From Sipunculus nudus (lineage: Eukaryota; Annelida; Sipuncula; Golfingiida; Sipunculidae): 64,000 nucleotides of DNA. Made by a program: the position numbers and the translations under genes. The stretch covers positions 11,752,382 through 11,816,381 of the forward strand of contig CM049317.1 in the NCBI GenBank assembly GCA_026874595.1, read 5' to 3'. The notes below the pieces were generated by a model that was not told the origin of the DNA, did not search any database, and was given only the letters and a program-made list of their open reading frames with translations. Within the stretch, counting starts at the first letter, position 1; every line of letters begins with the position of its first letter. Positions 1-64,000 of the stretch are shown in pieces.

Positions 1-2684
1 GATAATCCTACTGACGAGCCACAAGAGACAGATAAATCTGCAATTGATAAGTCGAAAAACTCTCAATATCCAGAATCAAAATACGAGTGTGTGTGGGGGG
101 GGGGGGGGGGGGGGGGGGCGATATAGCCACGACCTCAATTGACCTGACGGGGAGTGCGTGATCGATAGGTCTATTAGCCAATCAGCGAACGTGTTTGCCT
201 GACTGAAAACAAATACCGTCAGTAACCGTTTACAATGGCAAGGATACAAGTTTAGTTGTATCGTTTGTTTTTTATTGTAACCATGTTGAAAAACAGTGGG
301 CATGCGCTCATCCGCATTCAAATATGCATGACCGCTGTTACCGGTGTTAATATTAATAATAATATTAATAATACTGTTATAGTGACACTTATGTATAAAC
401 AGATACGGTGATCGATATTATTATTCAAAATACAAAAAAATACTTAGGATCAGCAAGAAACTATCGAAAAGCAATTAAAGGTACATTCTTGAATAATTGA
501 GTTATTCTTTAATAAAATTAGTACGCGTAAATGTCGGCTATAAATAGTGAAATGGCCATATTATTGCAAAAATGTTTCATAGAAATTATGTCTGTTCATT
601 TCTCTCCTAGCTGTCGATCTGAATGTTGGAAGTATTACCAAAATAATTAGTATATCTTAATACTAAATTTAATTTTGCCAAAAGTGACATAAATTTAAGT
701 ATTAAAAAACTAATTAATCATGGCTGTCATCGTTTGTTGAATTATGATTATAAGAAAAAAAATACAATAATATTGTATTGTATTGTCGCACGTATGGGGG
801 CATGTTGAGAGAAGGTGAAGGAAATAAATCTATTTTTCTGGTAGCTACTTAAAAAAAGGGAAAAAAAATCATATTTGTCATTGAAATTTCACTTGAAATC
901 ACACATGTATATGAGATAGTACCTATAGTTGGTACTAATATATTCTATTATATGTGGCATGTTATGAGAGCCATAAGTAATAATAAGAATTAATCATTCA
1001 ACAATCAACTAGGTATATAATATTCACTGACAATACATGTTTACCCGTGTTATGTAATTTTCAGTGAAATATTGTGAGAAAAATTTAAAAGTTAAATTAC
1101 AATAAATTAAGGCATGAATGAAAGTTTATATAAATATATACGGTATATAAGAATATATATTTATATATAAAAGACAATAACAACAGATTTAAGACTCACA
1201 AATAATATCCATATCATACATGCTTTTAATTTTCTTCTTGTGCACACATCTTTCTCCCTGAGTATAAACAGGGTGCTTCCTATTAAAAACATATATATAT
1301 ACATGCAATATTTGATAATGATTTTAATTTCAGGTTCAAGTCTGTTTTATATTTAAATTGTCTCACTATTTTATATTATCACATACATTAACATACACGA
1401 TATATGATTAACCACGTTGTAATGTTCACACGTCATCTAGCATTGATTTAACTTGACCTTCAAAAATGTATTGATTGAATATTTTAGGTACTGGCACTAG
1501 CTTAATTATTATTTTTCATTTCAGTTTATAGATAATTTTGACAAAAGCATCTTTAAAAAATTAAATAAAAAACTTCTTGAGCAATATTTCGTAATAATTT
1601 TTATGATAGAGTGACAAAATGATATCGACACTATTCAAATTCTTTGGCTAAACATGTAAAACACAGCATAAAAATTAACAAATTATAAAAAATTAGCAAA
1701 TGCCAGACCTGGCAAAAAGGAATATTTTTTTTTTTTCAAAATATTATGATACCGGTATATTTAATTTATTAAAATAACAACATCGACTCTATATCGGTAA
1801 TTTCTACTGGGGGAGTTAAAATTGATGAGATGCACGGTGCTTCATAAATAAAAAAAAAATATGTTTAGCCTAAGTGTTATAAATAGAGTGTATGGGTACT
1901 GCTCTTATTCAAGTCACGAGACAGTGTTGCGCCTACCGGGCAGACGAACAGACGCCAGACATGAATAAACACTTGAATTGTACACTGACTATCTCGATAA
2001 GGTAGAACTGCCATTCGTAAAAATTTATTGATGTTTCTTTGTTCAGTTTTTCTATATGAACCATACTGTAAATATACTTAATACTTTTTAATCTCACAAA
2101 TCGTACATATGAATAAGTTCAAAACACAATTTTCGTTTTTTATAGAGAGAGAAACCAGTCTGTTAGATATGTCCTTTATTTACCCATAATCCTTTTCGCG
2201 AGAAGCACACTGCAAACATTCCTACGCAAATATAGTGCCGACGCGATTTTATGGAGGGTGGCCTGGGGCCACCTTTTGATGCCATCTGCAAGTTAACGCT
2301 CCCTGACAGGTCTGCAGTGGTGTCTTAAACCGGCGCACGATGTCGCATAACTCAGTAGACCTTAGGTCATTTATAAATCCGGAACTCAGTGCAATAATGT
2401 GGACCCATATTTCTGTCTATAAAAAGTGTGCCCACATTTCAATGAAATATTTTACGCATTGACGCATAGTGTTGACGATCCTTCGGCTCCACTGGTTTAT
2501 TTTTCTTGTATGTTTAGGGAAAAAATAATTTTGCTGCTATATTCGAAAAATGGTTGTTTGATGTAAAAACGAAAAGGACGGCTTGACAAAGATGTCCGGA
2601 GACGACGTCATGCATAAAACTTCATGTAAATGTGTGGCCTGTTAATTAGGAAGATTATGTCGAATAAACAATAATGTCGATATA

Positions 2685-2686
<2 letters not shown>
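1..2686. other. AT-rich non-coding region, no gene seen
   Basis: I see no convincing coding exon, RNA gene or complete mobile element here. A run of about 22 G lies near 97-118 and is preceded by a short TG run. Several palindromic AT stretches such as TAATATTAATAATAATATTA occur near 347-367. The rest is intergenic or intronic sequence with many stops in all frames. A short segment near 1920-1990, GC-richer and ending in an AATAAA-like motif, could be a transposon tail, but I cannot assign it. Confidence 0.5.

Positions 2687-2688
<2 letters not shown>

Positions 2689-2749
<61 letters not shown>
2689..2749. repeat. (TA)n microsatellite followed by GAAAGTTAAGATA motif
   Basis: A TA dinucleotide tract of about 60 bases is followed directly by GGAAAGTTAAGATA. 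The same 3' neighbour, CGAAAGTTAAGATA, follows the TA tract at 6932-6988. This suggests that the two tracts belong to copies of one dispersed repeat rather than arising independently. Confidence 0.85.
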
Positions 2750-2751
<2 letters not shown>

Positions 2752-3299
2752 AAAGTTAAGATAAACAGTGACGCCTTTTAGATAGACGAAAGTCCGTTTC
2801 ACCACCTGCTGACCACCTGTTTTTTGTTGTTAATTTTCTTAAAAGTTTTTATTTTTCAATTATTTCCTGGAAAATTACATATGGAAGTGACAACCTAATA
2901 TTGCAATTAAGAATTTTACCAAAAATTCCCTGTTTATGTTTCACAACATTTTAGTCTCTTCACCATGATATGACAGATAAGATGTGTCCCTCCTTAAGTA
3001 ACCATTTTTGTTTTAGCTGATTATATTTTTTGGAGTGTTTACATGAGATCATCCAATCAGCAGCTGTCAGTTGAGGCTGTTTTGCATGTGACCAATGACC
3101 TTGACCGCCATAAGTAGGTCTGATATGTTGTAAAATGTAGACTGATTTCTCATATTTTCAGAAAATTCTTTTTCTCAAATAAGGTATAAGGAAGGTATTG
3201 AGTAACCTCGTTGAAAATTAGGTTCTTTAATTCTCTGCTCTACCCTGTGATTGTTTCCCTTGAAATGTAACTAATAAACATTTTCATAGCAAAAATCAG

Positions 3300-3460
3300 G
3301 TGGACATGGGGGGATGAAACGGACTATAACTGGTTTATTAACACAGGAGCTTTCGAAGTACAAAGACTTCTTCGTCAGGTGGTGATTAAGTGGGAACGTG
3401 TACAGAGATTATATATGATGGAACGATAATGTATAGAGTCCATAATGCCAGAAACAGTGT
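3300..3460 (-). repeat. possible retroelement 3'-tail fragment
   Basis: On the minus strand this segment reads like the short DEE-type tail (CTGACGAAGAAGTC, then a CTTCGAAAGCTCC motif) that often ends Penelope-like or LINE-type element fragments in animal genomes. No reverse transcriptase coding is attached. The assignment rests only on remembered resemblance and is weak. It could equally be an unrelated dispersed repeat. Confidence 0.2.
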
Positions 3461-3968
3461 ATTTATATGCTGATTGAATATTTAGTAATATTATAACCAT
3501 GGTGCCCTGGGTGGGCGGGGTATGGTGAGAACAAATCGCTTCACTCGGGAATTGACCTATCCATGAACTCTATGCGACCTTAATCGCAAATTCATTCAAT
3601 GAATAAACATAAGCATGGGACTAAGGAGCAACTAATCAGGTGACCTTAATCATTGTAAAGCGTCAATCATCTGACAAAAACAAAATTTTGCATAATTTAA
3701 CAGAGCTCTGTCAAACAGAACACGTGTAGTCTGTAAATACTACCAGTACCCATGTCGTCATGTTTTCCGGGATATTTTATTATATGAAGCAGACAGTATA
3801 AAACGTTTCTAGGCTATAGGTTGCGGGAGCCATTCCTCCGACTACCGAGTGAATAATAATGTCTTACCTGACACATGATTCGTATGGGACAAATAATCCA
3901 ATATATATTGCAACACAGTTCATATATGACTGCGATATAGTAAACAATGGTCAGGTGATACCAGTTGA

Positions 3969-4192
3969 TGACGTCAGTCAATATGACGTCGAGCGCCATC
4001 GCCCTTTGTGACATCATTATTATGTTATAATCAGCTCTCGCTACCGTGGGCTTGGAAGTCCATTTGTGTAGGAGTGTTTTGGGGGCTCATTATAATAATA
4101 ATAAGTTAAAAGGGCGGAGCATTTGGGCTGTGGTGGATAGGTCAATTACGCGAAACCGAATGAAGGTCGACGTCATCCATATAATGACGTCA
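3969..4192. promoter_or_regulatory. cluster of CRE-like TGACGTCA sites
   Basis: Two perfect palindromic TGACGTCA sites (3969-3976 and 4185-4192) and two one-mismatch sites (TGACGTCG at 3984-3991 and CGACGTCA at 4168-4175) lie within 224 bases. CREB/ATF bZIP factors bind this octamer in animals. The adjoining 4100-4460 segment is clearly more GC-rich than its surroundings, as a promoter might be. No convincing gene starts beside it, so a regulatory role is inference only. Confidence 0.3.
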
Positions 4193-4460
4193 CGTCGAAG
4201 TGGCGCCCGGTCTAAAGTGCGGCCCTCCGTGGTACAGTCCGCCATTTCCAATGGTAGTCCCTAACCGAGTCCCCCGTCGAATGCCAAAATCGTTCTGATT
4301 AATCGGTCGAGGGTGTGCCGCAAGCCGGATACCCAACCCTACTCCCTCTATGAGGGAGCAGGAGGTACGATTTCCCAGTGCTCTGTCCGGCCAAGGAGTT
4401 GTCTCTCCCGCCCCGACCATAGGGCCCGTTAGATGTTCCATGCTAGGCCGTCGGTATGCA
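4100..4460. other. GC-rich island, unassigned
   Basis: A 360-base block is markedly richer in G+C and CpG than the AT-rich surroundings. Open frames on both strands are short and show no domain. It may be a promoter-like island linked to the CRE cluster, or part of an old mobile element. I could not match it to rRNA or tRNA. Confidence 0.3.
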
Positions 4461-4682
4461 AAGAAAAAAATAAACATGAACGTATGGTAGAGACGTCAGA
4501 GTGCTACCCACCATATGTGTCGGCACTGTAGGCGACTGGCCATGACCCAAAACAAATCTTTCGGTGGCATTTTTTTGTTCTAGGCTGGCAATCGAGCTAT
4601 AAAGTATTTGGCTTATCAAAGCTCTTATTTTTGTCAATATATGTTGGTAAAAAATCTGGTCACACCAAATGGTACCACATTT

Positions 4683-4684
<2 letters not shown>

Positions 4685-4745
<61 letters not shown>
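4685..4745. repeat. (TA)n microsatellite
   Basis: An imperfect TA tract of about 60 bases lies inside a region with repeated copies of a GTGGTCACACC...TTTTTGTCAAT phrase (near 4640, 4770 and 4880). The tract is therefore probably part of a dispersed repeat. Confidence 0.85.
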
Positions 4746-6653
4746 GTAACACAAATTTTTATCGTCAAATAGAATGTGGTCATACCTTATTTTTGTCAAT
4801 ATGACACTCCGCGGCCCACATTGTCGGCTGCCTAGACAGTTCAATATTTATATACCCAATATAAAAAAAAAATTATATTTAAAATGTAGTCACACCTTAC
4901 TTTTGTCAATTTTCATTGGTAAAGTACTTGGTTTGAAAAAATGTGTAGGATTAAATATTGAAAAAAAGAAAGGATATTAGGCATTAAAAAAACAAAGTTT
5001 GGTTCTCAGGCCCTCTTTCAGGCCAAGCTTACATGACATTGAAGCAACCATTAAATATCAGATGTGGTTAGTACCAAGTTAACATAACACTTACATCTTA
5101 ATAAAACCCATCATGTAGTTGTCATAATTTTTTTATAAATATTTGCACTTAAGAATTAACCGTTATATTACATGTTAAACATTTGTTCCTCACCAGTGTT
5201 CTTCACAAAAGCTCATCTTGACTTTCTAAAAGAGTTTATTTGCAGCTTCAGTAGATGTGTATGATTTCTTGTTGTGGCCACCGTAAACATATACACAGAT
5301 AATGGATGTGTATTTTATTTTAAAATTAAATAATATATTCGGACACCTACTTTTGACCAAGCAATGGTTTTTACATCCCCGTTCAACAAATTTGAAATTT
5401 TGGGAGTTCTGGTACGCTTTTACATTTATCTCCAAATTGCAATTGAAAAAATGAAATTCATCCCTAACAGATATATTGACTGCCATGGTGCTGACAGGTT
5501 AATATTAAATACATGGAATTTCATATACATTTATATATGTATAGTCCTAAATTAAAAGTTGCGAGATCAACATATATATTCTGTATTTACTCGCTCAGTA
5601 CTCATAAAGAACTCTCTGGCCACGGGTTGTACAAACTTATCACCATGGGGGTAATCAAATGGTAGGGCAAAATAAACACACTATCAACAATGTATACACT
5701 GCCTTAATAATAAACTAAACTGGTCACTGAAAAAGTACATAAAATTCAATTACCTGTTTATGAAATAAAGTAAGACTATTTAGTTGCAGTGCATGAGAAT
5801 GTTTTGCACATGAACTGAATATGGTCATGCAAAACATGCCCACTTCTGTTTTATTTATAATGCATGCAATATGTTACTGGATGTAGTGGTATTCAAGTTC
5901 AAAATTTAATTTGGTTACATTTTTTTTTATATTTGATAATAGACCATTTCAGCATCTCGCCACTCGCAATGCATGCTAGTCAGGGTCAAAGGTCACCATA
6001 ACCAAAACACTTTCCTTGACCAAACATGTGCAAGGCAGAAATGGCGGAACGTCACGTTCCAATCCTTCCCATATATCTATCAATATTTTCAGTGGACGTC
6101 CTACCATAGAAAATGGCACCCTTTAAAAGTGTTACACACTGCTCCTAAGCAGGTAAGAGCTCTTCTGCTGGACTTTTTCAACAAAATGTAACAAATACGG
6201 GCACTCGTGCAGTCGCTCACACCAACTTGGCATCAGGCATAACTAAAAAAGACTGGCCTCTATCCCCCCCCCCGTTGGTTTCCGATTTTCTTCTGAAGAC
6301 TGATGAGACAAACTGTATAAAGCTAATGGTAAATATGAAATATAAATATTTTTAATGTTTCTTAGGGTCAGTTTCTCATCAAATATCTTGCATAATCAGA
6401 CAGACAGGCACTGTGGCCTCCTGTTTCTTGCTTTTCATCAATTGTATATCTGTTTTGTAATATTTAATGTTTTTAGGCGAGGTATTTTTAATGTTGCAAG
6501 TGTTTGTTTAATCTCAACCATTACCATTTTACCTTCAGCTGTTATTGCTGAGTATAATATTTTTATTAATCATAATGAGGAGATAAATGGCAGTGTCCAC
6601 ACATTTAAGAAAACAAAAATAAAACGTAAGTAAAAGATGGGTAATACAAATTG

Positions 6654-6655
<2 letters not shown>
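4746..6655. other. non-coding, dispersed repeat copies
   Basis: No gene is supported. The segment at 4812-4850 contains ACATTGTCGGCTGC followed by TAGACAGTTC, and this recurs at 21350-21385. The ATGTGGTCACACC-type phrase recurs at 4770, 4880 and 22995. A run of nine C lies near 6266. Open frames here are short and lack recognisable domains or splice context. Confidence 0.5.
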
Positions 6656-6707
<52 letters not shown>

Positions 6708-6927
6708 TCTAATCTAATGCACTTTTTATAATATCAAAATATATATAATATTATAATATAGTTCAATATTAATTATAAAAAAAAAATTATTATAATATAG
6801 TTCATAGTAATATGTTTATTTTTGATTAAAAAATATTGAGTTGATAAGTAAAAGTTACATATCTGTTATTTTTTAATTAAAAGTAGTTGTAAAATAAGTA
6901 CATGCAACAAGAATATATAGTTACGGC

Positions 6928-6988
<61 letters not shown>
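6656..6988. repeat. two (TA)n microsatellites
   Basis: TA tracts run at about 6656-6704 and 6932-6988 with AT-rich sequence between them. The second is followed by CGAAAGTTAAGA and then more TA up to 7016, where the Gypsy-1 LTR begins. Gypsy-1 therefore appears to have inserted into a TA microsatellite. Confidence 0.85.
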
Positions 6989-6991
<3 letters not shown>

Positions 6992-7016
6992 AAGTTAAGA
7001 TATATATATATATATA

Positions 7017-8116
7017 TGTCACCCCTGACTTAACGTGATAACTTTACAACGGATATTTCTCTAATCAAGAAATTAGATCCCGGTCATTACAGGTGACATT
7101 TCCAGGTTCTTTTAAGGACGTGTATAAAAATACCAGACAATCATACACCCAGATCAATAGAAACTATGAGCCATCAGGTTAAATTCACAAATATAATTCA
7201 AGACAATACATACAGAGACATAGATGTGAGTGTGTGTGCGTTGATGTGTCAATACGACAGTCCTTCACATTAAAATTACAGGATATTTACTGAGTCCATG
7301 GTTTGTATAAAAATAATAAAGTCCAGACCCTTCAGAGCTCCCGTTACTGTTTTGGGTAGAATCTAGCGTATGGTTAGTACCATATAGTCTTTCTGAGTTT
7401 AGCGATCTTCAACTGATCTTGCTCGACAGCGACCCGGGTAGGTTTACGTTCACATGAATGGTAATAGCTCTCTTTGTTTACATATGAGCTTAGAGTCCTT
7501 GACCTTACTCGTGTAGCAATTGTTTCACGGCTTACAGCGATTATATATCTAGGTCAAGCTGAACTTGGCCGGCAGGTGACGCGTGCGCACTTACTTTACC
7601 GCCAATACGATGCTCTGTCGGCAGCACGGCTGTGATCTCGTGGGCTGGGCCCTTGCCTCATGTAGAAGCTTGCTTCTATGCCGTTCCTGGCGGGTTTAAG
7701 CTTTTCAATGTTCTTTCTGCCGTGCGTGCGTGCTGCCTCTTCAAGCTTCAAGATCCAACCCCGCAGCGTCCCGCGTCTCTCTCTGAACTCTGACGTCACA
7801 ATCGCCTGTGCACTGTGTACGGCGATCCGGTTCTCTGATTGACTTATGGCTCAAGTGTCCCATATAAGGATATATGTGATCTAGTATGACTGCTAGCCTC
7901 ACCATGGCGACCCACATACCAGACGTAATACACGCAATGCGTGACACAGATAAATCAGCTGATAGCCGATGGGATTTCATACAAGAATACACAATATATA
8001 AACAATCAAGACATGTCAACGCTTTAGGATGACGCTTCACGTCAATATCAAAAGAGAACAGACTTCGTTAAACTATGATACAAAACACCGTACATATTGT
8101 CACCGATTTTCTGTCA
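7017..8116 (-). repeat. Gypsy-1 3' LTR
   Basis: This is a direct copy of 13646-14793 with scattered substitutions. It lacks a ~40-base stretch present near 13688-13730 in the partner. It carries a perfect CRE octamer TGACGTCA at 7791-7798, which is conserved at 14466-14473 in the other LTR. An AT-rich TATATA motif lies near 7990. On the minus strand it is preceded by a polypurine tract. The outer side is (TA)n. Confidence 0.88.
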
Positions 8117-8333
8117 CCCCCTCCTTTTAAAGAAAATACACAGTATTTTCTCGATACATCGTATCGTTCTATCTCACAGGGTCCAGCTAAACATATTTAC
8201 ATATAGCAATACATAGCAATACATAAGGGTCATGTAACAAGATGTCATTAGTACATGCCCACGGTCCATGACACAGGGCAAAATCCTGTACATGTTTAGA
8301 CTTAACTGGCTAAACATTATAGCTCATTACATC

Positions 8334-9423
8334 CTAACACTCAGGCAGTCTGCTAAGAAAGTCAGGTCCATGGTTTAGTTTACCTGACACTGCTTCAATA
8401 TCAAATCTAAACTCTTGTAGAACCAGTGCCCATCTCATTACTCTCTTATTAGCACATTTAGATTTGATAATACACTTTAATGGTTTGTGGTCGGTCTAAA
8501 TGGTGAACGGTCTACAAGCCAGGTACATCTCAAATTTCTGTACAGACCATACAATTGCTAATGACTCTTTCTCGATGGTGGAGTAATTTCTCTCCCTGGG
8601 CAATAGTTTACGACTGGCATAAGCTACTGGGTGCATGATCCCCTCGTGTCTTTGCATCAGGATACAGCCAATACCCACATCAGATGCATCACATTTCAAA
8701 TAAAATCGTGTACTGAAATCAGGTAGCTTCAGTATTGGAGGGTCTGACAGTTTAGCCTTTAGAGAACAGTACGCGTTCTCGTGTACGGGTTTCCAGTCTA
8801 GTTTGTTAGGTTGACCTTTCCGCGTTAGATCAGTCAAGGGCACCGCTATTTCCGCATAGTTTGGCACGAATTTTCGATAGTACCCTGTAAGACCTAGGAA
8901 TGCTCGCAAAGCCTTCTTTGTCTTAGGTCTATCAGTGCTCTGTATTCTCTTGAGCAAAACCGGATTAGTGGCCAAGTTGCCCGTGCCTACAAGGTGTCCC
9001 AAAAACTCTAAGCTCTGGTAGCCTATGATGGTTTTATCTGGTTTAGCTGCTAAGTTTGCACATTCTAGTCTAACTAGCACTTCTCTAAGAGTTCTTAAGT
9101 GCTCGTCCCAAGTCTCTGCGTGTATTAACAGGTCATCTACATAACACACTACATTCGGCACGTCGCTGAACATTTTCCGCATCATGCGAGTGAAAACCGC
9201 AGTTACCAGGCCGAATGGCATGACCCTAAATTGGTTATGGCCATCGGGTGTAACAAAGGCCGTCTTAACCCTGGATTCCTCAGAAACAGGGATCTGCCAG
9301 TAACCTTTCGTCAGGTCAAGCTTTGTTAATACTGGCTTTTCGCGACTTCGACAAAAAGTGTGTTCGGATCCGGCATGGGTTCAGGATCGAACACGACTGA
9401 TTGGTTCAGCTTTCGGTAGTCTA
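8334..9423 (-). pseudogene. Gypsy-1 RT (C-terminal part) and RNase H
   Basis: The minus-strand frame encodes the central and thumb parts of a Ty3/gypsy reverse transcriptase (YVDD active site, FLGH, GYYRKF motifs), then RNase H (catalytic D in LKCDASDVG, E in STIEKESLA, D in TDHKPL). The frame ends at TAG 8334-8336 after the FLSRLPE motif. An in-frame TAG at about 8496 replaces a glutamine codon just before TDHKPL in RNase H. RT is joined upstream to the GPY/F-bearing frame at 9424-10293 by a frameshift near 9470. This part is the end of pol, because integrase lies upstream. It is non-functional as it stands. Confidence 0.85.
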
Positions 9424-10316
9424 TCACGAATCTAGTCTTACCGTCAGGTTTCCTAAGCAGGATACAGGGGACGCATAGCTAGAATCTGACTGTTCAATAA
9501 TGCCTAAGTTTAACAGTTCCTGGATTTCTGTTCGCATTGTCTCTCGCAGTTCAAAAGGCACCCTATAGGGCCTAGTTTTTACAGGTACATCAGATGAGAG
9601 TTTAATGCTACATTCTACAACATTGGTGAGCTTGGGTACATCTGTGAATACATCCCCATATTGCCTAAGCAGACTAAGTATTTCATGGCGCTGACGCTTG
9701 CTTAGGTCGGCATTTACCTGAACATCTCGCTCAGTCTGGCGGCGCGCATACGACGGTAACGACATGTGGGCATCCTCATCAATCCCTTCTGGGTTTAACT
9801 CTCCGAACACGGGAGGCTCTGTTTCACCGTCTACACCGTCAGGATCATGTATGGAATCAGGTGCGCCCTGGGCTACCGCTGCCAGAATATGCTGGGGCTC
9901 GTTCCTAGCATGGTACCGTTTCAGCATATTCACGTGGAAGGTTTTAACCATATCGCCAATCTTAATCCGATAGTCTAAGTCCCCAACCCTGTTTACAATA
10001 GTATAGGGGCCTTTCCACTGTACCATTAATTTGTTCCGCTCCGTCGGGAGTAACAACAAAACTTCGTCTCCGGCCTCAAACTTGCGCGTGCATTTACCTC
10101 TATAATATAACAGTTTGTGTCTGTTCGCTGATTTGTTCAACGCCTCTCTAGCTAACGCGCATGTGTCGCTTAGTTTGTCTTGTAGGTCCAGGACGTATTG
10201 GTACGTGGTTTTAGTCTCGACGCTAGTATCTCGCTTGGTCCACAGATCCCTAAGAATCCGCATCGGTCCTCTAACGATCCTACCATAGAGCAACTCAAAG
10301 GGTGAGAACCCTGTGC
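9424..10316 (-). pseudogene. Gypsy-1 integrase tail (GPY/F) fused to RT N-terminus
   Basis: One uninterrupted minus-strand frame runs from an integrase C-terminal region (GDEVLLLLPT, GPYTIVNRVG, FHVNMLKRYH) straight into the N-terminal part of an RT precursor (linker with EILSLLRQYGDVFTDVP, then RPYRVPFELR and LGIIEQSDSSYASP). It is the direct physical evidence that integrase precedes RT in this element. The frame breaks near 9470 by a small indel before the VIDYRKLN region. Its 5' two thirds (9809-10448) are one of two copies of a 640-bp tandem duplication. Confidence 0.85.
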
Positions 10317-11088
10317 TCTCATGTGGCGCTTCTCGCTACGCAAAAAGCACAGCGCTGAGGTACCGATCCCAATCTCGCGGTCTTTCCTCGCACATCCGTT
10401 TCAACATTAACTTTAACGTGCCATTGAATCTCTCCACCATTCCTTTGCACGGGAGGATCTGTTTCACCGTCTACACCGTCAGGATCATGTATGGAATCAG
10501 GTGCGCCCTGGGCTACCGCTGCCAGAATATGCTGGGGCTCGTTCCTAGCATGGTACCGTTTCAGCATATTCACGTGGAAGGTTTTAACCTTATCGCCAAT
10601 CATAATCCGATAGTCTAAGTCCCCAACCCTGTTTACAATAGTATAGGGGCCTTTCCACTGTACCATTAATTTGTTCCGCTCCGTCGGGAGTAAAAACAAA
10701 ACTTCGTCTCCGGCCTCAAACCTGCGCGTGATTTTACCTCTATAATATAACAGTTTGTGTCTGTTCGCTGATTTGTTCAACGCCTCTCTAGCTAACGCGC
10801 ATGTGTCGCTTAGTTTGTCTTGTAGGTCCAGGACGTATTGGTACGTGGTTTTAGTCTCGACGCTAGTATCTCGCATGGTCCACAGATCCCTAAGAATCCG
10901 CATCGGTCCTCTAACGATCCTACCATAGAGCAACTCAAAGGGTGAGAACCCTGTGCTCTCATGTGGCGCTTCTCGCTACGCAAAAAGCACGGCGCTGAGG
11001 TACCGATCCCAATCTCGCGGTCTTTCCTCGCACATCCGTTTCAACATTAACTTTAACGTACCATTGAATCTCTCCACCATTCCTTTGC
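9809..11088. repeat. 640-bp tandem duplication inside Gypsy-1 pol
   Basis: Two adjacent near-identical units run at about 9809-10448 and 10449-11088 with a period of 640 bases. Each contains the last part of the integrase core, the GPY/F-like segment and the start of the linker. Differences are a handful of substitutions. Because 640 is not a multiple of three, the duplication itself breaks the pol frame. Both copies share the same in-frame TAG after the AVLFA motif, so that nonsense mutation either predates the duplication or was spread by gene conversion. Confidence 0.9.
10319..10936 (-). pseudogene. Gypsy-1 duplicated integrase tail (second copy)
   Basis: This minus-strand frame repeats the first two thirds of the 9424-10293 product (LLYGRIVRGPMRI, GPYTIVNRVG, FHVNMLKRYH). 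It then runs out of frame into the duplicated integrase end, so its last ~35 residues are nonsense. It arises from the 640-bp tandem duplication and would not occur in an intact element. Confidence 0.85.
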
Positions 11089-11700
11089 AAATAGGATAGT
11101 AAGGAGTAGTGGTGAGCTGTTTTACAGACAAAACACGGCTAACTTCACGCATGAAGTCTGACGTAAATTGTGTTCCCATGTCGGTAAGCACCTCTGACGG
11201 CACTCCTATCCACGCATAAATATCAACTAGCGCATCAGCCAAAGAGACAGTATCTATGTTCTTTAAAGCAAAAGCCTCCGGATATCTAGTGGCATAATCC
11301 ATAACGGTCAGAATATACCTGTGACCTCTCTCCGACGCTGGATGGATCGGCCCAACCAGATCCATCGAAATTCTACGCCAGGGCTCATCAATAAATGGCA
11401 TCTGGCCTAACGTAGCTCCAGGCACCTTGCCTTTCGGTATGGTTTTCTGGCAAATGGGACAGGACTTGCAAAACTCAGCAATGTCATTATACATCCCTTT
11501 CCAGAAAAAGTGAGTTCTCACGCGGTCGTGCGTTTTGTCTATGCCCTGATGGCCCGCCATAACCGCTTCGTGGCCCATCCTCATGACGTCGTACCGTAAC
11601 GTCTGGGGTACCACCACTCGAGATCCATCTTAATCTCCCCGTTTATCACTCACAACCAGAACTAAATATCCGTCCTCAATTCTAAATGGACTATCATTTC
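10976..11700 (-). pseudogene. Gypsy-1 integrase core
   Basis: The minus-strand frame encodes an integrase with an HHCC zinc-binding domain (H in MGHEAVMAGH, CKSCPICQ) and a DD(35)E core (D in SMDLVGP, D in LTDMGTQF, E in GMVERFNG). The frame closes at TAG about 10976 after AVLFA, where a tyrosine codon would be expected. Upstream, an in-frame TAA near 11628 separates it from the conserved FRIEDGYLVLV segment, and a frameshift near 11700-11740 separates it from gag-protease. Start and stop are therefore set by mutations, not by gene design. Confidence 0.85.
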
Positions 11701-12940
11701 TAGCCTCTCTTGCTAGCCTCCAATACGGCGCTAAAGACTGATCCTCCTCCTGCGCCTTCAAAAAATTCGGCCGGACTCACATCGGCAACTTGGCTTGCAA
11801 CATTCAAGCTACGCGTCGGTATCTGTTTCTCACGTGCAGCGCGCCGTGTCTCCACCGCGGACGACACCTCCTTTTGTGACTCTACAACGTCACACACTAT
11901 GCCTGAGGACCGCTCAGACTTCCACGTAGGGTCGGGATCATACGGATCACGCGCTCCCGCTACGTTACCTAGCGCTAAATAACATACAGCATCCCCGACC
12001 ACCATTGCCTCGATAGTACCGACAAAGTACGCACAGTCCACAATAATCCTAGCCGTAGGAAATTGTCTTACAGACCCGTCGAACAACCTACACTCGACCT
12101 GGTGTCCGGTGAACTGATTCGGCCCGACTTACGACTCACGTATTCCTGCCGAGGAACATCCCGAATCCCGCAGCGCCCTCGCTGACTTACCATTCACCAG
12201 CCCTTCACACACAGGTAACGAGTTTCCGCCTTCTGTCTGGGCAGCAAATCCAAACGACTGACTCGGACTCTCTACTTCCGGTTTCACCGCACCGACTGTC
12301 TCCGTTTCCGCCTCGACTACTGCCATTGACATAGTGTCAGGCTTCTGTTTTGGGTTATACGGGGGGCTAAAATTAGTCCTATACCTCTGCTGATCGCCAG
12401 CAGCACGCCCTACTTGAGGGGAAGACCTAGGCCTCGAACGGGCACTAGTCTTACATTCCTGCGCCTTATGTCCCAGTTCATTACATAAGTAACATCTGAT
12501 GCCTCCTGATGGCTTAAATGTCTGACCGCCCGTCCCTAGCGCCTTACCCCGCAGTAACGGACTCAGGTGTAACGCCCAATTCTCCCTATCATAGTCTTGA
12601 CATACAGTTAACCGTTCAAATCGCTCAAGAAACGCATCAAGCTGATCGTGAGCCTCATCAAAAGGTGGAAGCTGGATTTTCGGGAATACATCCGTACTTC
12701 TCTCTTCTTTAACCCCAGAGTCAGACTTTAACCTTAGAACCTCTAATTCGTGGGCTCTAGCCTCTCGCTCGCGCACTTATTCCCGCTGTTCACTCTCTAT
12801 TTCACGTTGCCTAGCTCTTTTCTCACGTTCCTCATCCGCACGTCGTCTAGTCTCAACATAATCTTGTAAAGCCTGGTCCTTAAGTCCCAAGGCCTGTCCG
12901 CATCTAACAAGTGACTCGAACGACTCAATGGTAACGCTCT
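11700..12940 (-). pseudogene. Gypsy-1 gag and protease
   Basis: One minus-strand frame, interrupted by TAA at 12777-12779 and near 12126, runs from a charged coiled-coil gag N-terminus (GLKDQALQDYVETRR, then E/R-rich) to a capsid fragment (FPKIQLPPFDE, LDAFLERFERL). A single CCHC zinc knuckle follows (CYLCNELGHKAQEC), then a retropepsin-like protease with active site LRDSGCSS and the later GNVAGARDPYDPDP motif. Compared with related elements, the second half of the capsid is missing: LLRGKAL jumps almost directly to the knuckle. Gag and protease probably formed one polyprotein. All parts here are inactive. Confidence 0.8.
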
Positions 12941-13645
12941 AACCTAGTAAGATTCAAGTATCTAGTAATATCCGCTCTTAAAAATCCGTAAATATGTACT
13001 GTTAAAGCCAACCTAACGAACCGGCGGTATCCGTACAATTGCACTACGGTAGCTCTACGCATCAAAATCTACTTATACGGACGGACGGACGGAAGGTCGG
13101 ACGAAGGGTCAGACGGATGGACGGATGGATAACAAGATATCAATAAACATCATGCATCTATGATTACCATGCTAATCGGGAGGGTCAAACTTACCTGCCA
13201 AGAGACCCTACCACGTGACCAATCACAAACCAGTGTAGAAAAAATTATACCAGGGCGTATCCAACAACATCAAAAATTTTCACTCTAATCTGGGTTTATA
13301 TTAAGTAATGATGTTCAGGTATCACTGTTCTAGCATTACTCACAAAACATGCATGTGTTCTAGCCAAATCTACAAGGTATATGCTATTCCTGAAACATTG
13401 TTGTGCATCAGGTAATATTCTCACTGAATAAATATTAACTCCTAACAGTGGGGTAATTCCATTGTGCAAGTATACGCTATAACATCAGTTGGTGTCATAT
13501 CCAATTATTAATTCAGATCAACTCTAGTTTGAGTATATGAATGTCTGGTTTCAGTACTGTTTTCTCAGTTCAAAATTTCTGAAACTTACTGTAATTAGCC
13601 AGTTTTTATTAAGGCTAATTATATCCTGGCAGGCTCGCCATTCAA
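12941..13645 (-). other. Gypsy-1 leader with GGAC-type minisatellite and possible splice donor
   Basis: This is untranslated leader between 5' LTR and gag. Next to the LTR (minus strand) comes a 5-base spacer and TGGCGAGCCTGCCAGG, a plausible primer binding site whose tRNA I cannot name. A degenerate tetranucleotide tract (ACGG/ATGG units) lies at 13075-13135. A strong donor match, GGCAG|GTAAGT, occurs at about 13190 on the minus strand, and an acceptor-like CTTACTAG lies near 12950. A leader intron is possible but unproven. Confidence 0.5.
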
Positions 13646-14793
13646 TGTCACCCCTGACTTAACGTGATAACTTTACAACGGATATATCCTTTAAAACAAT
13701 AGGATGGGTTTACGCTCGCCACTTGATTTCTCTAATCAAGAAATTAGATCCCGGTCATTACAGGTGACATTTCAATGTTCTTTTAAGGACGTGTATAAAA
13801 ATACCAGACAATCATACACCTAGATCAATAGAAACTATGAGCCATCAGGTTAAATTCACAAATATAATTCAAGACAATACATACAGAGACAAAGATGTGT
13901 GTGTGTGCGTGCGTTGATGTGTCAATACGACCGTCCTTCACATTAAAAATACAGGATATTTACTGAGTCCAGGTTTGTATAAAAACAATAAAGTCCAGTT
14001 CCTTCAGAGATCTCTGGTTACTGTTTTGGGTAGAATCTAGCGTATGGTTAGTACCATATAGTCTTTCTGAGTTTAGAGATCTTCAACTGATCTTGCTTGA
14101 CAGCGACCCGGGTAGGTTTACGTTCACAAGAATGGTAATAGCTCTCGTTGTTTACATATGAGCTTAGTGTCCTTGACCTTACTCATGTAGCAATTGTTTC
14201 ACGGCTTACAGCGATTATGTATCTAGGTCAAGCTGAACTTGGCCGGCAGGTGACGCGTGCGCACTTACTTTACCGCCAATACGAAGCTCTGTCGGCAGCA
14301 CGGCTGTGTTCTCGTGGGCTGGGCCCTTGCCTCATGTAGAAGCTTGCTTCTATGCCGTTCCTGGCGGGTTTAAGCGTTTCAATGTTCTTTCTGCAGTGCG
14401 TGCGTGCTGCCTCTTCAAGCTTCAAGACCCAACTCCCGCAGCGTCCCGCGTCTCTCCCTGAACTCTGACGTCACAATCGCCTGTGCACTGTGTACGGCGA
14501 TCCGGTTCTCTGATTGGCTTATGGCTCAAGTGTCCCATATAAGGATATTTGTGATCTAGTATGACTGCTAGCGTCACCATGGCGACCCATATACCAGACG
14601 TAATACACGCAATGCGTGACACAGATAAATCAGCTGATAGCCGATGGGATTTCATACAAGAATACACAATATATATACAATCAAGACATGTCAACGCTTT
14701 AGGATGCAACTCACGTCAAAATCAAAAGAGAACAGACTTCGTTAAACTATGATACAAAACACCGTACATATTGTCACCGATTTTCTGGTGACA
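13646..14793 (-). repeat. Gypsy-1 5' LTR
   Basis: This is the partner of 7017-8116, about 1.15 kb. Its ends TGTCACC and GGTGACA form a perfect 7-base inverted repeat. It has an extra ~40-base segment near 13688-13730 and a conserved CRE octamer at 14466-14473. Its outer end abuts (TA)n at 14793-14806. Divergence from the other LTR (many scattered substitutions and indels) suggests an old insertion. Confidence 0.88.
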
Positions 14794-15295
14794 ATATATA
14801 TATATTTCTTTTTTTACGGTTCTCTTTCAAACGACAAATCTGACTGGCCGAACCATAACACAAAACCTCAGATACATATTCTCATATTAACACAACAAGA
14901 GTTTAAGTGCAAAAATAGAGCTCTATTAATATACAATAACAAGTAATCAAAGAGTTAACATATAACTAATACTAATGAAAGAACGTCTTTCGAAATGGCT
15001 GCAACAAAATAAATACTAAACTGTAGTGCAAATGTTAAACTGAAGATTCCCTGGTCCATAATAACACAAGGAGGTATGCGAATATAAATAAAAAGTCCTT
15101 CCTCTTCACAAATAACAGTCCATGGTTTCCTATGGGGAGGAAGACCCACAAATAAAGGATCTCCGTATCCCCGGGGTTGACAAGTCCACAAGAGTCCACA
15201 AAAGAGCGAGTCCCGTGGCAGGGACAAAATAACAGTTGGTTATCCAGCGGACGACCTTCTAAACAGTAGGGGGCGATACAGAAGAACAGTACGGG
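14794..15295. other. junction between Gypsy-1 and Gypsy-2, possible LTR remnant
   Basis: About 500 bases separate the Gypsy-1 5' LTR from the 77-bp direct repeat of Gypsy-2. They contain (TA)n next to Gypsy-1 and then moderately GC-rich sequence with repeated GTCCACAA phrases also found in the Gypsy-2 terminal repeat. This could be the rest of a longer Gypsy-2 3' LTR whose partner at the other end was truncated. No gene is supported. Confidence 0.4.
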
Positions 15296-15372
15296 TGCGG
15301 CTGCAGTGGTTCACAACTCCACGACGTCCATGCAGAAGAGGAAAAGTCGTGCGATACAAAGGGTCCACAACA
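15296..15372 (-). repeat. Gypsy-2 terminal direct repeat, 3' side
   Basis: The 77 bases match 20227-20304 with about eight differences. On the minus strand it is preceded by a purine-rich AAGGTGGAGAG that could be the polypurine tract. It starts TG and ends CA as LTRs do. The length is far below usual LTR size, so it is either a very short LTR or the part of a longer LTR that survives at both ends. Confidence 0.6.
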
Positions 15373-15596
15373 CTCTCCACCTTGTACGACAGAAGGTGAG
15401 GAGAACAAGGCATGAGTAATTGTTAAATTACAATCTTATAAATTGTTAATCATTATTATTATCATAGCACAACACTCAAATTATCATTATTATCAATATA
15501 CACATAAAGACATAACAAACCTACTTTTGAGTAGGTCAAAATACACATTAGGACAGAGCAAACCTACTTTTTGGGTTATAACAAGAGACAATTATG

Positions 15597-16077
15597 TCAC
15601 AATTCATGACATCTCGATAACGTGTCTACGATTATGTTATAGGTGCCTTTGATATGCTTAATAATAGGTTAAATTCTGACAGAGCTAAGCTTCATCTTAC
15701 CAGTCTCTGATTATAATTCTTCACCTTATGAAGGAGCGTGATTAGATTATGATCAGTATAAACAGTGATATGGTAAGGTGTAGAGCTTAGGTATACTTCA
15801 AAGTTCTGTAACGCCATCAGTAATGCAAGAGTTTCCTTCTCAATAGTGGAATAATTCTTTTGACGAGAGAGGAATTTATTCGAGTAGTAATAAACTGGAT
15901 GACCGTTGTCAAGGTCATCTTCTTGAAAAACACAGCGCCTACACCATGATTGCTGGCATCTGTAAGGAGTGAGAATGGTTTGTCGAAATTTCGAGACAGT
16001 AATACAGGTGCACTTTGTAATATTGCCTTGTCAAAACCACATTGACATTTTTCATCCCTGTGAAATTTTTTGTTCTT
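15597..16077 (-). pseudogene. Gypsy-2 RNase H
   Basis: Minus-strand reading gives RNase H landmarks: QKNYSTIEKETLAL, then YTDHNLITLL, then a VKNYNQRLVR segment and HIKGTYNIIVDTLSR, ending at TGA 15597-15599. The conserved tryptophan after LVR is a TGA stop and at least one frameshift follows. The first catalytic Asp region (15.9-16.0 kb) is frame-broken. It is the C-terminal end of pol, downstream of RT. Confidence 0.75.
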
Positions 16078-16795
16078 TTACAATTTGTCTGTTAGTGGAC
16101 CAGCTACCTCTGCAAAATTCTGACAAAATTTTCTGTAATAACCAGACATTCCTAAGGATCGCATCAGTTCCTTACGGTAAGTAGGAACTGGAAATTCTAC
16201 AACAGCAGACACCAGACTGCTGGTATTTATTTTTACACAACCTTGACCTACCTCGTGCCCTAAATATGTTACTTTGGCACGACAAAAGTCACTCTTGGTC
16301 AGGTTAACTGTTAACCTAGCTTTATCTAACAGACTTTGTTTATGGTCTTCCCATGTCTGGTTGTACACAATTACATCATCAATATAACAACTGTAGTTTT
16401 CTAATCCAGACAATACACAGTTCATTAATCTCATAAAGCAAGATGGTGCATTTTCATTCCGAAGGGCATGAATTGTATTGGTATAAACCATTTGGTGTTA
16501 CAAAAGCGGTTATTTGTTTAGCCCGTCCAGTAAGAGGCACCTGCCAATAGATTTTCAACAAATCAAATTTGCTAATATATGTAGCAGATCAAATCCTATC
16601 AATACAGCCTTCTACTCTAGGCAAAGTATAAGTATCTGTTCTTGTTACATCGTTAAGCTTTCGGTAATCCGTACAAAACCTGTAAGTCATATCAGGTTTC
16701 TTGACCAACAGACATAGGGAACTCCAAACACTACTACTATTCTCAGTGATATAAATCTCCATCATATACTGGATTTCTTTATTAATAGTATGCAA
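16078..16795 (-). pseudogene. Gypsy-2 reverse transcriptase
   Basis: Two minus-strand frames cover RT. The piece at 16795-16589 has CLLVKKPDMTYRFCTDYRKL and the start of the palm. The piece at 16491-16078 has the YIDD active site (SCYIDDVIVY), VTYLGHEVG and MSGYYRKFCQNFAEVAGPL. Between them the palm segment with the first catalytic Asp is disrupted by stops and a frameshift. RT lies downstream of integrase in the element, as in Gypsy-1. Confidence 0.8.
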
Positions 16796-17024
16796 CTTTT
16801 GGGGACCTGCCCTTTATGGTTCCTGTTTAATGGGGGAGTTCTCCCACGTCTACATCATGTTATAGTACGTTTGGTCTACTGGGGACATCCGGAAATAGAG
16901 AGGCACAATTTAGAATGATTTCTTTTAACTGTGAGAACTGGTTGAAATCCAAATGTGAAAATTTCCGATCCAAACTATTCAAAACACAATGAGTCATTAA
17001 GTTTTATGGAGTGTTCAGTTTTGT

Positions 17025-17402
17025 TCATGAAAAATATTTTTGTACCAAATTCGTGTGGGGATTAGGTGGAGATACTTTCAACATGTTTATATGACAGAGT
17101 TGTTGGGACTTCCTGCGATCAGCATGATATTCATCCAACATGTTTATATGACAGAGTTGTTGATATTCATCCAACATGTTTATATGACAGAGTTGTTGAT
17201 ATTCATCCAATATGTTAATATGACAGAGTTGTTGGGACTTCCTGCGATCAGGAGTATCAATCACATAGTTCAAATCAGATCTCTTTTCTACTACTTTATA
17301 TGGACCTGAATATTTGGCTTGCAGGGGTTGCCCTGGAATTGGAAATAATGCCAAAACTTTATCTCCTGGTTGGAACTCTCGTTTAGTGGTCTTTTTTGTC
17401 AT
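17025..17402 (-). pseudogene. Gypsy-2 integrase tail with 12-residue tandem expansion
   Basis: The frame begins in the integrase C-terminal module (FQPGDKVLALFP, SGPYKVVEKRSDLNYVI, DRRKSQQLCHINML). The CHINML segment is normally single-copy. Here it occurs four times because a 36-bp unit coding QQLCHINMLDEY (or a close variant) is tandemly repeated in frame, with a second DRRKSQQLCHINML copy last. It ends at a TGA at 17025. Confidence 0.8.
17066..17245. repeat. 36-bp in-frame minisatellite in Gypsy-2
   Basis: Units contain CATGTTTATATGACAGAG and are spaced mostly by 36 bases, with flanking copies that include GGGACTTCCTGCGATCA. Because the period is a multiple of three, the translation keeps its frame and repeats a 12-residue motif of the integrase tail. 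Confidence 0.85.
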
Positions 17403-17556
17403 ACCGCACTTTCCTTTTATTTTGAGAATTCTTTAGTGTTCTTGGGCCATTTCATTTGTTCTAAGTAATTTATCCTTAAAATCTTGAACATATTTTAGCA
17501 GACTGTTCTGACTACTCTGTCCCAACCACATATCTTCAGTACCGCCAGGGGGCCTC

Positions 17557-18255
17557 TCACGCAGTTCCCATACACCTATTCAAAGGACTAAACCCTAGGC
17601 TTTCTTGTACAGCTTCTCTGGCTGCAAATATCAAAAAGGGTAAACCCTCATCCCATTGGTTTTCAGTATCAAGACAATAAGCTCTAATCATGTTTTTGAG
17701 GGTTTGATGAAATCGCTCTAGAGCCCCTTGACTCTCAGGATGGTATGCACTGGATATGTAATGTTTTATACCTAATTCTGCCATGACCTGAGCAAATATA
17801 TTTGACATGAAATTTGAACCCTGGTCAGTTTGTATGGTTTTAGGTATTCCAAAAGTGGTAAAAAATTTAATAAGAGCTTCAACAATTTACTTTCCTGATA
17901 TTGTTCTGAGAGGAATGGCCTGTGGAAATCTGGTTGCTACACATATGATAATTAATATATATTCATTACCATGTTTAGTTTTCCGTGGTGGTCCAACACA
18001 ATCTAATATTACTGGCTCGAACGCATCATGTGTAGCTGGTATGGGTAAGAGTTGGGCAGGACTAACTTGGTGGGCTGGTTTACCAATCACTTGACACACG
18101 TGACATATTTTGCAATATTTAGCCACGTCGTGCGCAAGTTTTAATATTCCTGGGCGATATTCAGGGGGAACCACAATATGATAAATTGTTTCCCATGTTT
18201 CATTAGCCGGAATGGCGGGAGGTCTGTATTTCCTAACCAACACATCGTTATGCAA
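17557..18255 (-). pseudogene. Gypsy-2 integrase
   Basis: The first frame (18255-17887) has the N-terminal zinc-binding region and the first catalytic Asp (VILDCVGPP). The second (17808-17557) has the HPESQGALERFHQ segment with the catalytic Glu. The zinc-binding domain looks shortened: KLAHDVAKYCKICHVCQ lacks the ~30 residues that usually separate the His pair from the Cys pair. A stop near 17887 lies between the two pieces. Related integrases continue directly into the GPY/F segment, as here. Confidence 0.8.
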
Positions 18256-18649
18256 TGTGAAACAAGTAGGAACTTTATCCGCTTCCTCTTTAGTTAACGC
18301 ATTTTCTCTTAAGGACGCAATATCAGGATCTTTCTTTTGCAGTTAAGTCAAATTATCAGTTTTCATACTAGGTCCTACATTCTCTACTCTCCTCTCTTTC
18401 TCTTTCGATTTTTGACCATTTTGATTTTTTCACGCCGTTATTACTCATTGTATTATCCAGGAGACTGGTATTATGGGGTTGATTACCCTGTACTACATTT
18501 GTAGTAGAATCCTTTGGACTCAGTGTGCCACATGGGTCACATGTATTATATACGGGCGATTTTACATTTAATCGCGTATTGGGCTTTAAGCCTCTGATGT
18601 CATCATTTGAATTCGCCATTAAAGTTTGCGATAGGTCAAGTATAGAACT

Positions 18650-19060
18650 CTATGGTTTCAGACTTGCCTTTCTACTTATAGCTCGAGTCACCGCACAGGC
18701 TGGAAATACGCCCGGAAACTCCTGCTGGAGCAGGTCTGTGTCCCTTTCAGTGCTCGGCAATATTGTCATTCTGGGATCAATTTTCACTCGATCACCTGCT
18801 AAATCGTTGCGTAGGAGGAGCGAAACGCCCTCTACTGGCAACGCTTAAGAAACTCCTACTGTTTACAAATTCAGAGACTAAATCGGACTCTAGTTTCACT
18901 CTATGTAATAAAACGTTTAAGAATTCCGAACTGACACCCTGTACTAGAACCGATCATCCCGTGTAACTCTTTAGAAAAGGATAAAACAAATTTAAGAAAG
19001 AGGCTTTGTGTTGCCCCGGTATTCCTTAAGATTTTAACACGAGCCGTCCTTGAATGGTGT
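18650..19060 (-). pseudogene. Gypsy-2 protease region
   Basis: The retropepsin-like active site reads ILRNTGATQS on the minus strand near 19020, where D-T-G is expected, so the catalytic Asp appears as Asn. The downstream flap and linker segment (PVEGVSLLLRNDLAGDRV, then LLQQEFPGVFPACAVTRA) sits at 18841-18650 after a frame break near 18900. This protease-linker type belongs to the same broad family as those of fish and invertebrate gypsy elements that have a SCAN-like gag. Confidence 0.7.
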
Positions 19061-20223
19061 CCCTCTAACTGAACAAAACATTCTGACACAAAGGGCTGTA
19101 AGCTCTCAATGGCAGGGTTTTGTTTTACACCTTTAGTCCCTAGATTACTGGGCATTGTTTCCTGATTCACGCTCTGCGTAACAGTTAACGCATAAGGCTT
19201 ACTCTGGCTTTGTCTTTTCTTTATACGACATATAAATTCCCTATGCCCCATGATCCTATAGAATGCACATCTATCAGGTTCAGTCCAACGAGGCCCCTCT
19301 TTTTGAGCAGGAGAGTCAGGCTGACTTTTAAACTGCGACCTACCATTATTGGACCGAGGTTTATTTTCGCCGGAGGAACCTCGGTAGGAGGGACTACCCC
19401 TTCTCCGACCAAATTTTGGCCTTCTACTGCCCTCTCCTTTCTCACCATGCCTTCTTCTATAACTGGTGTAACTGGGGCGGTGGGATAAGGCAAACTCGTC
19501 CGCCAGAACACCAGCCTCATTTACATTGTCTATCTTGTGTTCATCCAAAAACATTTAATATCGTTACGGACGTGTCATTTAAATTCTTTTATCAAAATTA
19601 ACTGTTTCAGTTTTTCAAAATCATGACCAATTTTCATGGACTGACACCACCTGTTAAACAAACTTTCTTTATCTTTGGGGTATTCTACATGTGTTTGATT
19701 GTCTTTCTTTGGAACGTTCCTATACTTTAAGCGATGTGCTTCAGGCACCAATCCATAGGCTCACAGAATGGCCTCCTTCACAACAATGTTATTTGTACAT
19801 TGTTCGTCTGTGAGGGCAGTGAAAACGTCCTGTGCACGACCAACCAGAACGCTTTGTATCAACAGGGTCCACTGGCCTTTTGGCCAAGCCATTAAAGTGT
19901 GCACCCGTTCAAAATAACTAAAATAACGCTCCACTTTGTTTTCGTTGGACTTCGTTGAAGGGAGGAACCTTAGCAGAATTTCTGAATAGGAATTCAGAAT
20001 GGTAATTTATTTTTGGAGGTTGACGGTTATGTAATTCTAGCTCTTTCAATCTTATTTCCCTTTCAATTTCTTTTTCAATTTCACACCTACGGATTTCTGT
20101 TTCTTGCTCATATTTTAATTTTAATTCATATTTTCTAAACTCTAGTTCCATAGGGTCAATTGCTGTTGCATCGATAAGGTTCACAATTTTTTTTCTCAAA
20201 ATCAAATTCATCTCTTGTATCAT
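19060..20223 (-). pseudogene. Gypsy-2 gag with SCAN-like capsid and degenerate zinc knuckle
   Basis: The N-terminal part (20223-19918) is a charged coiled coil (ELEFRKYELKLKYEQETEI, IEREIRLKELEL) followed by KVPPFNE. A broken middle part reads FNRWCQSMKIGHDFEKLKQL and VRNDI, a SCAN-like capsid signature. The C-terminal frame (19554-18901) is R/S/G-rich with a degraded knuckle, CAFYRIMGHREFIC, where the second Cys is altered. Several frameshifts split the gene. The first Met lies only four bases inside the terminal repeat, so the usual leader and PBS are missing or deleted. Confidence 0.7.
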
Positions 20224-20226
20224 CTC

Positions 20227-20304
20227 TGCGGCTGCAGAGGTTCACAACACCACGGCGTCCACGCAGAAGAGGAAAAGTCGTGCGATACAGAGCAGTCCAC
20301 AACA
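20227..20304 (-). repeat. Gypsy-2 terminal direct repeat, 5' side
   Basis: This is the 78-base partner of 15296-15372. On its outer side it meets (TA)n directly (20305-20342). On its inner side it meets gag without a recognisable TGG-type primer binding site. It may be a truncated 5' LTR. Confidence 0.6.
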
Positions 20305-20577
20305 ATATATATTAATGTATTAATATATATATATATATATGCATATAAATCTGATTATATTTTTCTTTTTCTGTGTTTCGAAAGAGAGACAGGTTCAACG
20401 TTTTACTTATACTAATAGTAATACTGTTATAGTACTATATTAATATTAACTATTAAACTAAACGTAGCCACACAACTTTATTGGACAGAAATCCCTGCTG
20501 TTAATGTTGCCATAAATTTACACATTTGTAAGAATGTACCGCTATCAGTAAAATTTTCTCCAGTATTTCTTGTCATG

Positions 20578-20627
<50 letters not shown>

Positions 20628-21749
20628 CATTATAATAAAGTCTATACCATTTAAAACAAAAATTATTTATGTCTGCGCCGATCTGCTTGCAATTTGCACC
20701 CACATGGGCGTGACACGGCCTTGGTGCCTTCGTTCACTGATCAGAACTCGCACAACTCACGTGTTGTTTCCTGTGTTTTGTTCACAGACTAGCTTGCTTT
20801 GTTTTCAAAAACCGTGTGTACCATTGATACAATGTTTCACGACATTGTTTAGAACGACGTATGTTAAACCCCGAGAAATAAGTGACACAGTGCATCTGCT
20901 ACGTCTGACGAAGGAAGCGGCAGAAGTTGACAGGACAGCATGTAGATTGTTTTGGTAATGGTGACCTTTTTAACTTGGGCTCAAGGTCGGTCATCGCACA
21001 TGCTCGCCTGTCATGCCAATATGGTCTATTAATCTGTGTTCAGTGTCATTTTACTAAACCTGAAACAGTGATGTACTTTGCACAATTAAGGTTTCAATAA
21101 ATGGTGTTTGAAAATAAAGTCAATCATGATTTCATAGTGAAGTGGACAGAATTAAAGATGCTGAAATATCAGAACCGTAAATGATACACACAATTTATAT
21201 CATATGAGTGTGCATGTGTATCCAGACGTTACAAGACCTTCTTATTCCAACAAAAGCATAATAGGCTAAGCAGTGTTGAGAGTGTGTAAAGTCTAGACAG
21301 CCGACATTATCGGGTGCGCAGGCTGCCCTTACTCTGACACTCTATGGCCGACATTGTCGGCTGCGTAGACAGTTCCATGATTATATCCCAACATGGTCCC
21401 GTGTTTGTCCTACGTCCTCGATTTATGTGGTCTATCACCCATGGAAGATTTTCACATTTGAATGTCCTGACATACAGCTAACAGGAAAATTAGAAAAAAA
21501 ACATAATAAGATAAATATTTTAAATGTAGTTTCTATACATTGTCCAGAAAAAGTGACTCTACAATAATTTTTTCATTCATTTGTAAACAAATGAATAAAC
21601 ATCAGTCGAATAAACTCACACTCGACAGTTGTTTACGATTTGATGGCACGACGTCGTGAACTTGTATAAAGCCTTGTGAAATGTGGATACTTTGAGGTAA
21701 AACGGTGCCTTTATCTATGCACGAAAAGATATATCACTTATCCCTTTTT
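20305..21749. other. non-coding, (TA)n and dispersed-repeat copy
   Basis: TA tracts lie at 20305-20342 and 20580-20624. A segment at 21300-21400 carries two copies of a CCGACATT(A/G)TCGG palindrome and a TAGACAGTTCC phrase that is also present near 4812-4850. No exon with credible splice sites was found. Confidence 0.5.
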
Positions 21750-22790
21750 AGCACTCAGCCCTTAGGCTGATGGGCTATTGTCGTCACCCAAGCTGTCCGT
21801 CCGTCCGTCCGTCCGGCGTCCGTTAACTTTTACTTTGTGAGCGGAATATCTTGAAAAGGATTCACCGTCAGAATTTAATTTCCTCGGTAAAGATGTATAT
21901 CGACAAAATCTCGGTCAAGTTCGAAGATGGGTGACCTTGACCTATTTTTCTACATTTTAGAGCTGATTATAGAAAAGCACTTAGATGGTTATTACTCAGG
22001 AACCATCTAGTGGATTTTCACAAAACTTACTATGATTATTGGGACTAATAGTTTGTACCTGCTACACAAGTTTGGTGGTGCCACCTAGAATTTCTGATTT
22101 TTAATAAATTTTTATCCGATTTTTCAACTTTGGGCTTGTGAGCGGCATATCTCTAAAAGGATTCGCCATAGGAATTTTATTTTTTCGGTGCAGATGTATA
22201 TTGACAAAATTTCGGTCAAGTTCGAGATGGGTGACCTTGATCTATTTTTCTGCGTTTTAGAGCTGATTATACTAAAACATTTCGAAAGTTTTTTTTCTCA
22301 AGAACCATTGGGTGGATTTTCACAATACTTACTATGATTATAGGGACTGATGGTCGTAACTGCTGCACAAGTTCGGGGGCGCCATCTGTAATTTCTGATT
22401 TTTTATGAATTTTTCTTGGATTTTTCAACTTTAGCCTTGTGAGCGGGATATCTCTAAAAGGATTCACAAAAGGAATTTTATTTCTTTGGTGAAGATGTAT
22501 ATCGACAAAATTTCGGTCAAGTTCGAAGATTGTTGACCTTGGCCTACTTTTCAGGGTCACAGAGCTTGAAATAGAATAAAACTTAGAAGCAGGAAGCAAT
22601 TGATGGATTGTTATGAATCATGGTACATACCTCTCCATTTTAAATTTATAACTGAGACATGTGCAGATATACATCCATGTGGGAACAGATATTTAGTACT
22701 TGTTACTGTTACCACCTCTAAACACTGTTCTTTTGGCTGAGGGCTTTTGTCAGCTTCTGCTGATATTCTAGTTTTTATTAGGCATAATCG
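21750..22790 (+). repeat. dispersed repeat with (CCGT)n and three ~300-bp tandem units
   Basis: The repeat opens with AGCACTCAGCCCTTAGGCTG, a (CCGT)n tract at 21797-21817, and then three tandem units starting GTGAGCGG at 21837, 22137 and 22439 (period ~300 and 302, the third cut short near 22575). Each unit contains TCGGTCAAGTTCGA and GGTGACCTTG-type phrases. It closes near 22740-22785 with GGCTGAGGGCTTTTGTCAGC, partly inverted relative to the opening. Such TCCGTCCGTCC-plus-tandem modules are common in bivalve genomes. It looks like a non-autonomous mobile element with internal satellite. Confidence 0.7.
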
Positions 22791-25022
22791 TTTTGTTTAA
22801 CATGGTATTTTGTACATCACCGTGGATTCATCATCTTGGTTCAGGTCTTTGATACGACGCTGTTTTCTGTATTTTCAGCAAACTCCCATTTTTTGACAAA
22901 ACTAATTTATATTTAACTTTCAGAAATATGATATCAGTAGATTTGCAGGATCATCAACTTAAACATATAAAAAAAACATTTGTTTGAAATGTGGTCACAC
23001 TTTTTTTTGCGAGAGACAGAAATATGGGCCCGCAATATTGCACTATTGCCGTTTATGCATTTGTTATTTTGACTTCTGTACAAAATATTTCTGATGGATT
23101 GACTTGTCTGATATGAAAAGACAAAATTGAGTAACGTATTCCAAGAACATTTAGTGCTGATGTGGGTTATTAGTAAACAATATTGTTTAACTGGGAAAGT
23201 TGTTTAGGATCAAGATGTGAAAGTACGTTTATTGTTATCTGCATACTTGTCTTGGAATATTTGAGAAAATATAAATGGGTTTCAATGATATTCTATGGGA
23301 AGGTGTCAAAAAGGTCTTGACTAAGGAATATGTTTTTGTTTTTATTTGATACATCTCAGAATTGTGACCTCAGGTCATTGACATTGCATCATGGAAAGGC
23401 ACGTGTTTGTTAACAATTACTCTCATCGGGCAGTGATGCTAAAAATAATAACTATTATATTTATATTAATTATCGAACACAGAACTCCAACCTGAGGGAT
23501 TAGAGGCGAACAAATAATTTACCAACCGCTTCCGCGGGATCATCTGGCTGCGTACACGATATGCTAAATTATTTTACCAATCGGCGGGACCGATTGCAAA
23601 CACCAGTGAATGAAAAGCGGGCTGCCACTATGAAACATTTACACCATTCGCAATTCATATTCAAAGAAAATCCATGATAATTCGACCCGTTCGGAATTAA
23701 TTTTCAATCATACTTGGTCTAATAACCTCTCAAGCTATAGTGAGATCATGAATTCAGACCTAACATTTCCATCTTGTAACGTCTCGAATTCGGTACAGGT
23801 GCCTTCTAAAATAACATATAGCCACAGCCTTATGAACAAGAAATGTTCACTAAGGTATTTATTTCACAAAGAAATGCGCTGAACAACAGTAATATCAAAT
23901 CAAATTATGACAAAATGACAAAATATATGCAGAATAAAATCCTTTGTTCGTCATGAATGTTATGGTTATACTAGAAGTCTGAGGGTTTCAATCCAGGGGA
24001 TTTATTTGAAATAAATATACACAATGCCCTATTGGCATTTAGGTCTTAGGTTAAAACTTTGATAATTCATACATAAGCTCATACATACATTACACAATTC
24101 ATAGATGTTAAAATCAATAACGTAAACTAGCTTTATATGTGAATAAAAAAAGACGTCAATATAAGAATTAAAATGAGAGTGCAAAGCTTCAGTAATAAAC
24201 ATCATATTATTGTAGATGGCACCTCTAAGTAAGATTGCTGAAAATACATGAGAATAGGTCTTGTTATTGGAAAGGTCAGTTCATTCAAGAATCTACAAAA
24301 AAGAAGCAGTAGAATGCGTGCGTCACAAGTAGGATTATTCCCAGGATTTTATTACAAATCTTCGTACTAGTTCCTCGATCTGGAACAATAAAAAGAAAAT
24401 TTTCGTAGTTATCAACTAATGATTTGATCAATATAGAATACTGTCTACGTCTGAATTCATTAAGGGAGTAGCAAGAATTTAGGAGGGGTGAAGTTATGTT
24501 GAATTATTGGTACAGGAAATTAGTGCACATGCATAATGTGTCAGATACAGAGCACAGCTTGAAGTCTAAGATTATTTAAAATTCTCCTTGGCAGGATCTT
24601 CCAAGAATGTACCAAGAATCTGAATATGTTTGCAGTTTGTATAGCTAAATCCGCCTTTTTTAATGTTAACCTGTCAAGGACTCTTATTCCATGCAAATCA
24701 CAAGTACTTATTTACACCGCATAAATAAAACTTTAGACTCGATAAAATGTATGAAATATAAACATAATATCTCAATATTTCATTTCTTAAGTTTTCTTAG
24801 TCGTATCAAGGTCAATTAAGACATGATCTCCTATGGATCCACCTCCTTTTTTATAAAGAATATGTTTTAAATGAATAACAAAATAATGAAACGAAGGTAT
24901 ATGACCCATTTTCAATGTTTTGAAAATAATAATTTATAATTATAAAGCTAGCAGATATTTAGTGTCTAGAATAATTAATACTATGTTCCAAAAATTATAA
25001 AATTAAGAGTTTTATCAAGGGG
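22791..25022. other. AT-rich non-coding region
   Basis: No gene is recognised. GC-richer patches at 23480-23620 could be old transposon debris. It probably includes the 3' untranslated region or downstream DNA of the minus-strand exon at 25023-25361. Confidence 0.45.
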
Positions 25023-25361
25023 TTAACTTATTTTAACAATGTATACAGAATCATAACGTTCTGTTTTATATACTGACCCTCCACTAAAATGATGCGACAT
25101 TTGATTCATCGGCAACCTTGGACCAAATTGTCGTGGCTGTTGAGGCATTTGCGGTGGTTGCTGCGGTTGTTGGGTTGGGAGCGGTGGCCTAGGATTGAAC
25201 TGTTGCCTTGGGTTTTGTTGCTGTGGCGGTTTAAAACTGGCATACGGCAACATTTTTTCGTTTGTACGGTTGACTGGCATATTTTCACTACTGTAATATC
25301 CATTCGTTAACCTCGGCATCCTTGAGTGAGACGTGTTGTCACATTCATTTTCCAGCAAATG
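25023..25361 (-). CDS. probable terminal exon of an unidentified host gene
   Basis: On the minus strand a good acceptor (TTTTACATTACAG) at 25362 opens a 113-residue frame that ends with TAA at 25023-25025. The product starts DHLLENECDNTSHS, has a middle rich in Pro and Gln (PPLPTQQPQQPP, PQMPQQPRQFGP), and ends YKTERYDSVYIVKIS. Tyr-rich and Pro-rich composition would fit the cytoplasmic tail of a receptor or adaptor, but I recognise no domain. The entry phase is 1, the same phase as the donor of the candidate exon at 41275-41339. Gypsy-3 lies 145 bases upstream, inside the presumed intron and in antisense. Confidence 0.45.
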   Translation of the reverse strand, partial: HLLENECDNTSHSRMPRLTNGYYSSENMPVNRTNEKMLPYASFKPPQQQNPRQQFNPRPPLPTQQPQQPPQMPQQPRQFGPRLPMNQMSHHFSGGSVYKTERYDSVYIVKIS

Positions 25362-25505
25362 ATCTGTAATGTAAAATTTTGAAAAAAAAGGTTTGCCAAA
25401 ATAAGAGCACAAGTGTGGACACGATTACACTGTTTGGTTATTTCAGTGATACAAAATACATATTCAAGTAACAGAGTAGAGGCGTAATCTTGGAATGTGT
25501 AATAT

Positions 25506-25728
25506 TGTAGTAGATTTGCATTACTCCAAGAATTTGGCATTGATGGCTGTGTTTTGGTGGTCCCGGATGATCAACTGACGCATGCGCAGAAGACCCGACG
25601 TTCAATGGAAGACAAGAAACCCTATTATTTGAGAAGACTTTATCCGCAGATATCTCAGGTTCATTCTGCCATCGGACCTTGACGGTAAGCCAGATTGTTG
25701 CTTACCTATGTAAGTGCAAACACTTACA
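25506..25728 (+). repeat. Gypsy-3 5' LTR
   Basis: 223 bases running from TGTAGTAGATTTGC to CACTTACA. Relative to the 3' LTR there are about three substitutions, a 3-base indel (AGA) and a 1-base indel. A splice-donor match, GACG|GTAAGC, lies at about 25681-25690 within the LTR and could supply the donor for a spliced accessory mRNA. An inverted repeat, GCTTAC...GTAAGTGC, lies near the 3' end. Confidence 0.93.
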
Positions 25729-26652
25729 TCTGGCGACGAATAAACCGGTTGCTAGCGTAATATTTGCTAGTCCTCGGTGGAGAAATTTCACTGGGAATTT
25801 CATGATTCCTGGTGAGCTCAGATCTCACTTGATCACCTCGGATTTTCTCTTCCGAGATTAATACCTTACCCTTGCCCCTTCGTCATATGGTAATATTTGT
25901 ATTGACGAATCTTACCACGTTTATGAATCGAGTTGTCATTTATTCCTCGCTTCGGGATTACTGAAGTTGTGGTGGCGCGCTCTGTCATTATCGCCCAGGC
26001 GCGACTGACGTTGCATGGACGTATTTCCTGATCACTGAGATCAGCTGTGTTTTCAACCTATTATCGCCCAGCCCCGTTGACGCCTATTTCTGGCTTATTA
26101 CTGGTGTCCATCAATCAGTCATAAGCAGTGTTGACAGTCTTTCCGTCTTTTTAACGGATTGTTGACATTGTTATTTGTTTTTCACAGCTGACAATCAGTT
26201 TATTCCAAATTTTTGTTGGCAAACATTTGTCAGTGTCCTAGCTGGCTATGTTTATATTCTGACAATTTGTTTACAGTCAGATAAGTTATCAGAAATTTTA
26301 TCGGATTTATTTTTTCACAAATTTTGATTAAACTTGCCTGATTTCATGCCAGTATATTTATTATTGACTCCTTAATCATCAAAACAGAGCTTGCCACTAC
26401 CTTGATCTTGATATAATATATAATAGTTTATATTATATATTTGCTATATTATTCAAAATTCTACCGCCGCTTTGCATATTGCTTTGCCTTTTATATTAGA
26501 CCTATTAGCTGTTATTAAGAATTTTCTCTCATTCTGCTCATATTATTCTGCTGCTTGCATTAATATTTGGTTTCATCCCCCCCCAAAAGAAAAAAAAAAA
26601 ATTTCAAATAAAATAAAAATACAAATAAACTTGCCGTGATCAGGTACCAAGA
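25729..26652 (+). other. Gypsy-3 PBS and untranslated leader
   Basis: A primer-binding-site candidate begins at 25731 with TGGCGACGAATAAACC. I cannot name the tRNA with confidence. About 900 bases of leader follow, ending in an A-rich tract (26580-26635) and the context AAGAATGGC around the gag start. Short upstream ATGs occur. No coding feature is seen. Confidence 0.7.
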
Positions 26653-28986
26653 ATGGCAAAAATGCCACTCAACCTGCGCACCGTGACTGTTAAGGAATTA
26701 TCCTCTGCATTCCCTTCGCTGATCAATATGGATAATGTTCAACAATTCATATCACTTAGACAAGCCACTCCTGGCTTTGACATTTCCCAGCTAGCACAGG
26801 CTACTGGCACACAGGACAGCGCTTGGCAGGAGCTGCTAAATGATGACAAGGTAACATTACCTGAGTACTTGGACCCACATGTGACATCTGTGGATGGTGA
26901 ACAGTTCAGCGAAAATCAAGCCAGATCCCGCCATCGCCAAGGGGAAATTACTGAAAACACTACCCCCCTCTCCAGACATATATCACACAAGCGGGATGCC
27001 CCTTTGCCCCATTCTGATCCTGCCATACAACAGGTGATTACTGGAAATAGCTCAGCCTTTAGACGGGGAATTTATCATAAACCTGACTGTGTGGAACCAA
27101 GTCCAGCAGCTACCTTGCCATATGGCTATTCTGATGATGAAGGTCAAGGTCATCACAGTGCGTTCCGACGGCCTATGAAGGACCATGCTCACAACCCAGG
27201 CCCCCTAAAATCTCAAACATTCACCGGTAAATATGATCGAGAAGGCTCATCCATGGATTCGCACTGGGAGAGGGACAGGCCACACACAAAGGGAATTAAA
27301 CTTGCCCCGGGTCAACAGCACAAAACATCCCAGACCCAGCGGTCCAGATACACAAGCAGTCAACTTAGACCAGAGGGCCAGTCTAGTCAGGGACCCCCCA
27401 GTGACTTGTCTCATTCGCTGCATCCGCGCGAATTTGACCACAGACAACGATATGATCACGAACACACTGAACCCCCTACCAGTTGTGCAAGGCCATCTGA
27501 CCCTGACTACTATAGTTGTGATCCAGGATCTTACCCTGACCGCCAAACCAGTGGCAATGTGAAAAATAAAAGAGTACATAGATCTCATGGCAGCTCAGTT
27601 GAGCGGAATGATTCGGCTGGTCAGACGCGTGGATACAGGCGGCATGGCCATCCATCCCGTGATCAACAGGACCCAGAACAGCCTGGTAAAAGGGACCGAG
27701 GCACCAACCAACATGGCCGCAGAGGTAGGCCAAAGGATTTTGGCCCGGAATACCGCCATATCCGTACCCCAAAACATCGCGATTCTAGTAGTAGTTCTGG
27801 CGGGAGCAATGTCGGCTGCCACTCCTATAGGAGTCGAAAGCTATCCAGTAGCCCACAAGAATCAGACTCAAGTGGTTGTAGGAGGAGACATAGGGGGCGC
27901 CACCATACATCGAGGTCGAGCAGCAGCTCATCCAGTTCTAGTGCATCGGACTACAGACCCCGTAATGCGAAAAAACACTCACGCAGGCGTCGACAAAGTC
28001 CGCTTTCCCCCAAGCTAGCTATGTTCAGTGGTGACGGAACCTGGAAGGCCTTTCTTTTCCAATTTGAGAGATATGCCTCTCGCTATGGATGGTCATCCAT
28101 CAAGAAGGCAGATAGGTTGGTGGACTGCCTTTCTGGCAAAGCCTTGGAGTTTGTAAGAAAGCTTAGTATTGAGCACGACTACAAACTCCTAAAACGGAAA
28201 CTGGGAAAGAGATTTGGGATCGAGGAAGACCCCATTACTGTAAGGAGGGCCCTGCAATTTGTTAAACAGAGGGAAGGAGAAACTCTCGAGGAGTTCAGCC
28301 AAAGGGTCCTGTTTCTGGTCATGGATGGTCTACCAGGTGCCAAAGAAAGTACTATCGAGCAGATAGCGGTTGAACATTTTTTGAGGGGCTGTTCTGATAA
28401 AAACGCAGCAGCCTCTGCAATGGACAAAAACCCACATAGTATAAACACTGCATTGAAGCACGTGAGCAGCTACATCAACAATAGTCGTGTGATATTTGGT
28501 AAACCCACTCACGCAGCAAGGCACGTACATTTTGTCCAGAATCCTTCTGACATATCTGACAATGAACTGGAGGTGAAAGCAGCTCAATTCAGGCCCTTCA
28601 AACCACGAAATTTCAACCAGCAATCACGACAAGGGACCTCAAGGAGCAAAGAGTCAGAGGTGACACCATCCGCCTCACCACAAAAATTTCCTGACGCTGC
28701 TTTAGCAGAGAAGAGATACCAGCAACAACAACAAAATAACTCTGAGATTTTACAGAAAGTTTCTGTAATGGAAGAGAAACTGGAGATCCTGTTTCGAGAT
28801 AGGCAGACAGGACCCCCCAAACGAGCCCAAACGCCACCTCCAGGCACAAATGCAGCCACTGCTGTCTGCTACAACTGTCAGCAAAAAGGACATTTTGCAC
28901 GAGATTGCCCAGAAAAAAAGACCATAAGTCCTCCCCAGCCAGGGAAAATACAGGGAAACAACAAGAGCGATTCTGATTTAAACTAG
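26653..28986 (+). CDS. gag: Gypsy-3 Gag polyprotein with SR-rich N-terminal extension
   Basis: 777 residues, fully open. Residues 1-100 form a moderately hydrophobic N-terminus. Residues ~100-455 are very hydrophilic, rich in Arg, Ser, His, Asp and Pro, and end in a serine run and RRRR-type basic patches, resembling splicing-factor SR domains. From Met457 (MFSGDGTWKAFLFQFERY) a retrotransposon capsid fold follows with the usual REGETLEEFSQRV segment. One CCHC zinc knuckle (CYNCQQKGHFARDC, ~739-752) sits near the C-terminus. Gag packages element RNA into particles. The family's Gags are commonly 300-500 residues, so the extension is unusual. The last codons contain a -1 slippery site. Intactness suggests recent activity or trans-use. 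Confidence 0.92.
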   Translation: MAKMPLNLRTVTVKELSSAFPSLINMDNVQQFISLRQATPGFDISQLAQATGTQDSAWQELLNDDKVTLPEYLDPHVTSVDGEQFSENQARSRHRQGEITENTTPLSRHISHKRDAPLPHSDPAIQQVITGNSSAFRRGIYHKPDCVEPSPAATLPYGYSDDEGQGHHSAFRRPMKDHAHNPGPLKSQTFTGKYDREGSSMDSHWERDRPHTKGIKLAPGQQHKTSQTQRSRYTSSQLRPEGQSSQGPPSDLSHSLHPREFDHRQRYDHEHTEPPTSCARPSDPDYYSCDPGSYPDRQTSGNVKNKRVHRSHGSSVERNDSAGQTRGYRRHGHPSRDQQDPEQPGKRDRGTNQHGRRGRPKDFGPEYRHIRTPKHRDSSSSSGGSNVGCHSYRSRKLSSSPQESDSSGCRRRHRGRHHTSRSSSSSSSSSASDYRPRNAKKHSRRRRQSPLSPKLAMFSGDGTWKAFLFQFERYASRYGWSSIKKADRLVDCLSGKALEFVRKLSIEHDYKLLKRKLGKRFGIEEDPITVRRALQFVKQREGETLEEFSQRVLFLVMDGLPGAKESTIEQIAVEHFLRGCSDKNAAASAMDKNPHSINTALKHVSSYINNSRVIFGKPTHAARHVHFVQNPSDISDNELEVKAAQFRPFKPRNFNQQSRQGTSRSKESEVTPSASPQKFPDAALAEKRYQQQQQNNSEILQKVSVMEEKLEILFRDRQTGPPKRAQTPPPGTNAATAVCYNCQQKGHFARDCPEKKTISPPQPGKIQGNNKSDSDLN

Positions 28987-29017
28987 GACTAGTCGTGTCA
29001 GGTGGCCGTGGCACGAC
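28977..29017 (+). promoter_or_regulatory. -1 ribosomal frameshift signal between gag and pol
   Basis: The heptamer T TTA AAC (28977-28983) is in register with gag codons (GAT TTA AAC TAG) and directly precedes the gag stop. After an 8-base spacer, GTCGTGTCA (28992-29000) and TGGCACGAC (29009-29017) pair into a 9-bp stem with one G-U and an 8-base loop. The -1 frame from 28977 stays open into the protease frame. UUUAAAC is an established efficient slippery sequence in viruses. Loop bases GGTG could pair with CACC in the downstream ACACCCC to make a pseudoknot. Confidence 0.75.
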
Positions 29018-29660
29018 AAATTCATTAGGTCACACCCCATTAGCACATAAGTTCATTGTTAGCTCGGAGCCCAAGGTAGCCACTACAACATCAATTGGGT
29101 CTCACGGAACTGCAGAGGAGACACCTGACAATTTTGCGGGAAGTTATACCACAGTAGCGCAATCAGTCGTTGACTCACACTTGGGAAGCTTACCAAAGGA
29201 TGCCAATGTTTATGCAAACAAGTGCAAGGGCTTAAGTCTTACAGTTCCGGTCACCATCAACAATCTGGATACAGTTGCTACAGTGGATAGCGCAGCACAA
29301 GTCACTATTGTCAAAATAGATTTGCTCCGGGATCTTGTTGACTCCAGTTCAAAAATAGTTACCCTATAGGGGATAGGAAAAAAAGACTCGACTATCCCAG
29401 CATTCCGGGTTAACAATGTGGAAATAGGCCTAGGTAAAACAAAGTACTTGTGGGATGTCTACGCTGCTGACATCAGCGATTCAGTACTATTGGGATTGGA
29501 CTTCCTCGTCGGTCAACAATGCAAAATAGACCTGAATGCTTTGGTAGGTCCTGTCGTGTTTATGAAGTTGCAACCTGCGCCAAAGTCCGTATTCCGCCCG
29601 CATCGCTTACTCCCGTTTCAGTCAAAATCATTGATCCAGGTGGAGATCAGGAGTACGTGA
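28977..29660 (+). pseudogene. Gypsy-3 protease (nonsense-interrupted)
   Basis: Entered by the -1 shift, this frame encodes a retropepsin-type protease. The active-site region reads TVATVDSAAQVTIV, with D-S-A where D-S-G or D-T-G is usual. A TAG at 29367-29369 interrupts it, and the same frame resumes through SVLLGLDFLVGQQCKIDLN, the typical ALGLDFL-type second half. It loses frame at about 29580, where coding continues in the frame of 29519-30199. The stop and the altered G suggest that protease is inactive in this copy. Confidence 0.75.
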
Positions 29661-30204
29661 TTGAACTACAGGACAGTCTCAAAGGGTTGTTACCGGCCAA
29701 TGCGGTGATCAACAATAATGGGCTAATAGATGTACTGAATGACACCAATCACAGCGTGAATCTGAAGTCACAAGCCCGTATAGGTACAGCAGTCGAAGTT
29801 GACCAAGTGATTGGGACCATTACCAAACAAGCAGTTTCGGATGAGAACTTAGCAATAAGGGCCATGGCAGCTGGCGTAATCACAAATTCCAAGAATGATG
29901 ACACCCTGAGTAGCTCGTATTTGAGGGAATCGCAATCCCTGTGTGAAATGGAACAACTGCTGCCCGATCATTTGCATGCACTCTTTGGAGACTGTAAAGG
30001 CAAACATTCGGAGAAACATCTTAAGACCGTATGCGAATTACTTTTAGAGTATTCAGATATCTTCGCTAGCCATGTTCTTGACCTAGGCCGCCTCCAAGGT
30101 GTTAAACATACCATCGATACTGGCTCTGCACCTCCTGTCAAGCAAAGAATGCGCCGTACACCTCTTGGATTTGAGAACGAAGAGAGAGAGAGCATTTAGA
30201 CAAA
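29580..30204 (+). pseudogene. Gypsy-3 protease-RT linker
   Basis: After a frameshift near 29580 the coding continues as a linker (VRIPPASLTPVSVKI, LPANAVINNNG, then LCELLLEYSDIFASHVLDLG). It ends in the RT entry motif RMRRTPLGFENEE. The frame closes at TAG 30197-30199 because a (AG)n run at 30181-30190 has the wrong length. The next frame picks up with EHLDKML, matching the expected continuation. This second break therefore looks like dinucleotide slippage. Confidence 0.75.
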
Positions 30205-33120
30205 ATGCTAACAGCAGGGGTCATTCAACCATCATCCTCCCAATGGGCATCTGCTCCTGTGCTTGTAAGAAAAAAAGATGGAACAGTCAGATGGTGCATC
30301 GACTACAGGCAGCTGAATGAAAAGACTGTACAAGATCAGTACCCACTGCCAATCATTGAAGATTGTCTTGACATGCTGGCAGGTACTCAGTTTTTCAGTT
30401 GCTTAGATCTAGCCTCGGGCTATTATCAGATAGAGCTGGAAGAGAGTTCGAAGAAGAAAACCGCGTTTATCACCCGCTACGGTCTGTTCGAGCATGCCAG
30501 GATGGGCTTCGGCCTCTGTAACGCACACGTACAAGGCTATGCCAAGTTAACAGCTGATCTCTACTCCTTGGTTAAGCCGAAGGCAGCCTTTGTTTGGAGT
30601 CAATCGCATGACGAGACTTTTCAGCTCCTGAAAGAAACTCTCGTGTCTGCTCCTCGCTTGGCCTTTCCCCTCCCATCTGGACAGTTCATCCTCGACTGTG
30701 ATGCATCGGAAAAGGCAATTGGCGCAGAACTGGTACAGGTACAAGATGGCATCGAAAGAGTGATCTCATTTGCTAGTTTTGTTTTGCTGCCGTCTCAAAG
30801 GAAGTACTGCACAACCCGGAAAGAGCTCTTGGCTGTGGTCCGCTTCTGTCGCCACTACCGACATTATCTATTAGGAAGACCTTTCTTGATTCGCAGCGAC
30901 CATAACAGCCTTGCTTGGTTAGCACGGTTTCGCTTTGTGGAAGGTCAGCTAGCTAAATGGCTGGAAGAGATGGGACAATATGACTTCAAGATTCTGCATC
31001 GTCCCGGCGTGAAACATTCCAATGCAGATGCCCTGTCACGCATCCCAGACCATTTACAGAGCTGTAACTGCTATGAGGCGGGTGTAAATCTAGCTGATTT
31101 GCCATGTGGAGGTTGCAAGTACTGCACCCGAGCCAGCCAACAGTGGGAGAGGTTCGGGTTGGATGTAGACGACGTAGTGCCCATTGCCATGAGATTGACC
31201 CAGGTGGCCGACACATCTCACGCCGCTCAATCGGCTAAGCTGGCGAGTGGTGGAGATGTTCTTGACACTGGAGCAACAGGTCTGCCAGTACCAAAACCGG
31301 AGAGCTTGGCTCAGTCGGCAAAGCTGGAGGGCCATGATCCTGATGGGGACGGTACTGGTTTGGACCAAAGAAATTTCAAAGTTTTCAAAGTGCCAACTAC
31401 TGAAACTTCAGACCATGACATAGATCCGGATTCAACGGAAGAGCCAGACTCCGAGTCTGACAAGAAAGATGATAGGCAGTTTGACCTGCACATTAATTGG
31501 ACAAGTTCTTACTCTGGGAGCGAAATTGCGGAGTGCCAAAATCAGGATCCAGACATTCAGTCCATCTTTCGGTGGTTAAACGAGGAAGAACCAACACAGG
31601 CAGAATGGCAGCTCTCGAGTCCTGGTACCAGAGCACAATGGACTTCTCGGAAGCAACTATGTGTAAAAGACAAGGTTCTGTACTACAATTGGGAAGACCC
31701 TCATTTGCCTCGCTTACTGCTTGTATTGCCAGGATCATTGAAAAACGAAATCTTAGAACTGGCACACAGTACAAAGACGGCAGGCCACCTTGGCAGAGAT
31801 AAAACAGTAGATCGGCTAAAACAGAGCTTTTATTGGCATCAGATGACCAGAGATGCCGACCTATTTGTCAAGTCTTGTACAACCTGTAACAAGAACAAAA
31901 AGAAGTCTGGGAAAATGAAAGCTCGGCTAAAGTCGTTTCATGCAGGATTCCCCATGGAGAGGGTTCACCTAGACATATTGGGACCCTTTTCACCAAGTGA
32001 GGCTCACAACAAGTACATCCTGATGATTACAGACCAGTTCACAAAATGGGTGGAATGTGTCCCCATTCCAGAACAGAGTGCTGAAACAGTCGCGGAGAAG
32101 TTCTTTGTCAACTTTGTCTCCACCTTCGGGTGTCCAATTACCATACACACGGACCAAGGAGCAAACTTTGAATCCAGTCTGTTCAAAGAATTCTGTAAAT
32201 TGATGGATATAGCTAAGTCTCGTACCACGCCATACCATCCGGCCTCTAACGGTCAAGTGGAGCGCCAAAACAGAACGCTAATGCAAATGAATAGATGCTA
32301 TATCCAGGATAATGTGAAGGACTGGGATAAAGATCTACCCATCCTCAGCATGGCCCTCAGATCAAAGGTCAACCGTGCCACAGGACACTCCGCTAATATG
32401 GCGATGCTTGGCAGAGAAGTGTTTCAGCCGATAGATGTACTGTTGGGCACAATCAAAGAGAAGGTACAGCCCACCACTGTCAGTCAGTGGGTCTCAGATC
32501 TGGTGAAACGGCTAGGAGATATTCACCAGCATGTAAGAACTAAACTTAAGAGTCAACAAGCCTCCCAGAGCCGACAGTATGATCAGAATGTCAATGAAAC
32601 TACCTATCAACAAGGAGATCTGGTATACCAACTGGATAAGTCTGTTAGGAAGGGGGTCAGCCCAAAGCTACGCCCAATATGGAAAGGGTCATACCTGATC
32701 ATCAAGGAAAGACACCCGATCTATCTTGTCCGGTCAAGGAAAAGATATAAGTATATCCATCATGATAACCTGAAACCTTGCACAGATGGATGCATCCCCT
32801 TATGGCTTAGGAGAGCCAGGAACAAGTATTTCAAGGGGGAGGATGCTCTTGACCAGGATCTGGGGAGTCAAACAAACGGCCAAGCTGGGGTTGACTCTCC
32901 TGTCCTGGATTGGGACGCGTTCTCATCCTTAGAGAACCAAGATGGTGTTGACACAACAGATAAAAAACCAGAATCTAGCAACACCAAACCTGTAGCACCA
33001 GATGGACCTGAAGGATTAAACCCCAACCAGTATGGTGATAAGTTCCAGACCAAGACAAGGAGGGGAAGGACAATAAAACGTCCAGGGCGGTTCCAAGACT
33101 ACTCGCTGGATTCGCCATAA
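30205..33120 (+). CDS. pol: Gypsy-3 Pol: deleted RT, RNase H, integrase
   Basis: 971 residues open. RT begins LTAGVIQPSSSQWASAPVL and has the first catalytic Asp (CLDLASGYYQI). It then jumps at residue ~107 from FGLCNA straight to the HVQGYAKLTADLY segment, so the YxDD palm and much of the thumb (about 100 residues) are missing in frame. RNase H follows (D in LDCDASEKA, E in TTRKELLAV, D in RSDHNSLAWL). The integrase is complete: HHCC with GHLGRD and CTTCNK (~520-560) and a DD(35)E core (HLDILG, HTDQGANF, GQVERQNR), ending in a GPY/F-like WKGSYLI module. Order is canonical for gypsy. RT activity should be absent, integrase possibly intact. Confidence 0.9.
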   Translation: MLTAGVIQPSSSQWASAPVLVRKKDGTVRWCIDYRQLNEKTVQDQYPLPIIEDCLDMLAGTQFFSCLDLASGYYQIELEESSKKKTAFITRYGLFEHARMGFGLCNAHVQGYAKLTADLYSLVKPKAAFVWSQSHDETFQLLKETLVSAPRLAFPLPSGQFILDCDASEKAIGAELVQVQDGIERVISFASFVLLPSQRKYCTTRKELLAVVRFCRHYRHYLLGRPFLIRSDHNSLAWLARFRFVEGQLAKWLEEMGQYDFKILHRPGVKHSNADALSRIPDHLQSCNCYEAGVNLADLPCGGCKYCTRASQQWERFGLDVDDVVPIAMRLTQVADTSHAAQSAKLASGGDVLDTGATGLPVPKPESLAQSAKLEGHDPDGDGTGLDQRNFKVFKVPTTETSDHDIDPDSTEEPDSESDKKDDRQFDLHINWTSSYSGSEIAECQNQDPDIQSIFRWLNEEEPTQAEWQLSSPGTRAQWTSRKQLCVKDKVLYYNWEDPHLPRLLLVLPGSLKNEILELAHSTKTAGHLGRDKTVDRLKQSFYWHQMTRDADLFVKSCTTCNKNKKKSGKMKARLKSFHAGFPMERVHLDILGPFSPSEAHNKYILMITDQFTKWVECVPIPEQSAETVAEKFFVNFVSTFGCPITIHTDQGANFESSLFKEFCKLMDIAKSRTTPYHPASNGQVERQNRTLMQMNRCYIQDNVKDWDKDLPILSMALRSKVNRATGHSANMAMLGREVFQPIDVLLGTIKEKVQPTTVSQWVSDLVKRLGDIHQHVRTKLKSQQASQSRQYDQNVNETTYQQGDLVYQLDKSVRKGVSPKLRPIWKGSYLIIKERHPIYLVRSRKRYKYIHHDNLKPCTDGCIPLWLRRARNKYFKGEDALDQDLGSQTNGQAGVDSPVLDWDAFSSLENQDGVDTTDKKPESSNTKPVAPDGPEGLNPNQYGDKFQTKTRRGRTIKRPGRFQDYSLDSP

Positions 33121-33312
33121 ATTAGTTACAAGTCCCTACTCATCTAGTTAAGTAGGGTAAGTTTAAGAAACAAAGGAAAAGCATAAACGTTATTTTTTTA
33201 TTTTTTGCAGGATTGCACGTTCGCAACAAAACAAAAAAAAAAAAACAGAAAAGAAAATATATGTATATACATAAAAGAATATAAAGAAAAAAGAACAAGG
33301 ATTATAGTTAAA
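33121..33312 (+). promoter_or_regulatory. intron-like segment and leader before the accessory ORF
   Basis: Between the pol stop and the accessory start lies AGTAGG|GTAAGT (donor at 33157) and a T-rich tract ending TTTTTTGCAG (acceptor at 33210), a 54-base GT...AG unit. The same acceptor could pair with the LTR donor near 25683 to make a subgenomic mRNA. An A-rich stretch with one short upstream ATG (33263) follows. The first good-context ATG (AAAATGG) is at 33313. Confidence 0.5.
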
Positions 33313-33885
33313 ATGGAGGTTTATGATGAATCCCAGTTCTGCCCAGACTATGAGGAGGACATGATGGCAGAACTTCCCCCTGTAACCCTCGCTTCAGCTA
33401 AGAAAATGAAAAAGAAGCGCAGACAAGTTGTTGTTTGTCCTATCTGTCAAGCTCAGGACTCACACATGAGGCGACATGTTGTCAAGACACATCTGCCCTG
33501 GTGGTTCCAGCTAGGGACATCATGCTGGGCCTGCCATGTCCAGGAGGGCCATGCATCTTTCCTAAGGAAACATGATGATCATGATCTGGGCCAGCAAAGT
33601 AATCAGTGGGAAATGGGCTGCAAGGAGCTTATCACAACACTCCAACAGTTGCACAGTAAACCTTCCTTGCAGGCCCTTCTGGAGTTTGCGGTGTGTGAGG
33701 GCATTCACACAGCAAAGGGGTTTTCGCCTGAAGAGCAAGTCAGTTTGAAGACCATGTCTGCCACCCATGGATGGGAGAGCCCCAGTGCACCCATTTTAGC
33801 AAACCCGCCTAACTGCGTAGCAGGTTTACTTCATTGGGAGACTCTAGCATTGCTAACCGAAAGTTATTGTGGAAAATTTCCCTGA
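33313..33885 (+). CDS. Gypsy-3 accessory ORF, zinc-finger part
   Basis: 190 residues from ATG 33313. The frame is open from 33205 but has no earlier well-placed ATG apart from 33205 itself. An acidic start (MEVYDESQFCPDYEED) and a basic patch (KKMKKKRR) are followed by two C2H2-like fingers: CPICQAQDSHMRRHVVKTH and CWACHVQEGHASFLRKHDDH. The rest is helical-looking with no known domain. The frame closes with CCC TGA at 33880-33885, exactly where the TatD frame takes over in +1. The likely intended product is a finger-TatD fusion of about 450 residues. The fingers could bind nucleic acid, perhaps element RNA or cDNA. Not recognised as a standard gypsy protein. Confidence 0.75.
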   Translation: MEVYDESQFCPDYEEDMMAELPPVTLASAKKMKKKRRQVVVCPICQAQDSHMRRHVVKTHLPWWFQLGTSCWACHVQEGHASFLRKHDDHDLGQQSNQWEMGCKELITTLQQLHSKPSLQALLEFAVCEGIHTAKGFSPEEQVSLKTMSATHGWESPSAPILANPPNCVAGLLHWETLALLTESYCGKFP

Positions 33886-34687
33886 GTTTGAGCCGTTTTC
33901 TGCACCAATATTAATTGACACCCATGCACACATAGACATGTTACTATGTCGTTCCCATGTTGAAAGCCTGCCTTCATTTGAATCGCGCGCCAGCTCCGGC
34001 CTTAACATCTCCGGGATTGTGGCTAACTTCGTTTACCCGGAACATTGGCCAGATCACCTTAACATCAAGAAAGATATACGTGTTAAATGTTCCTTCGGGA
34101 TACATCCTCGGCTCCTTAAGGATGTTTCCCATACAGAAGGCTACATCGCAAGGTTGACCCAAATGCTAAGATTCCCGTACTGTATTGCCATTGGTGAAGT
34201 TGGCCTCGACTGGTACCAGTCCTCAGTTGCAGACCGCTTTGTTCAACACAAGTTCCTAGAGAGGCCGTTTGAGGTAATGAAGAACTTTCCCAGTACGGTT
34301 CTGATACTGCACCGCCGGGATAAAGGTGATGGGTCCGCCGCCAAACAAGTACTGTCGCTACTCCAGGACAAACAGCTACAAAGCCACAATATCCATCGAC
34401 ATTGTTTTACTGGTGATGTGATTGAAGCCACTGCCTGGTTAGCCACCCTGCCAAACTGTTATTTTGGGATCACCACGGTTCTATTCAAGGCAGAACAACT
34501 TAGGTCGGCTGTGCAAACCATTCCGCTGGAGAGACTCCTCATCGAATCAGATTGTCCTTACTTGTCACCATCACCATGGGACATCCTTCCCATCGCTGCG
34601 GAGTTAAGCAAGCTGAAGCAGGTCCCACTGGCCTTCCTTGTGCAGCAGCTGAACAGCAATGCTGCTCGGCTGTATGGCTCATTCTAA
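33869..34687 (+). CDS. Gypsy-3 accessory ORF, TatD-family metal-dependent nuclease
   Basis: About 270 residues of TatD-like TIM-barrel hydrolase. Metal-ligand motifs appear in order: ILIDTHAHID (HxH, ~17-21), IAIGEVGLDW (Glu, ~109), LILHRRD (His, ~148), RHCFTGD (His, ~177) and LIESDCPYL (Asp, ~226). FGIHPRL and the C-terminal NAARLYG helix also match the family. TatD proteins are Mg-dependent DNases/3'-exonucleases, and length fits (usually 250-300). There is no ATG at the start and an in-frame TAA lies at 33854-33856. Translation must therefore arrive by +1 shift from the finger ORF at 33882, or the junction is a 1-base indel. All ligands are kept although RT is broken. A nuclease ORF inside LTRs is exceptional. 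Confidence 0.88.
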   Translation: MENFPEFEPFSAPILIDTHAHIDMLLCRSHVESLPSFESRASSGLNISGIVANFVYPEHWPDHLNIKKDIRVKCSFGIHPRLLKDVSHTEGYIARLTQMLRFPYCIAIGEVGLDWYQSSVADRFVQHKFLERPFEVMKNFPSTVLILHRRDKGDGSAAKQVLSLLQDKQLQSHNIHRHCFTGDVIEATAWLATLPNCYFGITTVLFKAEQLRSAVQTIPLERLLIESDCPYLSPSPWDILPIAAELSKLKQVPLAFLVQQLNSNAARLYGSF

Positions 34688-35043
34688 CGGGGAGGGTGCT
34701 TGCATGCAACTAACAGCGACCTCGGTCCAGTCGGCCAAGCTGGAGGACCAAGGCTACTGTTTCCTTTACTTCTCCTGGATTATTGCTTATACATTACTAA
34801 CCAGGGGGGTTCTAAGCTTTATTGGTCAATATATGTAGAACTAAGAGTTTCTCAAATTTGCTGTTTCAACATGTTCATTATTTTTATTATATTCGTTGGT
34901 GTGTAGGATGTTCAGGAACAAGGCTTGTAGGTCGGTCCTATATTAATTGGATCTATAAGACTATTTGTATACCTTTGCTTTATTGTTGAAATGTATATCA
35001 GTCTTGTCCATCACGGGGGCTTGTGCTTCAAGCAGGGGAGGAA
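34688..35043 (+). other. Gypsy-3 3' untranslated region and polypurine tract
   Basis: 356 bases without an ORF of note. The region contains the third QSAKL-type motif (34728-34747) and ends in AAGCAGGGGAGGAA (about 35030-35043), a polypurine tract next to the 3' LTR that would prime plus-strand synthesis. Confidence 0.75.
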
Positions 35044-35264
35044 TGTAGTAGATTTGCATTACTCCAAGAATTGGGCATTGATGGCTGTGTTTTGGTGGTC
35101 CCGGATGATCAACTGACGCATGCGGAGAAGACCCGACGTTCAATGGAAGACAAGAAACCCTATTATTTGAGACTTTATCCGCAGATATCTCAGGTTCATT
35201 CTGCCATCGGACCTTGACGGTAAGCCAGATTGTTGCTTACCTATGTAAGTGCAAAACGCTTACA
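35044..35264 (+). repeat. Gypsy-3 3' LTR
   Basis: 221 bases that pair with 25506-25728. It begins TGTAGTAG and ends GCTTACA, and the flank ATAT repeats the left flank ATAT. The few differences between LTRs argue for a fairly recent insertion. Confidence 0.93.
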
Positions 35265-38200
35265 ATATCTTGTTCGTACCTTTTTTCTCGGTGGATTTGA
35301 CAACCAGAGCTAATTTAGATGAAAATTTTCTTATCTGCAACTGTGAAAAGTGATGGTTAACTCATCATGAGCCCAAAATTAACAATGTATATTGGAAAAC
35401 AGAAAATGTAATATCTCTAGTACCAGTTATGCTAGAAAGACAAAAAATGTCTTTCTGACTAACTTTGGTATGACATATTTACTAAAGTAGTTATTGTAGG
35501 GTTCCAGAATGATCCTAATCCTTACACTCAAAATGACCATCTACGCCATCTTGAGAAAACCTTCAAAATGTAATTTTCCTGCAACCAAATATGTTGGAAA
35601 GATAAGGGAGGTGTCATTTTCGACACACGCTTTCATGACAAGCTCAGTAAAACAGTTATTGTAGAATTTTGGGATTATTCTCACCTATAAATTCAAATAT
35701 TAGAACTAGATGAATTAGGAGAATGAATTAAGGATCACTGTCGACAAACTGTTGGGTAAAATATCCATCTAAATTTTTATAGGTAAGCTTCGGGAACATT
35801 TATCCAAAAGGACCTGTGACGCCATTTTGTGAAACAGAAAAAAAATATATGTTATTACGACATGATGTAGAAATACAGAAGAGGTGGCATTGTCCTGCAA
35901 CTCTGTCGTGGCAAGTCAAATGGTTGTTTAAGAGATACAAGAGGTGTTTTAGCGTGTCATTCTAATATAATTAGACGAACAAATGTTATAACATTAGATG
36001 CTTATCCGTACAAACATAGGTCAGCATCAAACCTGAGACGTTTGCTTTCTCTCTGGAAAAATCAGAAAAGTCTTTATAAGGGAAATGTTATAGAAATATC
36101 ACCAAACCAGGAACATAATGGAATCAAATAAAACTCATTAGAAATATTACCCTATTGAATATCTCACAAAGATCGATTCCAGGCAAATATATAGATTTGG
36201 TTTCTAATACATTTTTGGGAACTATAAGATATTCCATTAACATTTCTTATTATATTATTGTGTATTGTATATTATCTATAAGCTTTTAAAATATCAAAGA
36301 AATCAGGTGGGCATTTTGCCAACATCCCCGAATTCAATATAGCATACGAAAAATACAATATCAAAGAACAACTTTCTTTTATCAACATCTGCTTAATGTG
36401 CCCAAGTTTTCCTATGGAACGAAACTCTACTTAAACTCCATTCTTTCATTTATAAACGGTAAGTGTCACGATAAAAGCGAGATGATTGAATTTCAGATTT
36501 TCGTTTACCACTGACACGATCGTTATATCGATTTTTCTCAGTTTCCAGAAAAAAATGTCCTTCCCGTACCTGAAAAAGATTCTCTAAACATCCGTGGCTG
36601 AGTCACGGGGATTTACATTTCAACAATTAGTGATTTTTTTTCTGCGCCCATTTCGGTCTTTCTTTCAACCCTTTATCCTTTATCCTTAGTTGCAGTATTA
36701 TTTTAACTAATTTTACCATTATTGACACAGAAGGTTTGCTCACTTGCTAATAATTGAAAATTTCCCTGAAGATTTGTGTGTCCTTGTGTGATTTGTCTGA
36801 CTGAATCTTTTTTTTTTTCACGCAGTGAGTGGTCGTTTCATAACTTGTAGTCTTTGGTCTGGGTGATTTTCGACATACTGAGAATATGTAAATATATTTA
36901 ACATGTAACGTATTTCTGCTTTTAATCTATCGATTGTGCGATAATCCCATCCTTTTCCAGGAACCTTCTTGACCATCCGTCTGCCTCATCAGGCCTCTTC
37001 CTTGAAAGTTCTAAGTGGTCGAATTTTCATGCGTACTAGAAACAATAATTTATATTTCCAAATTTTGGACTGAACTAATCCTCAATGCAAATTAAAAAAA
37101 ACGAGAACCTTGACACCAAGAAAGGTTAAGACTGAAGTTAATTTACATATGCCAACAGACGAATGGCCTGCATGACGAGAGACAAAAGATAATAACTTTA
37201 TACATTAAATCAGCCGAGCTCAAATATAAACACAAAACTGAAGAATGTCTTAAACCAGAGAAAACATCAATTTAAGGACATCTTCTCCACACAGGAAAAA
37301 AAAAAACCCTACTGATTATTTCGTATAACGCATTTTGCACTTCTGTGATAGAATATACTATTCTTCAAAATATTTTGATGCCTGCTTTTATAGGTTTATG
37401 CATAACTTCGTCGATTAACCATTCGTCGACCAGATTAAAATGTTGATCTGGACCTGAGATACATTAGCTGAAACTAGGCGGAGTGAAAGACACTAAATAA
37501 AAGCAGAACGGTTTTATGATTTTTACAGGGTACTATAATAACATTTGTTTCAAATTTTTGATATTTATTGAAACGAGCGTCTTATTGGTTATTGTAATTT
37601 ATGATATTTTTGCATTCAGATTATTTAACTGTGTCATGTTCCCAAGAAAGATCTTTTATTATTACCTGAATCAACCATCGCGTTGATATAATCTCCCTTC
37701 AGAGCGGTTTTGCTAAGTTTTGTATCTTGCATGCATTTTTTATCATTCAGAGTATTATGCTTTTGTCTTTTTCGGGGCTCATTTCACCAGTTCCACTACA
37801 AAAATTCACACAATATACCCAGTATATATAAAATATGAATATATAGAATCCGTTAGTATAATCTTTACTTCCTGGCCTTTTATTTGTTTACATTAACATC
37901 AGTGCTTTGTATTTTTCTTCTTAGGAAATTATCATACAGTTTAAGCTATATATATATATTAATATTAATATTATAATAAATATTAATCCTTAGTATTTAG
38001 TGCAGATCAACTGCGTTTTTTTAAATGTTATCCAGTCACATGTAAAATTCCACGATCATTTAATTTAATTTAATATTAATTTCTAATTATCTTTCTTTTT
38101 TGTATAATTATGAAACTTTGCAATTTCCCTGTCCTAATTCATGTCACTATATTTTGTATCTTATTATTGTTCCTTCCACTCTTTTCATTTTGAATTCTTT

Positions 38201-40763
38201 GTAATTCATGTTTTTCTCCTCTATCCTGTTTTCAACGTATTCAGATTCTATCCTATATCTGGCCGTATCTTGATCCTTTCCGCCAGTTTATCTCTTTACA
38301 CTTTCTAACTTGTGGTTTCCTTAGTATTTAATTGAATATTGTCTTTTTGTATTTGTAAGAAGTTCCTATATCATTCATGGTTCTCGGTCTGTTTCTGTAA
38401 GCTTATTTGTGTGCATCCATTTTAATGTGTGTAAGCAGGCTAAAATATCCTTTTATGCAAAGTATCCCTCGAGATAAAGTGAAAAGTGCCATAATATGTT
38501 AAACAGAAACTCCATTCTACTGACAAAAATAAAAACGACAATAAAAATCAAGTAACTCCTAAACTTTCTTTTAATTTTGAAATCCATATAGAGTTCACAG
38601 TGCAAAGCGTAATTAAAAGGTACTTGTCCCTTTTGATGCTAGTCTTGGATTGTTCACAACATGGAATAGAGGGCTCACCATAGCTATTGTCCTACCCACA
38701 GATAATACACAAATAGTTCCATTTGAGTTATATTCAATGCACTTGCTTTCTACTACCAAAACAATCAGAAAAGTTCCCTACATGTTGTTATTGAATTCAA
38801 GAAGTATCCACAAGAGAATGCCTCACATTTGAAACGAAAGTACAATAAAATGACGGAGTGTTTATTTTTACAAACACTCATAATTCACACTTATAATTCA
38901 CAAATTTAAATTAATATGTATGAAGTTATAGTTTAAAAGCTGTTAATGTAGTTTAGTATACATACATACCTGAATGTGTTAAAACTACTTCAGAAAATAG
39001 ATCTGAAGTTTGAGAGCATTGGGAAAGGGAAGTGATTAGCAGTTTGTGATAGGTGAATGTTTAAATATAGGCTGAATATAGGGAACCTAGTATTGTTTGT
39101 GGCCTTAAGAATGAGTCAGTCAAGAGAAGATTTAGATGAAACTAAACGTCCTATGACCTAAGGTGCCCGACTGTTTCACCCTCTGTCCATTCGATCAGTT
39201 GTGTTTGACATAAGTTGTATTTGGCGCGATACGATAGCTTGCAATGTGACCCACTCGAAAATTTTAAACTGGTTTCAGGTTTCGCCCTTCCAAAACTAGT
39301 TTGGATTAATCGTCTCCGGAGGTGGTTTTAGCTTCGCCAATACCGTCCGCTTGATAAATACTAGTATACTATAAATATACTTTGGGCTAAAGTAGGGCAA
39401 TATAAATTGGCCAGTCACAATTAAAGCTCCTTCTTGATCTAAAATTGCCCAGGCATGGATCTCAAACTTTGATAACATTTTCATCATTAATTTATTTAAT
39501 AATATTTAATACTTTACGACGTTATCATAACTTGTCTCTTAAAACAGAAAATGTCTACTTATAATTACAAGGCGAAACCCTACAGAAATGATTTTATCCG
39601 AAACTGAATCCAGTTTTGAATTTTCGAGTTAGCCTTAAAGCCCTTTGTCCAATGGCGAATATGGTTAAGGGCACTGTATGACATTAACAGCGAAAATTAA
39701 TTAACGTCTATTTTTTGCATTACTCTTGTACTAATTAAAGAAATATACCTATAGCACACTATTTGCATGTTATCTTATGAAAACAGCAGTGAACGAACAC
39801 GTGAAAGTAAATCCATATACCAATGAATTCAATGCTTCTTCTCACTCTTACGGGAACAGATCGTAAGGAGCTTATACTCCAAATCACGTGCTTAAGGAGG
39901 ATGATGACTTAAAATACATTTTAGCCACCAATGTGCAATCGTACGGTGCACTAACTACAATGACGCCATCAGGATCAAAGGTGTATTTTATTAAATATCA
40001 TTAGACATTAGGTGTTATTCCGTCAAGATGATGTTCCTGCTCAATTGAGGCATTATGGCCGTTACGTAGCAATATTTCTCTCTGCGGCTAGGCCGTAAAG
40101 TGTTGACCGAGAGAAGCTCTACTTTCAGTCACTTAAAAACATTTCTTTGAAAAAGACCTGCCTACTTGCCAGTTAACCTATGCTAGTTTACTATATCTGT
40201 AGTTTGATCCATATACAGCGCATAATGCAAGTGACGTCTTGACTAGTTCCCATCTCCTATAATCTATCCATGTAATGAAGGCCATGACAAGTAGAGAAAG
40301 GATAAAACGCATATGCGCCTGCACGGATGATCAAAGCAGCAGCGTTTCATTGTTTCCGCAGATTTGTGGAAAATTCCGCAAGAATTTGCTTAGAATATCC
40401 TAACAGACAATACGTATATGTATTAACTAAATAATGTTTGACTATTTGATATTAATCTACCTAAAACTTGACCCCTGGGCTCTAGAAAATTATATGTAAC
40501 GATTTTTAATTGATAATTTCATAGCTTCACTCGCTTACCTGCCATCATTATATTTACAAGATATCTGTGCATACTACCTGATGAGAAAAATAAATATTAC
40601 TGATAAAAAGAAATAAAATTTTAACCGTAGATTAACATAAAAAGAGCTTGCACATTCGGGAGAGAGAGAGAGAGAGGTAATACATGTTTTTCGCGCCTGT
40701 AAATCGCGGATAGTCCTTGGGGTACTAAAACATATAAAGTTAAACAATGGCAGTTTGCTCATA

Positions 40764-40820
<57 letters not shown>

Positions 40821-41274
40821 GCTCTACCTTCTTTGGTCTAGAGGTCTTGAGTTCGAATATGAGTTTAGAAGCGATAATTTTACCCTATCAATTTTTGGTT
40901 TCATCTGTTTTCAAAGCAAGGAGCAGGTTATAATATAATCAGAATAATTTGCAGAATTACCATGTTTCATTTCAAAATAGAGAACCGCTATTTATGCCTA
41001 AGGGAGAAAACTGGACAGAATTCAAAATCAGATATATTTAAAATTTTTCCTTGCCATATCATTGTGCCTTCATTTAATAAAAAAAGGTTTTTCGACACTA
41101 TGTTATGTGACCTGGTGATTATCTCCAAGTGAATGGTATTTCTTTATGAATTCTAATCTGAATGATTATTCAATTAATTCCTCTGTTATTTATGTAATTA
41201 TGCGTATTTGCTCCACGGGATATTGGATCAGTGAATTAAGGTTGGATTTATTCTCACATTACAAATGGACTCAC
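35265..41274. other. AT-rich non-coding region, presumed intron
   Basis: Six kilobases with no domain-bearing frame, complete transposon or RNA gene that I can support. A (TA)n tract lies at 40761-40816. If the 41275-41339 exon and the 25023-25361 exon belong to one gene, this is its intron. Confidence 0.45.
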
Positions 41275-41339
41275 CAATATTCCAACGGTTTGCCATCTTA
41301 GCATTCAAGTCTTCTGATGACGGCCTTCTTCGAATAGAT
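41275..41339 (-). CDS. candidate internal exon of an unidentified host gene
   Basis: On the minus strand a pyrimidine-rich acceptor (ACTGCCCTAG) at 41340 and a consensus donor (ATTG|GTGAGT) at 41274 bound a 65-base open exon, entry phase 2 and exit phase 1. It codes for about 21 residues (SIRRRPSSEDLNAKMANRWN plus Ile), basic and Ser-rich like a juxtamembrane segment. Exit phase 1 fits the entry of the 25023-25361 exon. No upstream exon was identified, so the call rests on splice sites and phase only. Confidence 0.35.
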
Positions 41340-43122
41340 CTAGGGCAGTAGGGTTATACCTGGAATGAAAATTTAATTACTTTTATCTCGCGACTTTATT
41401 TAGTAGGGGTCATAATTTGGTCCTCTTAGGATTTATTATCTAAATTTTACCAACATTCAACTTTTGTTAGAGCTCAGAGATTTTAGCGACATATATACTC
41501 ACAGACACCCGCAATTATGTGTTCCTACCAAGAGGAAGAAGGTACTCTGATATATATATATATAATGCTATACCTCGACTGCTTATCTCATATAACCACT
41601 GGATTTTCCAAAACATCAGTTATGCATAAATTAGGCAACATTCCATTGTTGCATCATACTTTTAGAATATGTTCTACATATAAAGTACGAAATGTCCCCT
41701 TTGTACCTCAGGGATGGTATACCTCGAGTGCTTATCTCATATAACCACCGGATACATGCATAAATGAGGCAATAAACCGTGGTAGTATAATACTTTTAAA
41801 GCATGTTCTGCCAAATCAATAAAAGTTACTTTGCCATATATTTAGGCTTCTTTTTAATCCGTTAATGCAAGTTTTACTTACAGAAATTCGAGGACAAATA
41901 TATTTGGTTGATGGCTAGATAATGGGTATAAATGAAACCTAAGTTCTTCAAATTGTTTTGTATATTAAATCTATTCACACACATTTATTAATTTAGAATA
42001 TATAAAATTAGAAATATTTGTTTTTCATTTGTTTCCCATGTTTTCCTTGTAGTTAGTTATAGGTTGTTTGGGAGGGTATTGAAAGAGTTTCCCCCTCCCA
42101 TAGTAGGAATTTGTTTAAATATGCTATCTAGATAAAATATTTTTCGGCACCTGCTACATAAAAAATATGAGGATTTTGTTTTCGTAAAATACTATTCTCG
42201 ACAAAGATTTTGCATATTGTAGTCAAATGTTACGAGGTCCCATCCACTGGAACTCATCTACATATCCAAGGTCATTTCTGTTAATTATCATCTATATTGC
42301 CACCATGTTATCTGATATGATTATCTCAAAATCACAAATTCGAATAGTTTAGTAATTATTTAATGAAGCTTCTTATTTAATATGATTCAGTCAATATAGT
42401 CTTATGAATTAATTTGTATATTTAACATATTTGTATTCAAGTATGTATCATCTGATAGCATCTTGATCAGGACACTATAAAAACAGCTTATCCTGAATAG
42501 GATATTCTGGTTGAATATGAAACATAGATAAAATAATAAATAAATAAATTTAGTCCCTTTCTATTTCTATGGCTTGTGGCAGTAAATGTACACATTCTAT
42601 AAAAGCAGTCCGTAGCAGGATTACATTCCATGCACTATGAACCGAAACGGTTTAAGTAAACAAAATATTTGTTAAATTTAACCAATTTACCTGGTCAAAA
42701 TATGTCAAATGAACTTTAGTTGAAGTCGACCAGAACAAACCAGTTATTAGGTAAGATATTTTTCATATAAACTATTTCCAGTTGGTCAAACTAGTAGGAA
42801 CGTTTATGGGTGCACTGCTAGATTCCTTTTGTAGCTGTTTAGTTCTCTGGATTTATTGAAGGACGAGTTACAAACCATTCTTTAGGTACTGGTTGCTTTG
42901 ATTTGTGTTTCAAGAGGGAAACACAAATTATTATTTTAAAAAATCTGGTACAATCCAGCATATTAAAATACCATCAGTTACTGTTCAGTGATTCTATGTT
43001 CACCGAATCTTAAGTTATATTAAATTGATCTGTCTAGTTTATTACAGAGAATGACTATACTAACTAAACAAAGAACATTTAACAAAAGGGAAATAGCTCT
43101 CATTCTATTACTTTGGGTCCTC

Positions 43123-43183
<61 letters not shown>

Positions 43184-45935
43184 GCAATTGGTTTTGCCTT
43201 TCCATAAGAAACAAGTAAATATTTATATGAATCAAATATACATGATGCATTGTAAAGTAAACATCCGCTCAATATATAATGACACTAGTTTTAGTTTCCA
43301 GGGTTTTCTTCATGTTTTGTTTCATACATTTGCTTTTCTACTAAAAATAATACTTTATGAACAGGAATTTTTTTTGTGTACAATATTTGAAAAGTAAATA
43401 ATGATGTTTAAAAATAACTGTAATTTAATAATTACCTTGTGAAAAACTATGCAATTTGTTATTGTGACTTTATTTTAGATTTTTGAAAGTAATTGTAATT
43501 GTTATCATTATTAATCTTTCTTTAAATGTCGGGAATAAAGCGCATCTCATATAACCACTGGATTTCCTTCTTGACTAAAGACAAACAAATTTGAGACATA
43601 CCAACATACGACATACCTGTGTGACTGTTATCTTTTGGCCCACCTGTTCGTATCATAGACTTTCACAGATGTCCATATGTGTCTCCTATTGTACCTTAGT
43701 CATAAACATGTTCAATGAATCTTTATTTGAAAACAATTCAGTAATACATGTAATGGTTCATAAAGACGAAAAGAATAATATAAATGATCTACCACGTATG
43801 TGGTTGAAAGTCTATTCCAATAATTATAAACTGAAAAGTATTGTTAAATGAAAATGGAAATAAATATATCATCAGACATCGGCGAAACATTCCATAAAAT
43901 ATTCGCCGAATAATAATTGAGATTATGTAGGCAGTCATTTGGTTGATTGGAGTCAGTAAAGAGAAAACCTTGATGTCAATTAGGCATATTTCCGCTGACT
44001 ATGCGACGAATTCAGGGGGAAAACAATCATATAAACTTTTCAAAAACGATTGAAACCTTTCGAAATATTATGTCCATCTCCTGCCCAGGGCTATCTCTTT
44101 TACTGTCTGAAACGGTGCTTAAAAGAGATTTGTTATTCAAAAATATGATTTTTTCTTTAGCCTTAAACATGGACATCTTACCTTTTTTTTACACCGTCTG
44201 ACCATCATGCAATTAAATAGGAATTCTAAGAAAGCTGTTTTGACTGCGGTAAAAATGTATTAACAGGATTACCAAAAAAACCTTTTAACATATCGTATAA
44301 TTAAATGTATACAAAAAGGTTATATTTTTCCATTCTGTCAAAATTGTAGACCATGTTTCAATATGTATAACCCTTATGTAAATGAGAGGCACGAGTTCAC
44401 ACCAGATGTAGGCTTTGGGTAAATAAACTTCTATACTAAGCAATGCATGGCAGGAGCGCCGACATGTCCATCCTTTATTACATTTGACCGAAAGTTTGCA
44501 TTCGCTGTTCGCGTTTGACAGGTCGTCGTTTAATGAAGGAACAATTTTACTTCAAAGGTATCCGTGCACGGAAAATGGCAATCAACAGCATGTAGTTCCT
44601 TAAGTGGTCACTGAGACCGATTCCCTCTGTATTTCAGTAAAACACGGGTTATACGTATATTGACCACCTGTGTTTCAGAAAAGGAGAATGGACACTAATA
44701 GGACACAGCATTATTCAGAAACTATTCATTTACCCGGGCCTTCCAAATGTCTGTATTTCTTAGTCAAGTAGTACAATGAATTCTGGGACATCAGATATTT
44801 CATATTTCATGAGGCATAGCATATATAAGTCATGTGGTGTACGATCCAGAATAAGTTTTTGTATATTATCTCATGGCTGATCCGCTGCAAACTCATGGAA
44901 ATATTTTTTCTTTATAAATGTACGTCTTATATATATATATGGTCTGTGGTCTATGTAATTTCTCATTTTTGTGTTGTCAACCATATCATATTCATCCCAT
45001 TCGCAATTAATTTGCAACATTGAATGCAGATCTGGAATACGTTTAATTGGAGAGGTCTATCGCATACCACTTGACATATGTGACATATTATAATCAAAAT
45101 TATCATTTTTTTTCGAGACATACACATTGACTAACCCGTTATTTATCTTAAGCTTTGTTAGCAATGTAAAATAACTATTTCGATTAGGTGAGCAAAAGTA
45201 TATGATTTTTTAAGCCTGGCTTTTGACTTTTAAGGGCTACTCCTTGTGATGATTATATGCAAGCTTGGTCATCATTCAAGTGTCAAGGTTGGACAGGTAA
45301 ATACCCAAAATGAGCATATCGGTAAGTATAATACAGAGCTGACGCTCGTCAAATTTACAATATTTATTTACTCAATGGGGTCAAGCAGGGCTTGTGTGAA
45401 GATATCACAGTGTGCACTTTGACCATACGTTTACAAACTTATCTTAAGGATGGCACGTGTGCCTATGACCTAGCGTATAGATCATATTGACGTTATCAAG
45501 CTAGTCTTGACACTAGATCATCAATATATCATTTTCACTTATTTGAGAGGAACAGGATGTAGACACAATAAAACACAATTACATATTGATAAAGTTCCCC
45601 CGAACCATTCACAGTATAAAGCGATCATAAGCATCATATTTATTCAATGATAGTACAAATATGAAAAGAAAATCTGAAATGAGCGTATATCAATGAAATT
45701 CTGCTAGGATTTTGGCGATTTAAATGATGGGCTGATAATCTCTGCAACGTATCCAGCTTTGTTCCTCGATTTTATTCTAATAAGACTAGTGTATTACAGC
45801 TTAGGGCACAAGTAGGAAATAAAGCTCCATTCAGAAACGACAGTCTGCACTGATTAGATATGCTGTTCATTACATCATATTAAACCAAAAACAATGTACT
45901 TGCTGATGCGCTCAAAAGAAATTGGTCATGTGTAA
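41340..45935. other. non-coding, with local direct repeats
   Basis: A ~150-base spaced direct repeat starts near 41567 and 41718 (TATACCTCGA(C/G)TGCTTATCT, then ATATAACCAC(T/C)GGAT). A third fragment (CATCTCATATAACCACTGGA) lies at 43542. (TA)n lies at 43126-43179. No gene is supported. Confidence 0.5.
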
Positions 45936-46214
45936 TTAGGTAAGACTATCATATGAGTACCAAGTATTATCCATTTTATGTATTATAATGTGTATGCTGT
46001 CTGTAGACATGATACCCTCAGTAACGTTATCAGTGTCAACTGAATAATTACTTGTACGATGATGGTTTTCCACTAGATATTTCATGAGGAGAATTATACT
46101 CTGAGTACTCTTACCAGTACCCTTATCAATATAAAATATTGATCCAGTTGAATTAAGGTTACATAGGATTCGACTAGAAGGTTCATTCCCATTCGTGTGT
46201 TTGTGTTTTTTTCC
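45936..46214 (-). CDS. weak candidate terminal exon
   Basis: A strong acceptor (GTTATTGTTTTCAG) at 46215 on the minus strand opens a 92-residue frame ending at TAA 45936-45938. The product is Ser/Thr/Asn/His-rich (GKKHKHTNGNEPSSRILCNL, ending TWYSYDSLT) with no domain I recognise. A possible internal donor (ACTG|GTAAGA) near 46118 would shorten it. It may be the end of an unidentified host gene, or chance. Confidence 0.25.
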   Translation of the reverse strand, partial: GKKHKHTNGNEPSSRILCNLNSTGSIFYIDKGTGKSTQSIILLMKYLVENHHRTSNYSVDTDNVTEGIMSTDSIHIIIHKMDNTWYSYDSLT

Positions 46215-48216
46215 CTGAAAACAATAACTCATGCAATCATGAAGACAATCTTATCAAATTAACAGGGCATTTCGGGAATAGGCCAAGGAAGACCGATTAG
46301 TTTAGCATGGAACTGGTACATGGTTCGGATTCAGAACTGTAATCAAGGAATATTAACAAATGCTCAGTTATCCAATACATTTGGTATCAAAACACCTCTT
46401 TATGCAAGGAAAACGATTTTAAGTAACAACAGAGACGTTAAAAAGGCGTTTAAGAATAAGCCAATGTAGCAAAAGTCAGAAGTGTAAACTGAATAGTAAT
46501 GCTCCATCGCACGGCCATGCTTATTTGTGATTAGCACAATCCAGGTTAGGTTCGTTACACAGAGATCATACGTTGTCCTCCATGTAAGCTAGACTCTTAC
46601 ATACATTCCTTTTGGCATTCAAATCACTGTTTATACGGGGTGAATGGTTATGGTTAATTCAAGAGAGGAAGAACAAAATCAGATCATCATCAAGTCATGT
46701 TATACTGTTGTGACATGCATTCATAATGAAGTTAACCAACCAGGACAAATTTTTTTTTCCATTTTCTCAAAGCATCTTTCAGTCAGTATTCAGTCAGTTA
46801 CACCACCAACTTTAAAGACAAACCATCAGTAATAAAGCTTTCCAGTTCTGTATATATATATATTTATATATATATATATATTATATATATATGTGTGTGT
46901 CGAAAATACGTACTGTAGTCTTAATGTTATTGACATTAACATTTTATCTCACTGATTCATCCAGGCATTTCGAGAAGTGACTATAATTTCCAGCCATGAC
47001 ATGAAATGCCTGTTTGCATGGCTCAGTCGTTCAAGGAGCGCCTAATATCTTCTTCGTATTTATATTACTTTTGAATGACAACAAAACGATATTATCGGAT
47101 GGAATCAGTTTATTTATTTGTTTTTGCTGCTGTAACAATTATTACTGCACATAAACATTGCTTTTTTGCAGGAGCACCTATAAGAACGACATGTCGAGTA
47201 CAAATAATACAATGCAATGATTGTTTGGTCGGTTGAGGCCAAACTTCAAAAGTTTGTCATAATATGAAATAATCTCTTATCTCTTAATCTATAGTTATAA
47301 TTGAATCAACATTATAGCACTGGCAACTTTTAAGCTACATATGTTATGCATGGTTACAGTTTTATCGTTAGTCATCCAAAAGTGTGTGTAAGCACCTTAA
47401 ACATTCATAATATTTAAGTATCGACAAGAGATTTGGGAAAGTTAGGTTACCAGATTGTTCCCTTATGTGATGCGACACATAATTAGTTTAGGTGAATATT
47501 TTTATGACAAAGTTTGATTCATTTTTTTTTAATTCAAGCAACATATACTATATTTACAGATTACACAATATTTTATAATCAGTCCACGTTAATTAGAAAA
47601 TCACAAACAAATCTCTGATACTCTCTGTATCATTCAAGTGGAATAAAATCAACGAAATGGCGATATCATCAACAAATGATAAGTGATTGACACAAATGTG
47701 GTCAACTCTTAGTAGTAACTCTTAACGCAACAGTAAATCAGAGGAGGATCTGAGCAGATTAGATATATATTATAGACACAATACCTGTCCTTGCCTTGCC
47801 ATAAATACCTCTTGAACCTCGTAACCTCTATAAAATAAACAGGAAAACATAATTCTTCTGAAAAATTCACACATTTGTGACACATACCAAAACCAACCAA
47901 GAGACATCAAATAGCTAAGCACCGAAGCGCTTCAGTCATCTCGTAAGCGACAGGGAGTCTGACTCGGCTACAATACCAAAAGCCGGTCCTCAACAAAGAT
48001 TAACGACACTGAACAATTGACTCTGGCCCCAGTGAACATACCATAAACAAAAAACCCCACAACCGGGATTTGCAGCAACGGACACTATAAAGTTATATGT
48101 GAGTGTATCACACGCTCTGTGCATGTAGTACGAAACTAGTTAATAATAAAATGGCTGAAAATTTTAAAAGCTTAAACAATTTTTAAAAGTTAATAAAAAA
48201 TACTACCCTTAAAATA

Positions 48217-48309
<93 letters not shown>

Positions 48310-49733
48310 GTACACACAAACCATATATAACACCGATATAACAAAAATATTTTAAAATGTCCATTAAAGTCCCTAATTTGTACGTTTTAATATTCTATTT
48401 TTCCTTCATTTCATGTCAGATAAACATTTAAAAAAATTATTAAATGCATATTTAAAGTCATGATTATGCAGTGCATCAACCTACCAATAAAGAAAGTATA
48501 AATAAGGTTAGAATATATGTTTATATTTTCATTCGAAATCGTCCAGTTATCTGGATCTATTCTAGATTAAAGAGAATAATGAATTGATTGAAATCTAAAG
48601 TGTATTTGTTCATACCAAAGATTCAACTGGCAACTAATCAGCACAAGTTCCGTAAATCATTTCCGTAGCAATTGCTCAGGTAGATTCGTCGGGCATATTT
48701 ACTCCTTGTACAAATTTCATGTGCCGGAAAATAACTTGCATAATTAAATATTAATGCCAACTTATGGCCCTTCAGCAAGATGCCAAAATAGGATGTCCAG
48801 TTGGGGAGAACGCCTTTTCTGCACAACTGCCTCAACATACACATCTACATCTAAAACTTTAATTAATTAATTATTTGTACCTCCTAAAATAAGTCCTCGT
48901 CATGGCCCAATAGTTTAATCTAGTGATCTAGTAAACCGATTCATCATGATGTGATGACAGTTAATGAACAGCTACGTAAGCGCTGGTATGTGTACCTCAG
49001 AGGTACACAACGACATCAACTGAAGCAAGTTCCACTTAAATTTTACGGTTGTACCGTAAATTCCCTCTGCTACACAAGAAATCGTAAAAAGCTTCGCCCA
49101 CATCCATTTACTTATCCTTATATATAATCGATAAGGTATGATACTAGATGCACCTATGTAAAAAAGCAAGTAGCAGGGGTGCATGTCTGAAAAACCATCT
49201 GTCTATTTAGCCCACCTGTCTTTTAAGACCACAATTGAGTAACCCATAAGCATTCGTATAAGTTAAAACTGACTTGTCTAATAGGATCATATGTAAATTA
49301 GGACCGTTTTGTTTTGTCCAACGGGTGGTCTTATTACACAGGTGTCACTGTAGTTTTCCCAAAGGTGGTCATGGAAATCTATACACCCATGTGCATGTTT
49401 AAATATCGAACAACTGCTGTGCATAAGCCTTTACTGACACATTATATAAGAAGTCCCTGGAATATCGTAAGTCCTTTCTGACATGCAGCTATACATGACA
49501 TTAATGACATTCGTGTCAATGATGTAGCTTACAATGATTAAAAGGTAATTAACAATCGTGCTAAATAGTTGCAATCGTGATACATGTTTGCCATTTTATC
49601 TTTTCATTAAAACTAATTATATTTGGCATGAAACGTAAGTTTTGTCAACAGCAATTGTCCATGTGATATACTAATGGCATTTTTCAAGTAGGTCTGAACT
49701 TGTAGAAATTTTGTGTATAAATACACGCATATT
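46215..49733. other. non-coding region with compound microsatellite
   Basis: No gene is supported. A compound (CA)n-(TA)n-(GA)n microsatellite occupies about 48222-48305, and an interrupted TA tract lies at 46851-46893. Part of this region probably holds the 3' untranslated sequence of the CARD-RING gene that ends at 49734. Confidence 0.5.
48222..48305. repeat. compound (CA)n(TA)n(GA)n microsatellite
   Basis: Three adjacent dinucleotide arrays: CA to about 48246, TA to about 48278, then AG/GA to 48305. Likely highly polymorphic. Confidence 0.9.
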
Positions 49734-50023
49734 TCAACAAGTTTGTATATTTTGTTCCCCCTCTTCCCCCGAGACGTCTGTAAGGAACAGGGGATCCAAT
49801 CCAGCCACTCCAATCGGAGGCAACGGGGTTGGTTTCCAACAAACCGGACATGTTATGCGGTCGCGCGGCCAGCTGGCACTGAGTTCGTTCACACAGATCT
49901 GACAGAACAAGTGGTTGCATCTCAGTTTTTTTGTCACAGTCACTCTGCGTCGACACTTTTTGCAGTGCACTGGGCCGGTGCATATCTCATCCGATTTCAC
50001 GCCTTGTGTGATATACTCGACAT
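49734..50023 (-). CDS. exon 9 of CARD-RING gene: RING finger and stop
   Basis: Acceptor ATTTTTACAG precedes 50023, and the stop TGA is at 49734-49736. The exon codes for a C3HC4 RING: CKKC, an 11-residue spacer, then CNHLFCQIC, a 14-residue spacer, and CPVC. The downstream tail is Gly/Glu-rich and ends NIQTC. RING fingers bind two zinc ions and recruit E2 enzymes. Entry phase 1 matches the exit of exon 8. Confidence 0.8.
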
Positions 50024-50756
50024 CTGTAAAAATAGTGAGGACAAACCGTTTTAAAATGCACTTGCAATATCGAACTTCTCTAGAAATAATGACTTCCAAC
50101 TCCCACGGGTTATTTTGCATTATATAAAAATATGGAAGCCTTTATTAATATACACGTTCATAACCAATATTTGCTACGGAGTATCTACAGGTGGTTTCTA
50201 CAAATAAGACCACTTCTTAAAGATTAAAAAAAGACAAATTAATTTGCACATAAGCATTTTCGTCAGGTATCAAGTCAATAAGCCCAACAACTTTGAAGTC
50301 TTTTCTGCAGTTAGGAGTTTGGCCTAGCCAAATACGTTACTCTCCTTCCTCTATTACTCCTATATCACGCATGGTTATATATTAATGGGAACTGCATAAC
50401 CGCGGCGTTGGTACCCAGATTTTGCCTGAAAAGTACAGAGTAGACGCTAGAATATAAACTGTTTGAAAAGAAAATTAGCGTGTAAAATAAAATATTGTGT
50501 TTATGTATTCTTGTGGCTTCAGTACAGTTAGGTATTCTCAACTATTATTTGTAACTTCAGTTGTATGCTACTGTAAAGTTCTGTTAGATAACTCATGTAC
50601 CGTAACTGTTCATTTGGCACAAGATCCTCTGACTTTCACTACAGGGTCCATGCTTCTTGAAGCAGATTTGTGTCCAGCGTACACAGCTGAACCTCTTTGT
50701 CCCCGGTTCACAGACCATTTTTGGCCTTCACACCAAAATCCTTAATCACCAAGAAA

Positions 50757-50789
<33 letters not shown>

Positions 50790-53700
50790 GCAAAAACAAA
50801 ACATTACAGCCACACTTTGAGTTGTGCGATTATTGGAGCATAACAAAGGAGCTGCAAAAAAGAGAAAGGGGATTTCTTGCTCCGAAAATAGAAAGAAGAG
50901 TACAACTTTAAAGCCAATGAATACACAGGGCAATGAAAGCTGGACCTTACATGGTCTACTGCACTCAGACAACAATACTGGCCAGGGGAAAGTACAGGTC
51001 AGGTTTAGAAAACTAAATGACATGCATATGTGATTCAGCAGTCAACCTGTAACACAGAATTCCCTTTTAAAGGTTTCCACCATGTGGGATTGGTACTGCC
51101 TACGATACTCGAGTCAAATAGACTGCGTGCAGTTTGGAGTCAAATGAGAATAGGCGAGATTAAAAAATATGCTCATAACTCGGTAACTTTTATGCAAAAT
51201 TAGTTAACAAGTGTGACACGATTGCAATTCAAGTCACATTAGTTGTCAAACAATAATTAATGGGATTATCTGGAGTGTTGCTAGTCTACCGTCTATGTTA
51301 GAGAGATCTAATTTTCTTCATAGAGTAACATTTAAAAAGGGCCACAATGTGTACTGTGAAACATACATAAAAGTGTGAAAATGCCTGCGAGTCCGTCACA
51401 TTTTATAGGAGGTCTATTTTTGTTTTTTGGTGTCACCGGATGTGTTTTCTGTGACAGGTACAGTTATCAAATAACACGCCGTTTAAATTTACGCGATTCG
51501 AAAGAGAAAACACACAAATGCATTGTGTGGTATTTAATTTTCTACCCCCCCCTTTTTATCATATCTCACACCTTCTCTCCTAAAGTGTAAATGTTTTGAT
51601 ATAATAAACCACGCATTGGCAACATTGGCATTTTTTCCCACGAATTCAAATACCCCACGATATACGTTTAACACACACACACACACACACATATATATGT
51701 TCGACGAACGTTCAGTTTACTCTTGTTACAAATAAAACCAAACTAAGATGACTGATTGCTGTTTGAGAAACATAACACCAAAACTAGCATTAACAAGACT
51801 GACCAAATTATTATTTTCGTACACAAAACAGTATATAATAATTAATAAATACTGACATAATCAAATAAATTGTAACATTTATAACGCAAGTTAAAGCCGG
51901 TAACACATTTCAAAAGACTAAACAAACTGTGGGTAACACAAATGAGTCAAAGCGGAATTGCCAAAAGATAAATAAACAAAAATAATAATGTGCCATTCTT
52001 ATGATATAATTTCTTTAAATTATATGAAAGAATTCCTAAGAAGTCATTCATCTCTAAATATGTACAAATGATTATCAACAGATTCCAGGATCATAAAATT
52101 TAATACCAATTTTATATCATCTTCTTCACTCTCTCCTCTGAATAATCTATCCAATATCTTCTCAGTTTCCCTAACTGGAAAACAATCTCCTACCAAAAGA
52201 AATGTCTACTTTATTTTGATTCGTCCATACTCTAATCAAATATAATATTGTTCTCCTCTTTACATCGAAAGAAAATAGTTTTCATTATTAAATCTTGTTG
52301 TTTTACAGGAAACTCGTGTTTTAGATATGACAAACAAATGTTTCTTATATACACCCACTGTGCACAGGCTCAATATGGTTTGGGATATTGCTGATAATAC
52401 AAGCTGCAGGCATGTGCAACCAAGTTTTTACTCTCCTGTAGGCTTAAAAAATAAATCTTACAGTCATCCGTTTGACGATCTGTTTTTTGCTCTTGATCGG
52501 TTTCCGTTGAAGCTGTGCCCAAAAGGCCAGGAGCCTTTGCTGTCTTATCCTTCGTAGCTTTATTGATTTCCTTCAAAGAACGCAAATTTAATATAAATTT
52601 TATTATTCACAATATCCTGCAAAATGAGTTTTGTACCTCTAAAGGTCTGGTCTATATGTTAAATTATGAGGATATCTATATAATAGTTTTTTCTACACAC
52701 GTGTTTACCTACATCATCTCTGATTTGACTCTCCGAATTCTGCAAAGGTATTGTCGGTGCGGTCTTCTACGGTTAGTTTGTATGCTTTTGCGGGATTATT
52801 TCCTATTGATATTTTATAATATATTACCCCAATAGGTTCCCCTATTTCTCTGGTGCTTTAAGTTCCTCCATACATTTGACGCTTTTTTTCAGGAGGCGAC
52901 TGAGGGAATGTTCCTGCCATTTGAGCTCACTGGCTTGTTTAGAACAAATCCAGAAAGCATGCTCTGCCCGAGCCAGGAGTTTTCGTACGATATATAGTCT
53001 CGCGGTTCCATTTTAATCTCCATTGTTCCCCACATATCCATTTTACACCTCTAAAGAAATTATGTTCTCCCTCAAAAGGAGGTAGTGGTTTTTATTTCAC
53101 ATGATAAATAAAGACCAAATGACTCCGCTTTCGAAGCGATGGCTTTTTAGTTAGGTCAACACTTAGAGTCGAGACCTGTTGCTCGACCAAAGTTTAAATT
53201 AATTTTTATTGGTTTACTGCTATGTTATTGACCATAACATGATTAATATGTTTTTATGATAAACATGGTATTTATTGTTCGGCAAATGTGTGGATTGTTT
53301 GGAAAAAAAGATTGTTCAAAAGGAAATGAAACACGTGAAACACACTTGGGGGGGGGGGGGGCACAAATATAATCAATCTCCAGGGACGTCGAAATCATTG
53401 CCATTACATCTTTAAACTAACTGATAGAACTCTATTAACAAACCGGTTCTGCTGTCACAGTCTACAAACCACCGCCAAACCCCAATTATGTGTTTAACAG
53501 TACAATTTTCATGTATAAACACTGTCACGCTTCAGTAACCATTTCGCCTGGCAAGCGGCAGTACAAACACATACGAATAGCAGGCTTTTACACGGGGAAA
53601 AAGAAATCGTCCTTTGTCATTATGGTGCTATGTAAAAAAAATCAGCAAAATCCACTTGCTTATTCAAAGTATATCAACAAAGATTAGAACAAATATTTTA

Positions 53701-56700
53701 TTGGAATCTATTCACCTGACCCTGTCTTTTCATTTTTGCAGCTATACGTTGAAATATTTGCGTGCAAAGAGCCTTCACCGACATACATGCCCGTTATCAT
53801 TTTAAATGATGTCCTCTGGGCTTCAATTTATACAAAGCACCTTTTCTTAAAATTTTCAATTCGCTATAGTCTTATAATTTCTCCGGATTGGCGTCCGGCA
53901 ATAAAGATGTCGTACTCATGTTGTTTATCGCAAATAAGTGTCACTCTTAGTTCGTAGACCCTATATGCCTCACGTCTTTGGTGTGATTTGTTAAATAGCA
54001 TAATTAACCATTCTTTGCTGACAGTTTTATAGGGAAAGGAGTGACTATATGGCCGGCTTGGGAGCGTATTGTGTGGGTGAATCTGTGTCTGTTAGATGTG
54101 ACATGTGAGGGAATCTTAGAGAATTCTAGTACAAGTAATATTTATATCATGTTGTGAGCCACATAGTAAGATGTCTTTGCCGGAAGCCTAGGATTAAAAT
54201 ATGAAACATTCAGTCCCTATCAGCTTTTTACAGAGCTATTAACATTCCTATTGAACAACGGATCTAGTGTATTATTAAAATGAGTTTCTAAAATTGGAAG
54301 ATAATTTAAAATAAAATGTTAGTATGGATAGAGCTTCATCGCTTTATTATTATTTATTTTCAAATGATTTCTTTGGATCGTCTTTTCCTAATGTATTAAT
54401 TATATATTTGAAACAAAAGGTATGGCTAGGTGCTTTTTCTGTAAACGATTTCATCTGAAGCATCTTTAATAAAACAAAAATTGCGTAACATACTTCTTGC
54501 CATTTTAAATGCCCACCTCCAGGGTGCTTTTGCCAGTTAACTCACGTGGCACTACAGCGATAGATTGTGCACATTGACGTCTGAGATGTTTATCCCAAGG
54601 CCCATCTGTGGAGAATATTTTAGTGTTGATCACAATTTGCCTTTCCAATACGAAACAAAATCCACCCGAATAATAAAAGCTTTAAATCTTTAAATATTAA
54701 ATAAAATATATGTTTCTGTTATCACTATATCTTATCATCGATTTTTGTCTCCATGATGATTCTTATTATGTTTATTCGTGTATTGTCTTATGTATATTTT
54801 ACCTCTTTCTGGTTTCCAAAGCGACATCCTTGTTAAAAGATAACTTTCAAAATCGAATAATATTTCGATTGGTAATGTAGTTGCCTGCAATGGATCGATG
54901 CCTCGTAATTCTATCAAGTCTTTCTCAACAGCTCTTCTTATTTCACCTTGACTGACCAAATCCCACAGTTCGTCCAAAGCCTGGACTGTTTCACATGAGA
55001 TACTGATCTCTACGCATCCCTCTCGGACCTCTTCAATCCACCTTGATTCACTTTGGAGGACTATATTCAGAGTATTTTCTTCACTTGATATTTTCTCAAA
55101 GTTGATATATAAATCTGTTAAGCTCTTTTTCAGGGCTGCGTCGCCTACGCAAGAATTAGTTAAACGAATTTTCAGCTTTACCTGTTTCTGGGGCTCTGAA
55201 ATTGAAAATCATGTAAATCTCATGAAATAATTTATTTAAAATGTTTTGTTGGGTATAAGTAAAAGGCTTTGACCCTAGTATTTAGGTTGGCAATAGTTAT
55301 GTCATCCGAAACCAAGTCATGACAGTTAAAACTTTCTTTTTCAGGAGTGTTTTTGGGCAAAATATAAAAATCTGAAAAAGAAAAGTTGCTTTATGAGTTC
55401 TTCATTTGTTTACAGTCATTGCTGTTCTATTGTCTGACATTATAATGCGTCATTATAAGATTTGTTCCATTTGTAGGACAAAAATGTAAATATATGACTG
55501 CAAATCACACATACGGTGAGCTATGCAGGACATCAATATGGCTCATTATGGGTCTTAAGTATACATCACGTAATATTAATAATTTGGCATTTTATGTACT
55601 ATTATGTTGAACATTATTCATAGAATATAATTCTCTTCCGTCTCAGGTATGTGCTCCATTTATCATCAAATACCTTAGAAACAACCTTGTATGAACCTGA
55701 AAAAAGCTGTGCTGTCATTTGTTTTTGCATCGATAAATGGACAATTGTGATAAACGACTTATTATAGGGTGGTTTAATAAGCATTTCTATTCATTTTATA
55801 TGTCATATTCTGGTTTCTTCATGTACTGCCATTGTGAAGACTAAACAATATATATGTATCTAAACTAAGCTTGCAATAACAAAGAAATTAGTTCGAGATA
55901 AATATGTTGTTTATCAAAATAGCTCTAGAGGGCCTTATCACAATGTTTCAGTTTGCAAACTATTCAATCACACGATAATGGCAGAATCAAGACACCTATA
56001 TCAGGTGATTCGCACATTTCTGTCAATGTAAATAGTCAAAATGAAGACAAGTAACCCTTACCCTTTTTCAGGAAATCGGCTATATGGCCTTGGTTGGTCC
56101 TATATAGCCCTTCACAGAATTTCACAAAATCAGCTTCCGTTCTTGTTAATAAATGATTCAAGAACATCCGTTTCTTTGCTACAGTGTTATTGCTCTGCAT
56201 TGTAAACATTATACAGACTTGACATAAAACAATAAGAGAGCATACCAAAATTGTAAAGGAGTAAATACTAAACAACATAGAAGTGCAAATGGAAAGATTC
56301 GAGACTTAACAGTATCTTTGTGATTCATTTTTTCATTAATTTGATTTAATAATTTATCAGGAAAACAATGCAGAATAAAGTGCAACTGACCATATTTTCC
56401 ACTTTTTCCTTTGTAATGACTTGCCATTCCATTAAATAATCCAATAGTAAAGTTGTTTCAAGGTCCAACCATTCCATTAATTTGGAACGGTTATCTTCGA
56501 TCTTCTTTTGCCAGTATTCTGTGTAATACATTTTAAAATAGTCTCGCTCAAACGTGCTAACCAACAAGACCATCTTGCGTAAACATATCTCATAGAATGA
56601 AGTAGCTAATCTACGTTTGCTGAATAATTGCCACTTGCGATTGCATCAAATCTGTAACCATATATGTTTCCTTAGCAAAAATAGAGGCGATATTGAGTTG

Positions 56701-59000
56701 AGTCGGGTTTCATTGATAAAACCGCCCTTTGGATGTCGGAAGCAGAAATATTCACATATACCATTTTACGACAGTATTTACAATTAATTTGACATATCAA
56801 ACTAACCAACACCAACGGGTCTTTAAATGATTAAGTTAAAATATTCGATAGCTGGCAGTGTTGTCATCCCATTGTCATTGTCTAACGCTTGATATATCCT
56901 AGATTAGCCATGATCAATCGTTAAATCTGATACGGTCAGCCATTTAATTGGTGCGCCTAACTATAACACTGATTCCCTGATGGAGTTGAGTCAATGATTT
57001 GTGCTTTATGACGAGTCTTTCATTTCCGAACCTCTTAATTATTGAAAGGTTGTCACAGTTGTTGTTGGGAATTTCCTAAGATTAATCTGTCATTTTATTT
57101 AAACACAGATTGGAACAGTTACTTATGTTTATTTGTTTCAACCTGCTTACCTTGTACTGGTGCCTCTTGAGCAGGTTGAACTTTATCAAGACGAGGCTTC
57201 CCAATGTCTATATTCATATCCGAATGTTTAGAAATTGCACCACCACAAATTAAATCATCTCGAGAAGTCCCTAATTCATCATTTAAGATGTCTTCCTCAG
57301 GATTTGTCTGTCTGCTTGATTTCTATGATTCAAATGAATATCATAAGCACCACGTGCATTTACAGAAGATGACTGTCAACGAAGAGGCTTTTACTTCATA
57401 CAGTTAGAACACCTAAGGATGTTCTGTAGAATAACATTTGTCATGTTGTGTAAGGCCCAGTTTTAATGAATGTTTTTAAGGTTATTAATACTAGCATTTA
57501 AAGAGACGTGACCAAAGAAGGATTACCAAGGAATGCCTTTAATTAGTTTTACCCTGGCTAATTTTAATCTCCTTTTATGGTTAAATAGAAAATCTGATTC
57601 AATATTACTCATGACAACATTAATATGTTAAATGTTACCGAGTGAATTGTTGAAAGTTTGTATTTTGTGTACAATGTGAAAGGGCAACCTGTCGTGGTTC
57701 CGTCAAACATTCATAGTATAATTATGAATTCCGGCGCAATTTCTGCTCTTTTCTTGAGAAAATTTTGAGGTTTTGTACAAAATAAATTTCTAATATTTTT
57801 ATGTTTTAATCTGATGTTATTAAATCATTTTAACCATACATTCAAACGTTCAATAAATCTTAGAAATAAGCTTTAACTATTCAATATTACAGTCTACAAG
57901 CTTTGTATCATATTGCATCTTACAGGTATTTTTTTTTACGATTCAACACAGGTAGTTATGTTTATTACTGACATTGATCACTGATTTTAATACTGGTAAT
58001 GATCACTGGGACACTGGAATGTCGCATGAAACACAGAACACAACTTGCAGTTATGGCAAAATAATGGTAACCGGCTTAGCTTTGTTTGGCTTCTTAACAA
58101 AGGTGTCTGTAAACTACGGCAGAACAGTTTAATCCAAAAAGGCCTGCCGTGGCATGATCTAAATCACAAGTGTGTATTTAATAATGTGGTCATTAACTCT
58201 CTCATCTCCGGAAAAAAACACATAATGTCAACAATATTCTCTATTAGCCTATGAACTTTTCCAATACCTAGCTAAGACGGTCGAACATGCTACATCACAA
58301 ATTACCTACTTCCTCCTGTCCCCTGTTTAGATATGGTTGACCTTAAAATTTCTCGTACATATAGTAGTATATTTAAGATATTATTTGTCATGGAATTTAG
58401 CTTTAAACGTATTTAGCTTTACAGATATATCATTGGCTTTATACGTCAAAACTCACCTGGGCTTGCAGTTCAGAGAAGCTCAGATGTCTCATTCTTGATT
58501 TGCTTTCATCGGTTGCTCTCCTACTCATTTCTTGATGATTCTGTTCAAAGATGTCACCACTTTTTCTTCCTTCCGTGACTCTACAGCCCAAACCTGTATC
58601 ACATGTCTCTTGGTCCTGGATAACTCGATGTATTATGTTTTGTTTTTCTGAATTCCGCTTCATATCCATGGTGTCTGAGAAATTGTTTGCGCTGCTTTCT
58701 TCAATTGAAAGTGTATTGTAGGAACTAATCTGCAATATTAAATATGGTTTGCTTTTATATCCATCCCTTCCCCAAGGCAATTTCCCCTGCGATAAATGGA
58801 AAGTGTGTAGTTTACAAAAATAAGTATTATAATACCTCTACTGATATTCTGTTAAAAAAAACATAGGAAAAAAAAACTTTGACCAGTTAAGAAGTATGGT
58901 TTCCTAAGTGGTTAAAACATCATAATTGATTATTAAAATATGTCTTCTGAACAAGAGCCCCGAAGCTAAATGCATCGACCGTCTGCTATTAGTTGTTTTC

Positions 59001-59047
<47 letters not shown>

Positions 59048-60830
59048 AATAATATGAAAAGCACATTGTGTGATTAGGAACCATGTTACTTGCTCATCGA
59101 CACAACGTGCCTTGAAAAGATACATATAGAAAACCTGTGTTCAATAAAAGTTCATTACCAGGACCCACCTAGTTCCTCTAAGGTTTGAGTTTCCCAGTAA
59201 TAAGTAGAGTTTTTCCTGTTGTTGAATCCTGAGATCCTGCTTATGATGGTACTTGGTAGGAATGAAGCGGTACCGTGTGTTAAATGTAAAGGGGTTAAGA
59301 TTCATTGAGTATGAATACCATCACGAATCTTATTTTACACACATGACGTTATGCTGATATGGTACGTTGAATTGGTTTTACTACATGTGAATGAAGAAAA
59401 GAAATGCTACATTTCTTATAAGGAAACATTGGTCATGTGGAGACACGAAAAGAAAAGCTTACAGGAGGCGGACTTATTTCCTGAGGAAGTGTAATCATTT
59501 GTAATACATCGAACTTTGTAAAGCATATGAGGAAATTCAATGGTAAATTTGGGCACGCAGTGTTGTTACGCTTCGAAAGCATTTTCCTTTATGCTGCCAC
59601 TGCTGGCCAGAGTTATCAGATGGGTAAGGCAAAAAAAATAATGAAAATAAATAAAACAAAGTAGGGTCCTCAGGCACCGCCGCGTCAATTTTAACCCCCG
59701 CATCAAAATTTGTATTTCGATTTTCAATAGAAACTTACCAATTTTGAGCTCCAGCCGTTCTGACATTTCTTTCGAGAGGATAAAATAATACAGTTTTTAT
59801 AAGATTTCCCTTGTTATATGGTGCTTATACCTGATCAGCAAAAAAATTCTGTTATTATCATGATTTTCCCTGATCATTTGACATTTTTATAGTTACATTA
59901 AAAAAAGTTAAAAAATGAATAAATAAAAATCGTCCGCGCGCACTGAGAACTCAAGTTTTATTTTTCTTGCCTAATGTTTAACTTTTTAAAAAATGAATGT
60001 CAAATGACATCTTTCAGGTTAAATAAGTTGTTAAGGGTAATTAAATAAATTTTATTGGTATTTTATCAAACACTTTTTGATGACAGCTGAACTTCAGAAT
60101 GATAAATTATTAATGCTAGTGTGTATCATAAAAAGATCAAGATCAAGATTTTGGTAAAAAGTTTTCATGTTCCACAGTGTATAACTATTTTTGATTATAT
60201 AAATGGGCAGCAGTTTGGAAATATTAAGATTAAAATAAACCATATTAATACACATTCAGGTACGAATCAAAATACCTTAAAGAGAAGAAGAAAAAAAAAA
60301 AAAAAAAAAAGAAAAAGAAAACAGTGAGGAAATAGAGTTTACAGGATAAACCACACACGCCCTAGCCGCGCCTTATCGGACGACGCAACCTGTTCTGAAG
60401 GGTTTAAGACCAATCTTTCCGACCTACTACTAACGAGGTACGCATATTTCCATTTCTTTCTTTAGGAACAGCTTCCTTGTATAAACATACATTTAAATCA
60501 TCTTTCTTATCATCCTCACATTAATCTAGCCTTTTAACGTCTAACATTATATTATACCAGTAAAGGATCTTCGAAAATCTGAAAACCCTCCCCGTCCCAT
60601 TCCGGTTCGAAAATGTGAACATCATCAGTGACCATGTCTTCAGGGCACACATATGGATCTTTTGCTACACACAAAATAACTGTAAATTAATTGCTACATA
60701 TCTTATTGATATAGTATCCCAATGAAGGGGTGTATTTTATTTTATCATTCAGAGTAGAAAAATGAGCCGACATTCCACATATGATTTATTACCTCCTACC
60801 CCATTGTAAGCCCGATTACCGGTTTCTCAG

Positions 60831-60888
<58 letters not shown>

Positions 60889-60935
60889 ATGGCTGGAATC
60901 ATGGCACGTAATGCCTGATTATACAGTTTGCTTCT

Positions 60936-60983
<48 letters not shown>

Positions 60984-63152
60984 AATATAGAAATATAGAC
61001 GGAAATGGTATACTCAAGGTCAGTATGTGAAAATGGCTAATGGTAGAAACCTTAAACTTAGAGATCTGTTTGCAAATTGTCAAAAGTTCTTGAGTCCAAG
61101 AGATGTTTACTATCCAGCGACTGTAGAGTTAAAGAATGCCCCCCCCCCGAGTACTTCATCCAAGTGCAGGCTTAAGTTAACCAATAGAATAAACCCGGCA
61201 AATACCAGAGATCCCTGTGATATCGGACACTTGCCTAAAATTCCTCGGGAATCGTTAATTGTTTTTGCAATCCTGACCAACAGCATGCGACTAATTAAAG
61301 TTTATGATTTGTTTTTATTTTATTACTTGCGTAAAATACACACGGCTACCACGGAACCAATGACCGGCCTCAGCTATCCTGAAAAGTTCAGTCACTCCGA
61401 GATTAGGTCAGGTTTTTACAGTCAGGCGCAATGTTACAAACAGTTGACTAGTTTATATCACAGTCAAATTATTTTTCACGTGTAGCATTTTGCTTGTTAT
61501 ACTTATAACAAAGATATGTAATAAATTATGTAATTTCTAAATATTTTTAATATATTCACCATGGAAACTTGCAATCATTTTAAGGCACTATGAAGTATAA
61601 ACAACCGCATATAGCCGCTAAAGCATAGATTATTAACTGTTATGATACTTAATTTCACAGTAAGGCAGCTGTAAAAAACATAGTACACTAGGACATAACG
61701 TCTGATATTTGATATATTTGATCAGAATTTGGAGTTGCTTGGATTCAACTTTTATAATGAAACTGTTTACTAAAATAATTACAAATTAAAAAAAAATACA
61801 GTTATATGTTATCATTTTTTATTGTATATAATCATTTAAACTTTCATGTTTGCATTTAAATAATCAATTCACATAAGGTAAAATTATAGGTGCCAGTTCA
61901 GACCCATCAGACATATGACAGAAAAAAATATTACACAAGCGTCTGGCCTTCACTGTGTTTAAGAAATAAAGATATGACCGATTTTACACTAGGAAAATAC
62001 ACATATTTTGTCAGCAGTTAGAGTGTTGGTATTTTTTTGTTATTTTATCAAATAAATACATTTTGTTGGCGAATTTGCGCTAACAATGTTTACGCCCTTT
62101 CTGCGACAAACCATGTGGCACGTTACCAGTCACGATCTCGGTGTAACCTGAAACACGACGCGTCCACGAGTTATCATTAGTAGAAACAAATGAAAGATTG
62201 ACAATGACAAATGAAAGATTGACTATGACGCTATATGAATAAAATATAAACACTGATACGGAAGAAGAACTTACTGCATCATACATTGTGCAATGAGCAT
62301 AGCAGAAAATTGACAATTTTGTATCTTTATAATCACAATAATTGTTCATATCTGAATACAAATGACTATTTATGTATATTATTAATCTATGATTAACACA
62401 ATATGATCTGTTGGTGCAATACATGCATTGATTATCATTATCCTTTAAGGTCATAGTATTGTCAAAAAAACTTAAAGGTTCCTTTTTTAAAAAGGACCAT
62501 CACATGTTAGACCAGTGTTGTAAAGAAATGTGTCGTTGTTCAACATTATAAAAATGTACCATTTTAGTTTAATAAACAACTACACACCACTTACATATAT
62601 AATTATATTGATGTTATGTTATAAATTTAGAATAAAGTTATAAATTGTTATCGTCGGCTTTGCTTTTATGTTTGGCCAAGGGCGTGAGTTTTAGGTGAAA
62701 TTACGGATTGCCTTCGTTCTGACGAGTTGAGCAAGTGTTATGAAAATATTCTTAAAGGCCTCCGATTTTGATTGGTGACTGTTTTGTTTGAAAGCGGCCA
62801 TTTCCCTTTTACGATACTGGAACTATTTCTAATTCTACATGGTTGGTATTACTATGAACTTGTATTCCGCATCGTTGCAAAGATGTCTTACACGCTTTAC
62901 TACTAGCGTGTTTATCACCGGCCAATATCCATGTTTAGTTTAAGTGGTCGTATATTTGCAGGAACAGACTAATTTGGTACATAAAGTCGTTGCGTAGTTA
63001 ATCTCTAGATAAATAACCTCAACATTCTTCTCATGAAAATATATATTCACATGAATCTTACCTAAAATCACTTCCTTTTCTGATATCTCGGGAGACCAAA
63101 ATACAGGTCGTTCGTTGATCTCTTTTTGTTCAAATAGACAGCACATGCGCAT
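49734..63152 (-). CDS. CARD-RING protein gene, nine predicted exons
   Basis: I assembled this minus-strand gene from splice sites and codon phase: 63152-63062, 60664-60558, 59768-59739 (30-base mini-exon), 58729-58457, 57307-57151, 56605-56391, 56194-56062, 55195-54803 and 50023-49734. All junction phases agree (1, 0, 0, 0, 1, 0, 1, 1), giving about 562 residues: acidic N-terminus (~220), CARD (~90), a ~130-residue middle domain and a C-terminal C3HC4 RING. Vertebrate cIAP1/2 end in CARD-RING but also have BIR domains, and I see none here. A ubiquitin ligase role in immune or cell-death signalling is inference. Weak points are the acceptors of exons 5 and 6. Exon 3 may be optional, since skipping it keeps the frame. 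Confidence 0.65.
50024..54802 (-). other. intron 8 of the CARD-RING gene
   Basis: A 4.8-kb intron. It contains (CA)n at 50758-50787, a short (CA)n(TA)n at 51672-51700, and a G run at 53348-53361. A splice-flanked segment at 52570-52462 was examined as an extra exon, but it reads into a stop when entered in phase 1. No other coding is supported. Confidence 0.55.
54803..55195 (-). CDS. exon 8 of CARD-RING gene: middle domain
   Basis: 393 bases flanked by acceptor TTTTCAATTTCAG and donor AAAGAG|GTAAAA, open in phase 1 to 1. It encodes ~130 residues with [21 protein letters not shown] and [21 protein letters not shown] recall a similar GCV.I...(A)L.ELW....SG.L..... segment beside death-fold, TIR or DZIP3-like domains in lophotrochozoan and amphioxus immune proteins, but cannot name the family. 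It probably forms a small alpha/beta module linking CARD and RING. Confidence 0.65.
55196..56061 (-). other. intron 7 of the CARD-RING gene
   Basis: An 866-base AT-rich intron between donor AAAAAGG|GTAAGG and acceptor TTTTCAATTTCAG. Nothing else was recognised in it. Confidence 0.6.
56062..56194 (-). CDS. exon 7 of CARD-RING gene: CARD second half
   Basis: 133 bases from acceptor GTTTACAATGCAG to a consensus donor (AAAAAG|GGTAAGG). It encodes helices 4-6 of a caspase recruitment domain: [17 protein letters not shown], then [19 protein letters not shown]. The LLTR...FCEGL...NQ.H.A..L pattern is the usual C-terminal half of CARDs in caspase-9-like and related adaptors. Entry phase is 0 and exit phase is 1. 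Confidence 0.75.
56391..56605 (-). CDS. exon 6 of CARD-RING gene: CARD first half
   Basis: The exon encodes CARD helices 1-3 ([20 protein letters not shown], then [20 protein letters not shown]) and ends at donor ATATG|GTCAGT, phase 0. An intron splits the CARD in the middle, as in many animal CARD genes. The 5' boundary is uncertain: acceptor GTAGATTAG at 56606 gives the needed phase 1 but has a poor pyrimidine tract. An internal ATG at 56573 could be an alternative start that yields a short CARD-first isoform. Confidence 0.7.
57151..57307 (-). CDS. exon 5 of CARD-RING gene: acidic segment
   Basis: 52 residues ([45 protein letters not shown]) ending at a consensus donor GTACAAG|GTAAGC, exit phase 1. 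The phase-compatible acceptor (GCAGACAG, 57308) is weak. A better acceptor (TCTTCGTTGACAG) about 64 bases upstream opens a different frame that stops after 29 codons. The two frames meet at a CAGACAGACA run, so a tetranucleotide indel or alternative acceptor use may be involved. Confidence 0.5.
58457..58729 (-). CDS. exon 4 of CARD-RING gene
   Basis: 273 bases (91 codons), acceptor TTTAATATTGCAG and perfect donor GCCCAG|GTGAGT, phases 0 and 0. The product is hydrophilic ([39 protein letters not shown]) with no known domain and looks like a disordered linker. An internal ATG in good context (ACCATGG) near 58670 could serve as an alternative start. Confidence 0.65.
59003..59044. repeat. (TA)n microsatellite in intron
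   Basis: A TA tract of about 42 bases inside intron 3 of the CARD-RING gene. Confidence 0.85.
59739..59768 (-). CDS. exon 3 of CARD-RING gene: 30-base mini-exon
   Basis: Ten codons ([10 protein letters not shown]) between acceptor TATCCTCTCGAAAG and a consensus donor ATTG|GTAAGT, phases 0 and 0. Because exon 2 leaves phase 0 and exon 4 enters in phase 0, this mini-exon can be included or skipped without changing the frame. Confidence 0.45.
60558..60664 (-). CDS. exon 2 of CARD-RING gene
   Basis: 107 bases, acceptor TTTTGTGTGTAG, donor TTACTG|GTATAA (acceptable, not ideal), phases 1 and 0. It encodes an acidic segment ([35 protein letters not shown]) with no domain recognised. Acidic bias and a good acceptor support it. 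Confidence 0.6.
60559..63061 (-). other. intron 1 of the CARD-RING gene and microsatellites
   Basis: The intron runs from 63061 to 60665. It contains (TA)n tracts at 60833-60881 and 60941-60981. A plus-strand open frame at 61027-61485 lacks any domain and is taken as chance. No other gene is seen. Confidence 0.5.
63062..63152 (-). CDS. exon 1 of CARD-RING gene with start codon
   Basis: The first ATG after an in-frame upstream TGA is at 63152. The exon codes for 30 residues ([17 protein letters not shown], then EISEKEVIL) and ends at a perfect donor TTTTAG|GTAAGA, phase 1. This fits the phase-1 entry of exon 2. A 5' untranslated exon further right is possible. No TATA box is obvious. Confidence 0.55.
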
Positions 63153-63245
63153 CCTAATCACCGGGACATCCGGTCAAAACAGAGATTCCATCTTGAACCC
63201 TATTATAGGTCATGAAAAAGGCACGAACCTCCAGGTGCCAGGTGG

Positions 63246-63345
63246 AACCGTTCACTAAAAAAATGGTTCTAACAGGAACATGGTTCTAGAAAGAACCACG
63301 AGGGTTCTAAAAAGAACCACAAAGAACCTTTTTTTCTAAGAGTGT
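63246..63345. repeat. MITE-like end with GGTTCT...AGAACC palindromes
   Basis: Two imperfect hairpins, GGTTCTAGAAAGAACC and GGTTCTAAAAAGAACC, lie with further GGTTCT/AGAACC halves and end TTTTTTTCTAAGAGTGTA. Terminal repeats of this style (CACTCTTAGAAAA..., GGTTCTTT...) are typical of hAT-like miniature elements in animals. The other end was not identified. Confidence 0.4.
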
Positions 63346-64000
63346 AATGTACATAACATGTTTACACTTTAACACAGCAACATAGGACTATTTCTCTAAA
63401 TAACCGCTGAACACATGTTCCTTTATAGTATTCTTATTTTCTTTTAACCGTTCCTATGGGAAATATTTTCACATCACGGATGACCATGTTACTAAACGAA
63501 TGAGCTACGGATAATGCTAAACTATAAAGTAATCTAGTCTCAAAATTAAATTTTTTTTTTGCCTGTGATAGAGCAACAACCAGATTTACATAGTTCGCCC
63601 TAAAGGCCGACCAGGCTTTTTATAACTGATATGATAAGGCTGACAAGCATGCACTTTTATGTTTCTCAAGTGGAGGATAAATGGACTCTCAGATACAACC
63701 AAGACACCGCCTGTCCCGTCTGTCATGTCCACCATATATCCCCTGAGCTATGGGGCTTGCATTTTGATACGAAACCCTCTGTGTCTTGATAATTAAGACA
63801 TGGATTGCCATGAATCTGTCTTTGAATATTAACCATGACTAGTTTCTTTAGTTTCTGAAAACTGGTGGCTCAAACTGAATTTTAAAAATGTTTGAGCATG
63901 TTCATCCTTTATTTTGATTCGGCTAAATTATATTGATACTTTCAGATTCTTAACTGTGGTTCCATCTAGTATCCTGAAAGCTTGTGTGTTTTATATGACT
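63346..64000. other. non-coding flank
   Basis: AT-rich sequence with no supported gene. It could contain the promoter or a 5' untranslated exon of the CARD-RING gene, but no clear core promoter motif was found. Confidence 0.4.

What the first reader, a model, noticed from the sequence alone, without database searches (positions are those of the whole stretch)
33313..34687. TatD-family nuclease with zinc fingers encoded inside an LTR retrotransposon
Between the integrase end and the PPT/3' LTR of Gypsy-3 lies a coding region that standard gypsy elements lack. It has two C2H2-like fingers followed by a full-length TatD-type domain with DTHAH, GEVGLDW, LHRRD, HCFTG and ESDCPY motifs. The LTRs, PBS, PPT and matching ATAT flanks show that it is inside the mobile unit. 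Selection seems to have kept the nuclease ligands although RT is broken. A self-encoded metal-dependent DNase could trim cDNA ends, process flaps or linear cDNA, or act against host DNA structures. Those roles are inference.
Basis: partly seen in the sequence, partly recalled or inferred. Interest (0 to 1): 0.88.

Follow-up and report, generated by a model that had tools for sequence, protein, structure and literature searches.

The report
TatD nuclease gene inside gypsy retrotransposon
A virus-like jumping element carries, where its relatives carry an envelope gene, a gene for a finger-like segment followed by a TatD-type nuclease; it looks like a captured cellular repair enzyme, but whether other copies of the element carry it could not be checked here.

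Summary

In this copy fingers and TatD lie in different frames, and the TatD frame has no ATG before its HxH motif. And the best-scoring splice acceptor on the window's + strand ends 102 bases before the finger ATG, which suggests a third gene made from a spliced mRNA, in the env position (inference).

"Selection kept the ligands" is not supported: the LTRs differ by about 1.4%, too little to test it, and the frame is broken. Closest published case: DEDDy exonuclease ORF3s of bdelloid rotifer LTR elements. Verdict: probably a new variant of a known kind, unproven beyond one copy.

The parts
25506..25728 (+). 5' LTR, TGTAGTAG...CACTTACA
25502..25505 (.). ATAT flank (putative target duplication, left)
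   Evidence: weak alone, the region is AT-rich
25685..25715 (+). two splice-donor-like sites in the LTR: introns would begin at 25685 (ACG|GTAAGC) and 25710 (TAT|GTAAGT)
   Evidence: ranks 4 and 8 of the 486 GT sites of the element (rank 3 is the copy in the 3' LTR)
25731..25746 (+). PBS-like TGGCGACGAATAAACC
   Evidence: fits the 3' end of tRNA-Ser(GCU) only by recall
26656..28986 (+). gag, uninterrupted (stop-to-stop frame from 26629), CCHC knuckle, weak PNMA match
28977..29018 (+). gag-pro junction: in-phase T TTA AAC next to the gag stop, then a 9-bp hairpin from 28992; probable -1 frameshift site
   Evidence: z -1.96 on 60 nt but -0.57 on 100 nt
28977..30199 (+). protease and start of RT, broken by a stop and frame changes
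   Evidence: protease only at E 0.13
30175..33120 (+). pol: RT lacking its YxDD part, RNase H, integrase
33191..33211 (+). splice-acceptor-like site, last intron base 33210
   Evidence: best of 702 AG sites in the element, 0 of 2652 outside reach it on the + strand; 2 of 300 whole-element and 0 of 3000 gap shuffles reach it
33313..33885 (+). ORF3 first part, 190 aa: basic stretch KKMKKKRR and two finger-like motifs at residues 42 and 71
33857..34687 (+). ORF3 second part, next frame: Class II TatD nuclease domain, 276 aa from stop to stop
35034..35043 (+). PPT AGGGGAGGAA
35044..35264 (+). 3' LTR
35265..35268 (.). ATAT flank (right)

Best explanation
The element is a young, now defective gypsy-type LTR retrotransposon whose third gene, in the position where errantiviruses carry env, is a captured cellular Class II TatD nuclease with an N-terminal extension (basic stretch and two finger-like motifs). 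Shown: its place between pol and PPT inside the LTRs, the TatD fold and complete metal site, a strong splice acceptor just upstream, and a frame break in this copy. Inferred: ORF3 is (or was, in intact copies) made from a subgenomic mRNA spliced from an LTR donor to 33210; the source was a TATDN2-like gene; the protein enters the nucleus, the fingers hold nucleic acid, and the metal site trims 3' ends of single-stranded DNA or RNA, or removes RNA from RNA:DNA hybrids, most likely on the element's own reverse-transcription or integration intermediates. The confidence is for a cargo gene of the element expressed as ORF3; the particular substrate I would give about 0.3.
Against: One copy only: conservation in an element lineage is not shown. 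The frame break means this copy does not make the whole protein as read. No RNA data. The finger motifs have no Pfam family and their single-sequence model is useless (pLDDT 38.7). The highest-scoring donor of the element, 33157, lies 54 bases upstream of the acceptor's end, so a mini-intron instead of env-type splicing is possible; that donor by itself is unremarkable (229 of 300 shuffles). Where transcription starts in the LTR is unknown, so the LTR donors may not be in the RNA. A 7-codon upstream ORF (33261-33284) would precede the finger ATG. The splice matrices were approximate and recalled.
Confidence: 0.62

Rival explanations
1. Chance transduction: one copy picked up a host TATDN2-like gene or mRNA by read-through and template switching, and it is a passenger without a role.
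For: Only one copy is known. The frame is broken in this copy. The two other LTR-type elements in the window have no TatD match. A strong donor-acceptor pair 54 bases apart (33157, 33210) could be a left-over intron of a host gene.
Against: The gene is a tidy third ORF with its own ATG in a good context (AAAATGG), sits exactly between pol and PPT, and has codon-position composition like pol.
Confidence: 0.22
2. ORF3 works against the host: the nuclease destroys small RNAs, sensor ligands or repair intermediates, which lets the element escape silencing or DNA sensing.
For: TatD enzymes cut single-stranded RNA and DNA (passages of PMC4176340). The rotifer paper discusses a link of DEDD proteins to piRNA pathways.
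Against: No direct evidence. Cellular TatDs read about here are repair or R-loop enzymes.
Confidence: 0.1
3. Programmed +1 frameshift: the finger and TatD frames are joined on purpose at TTT CCC TGA, where the finger ORF ends, to make a small amount of the long protein.
For: The finger stop directly follows CCC and the TatD frame is open from 33857. The same element has a good -1 site at gag-pro.
Against: No stimulating structure downstream (z 0.09 on 100 nt, +1.86 on 60 nt). Pol of this copy has other frame breaks, so a simple mutation is the cheaper reading.
Confidence: 0.07
4. The TatD gene is a resident host gene and the LTR element is only wrapped around or next to it by chance (nested or recombined).
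For: None found beyond the host-like nature of TatD.
Against: The two LTRs are 98-99% alike, with matching flanks, and ORF3 lies between pol and the PPT.
Confidence: 0.03

Closest known systems
Bdelloid rotifer LTR retrotransposons Juno and Vesta with DEDDy exonuclease ORF3 (Rodriguez et al. 2017, PMC5408684; abstract, passages and Discussion read)
   Same: LTR element with gag, pol and a third ORF coding for a 3'-exonuclease type of cellular origin, in the env position; the paper says such ORF3s are typically expressed from spliced messages; some carry a Cys-His zinc motif
   Different: RNase D-like DEDDy fold there, TatD TIM barrel here; seen in several families there, in one copy here; those rotifer clades, Mag excepted, carry a dUTPase, and no dUTPase was listed by Pfam in the ORFs scanned here
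Errantiviruses such as Drosophila gypsy (PMC4276936, passages read)
   Same: pro-pol read by a frameshift from gag; a third ORF after pol, made from a spliced subgenomic mRNA
   Different: their ORF3 is an envelope glycoprotein; here it is a nuclease, and splicing is inferred from sequence only
Class II TatD nucleases: TATDN2, TATDN3, E. coli YcfH and YjjV (PMC10085689, section 12 and passages)
   Same: HxH motif, ligand set and fold; TATDN2 too has an N-terminal extension, often with an NLS
   Different: encoded inside an LTR element; N-terminal part with two finger-like motifs; kinship with TATDN2 not tested by a tree
TATDN2-annotated genes of molluscs (giant squid PMC6962438, one figure-legend passage; oyster PMC10778899, one table passage)
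   Same: the squid Hox cluster holds a TATDN2 gene next to transposon-type genes; the oyster table lists a YabD and a TATDN2 gene close together; both are what mobile TatD genes might look like
   Different: neither passage describes an element; the link is my inference, and the species of this window is unknown

Membership tests
TatD DNase family (PF01026) | full-length profile match above Pfam's cut-off | tested here: met
   143.6 bits, cut-off 27, profile 1-253 of 253
TatD DNase family (PF01026) | TIM barrel like solved TatD DNases | tested here: met
TatD DNase family (PF01026) | metal ligands E, H, H, E, D | tested here: met
   E114, H152, H182, E230, D232
TatD DNase family (PF01026) | metal-dependent nuclease activity | not testable with these tools
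   needs an assay
Class II TatD | HxH in the first strand | tested here: met
   H23, H25 in DTHAH; definition from PMC10085689
TATDN2 clade | groups with TATDN2 in a tree | not tested
   no eukaryotic homologues could be fetched; no TATDN2 chain among the 16 PDB sequences matched
NCBIfam TIGR00010 (subfamily model of TatD exonucleases) | score above the curated cut-off | tested here: not met
   115.7 bits against 206: related, outside that subfamily
Ty3/gypsy LTR retrotransposon | LTRs, matching flanks, PBS, PPT | tested here: met
Ty3/gypsy LTR retrotransposon | order RT - RNase H - integrase | tested here: met
   RVT_1, RT_RNaseH, Integrase_H2C2, rve in this order
Ty3/gypsy LTR retrotransposon | aspartic protease before RT | tested here: inconclusive
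   Asp_protease only at E 0.13; frame broken
Autonomous copy | intact RT with YxDD | tested here: not met
   no YxDD-like box
Errantivirus | envelope glycoprotein as ORF3 | tested here: not met
   the two ORFs of 100 aa or more between the pol stop and the 3' LTR are the finger ORF (no Pfam family at 0.01) and TatD; no transmembrane prediction was run
Errantivirus | ORF3 from a spliced subgenomic mRNA | tested here: inconclusive
   acceptor and LTR donors by sequence; no RNA data
Rotifer DEDDy ORF3 elements | DEDDy exonuclease fold in ORF3 | tested here: not met
   ORF3 holds TatD

The most novel reading that the evidence does not exclude
A lineage of animal gypsy elements has exchanged env for a nuclear, finger-bearing Class II TatD nuclease made from a spliced mRNA, and uses it in its own replication, for example to clear RNA:DNA hybrids or trim cDNA 3' ends; many genes annotated as TATDN2 in invertebrate genomes would then be parts of such elements.
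Probability: 0.45. Interest if true: 0.75.

Novelty: new variant of a known kind. Interest (0 to 1): 0.55.

Why it matters
LTR elements with a third ORF normally carry env or an unknown protein; nuclease ORF3s were reported in rotifers with a different fold (PMC5408684). A TatD nuclease in the same position would mean that unrelated nucleases were recruited by LTR elements for perhaps the same task, which would point to an unmet 3'-end or RNA:DNA-hybrid step in their replication. It would also warn that TATDN2 annotations in some invertebrate genomes may be transposon genes. If it is a single transduction, it is only an example of gene capture.

Tried and rejected
Protein homologue search: (TatD ORF; finger ORF) were not sent because the shared database is switched off; both queries could not be made. 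Viral contigs: TatD ORF, integrase part and finger ORF gave no relative. Genome contigs: 110 relatives, 80 kept, all listed titles bacterial, 22-31% identity; useful for ligands, not for origin. Phage records: 23 with TatD matches, all under 60% identity, annotated ones named as ordinary metal-dependent hydrolases or deoxyribonucleases. BFVD: one match at E <= 0.001, a Yasminevirus protein; no retroelement protein among the 50 rows listed. Own genome: the genome search did not answer in 19 tries.

Literature: ten searches. One search was badly set (TATDN2 was not compulsory) and is uninformative. In the others no listed paper describes TatD in an LTR element; most I judged by listing only, and I looked at passages of seven that mention TatD or TATDN2 in another sense. 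The library lacks most subscription papers and no Repbase reports were seen, so this is not proof that it is unpublished.

Rejected: reading the frame junction as programmed +1 (no structure). Finger ORF structure: single-sequence model unusable. The element's best donor 33157 as evidence by itself (229 of 300 shuffles). The in-phase T TTA AAC at gag-pro was read from the sequence; my scan stopped one position short of it and listed three other in-phase slippery heptamers in gag, so the heptamer alone is not rare.

Full report
What is there. The finding lies in a gypsy-type LTR element of 9,759 bases, 25506-35264. The LTRs (25506-25728, 35044-35264) start TGTAGTAG and end CTTACA, with ATAT on both sides; a PBS-like stretch follows the left one and a purine-rich PPT precedes the right one. 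They differ by 3 substitutions in about 218 positions and two small indels, about 1.4%, so the insertion is young. Gag is an uninterrupted ORF with a CCHC knuckle. At its stop stands an in-phase T TTA AAC (28977-28983), with a hairpin from 28992 (z -1.96 on 60 nt, -0.57 on 100 nt), which looks like a -1 frameshift site. Pol holds RT, RNase H and integrase in the gypsy order, but this copy is defective: protease and the start of RT are broken by a stop and frame changes, and RT has no YxDD-like box.

The extra region. After the pol stop at 33120 come 192 bases without a long ORF, then ATG 33313. The first ORF (190 aa, to 33885) has a basic stretch KKMKKKRR and two C-x2-C...H...H motifs. The second ORF, in the next frame (33857-34687), is a full TatD domain (PF01026 9.3e-42; NCBIfam TIGR00010 115.7 bits, below its cut-off of 206). 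The TatD frame has no Met before its HxH motif, so this copy as it stands does not code for the whole enzyme by plain translation. Whether this is a mutation or a programmed shift cannot be told from one copy; there is no supporting RNA structure.

How it may be expressed. With approximate, recalled splice matrices, the acceptor ending at 33210 (TATTTTTTTATTTTTTGCAG|G) is the best of 702 AG sites in the element, 16.5 against 12.5 for the next, and none of 2,652 AG sites on the + strand outside the element reaches it. In dinucleotide shuffles it is reached in 2 of 300 (whole element) and 0 of 3,000 (the gap 33121-33312). It leaves 102 bases before the finger ATG, which has a good context. Both LTRs hold donor-like sites (25685, 25710 in the left one). 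This is what env-type splicing in errantiviruses looks like (passages of PMC4276936). Against it: the top donor of the element, 33157, lies 54 bases upstream of the acceptor's end and may make a mini-intron, though such a donor is common in shuffles (229 of 300); the transcription start is unknown; a 7-codon upstream ORF is present. RNA data would decide.

How it may work. Inference: a captured TATDN2-like enzyme, nuclear by its basic stretch, held on nucleic acid by its fingers, trimming 3' ends or removing RNA from RNA:DNA hybrids. E. [quoted passage not shown] TATDN1 and TATDN3 also cut abasic sites (abstract and passages); TATDN2 is reported to degrade R-loop RNA (passages of a review) and its loss raises R-loops in medaka germ cells (abstract). 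Reverse transcription and integration make just such substrates. I give the cargo-gene reading 0.62 and the particular substrate about 0.3.

Selection. At about 1.4% LTR divergence the ligand codons would be expected to survive by chance in most copies, and the frame of ORF3 is broken too. Long-term constraint on the ligands is clear from the distant alignment, but it may have acted on a host gene before capture.

Recurrence. The decisive test, other copies, could not be made: the protein database is off, the genome search did not answer in 19 tries, and the prokaryote and virus collections are not the right place. Inside the window the TatD profile finds only this ORF among 2,066 stop-to-stop pieces of 20 aa or more, apart from one chance-level piece (E 0.4); the window's other LTR-type elements lack it. 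Codon-position GC of ORF3 resembles that of the integrase part, a weak hint that it has been in the element for some time.

What is known. The closest case seen is the bdelloid rotifer work (PMC5408684: abstract, passages, Discussion), where LTR elements carry a DEDDy exonuclease or an esterase as ORF3, typically from spliced messages, and where the authors saw no clear departure from neutrality within the genome. So nuclease ORF3s are a known kind; a TatD one is, as far as my ten searches show (limits under Tried and rejected), a new variant. Two mollusc papers list TATDN2 genes in settings that would suit mobile TatD genes, which is only a lead.

Verdict. Observation confirmed, with an added frame break; interpretation partly supported; new variant of a known kind; interest 0.55, to rise if other copies carry the gene.

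Noticed in passing
window 7055-14787 (minus strand): An LTR element with about 1.06-kb LTRs (repeat blocks 7055-8113 and 13726-14787, 88-99% alike) in which, on its own strand, gag (12776-12129) is followed by integrase (11629-10976) and only then by RT-RNase H (start in 10335-9424, then 9380-8496). Integrase before RT in a gypsy-type pol recalls the Gmr1 group (name recalled)..
   Followed up: partly
window 9808-10107 and 10448-10747: A direct duplication, spacing 640, 98% alike, inside that element, doubling the integrase C-terminal part.
   Followed up: no
window 28977-29018: Gag-pro junction with in-phase T TTA AAC at the gag stop and a 9-bp hairpin 8 bases on, a likely -1 frameshift signal.
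   Followed up: partly
window 33157-33210: The best-scoring donor and the best-scoring acceptor of the element lie 54 bases apart, between pol and ORF3: a possible mini-intron, perhaps a left-over of a host gene.
   Followed up: partly
window 17587-18342 (minus strand): Integrase-like remains of a third LTR-type element; 32% identity to this element's integrase.
   Followed up: no
window 21825-22587: Tandem repeats with a 301-base period, and long (AT)n arrays at several places in the window.
   Followed up: no
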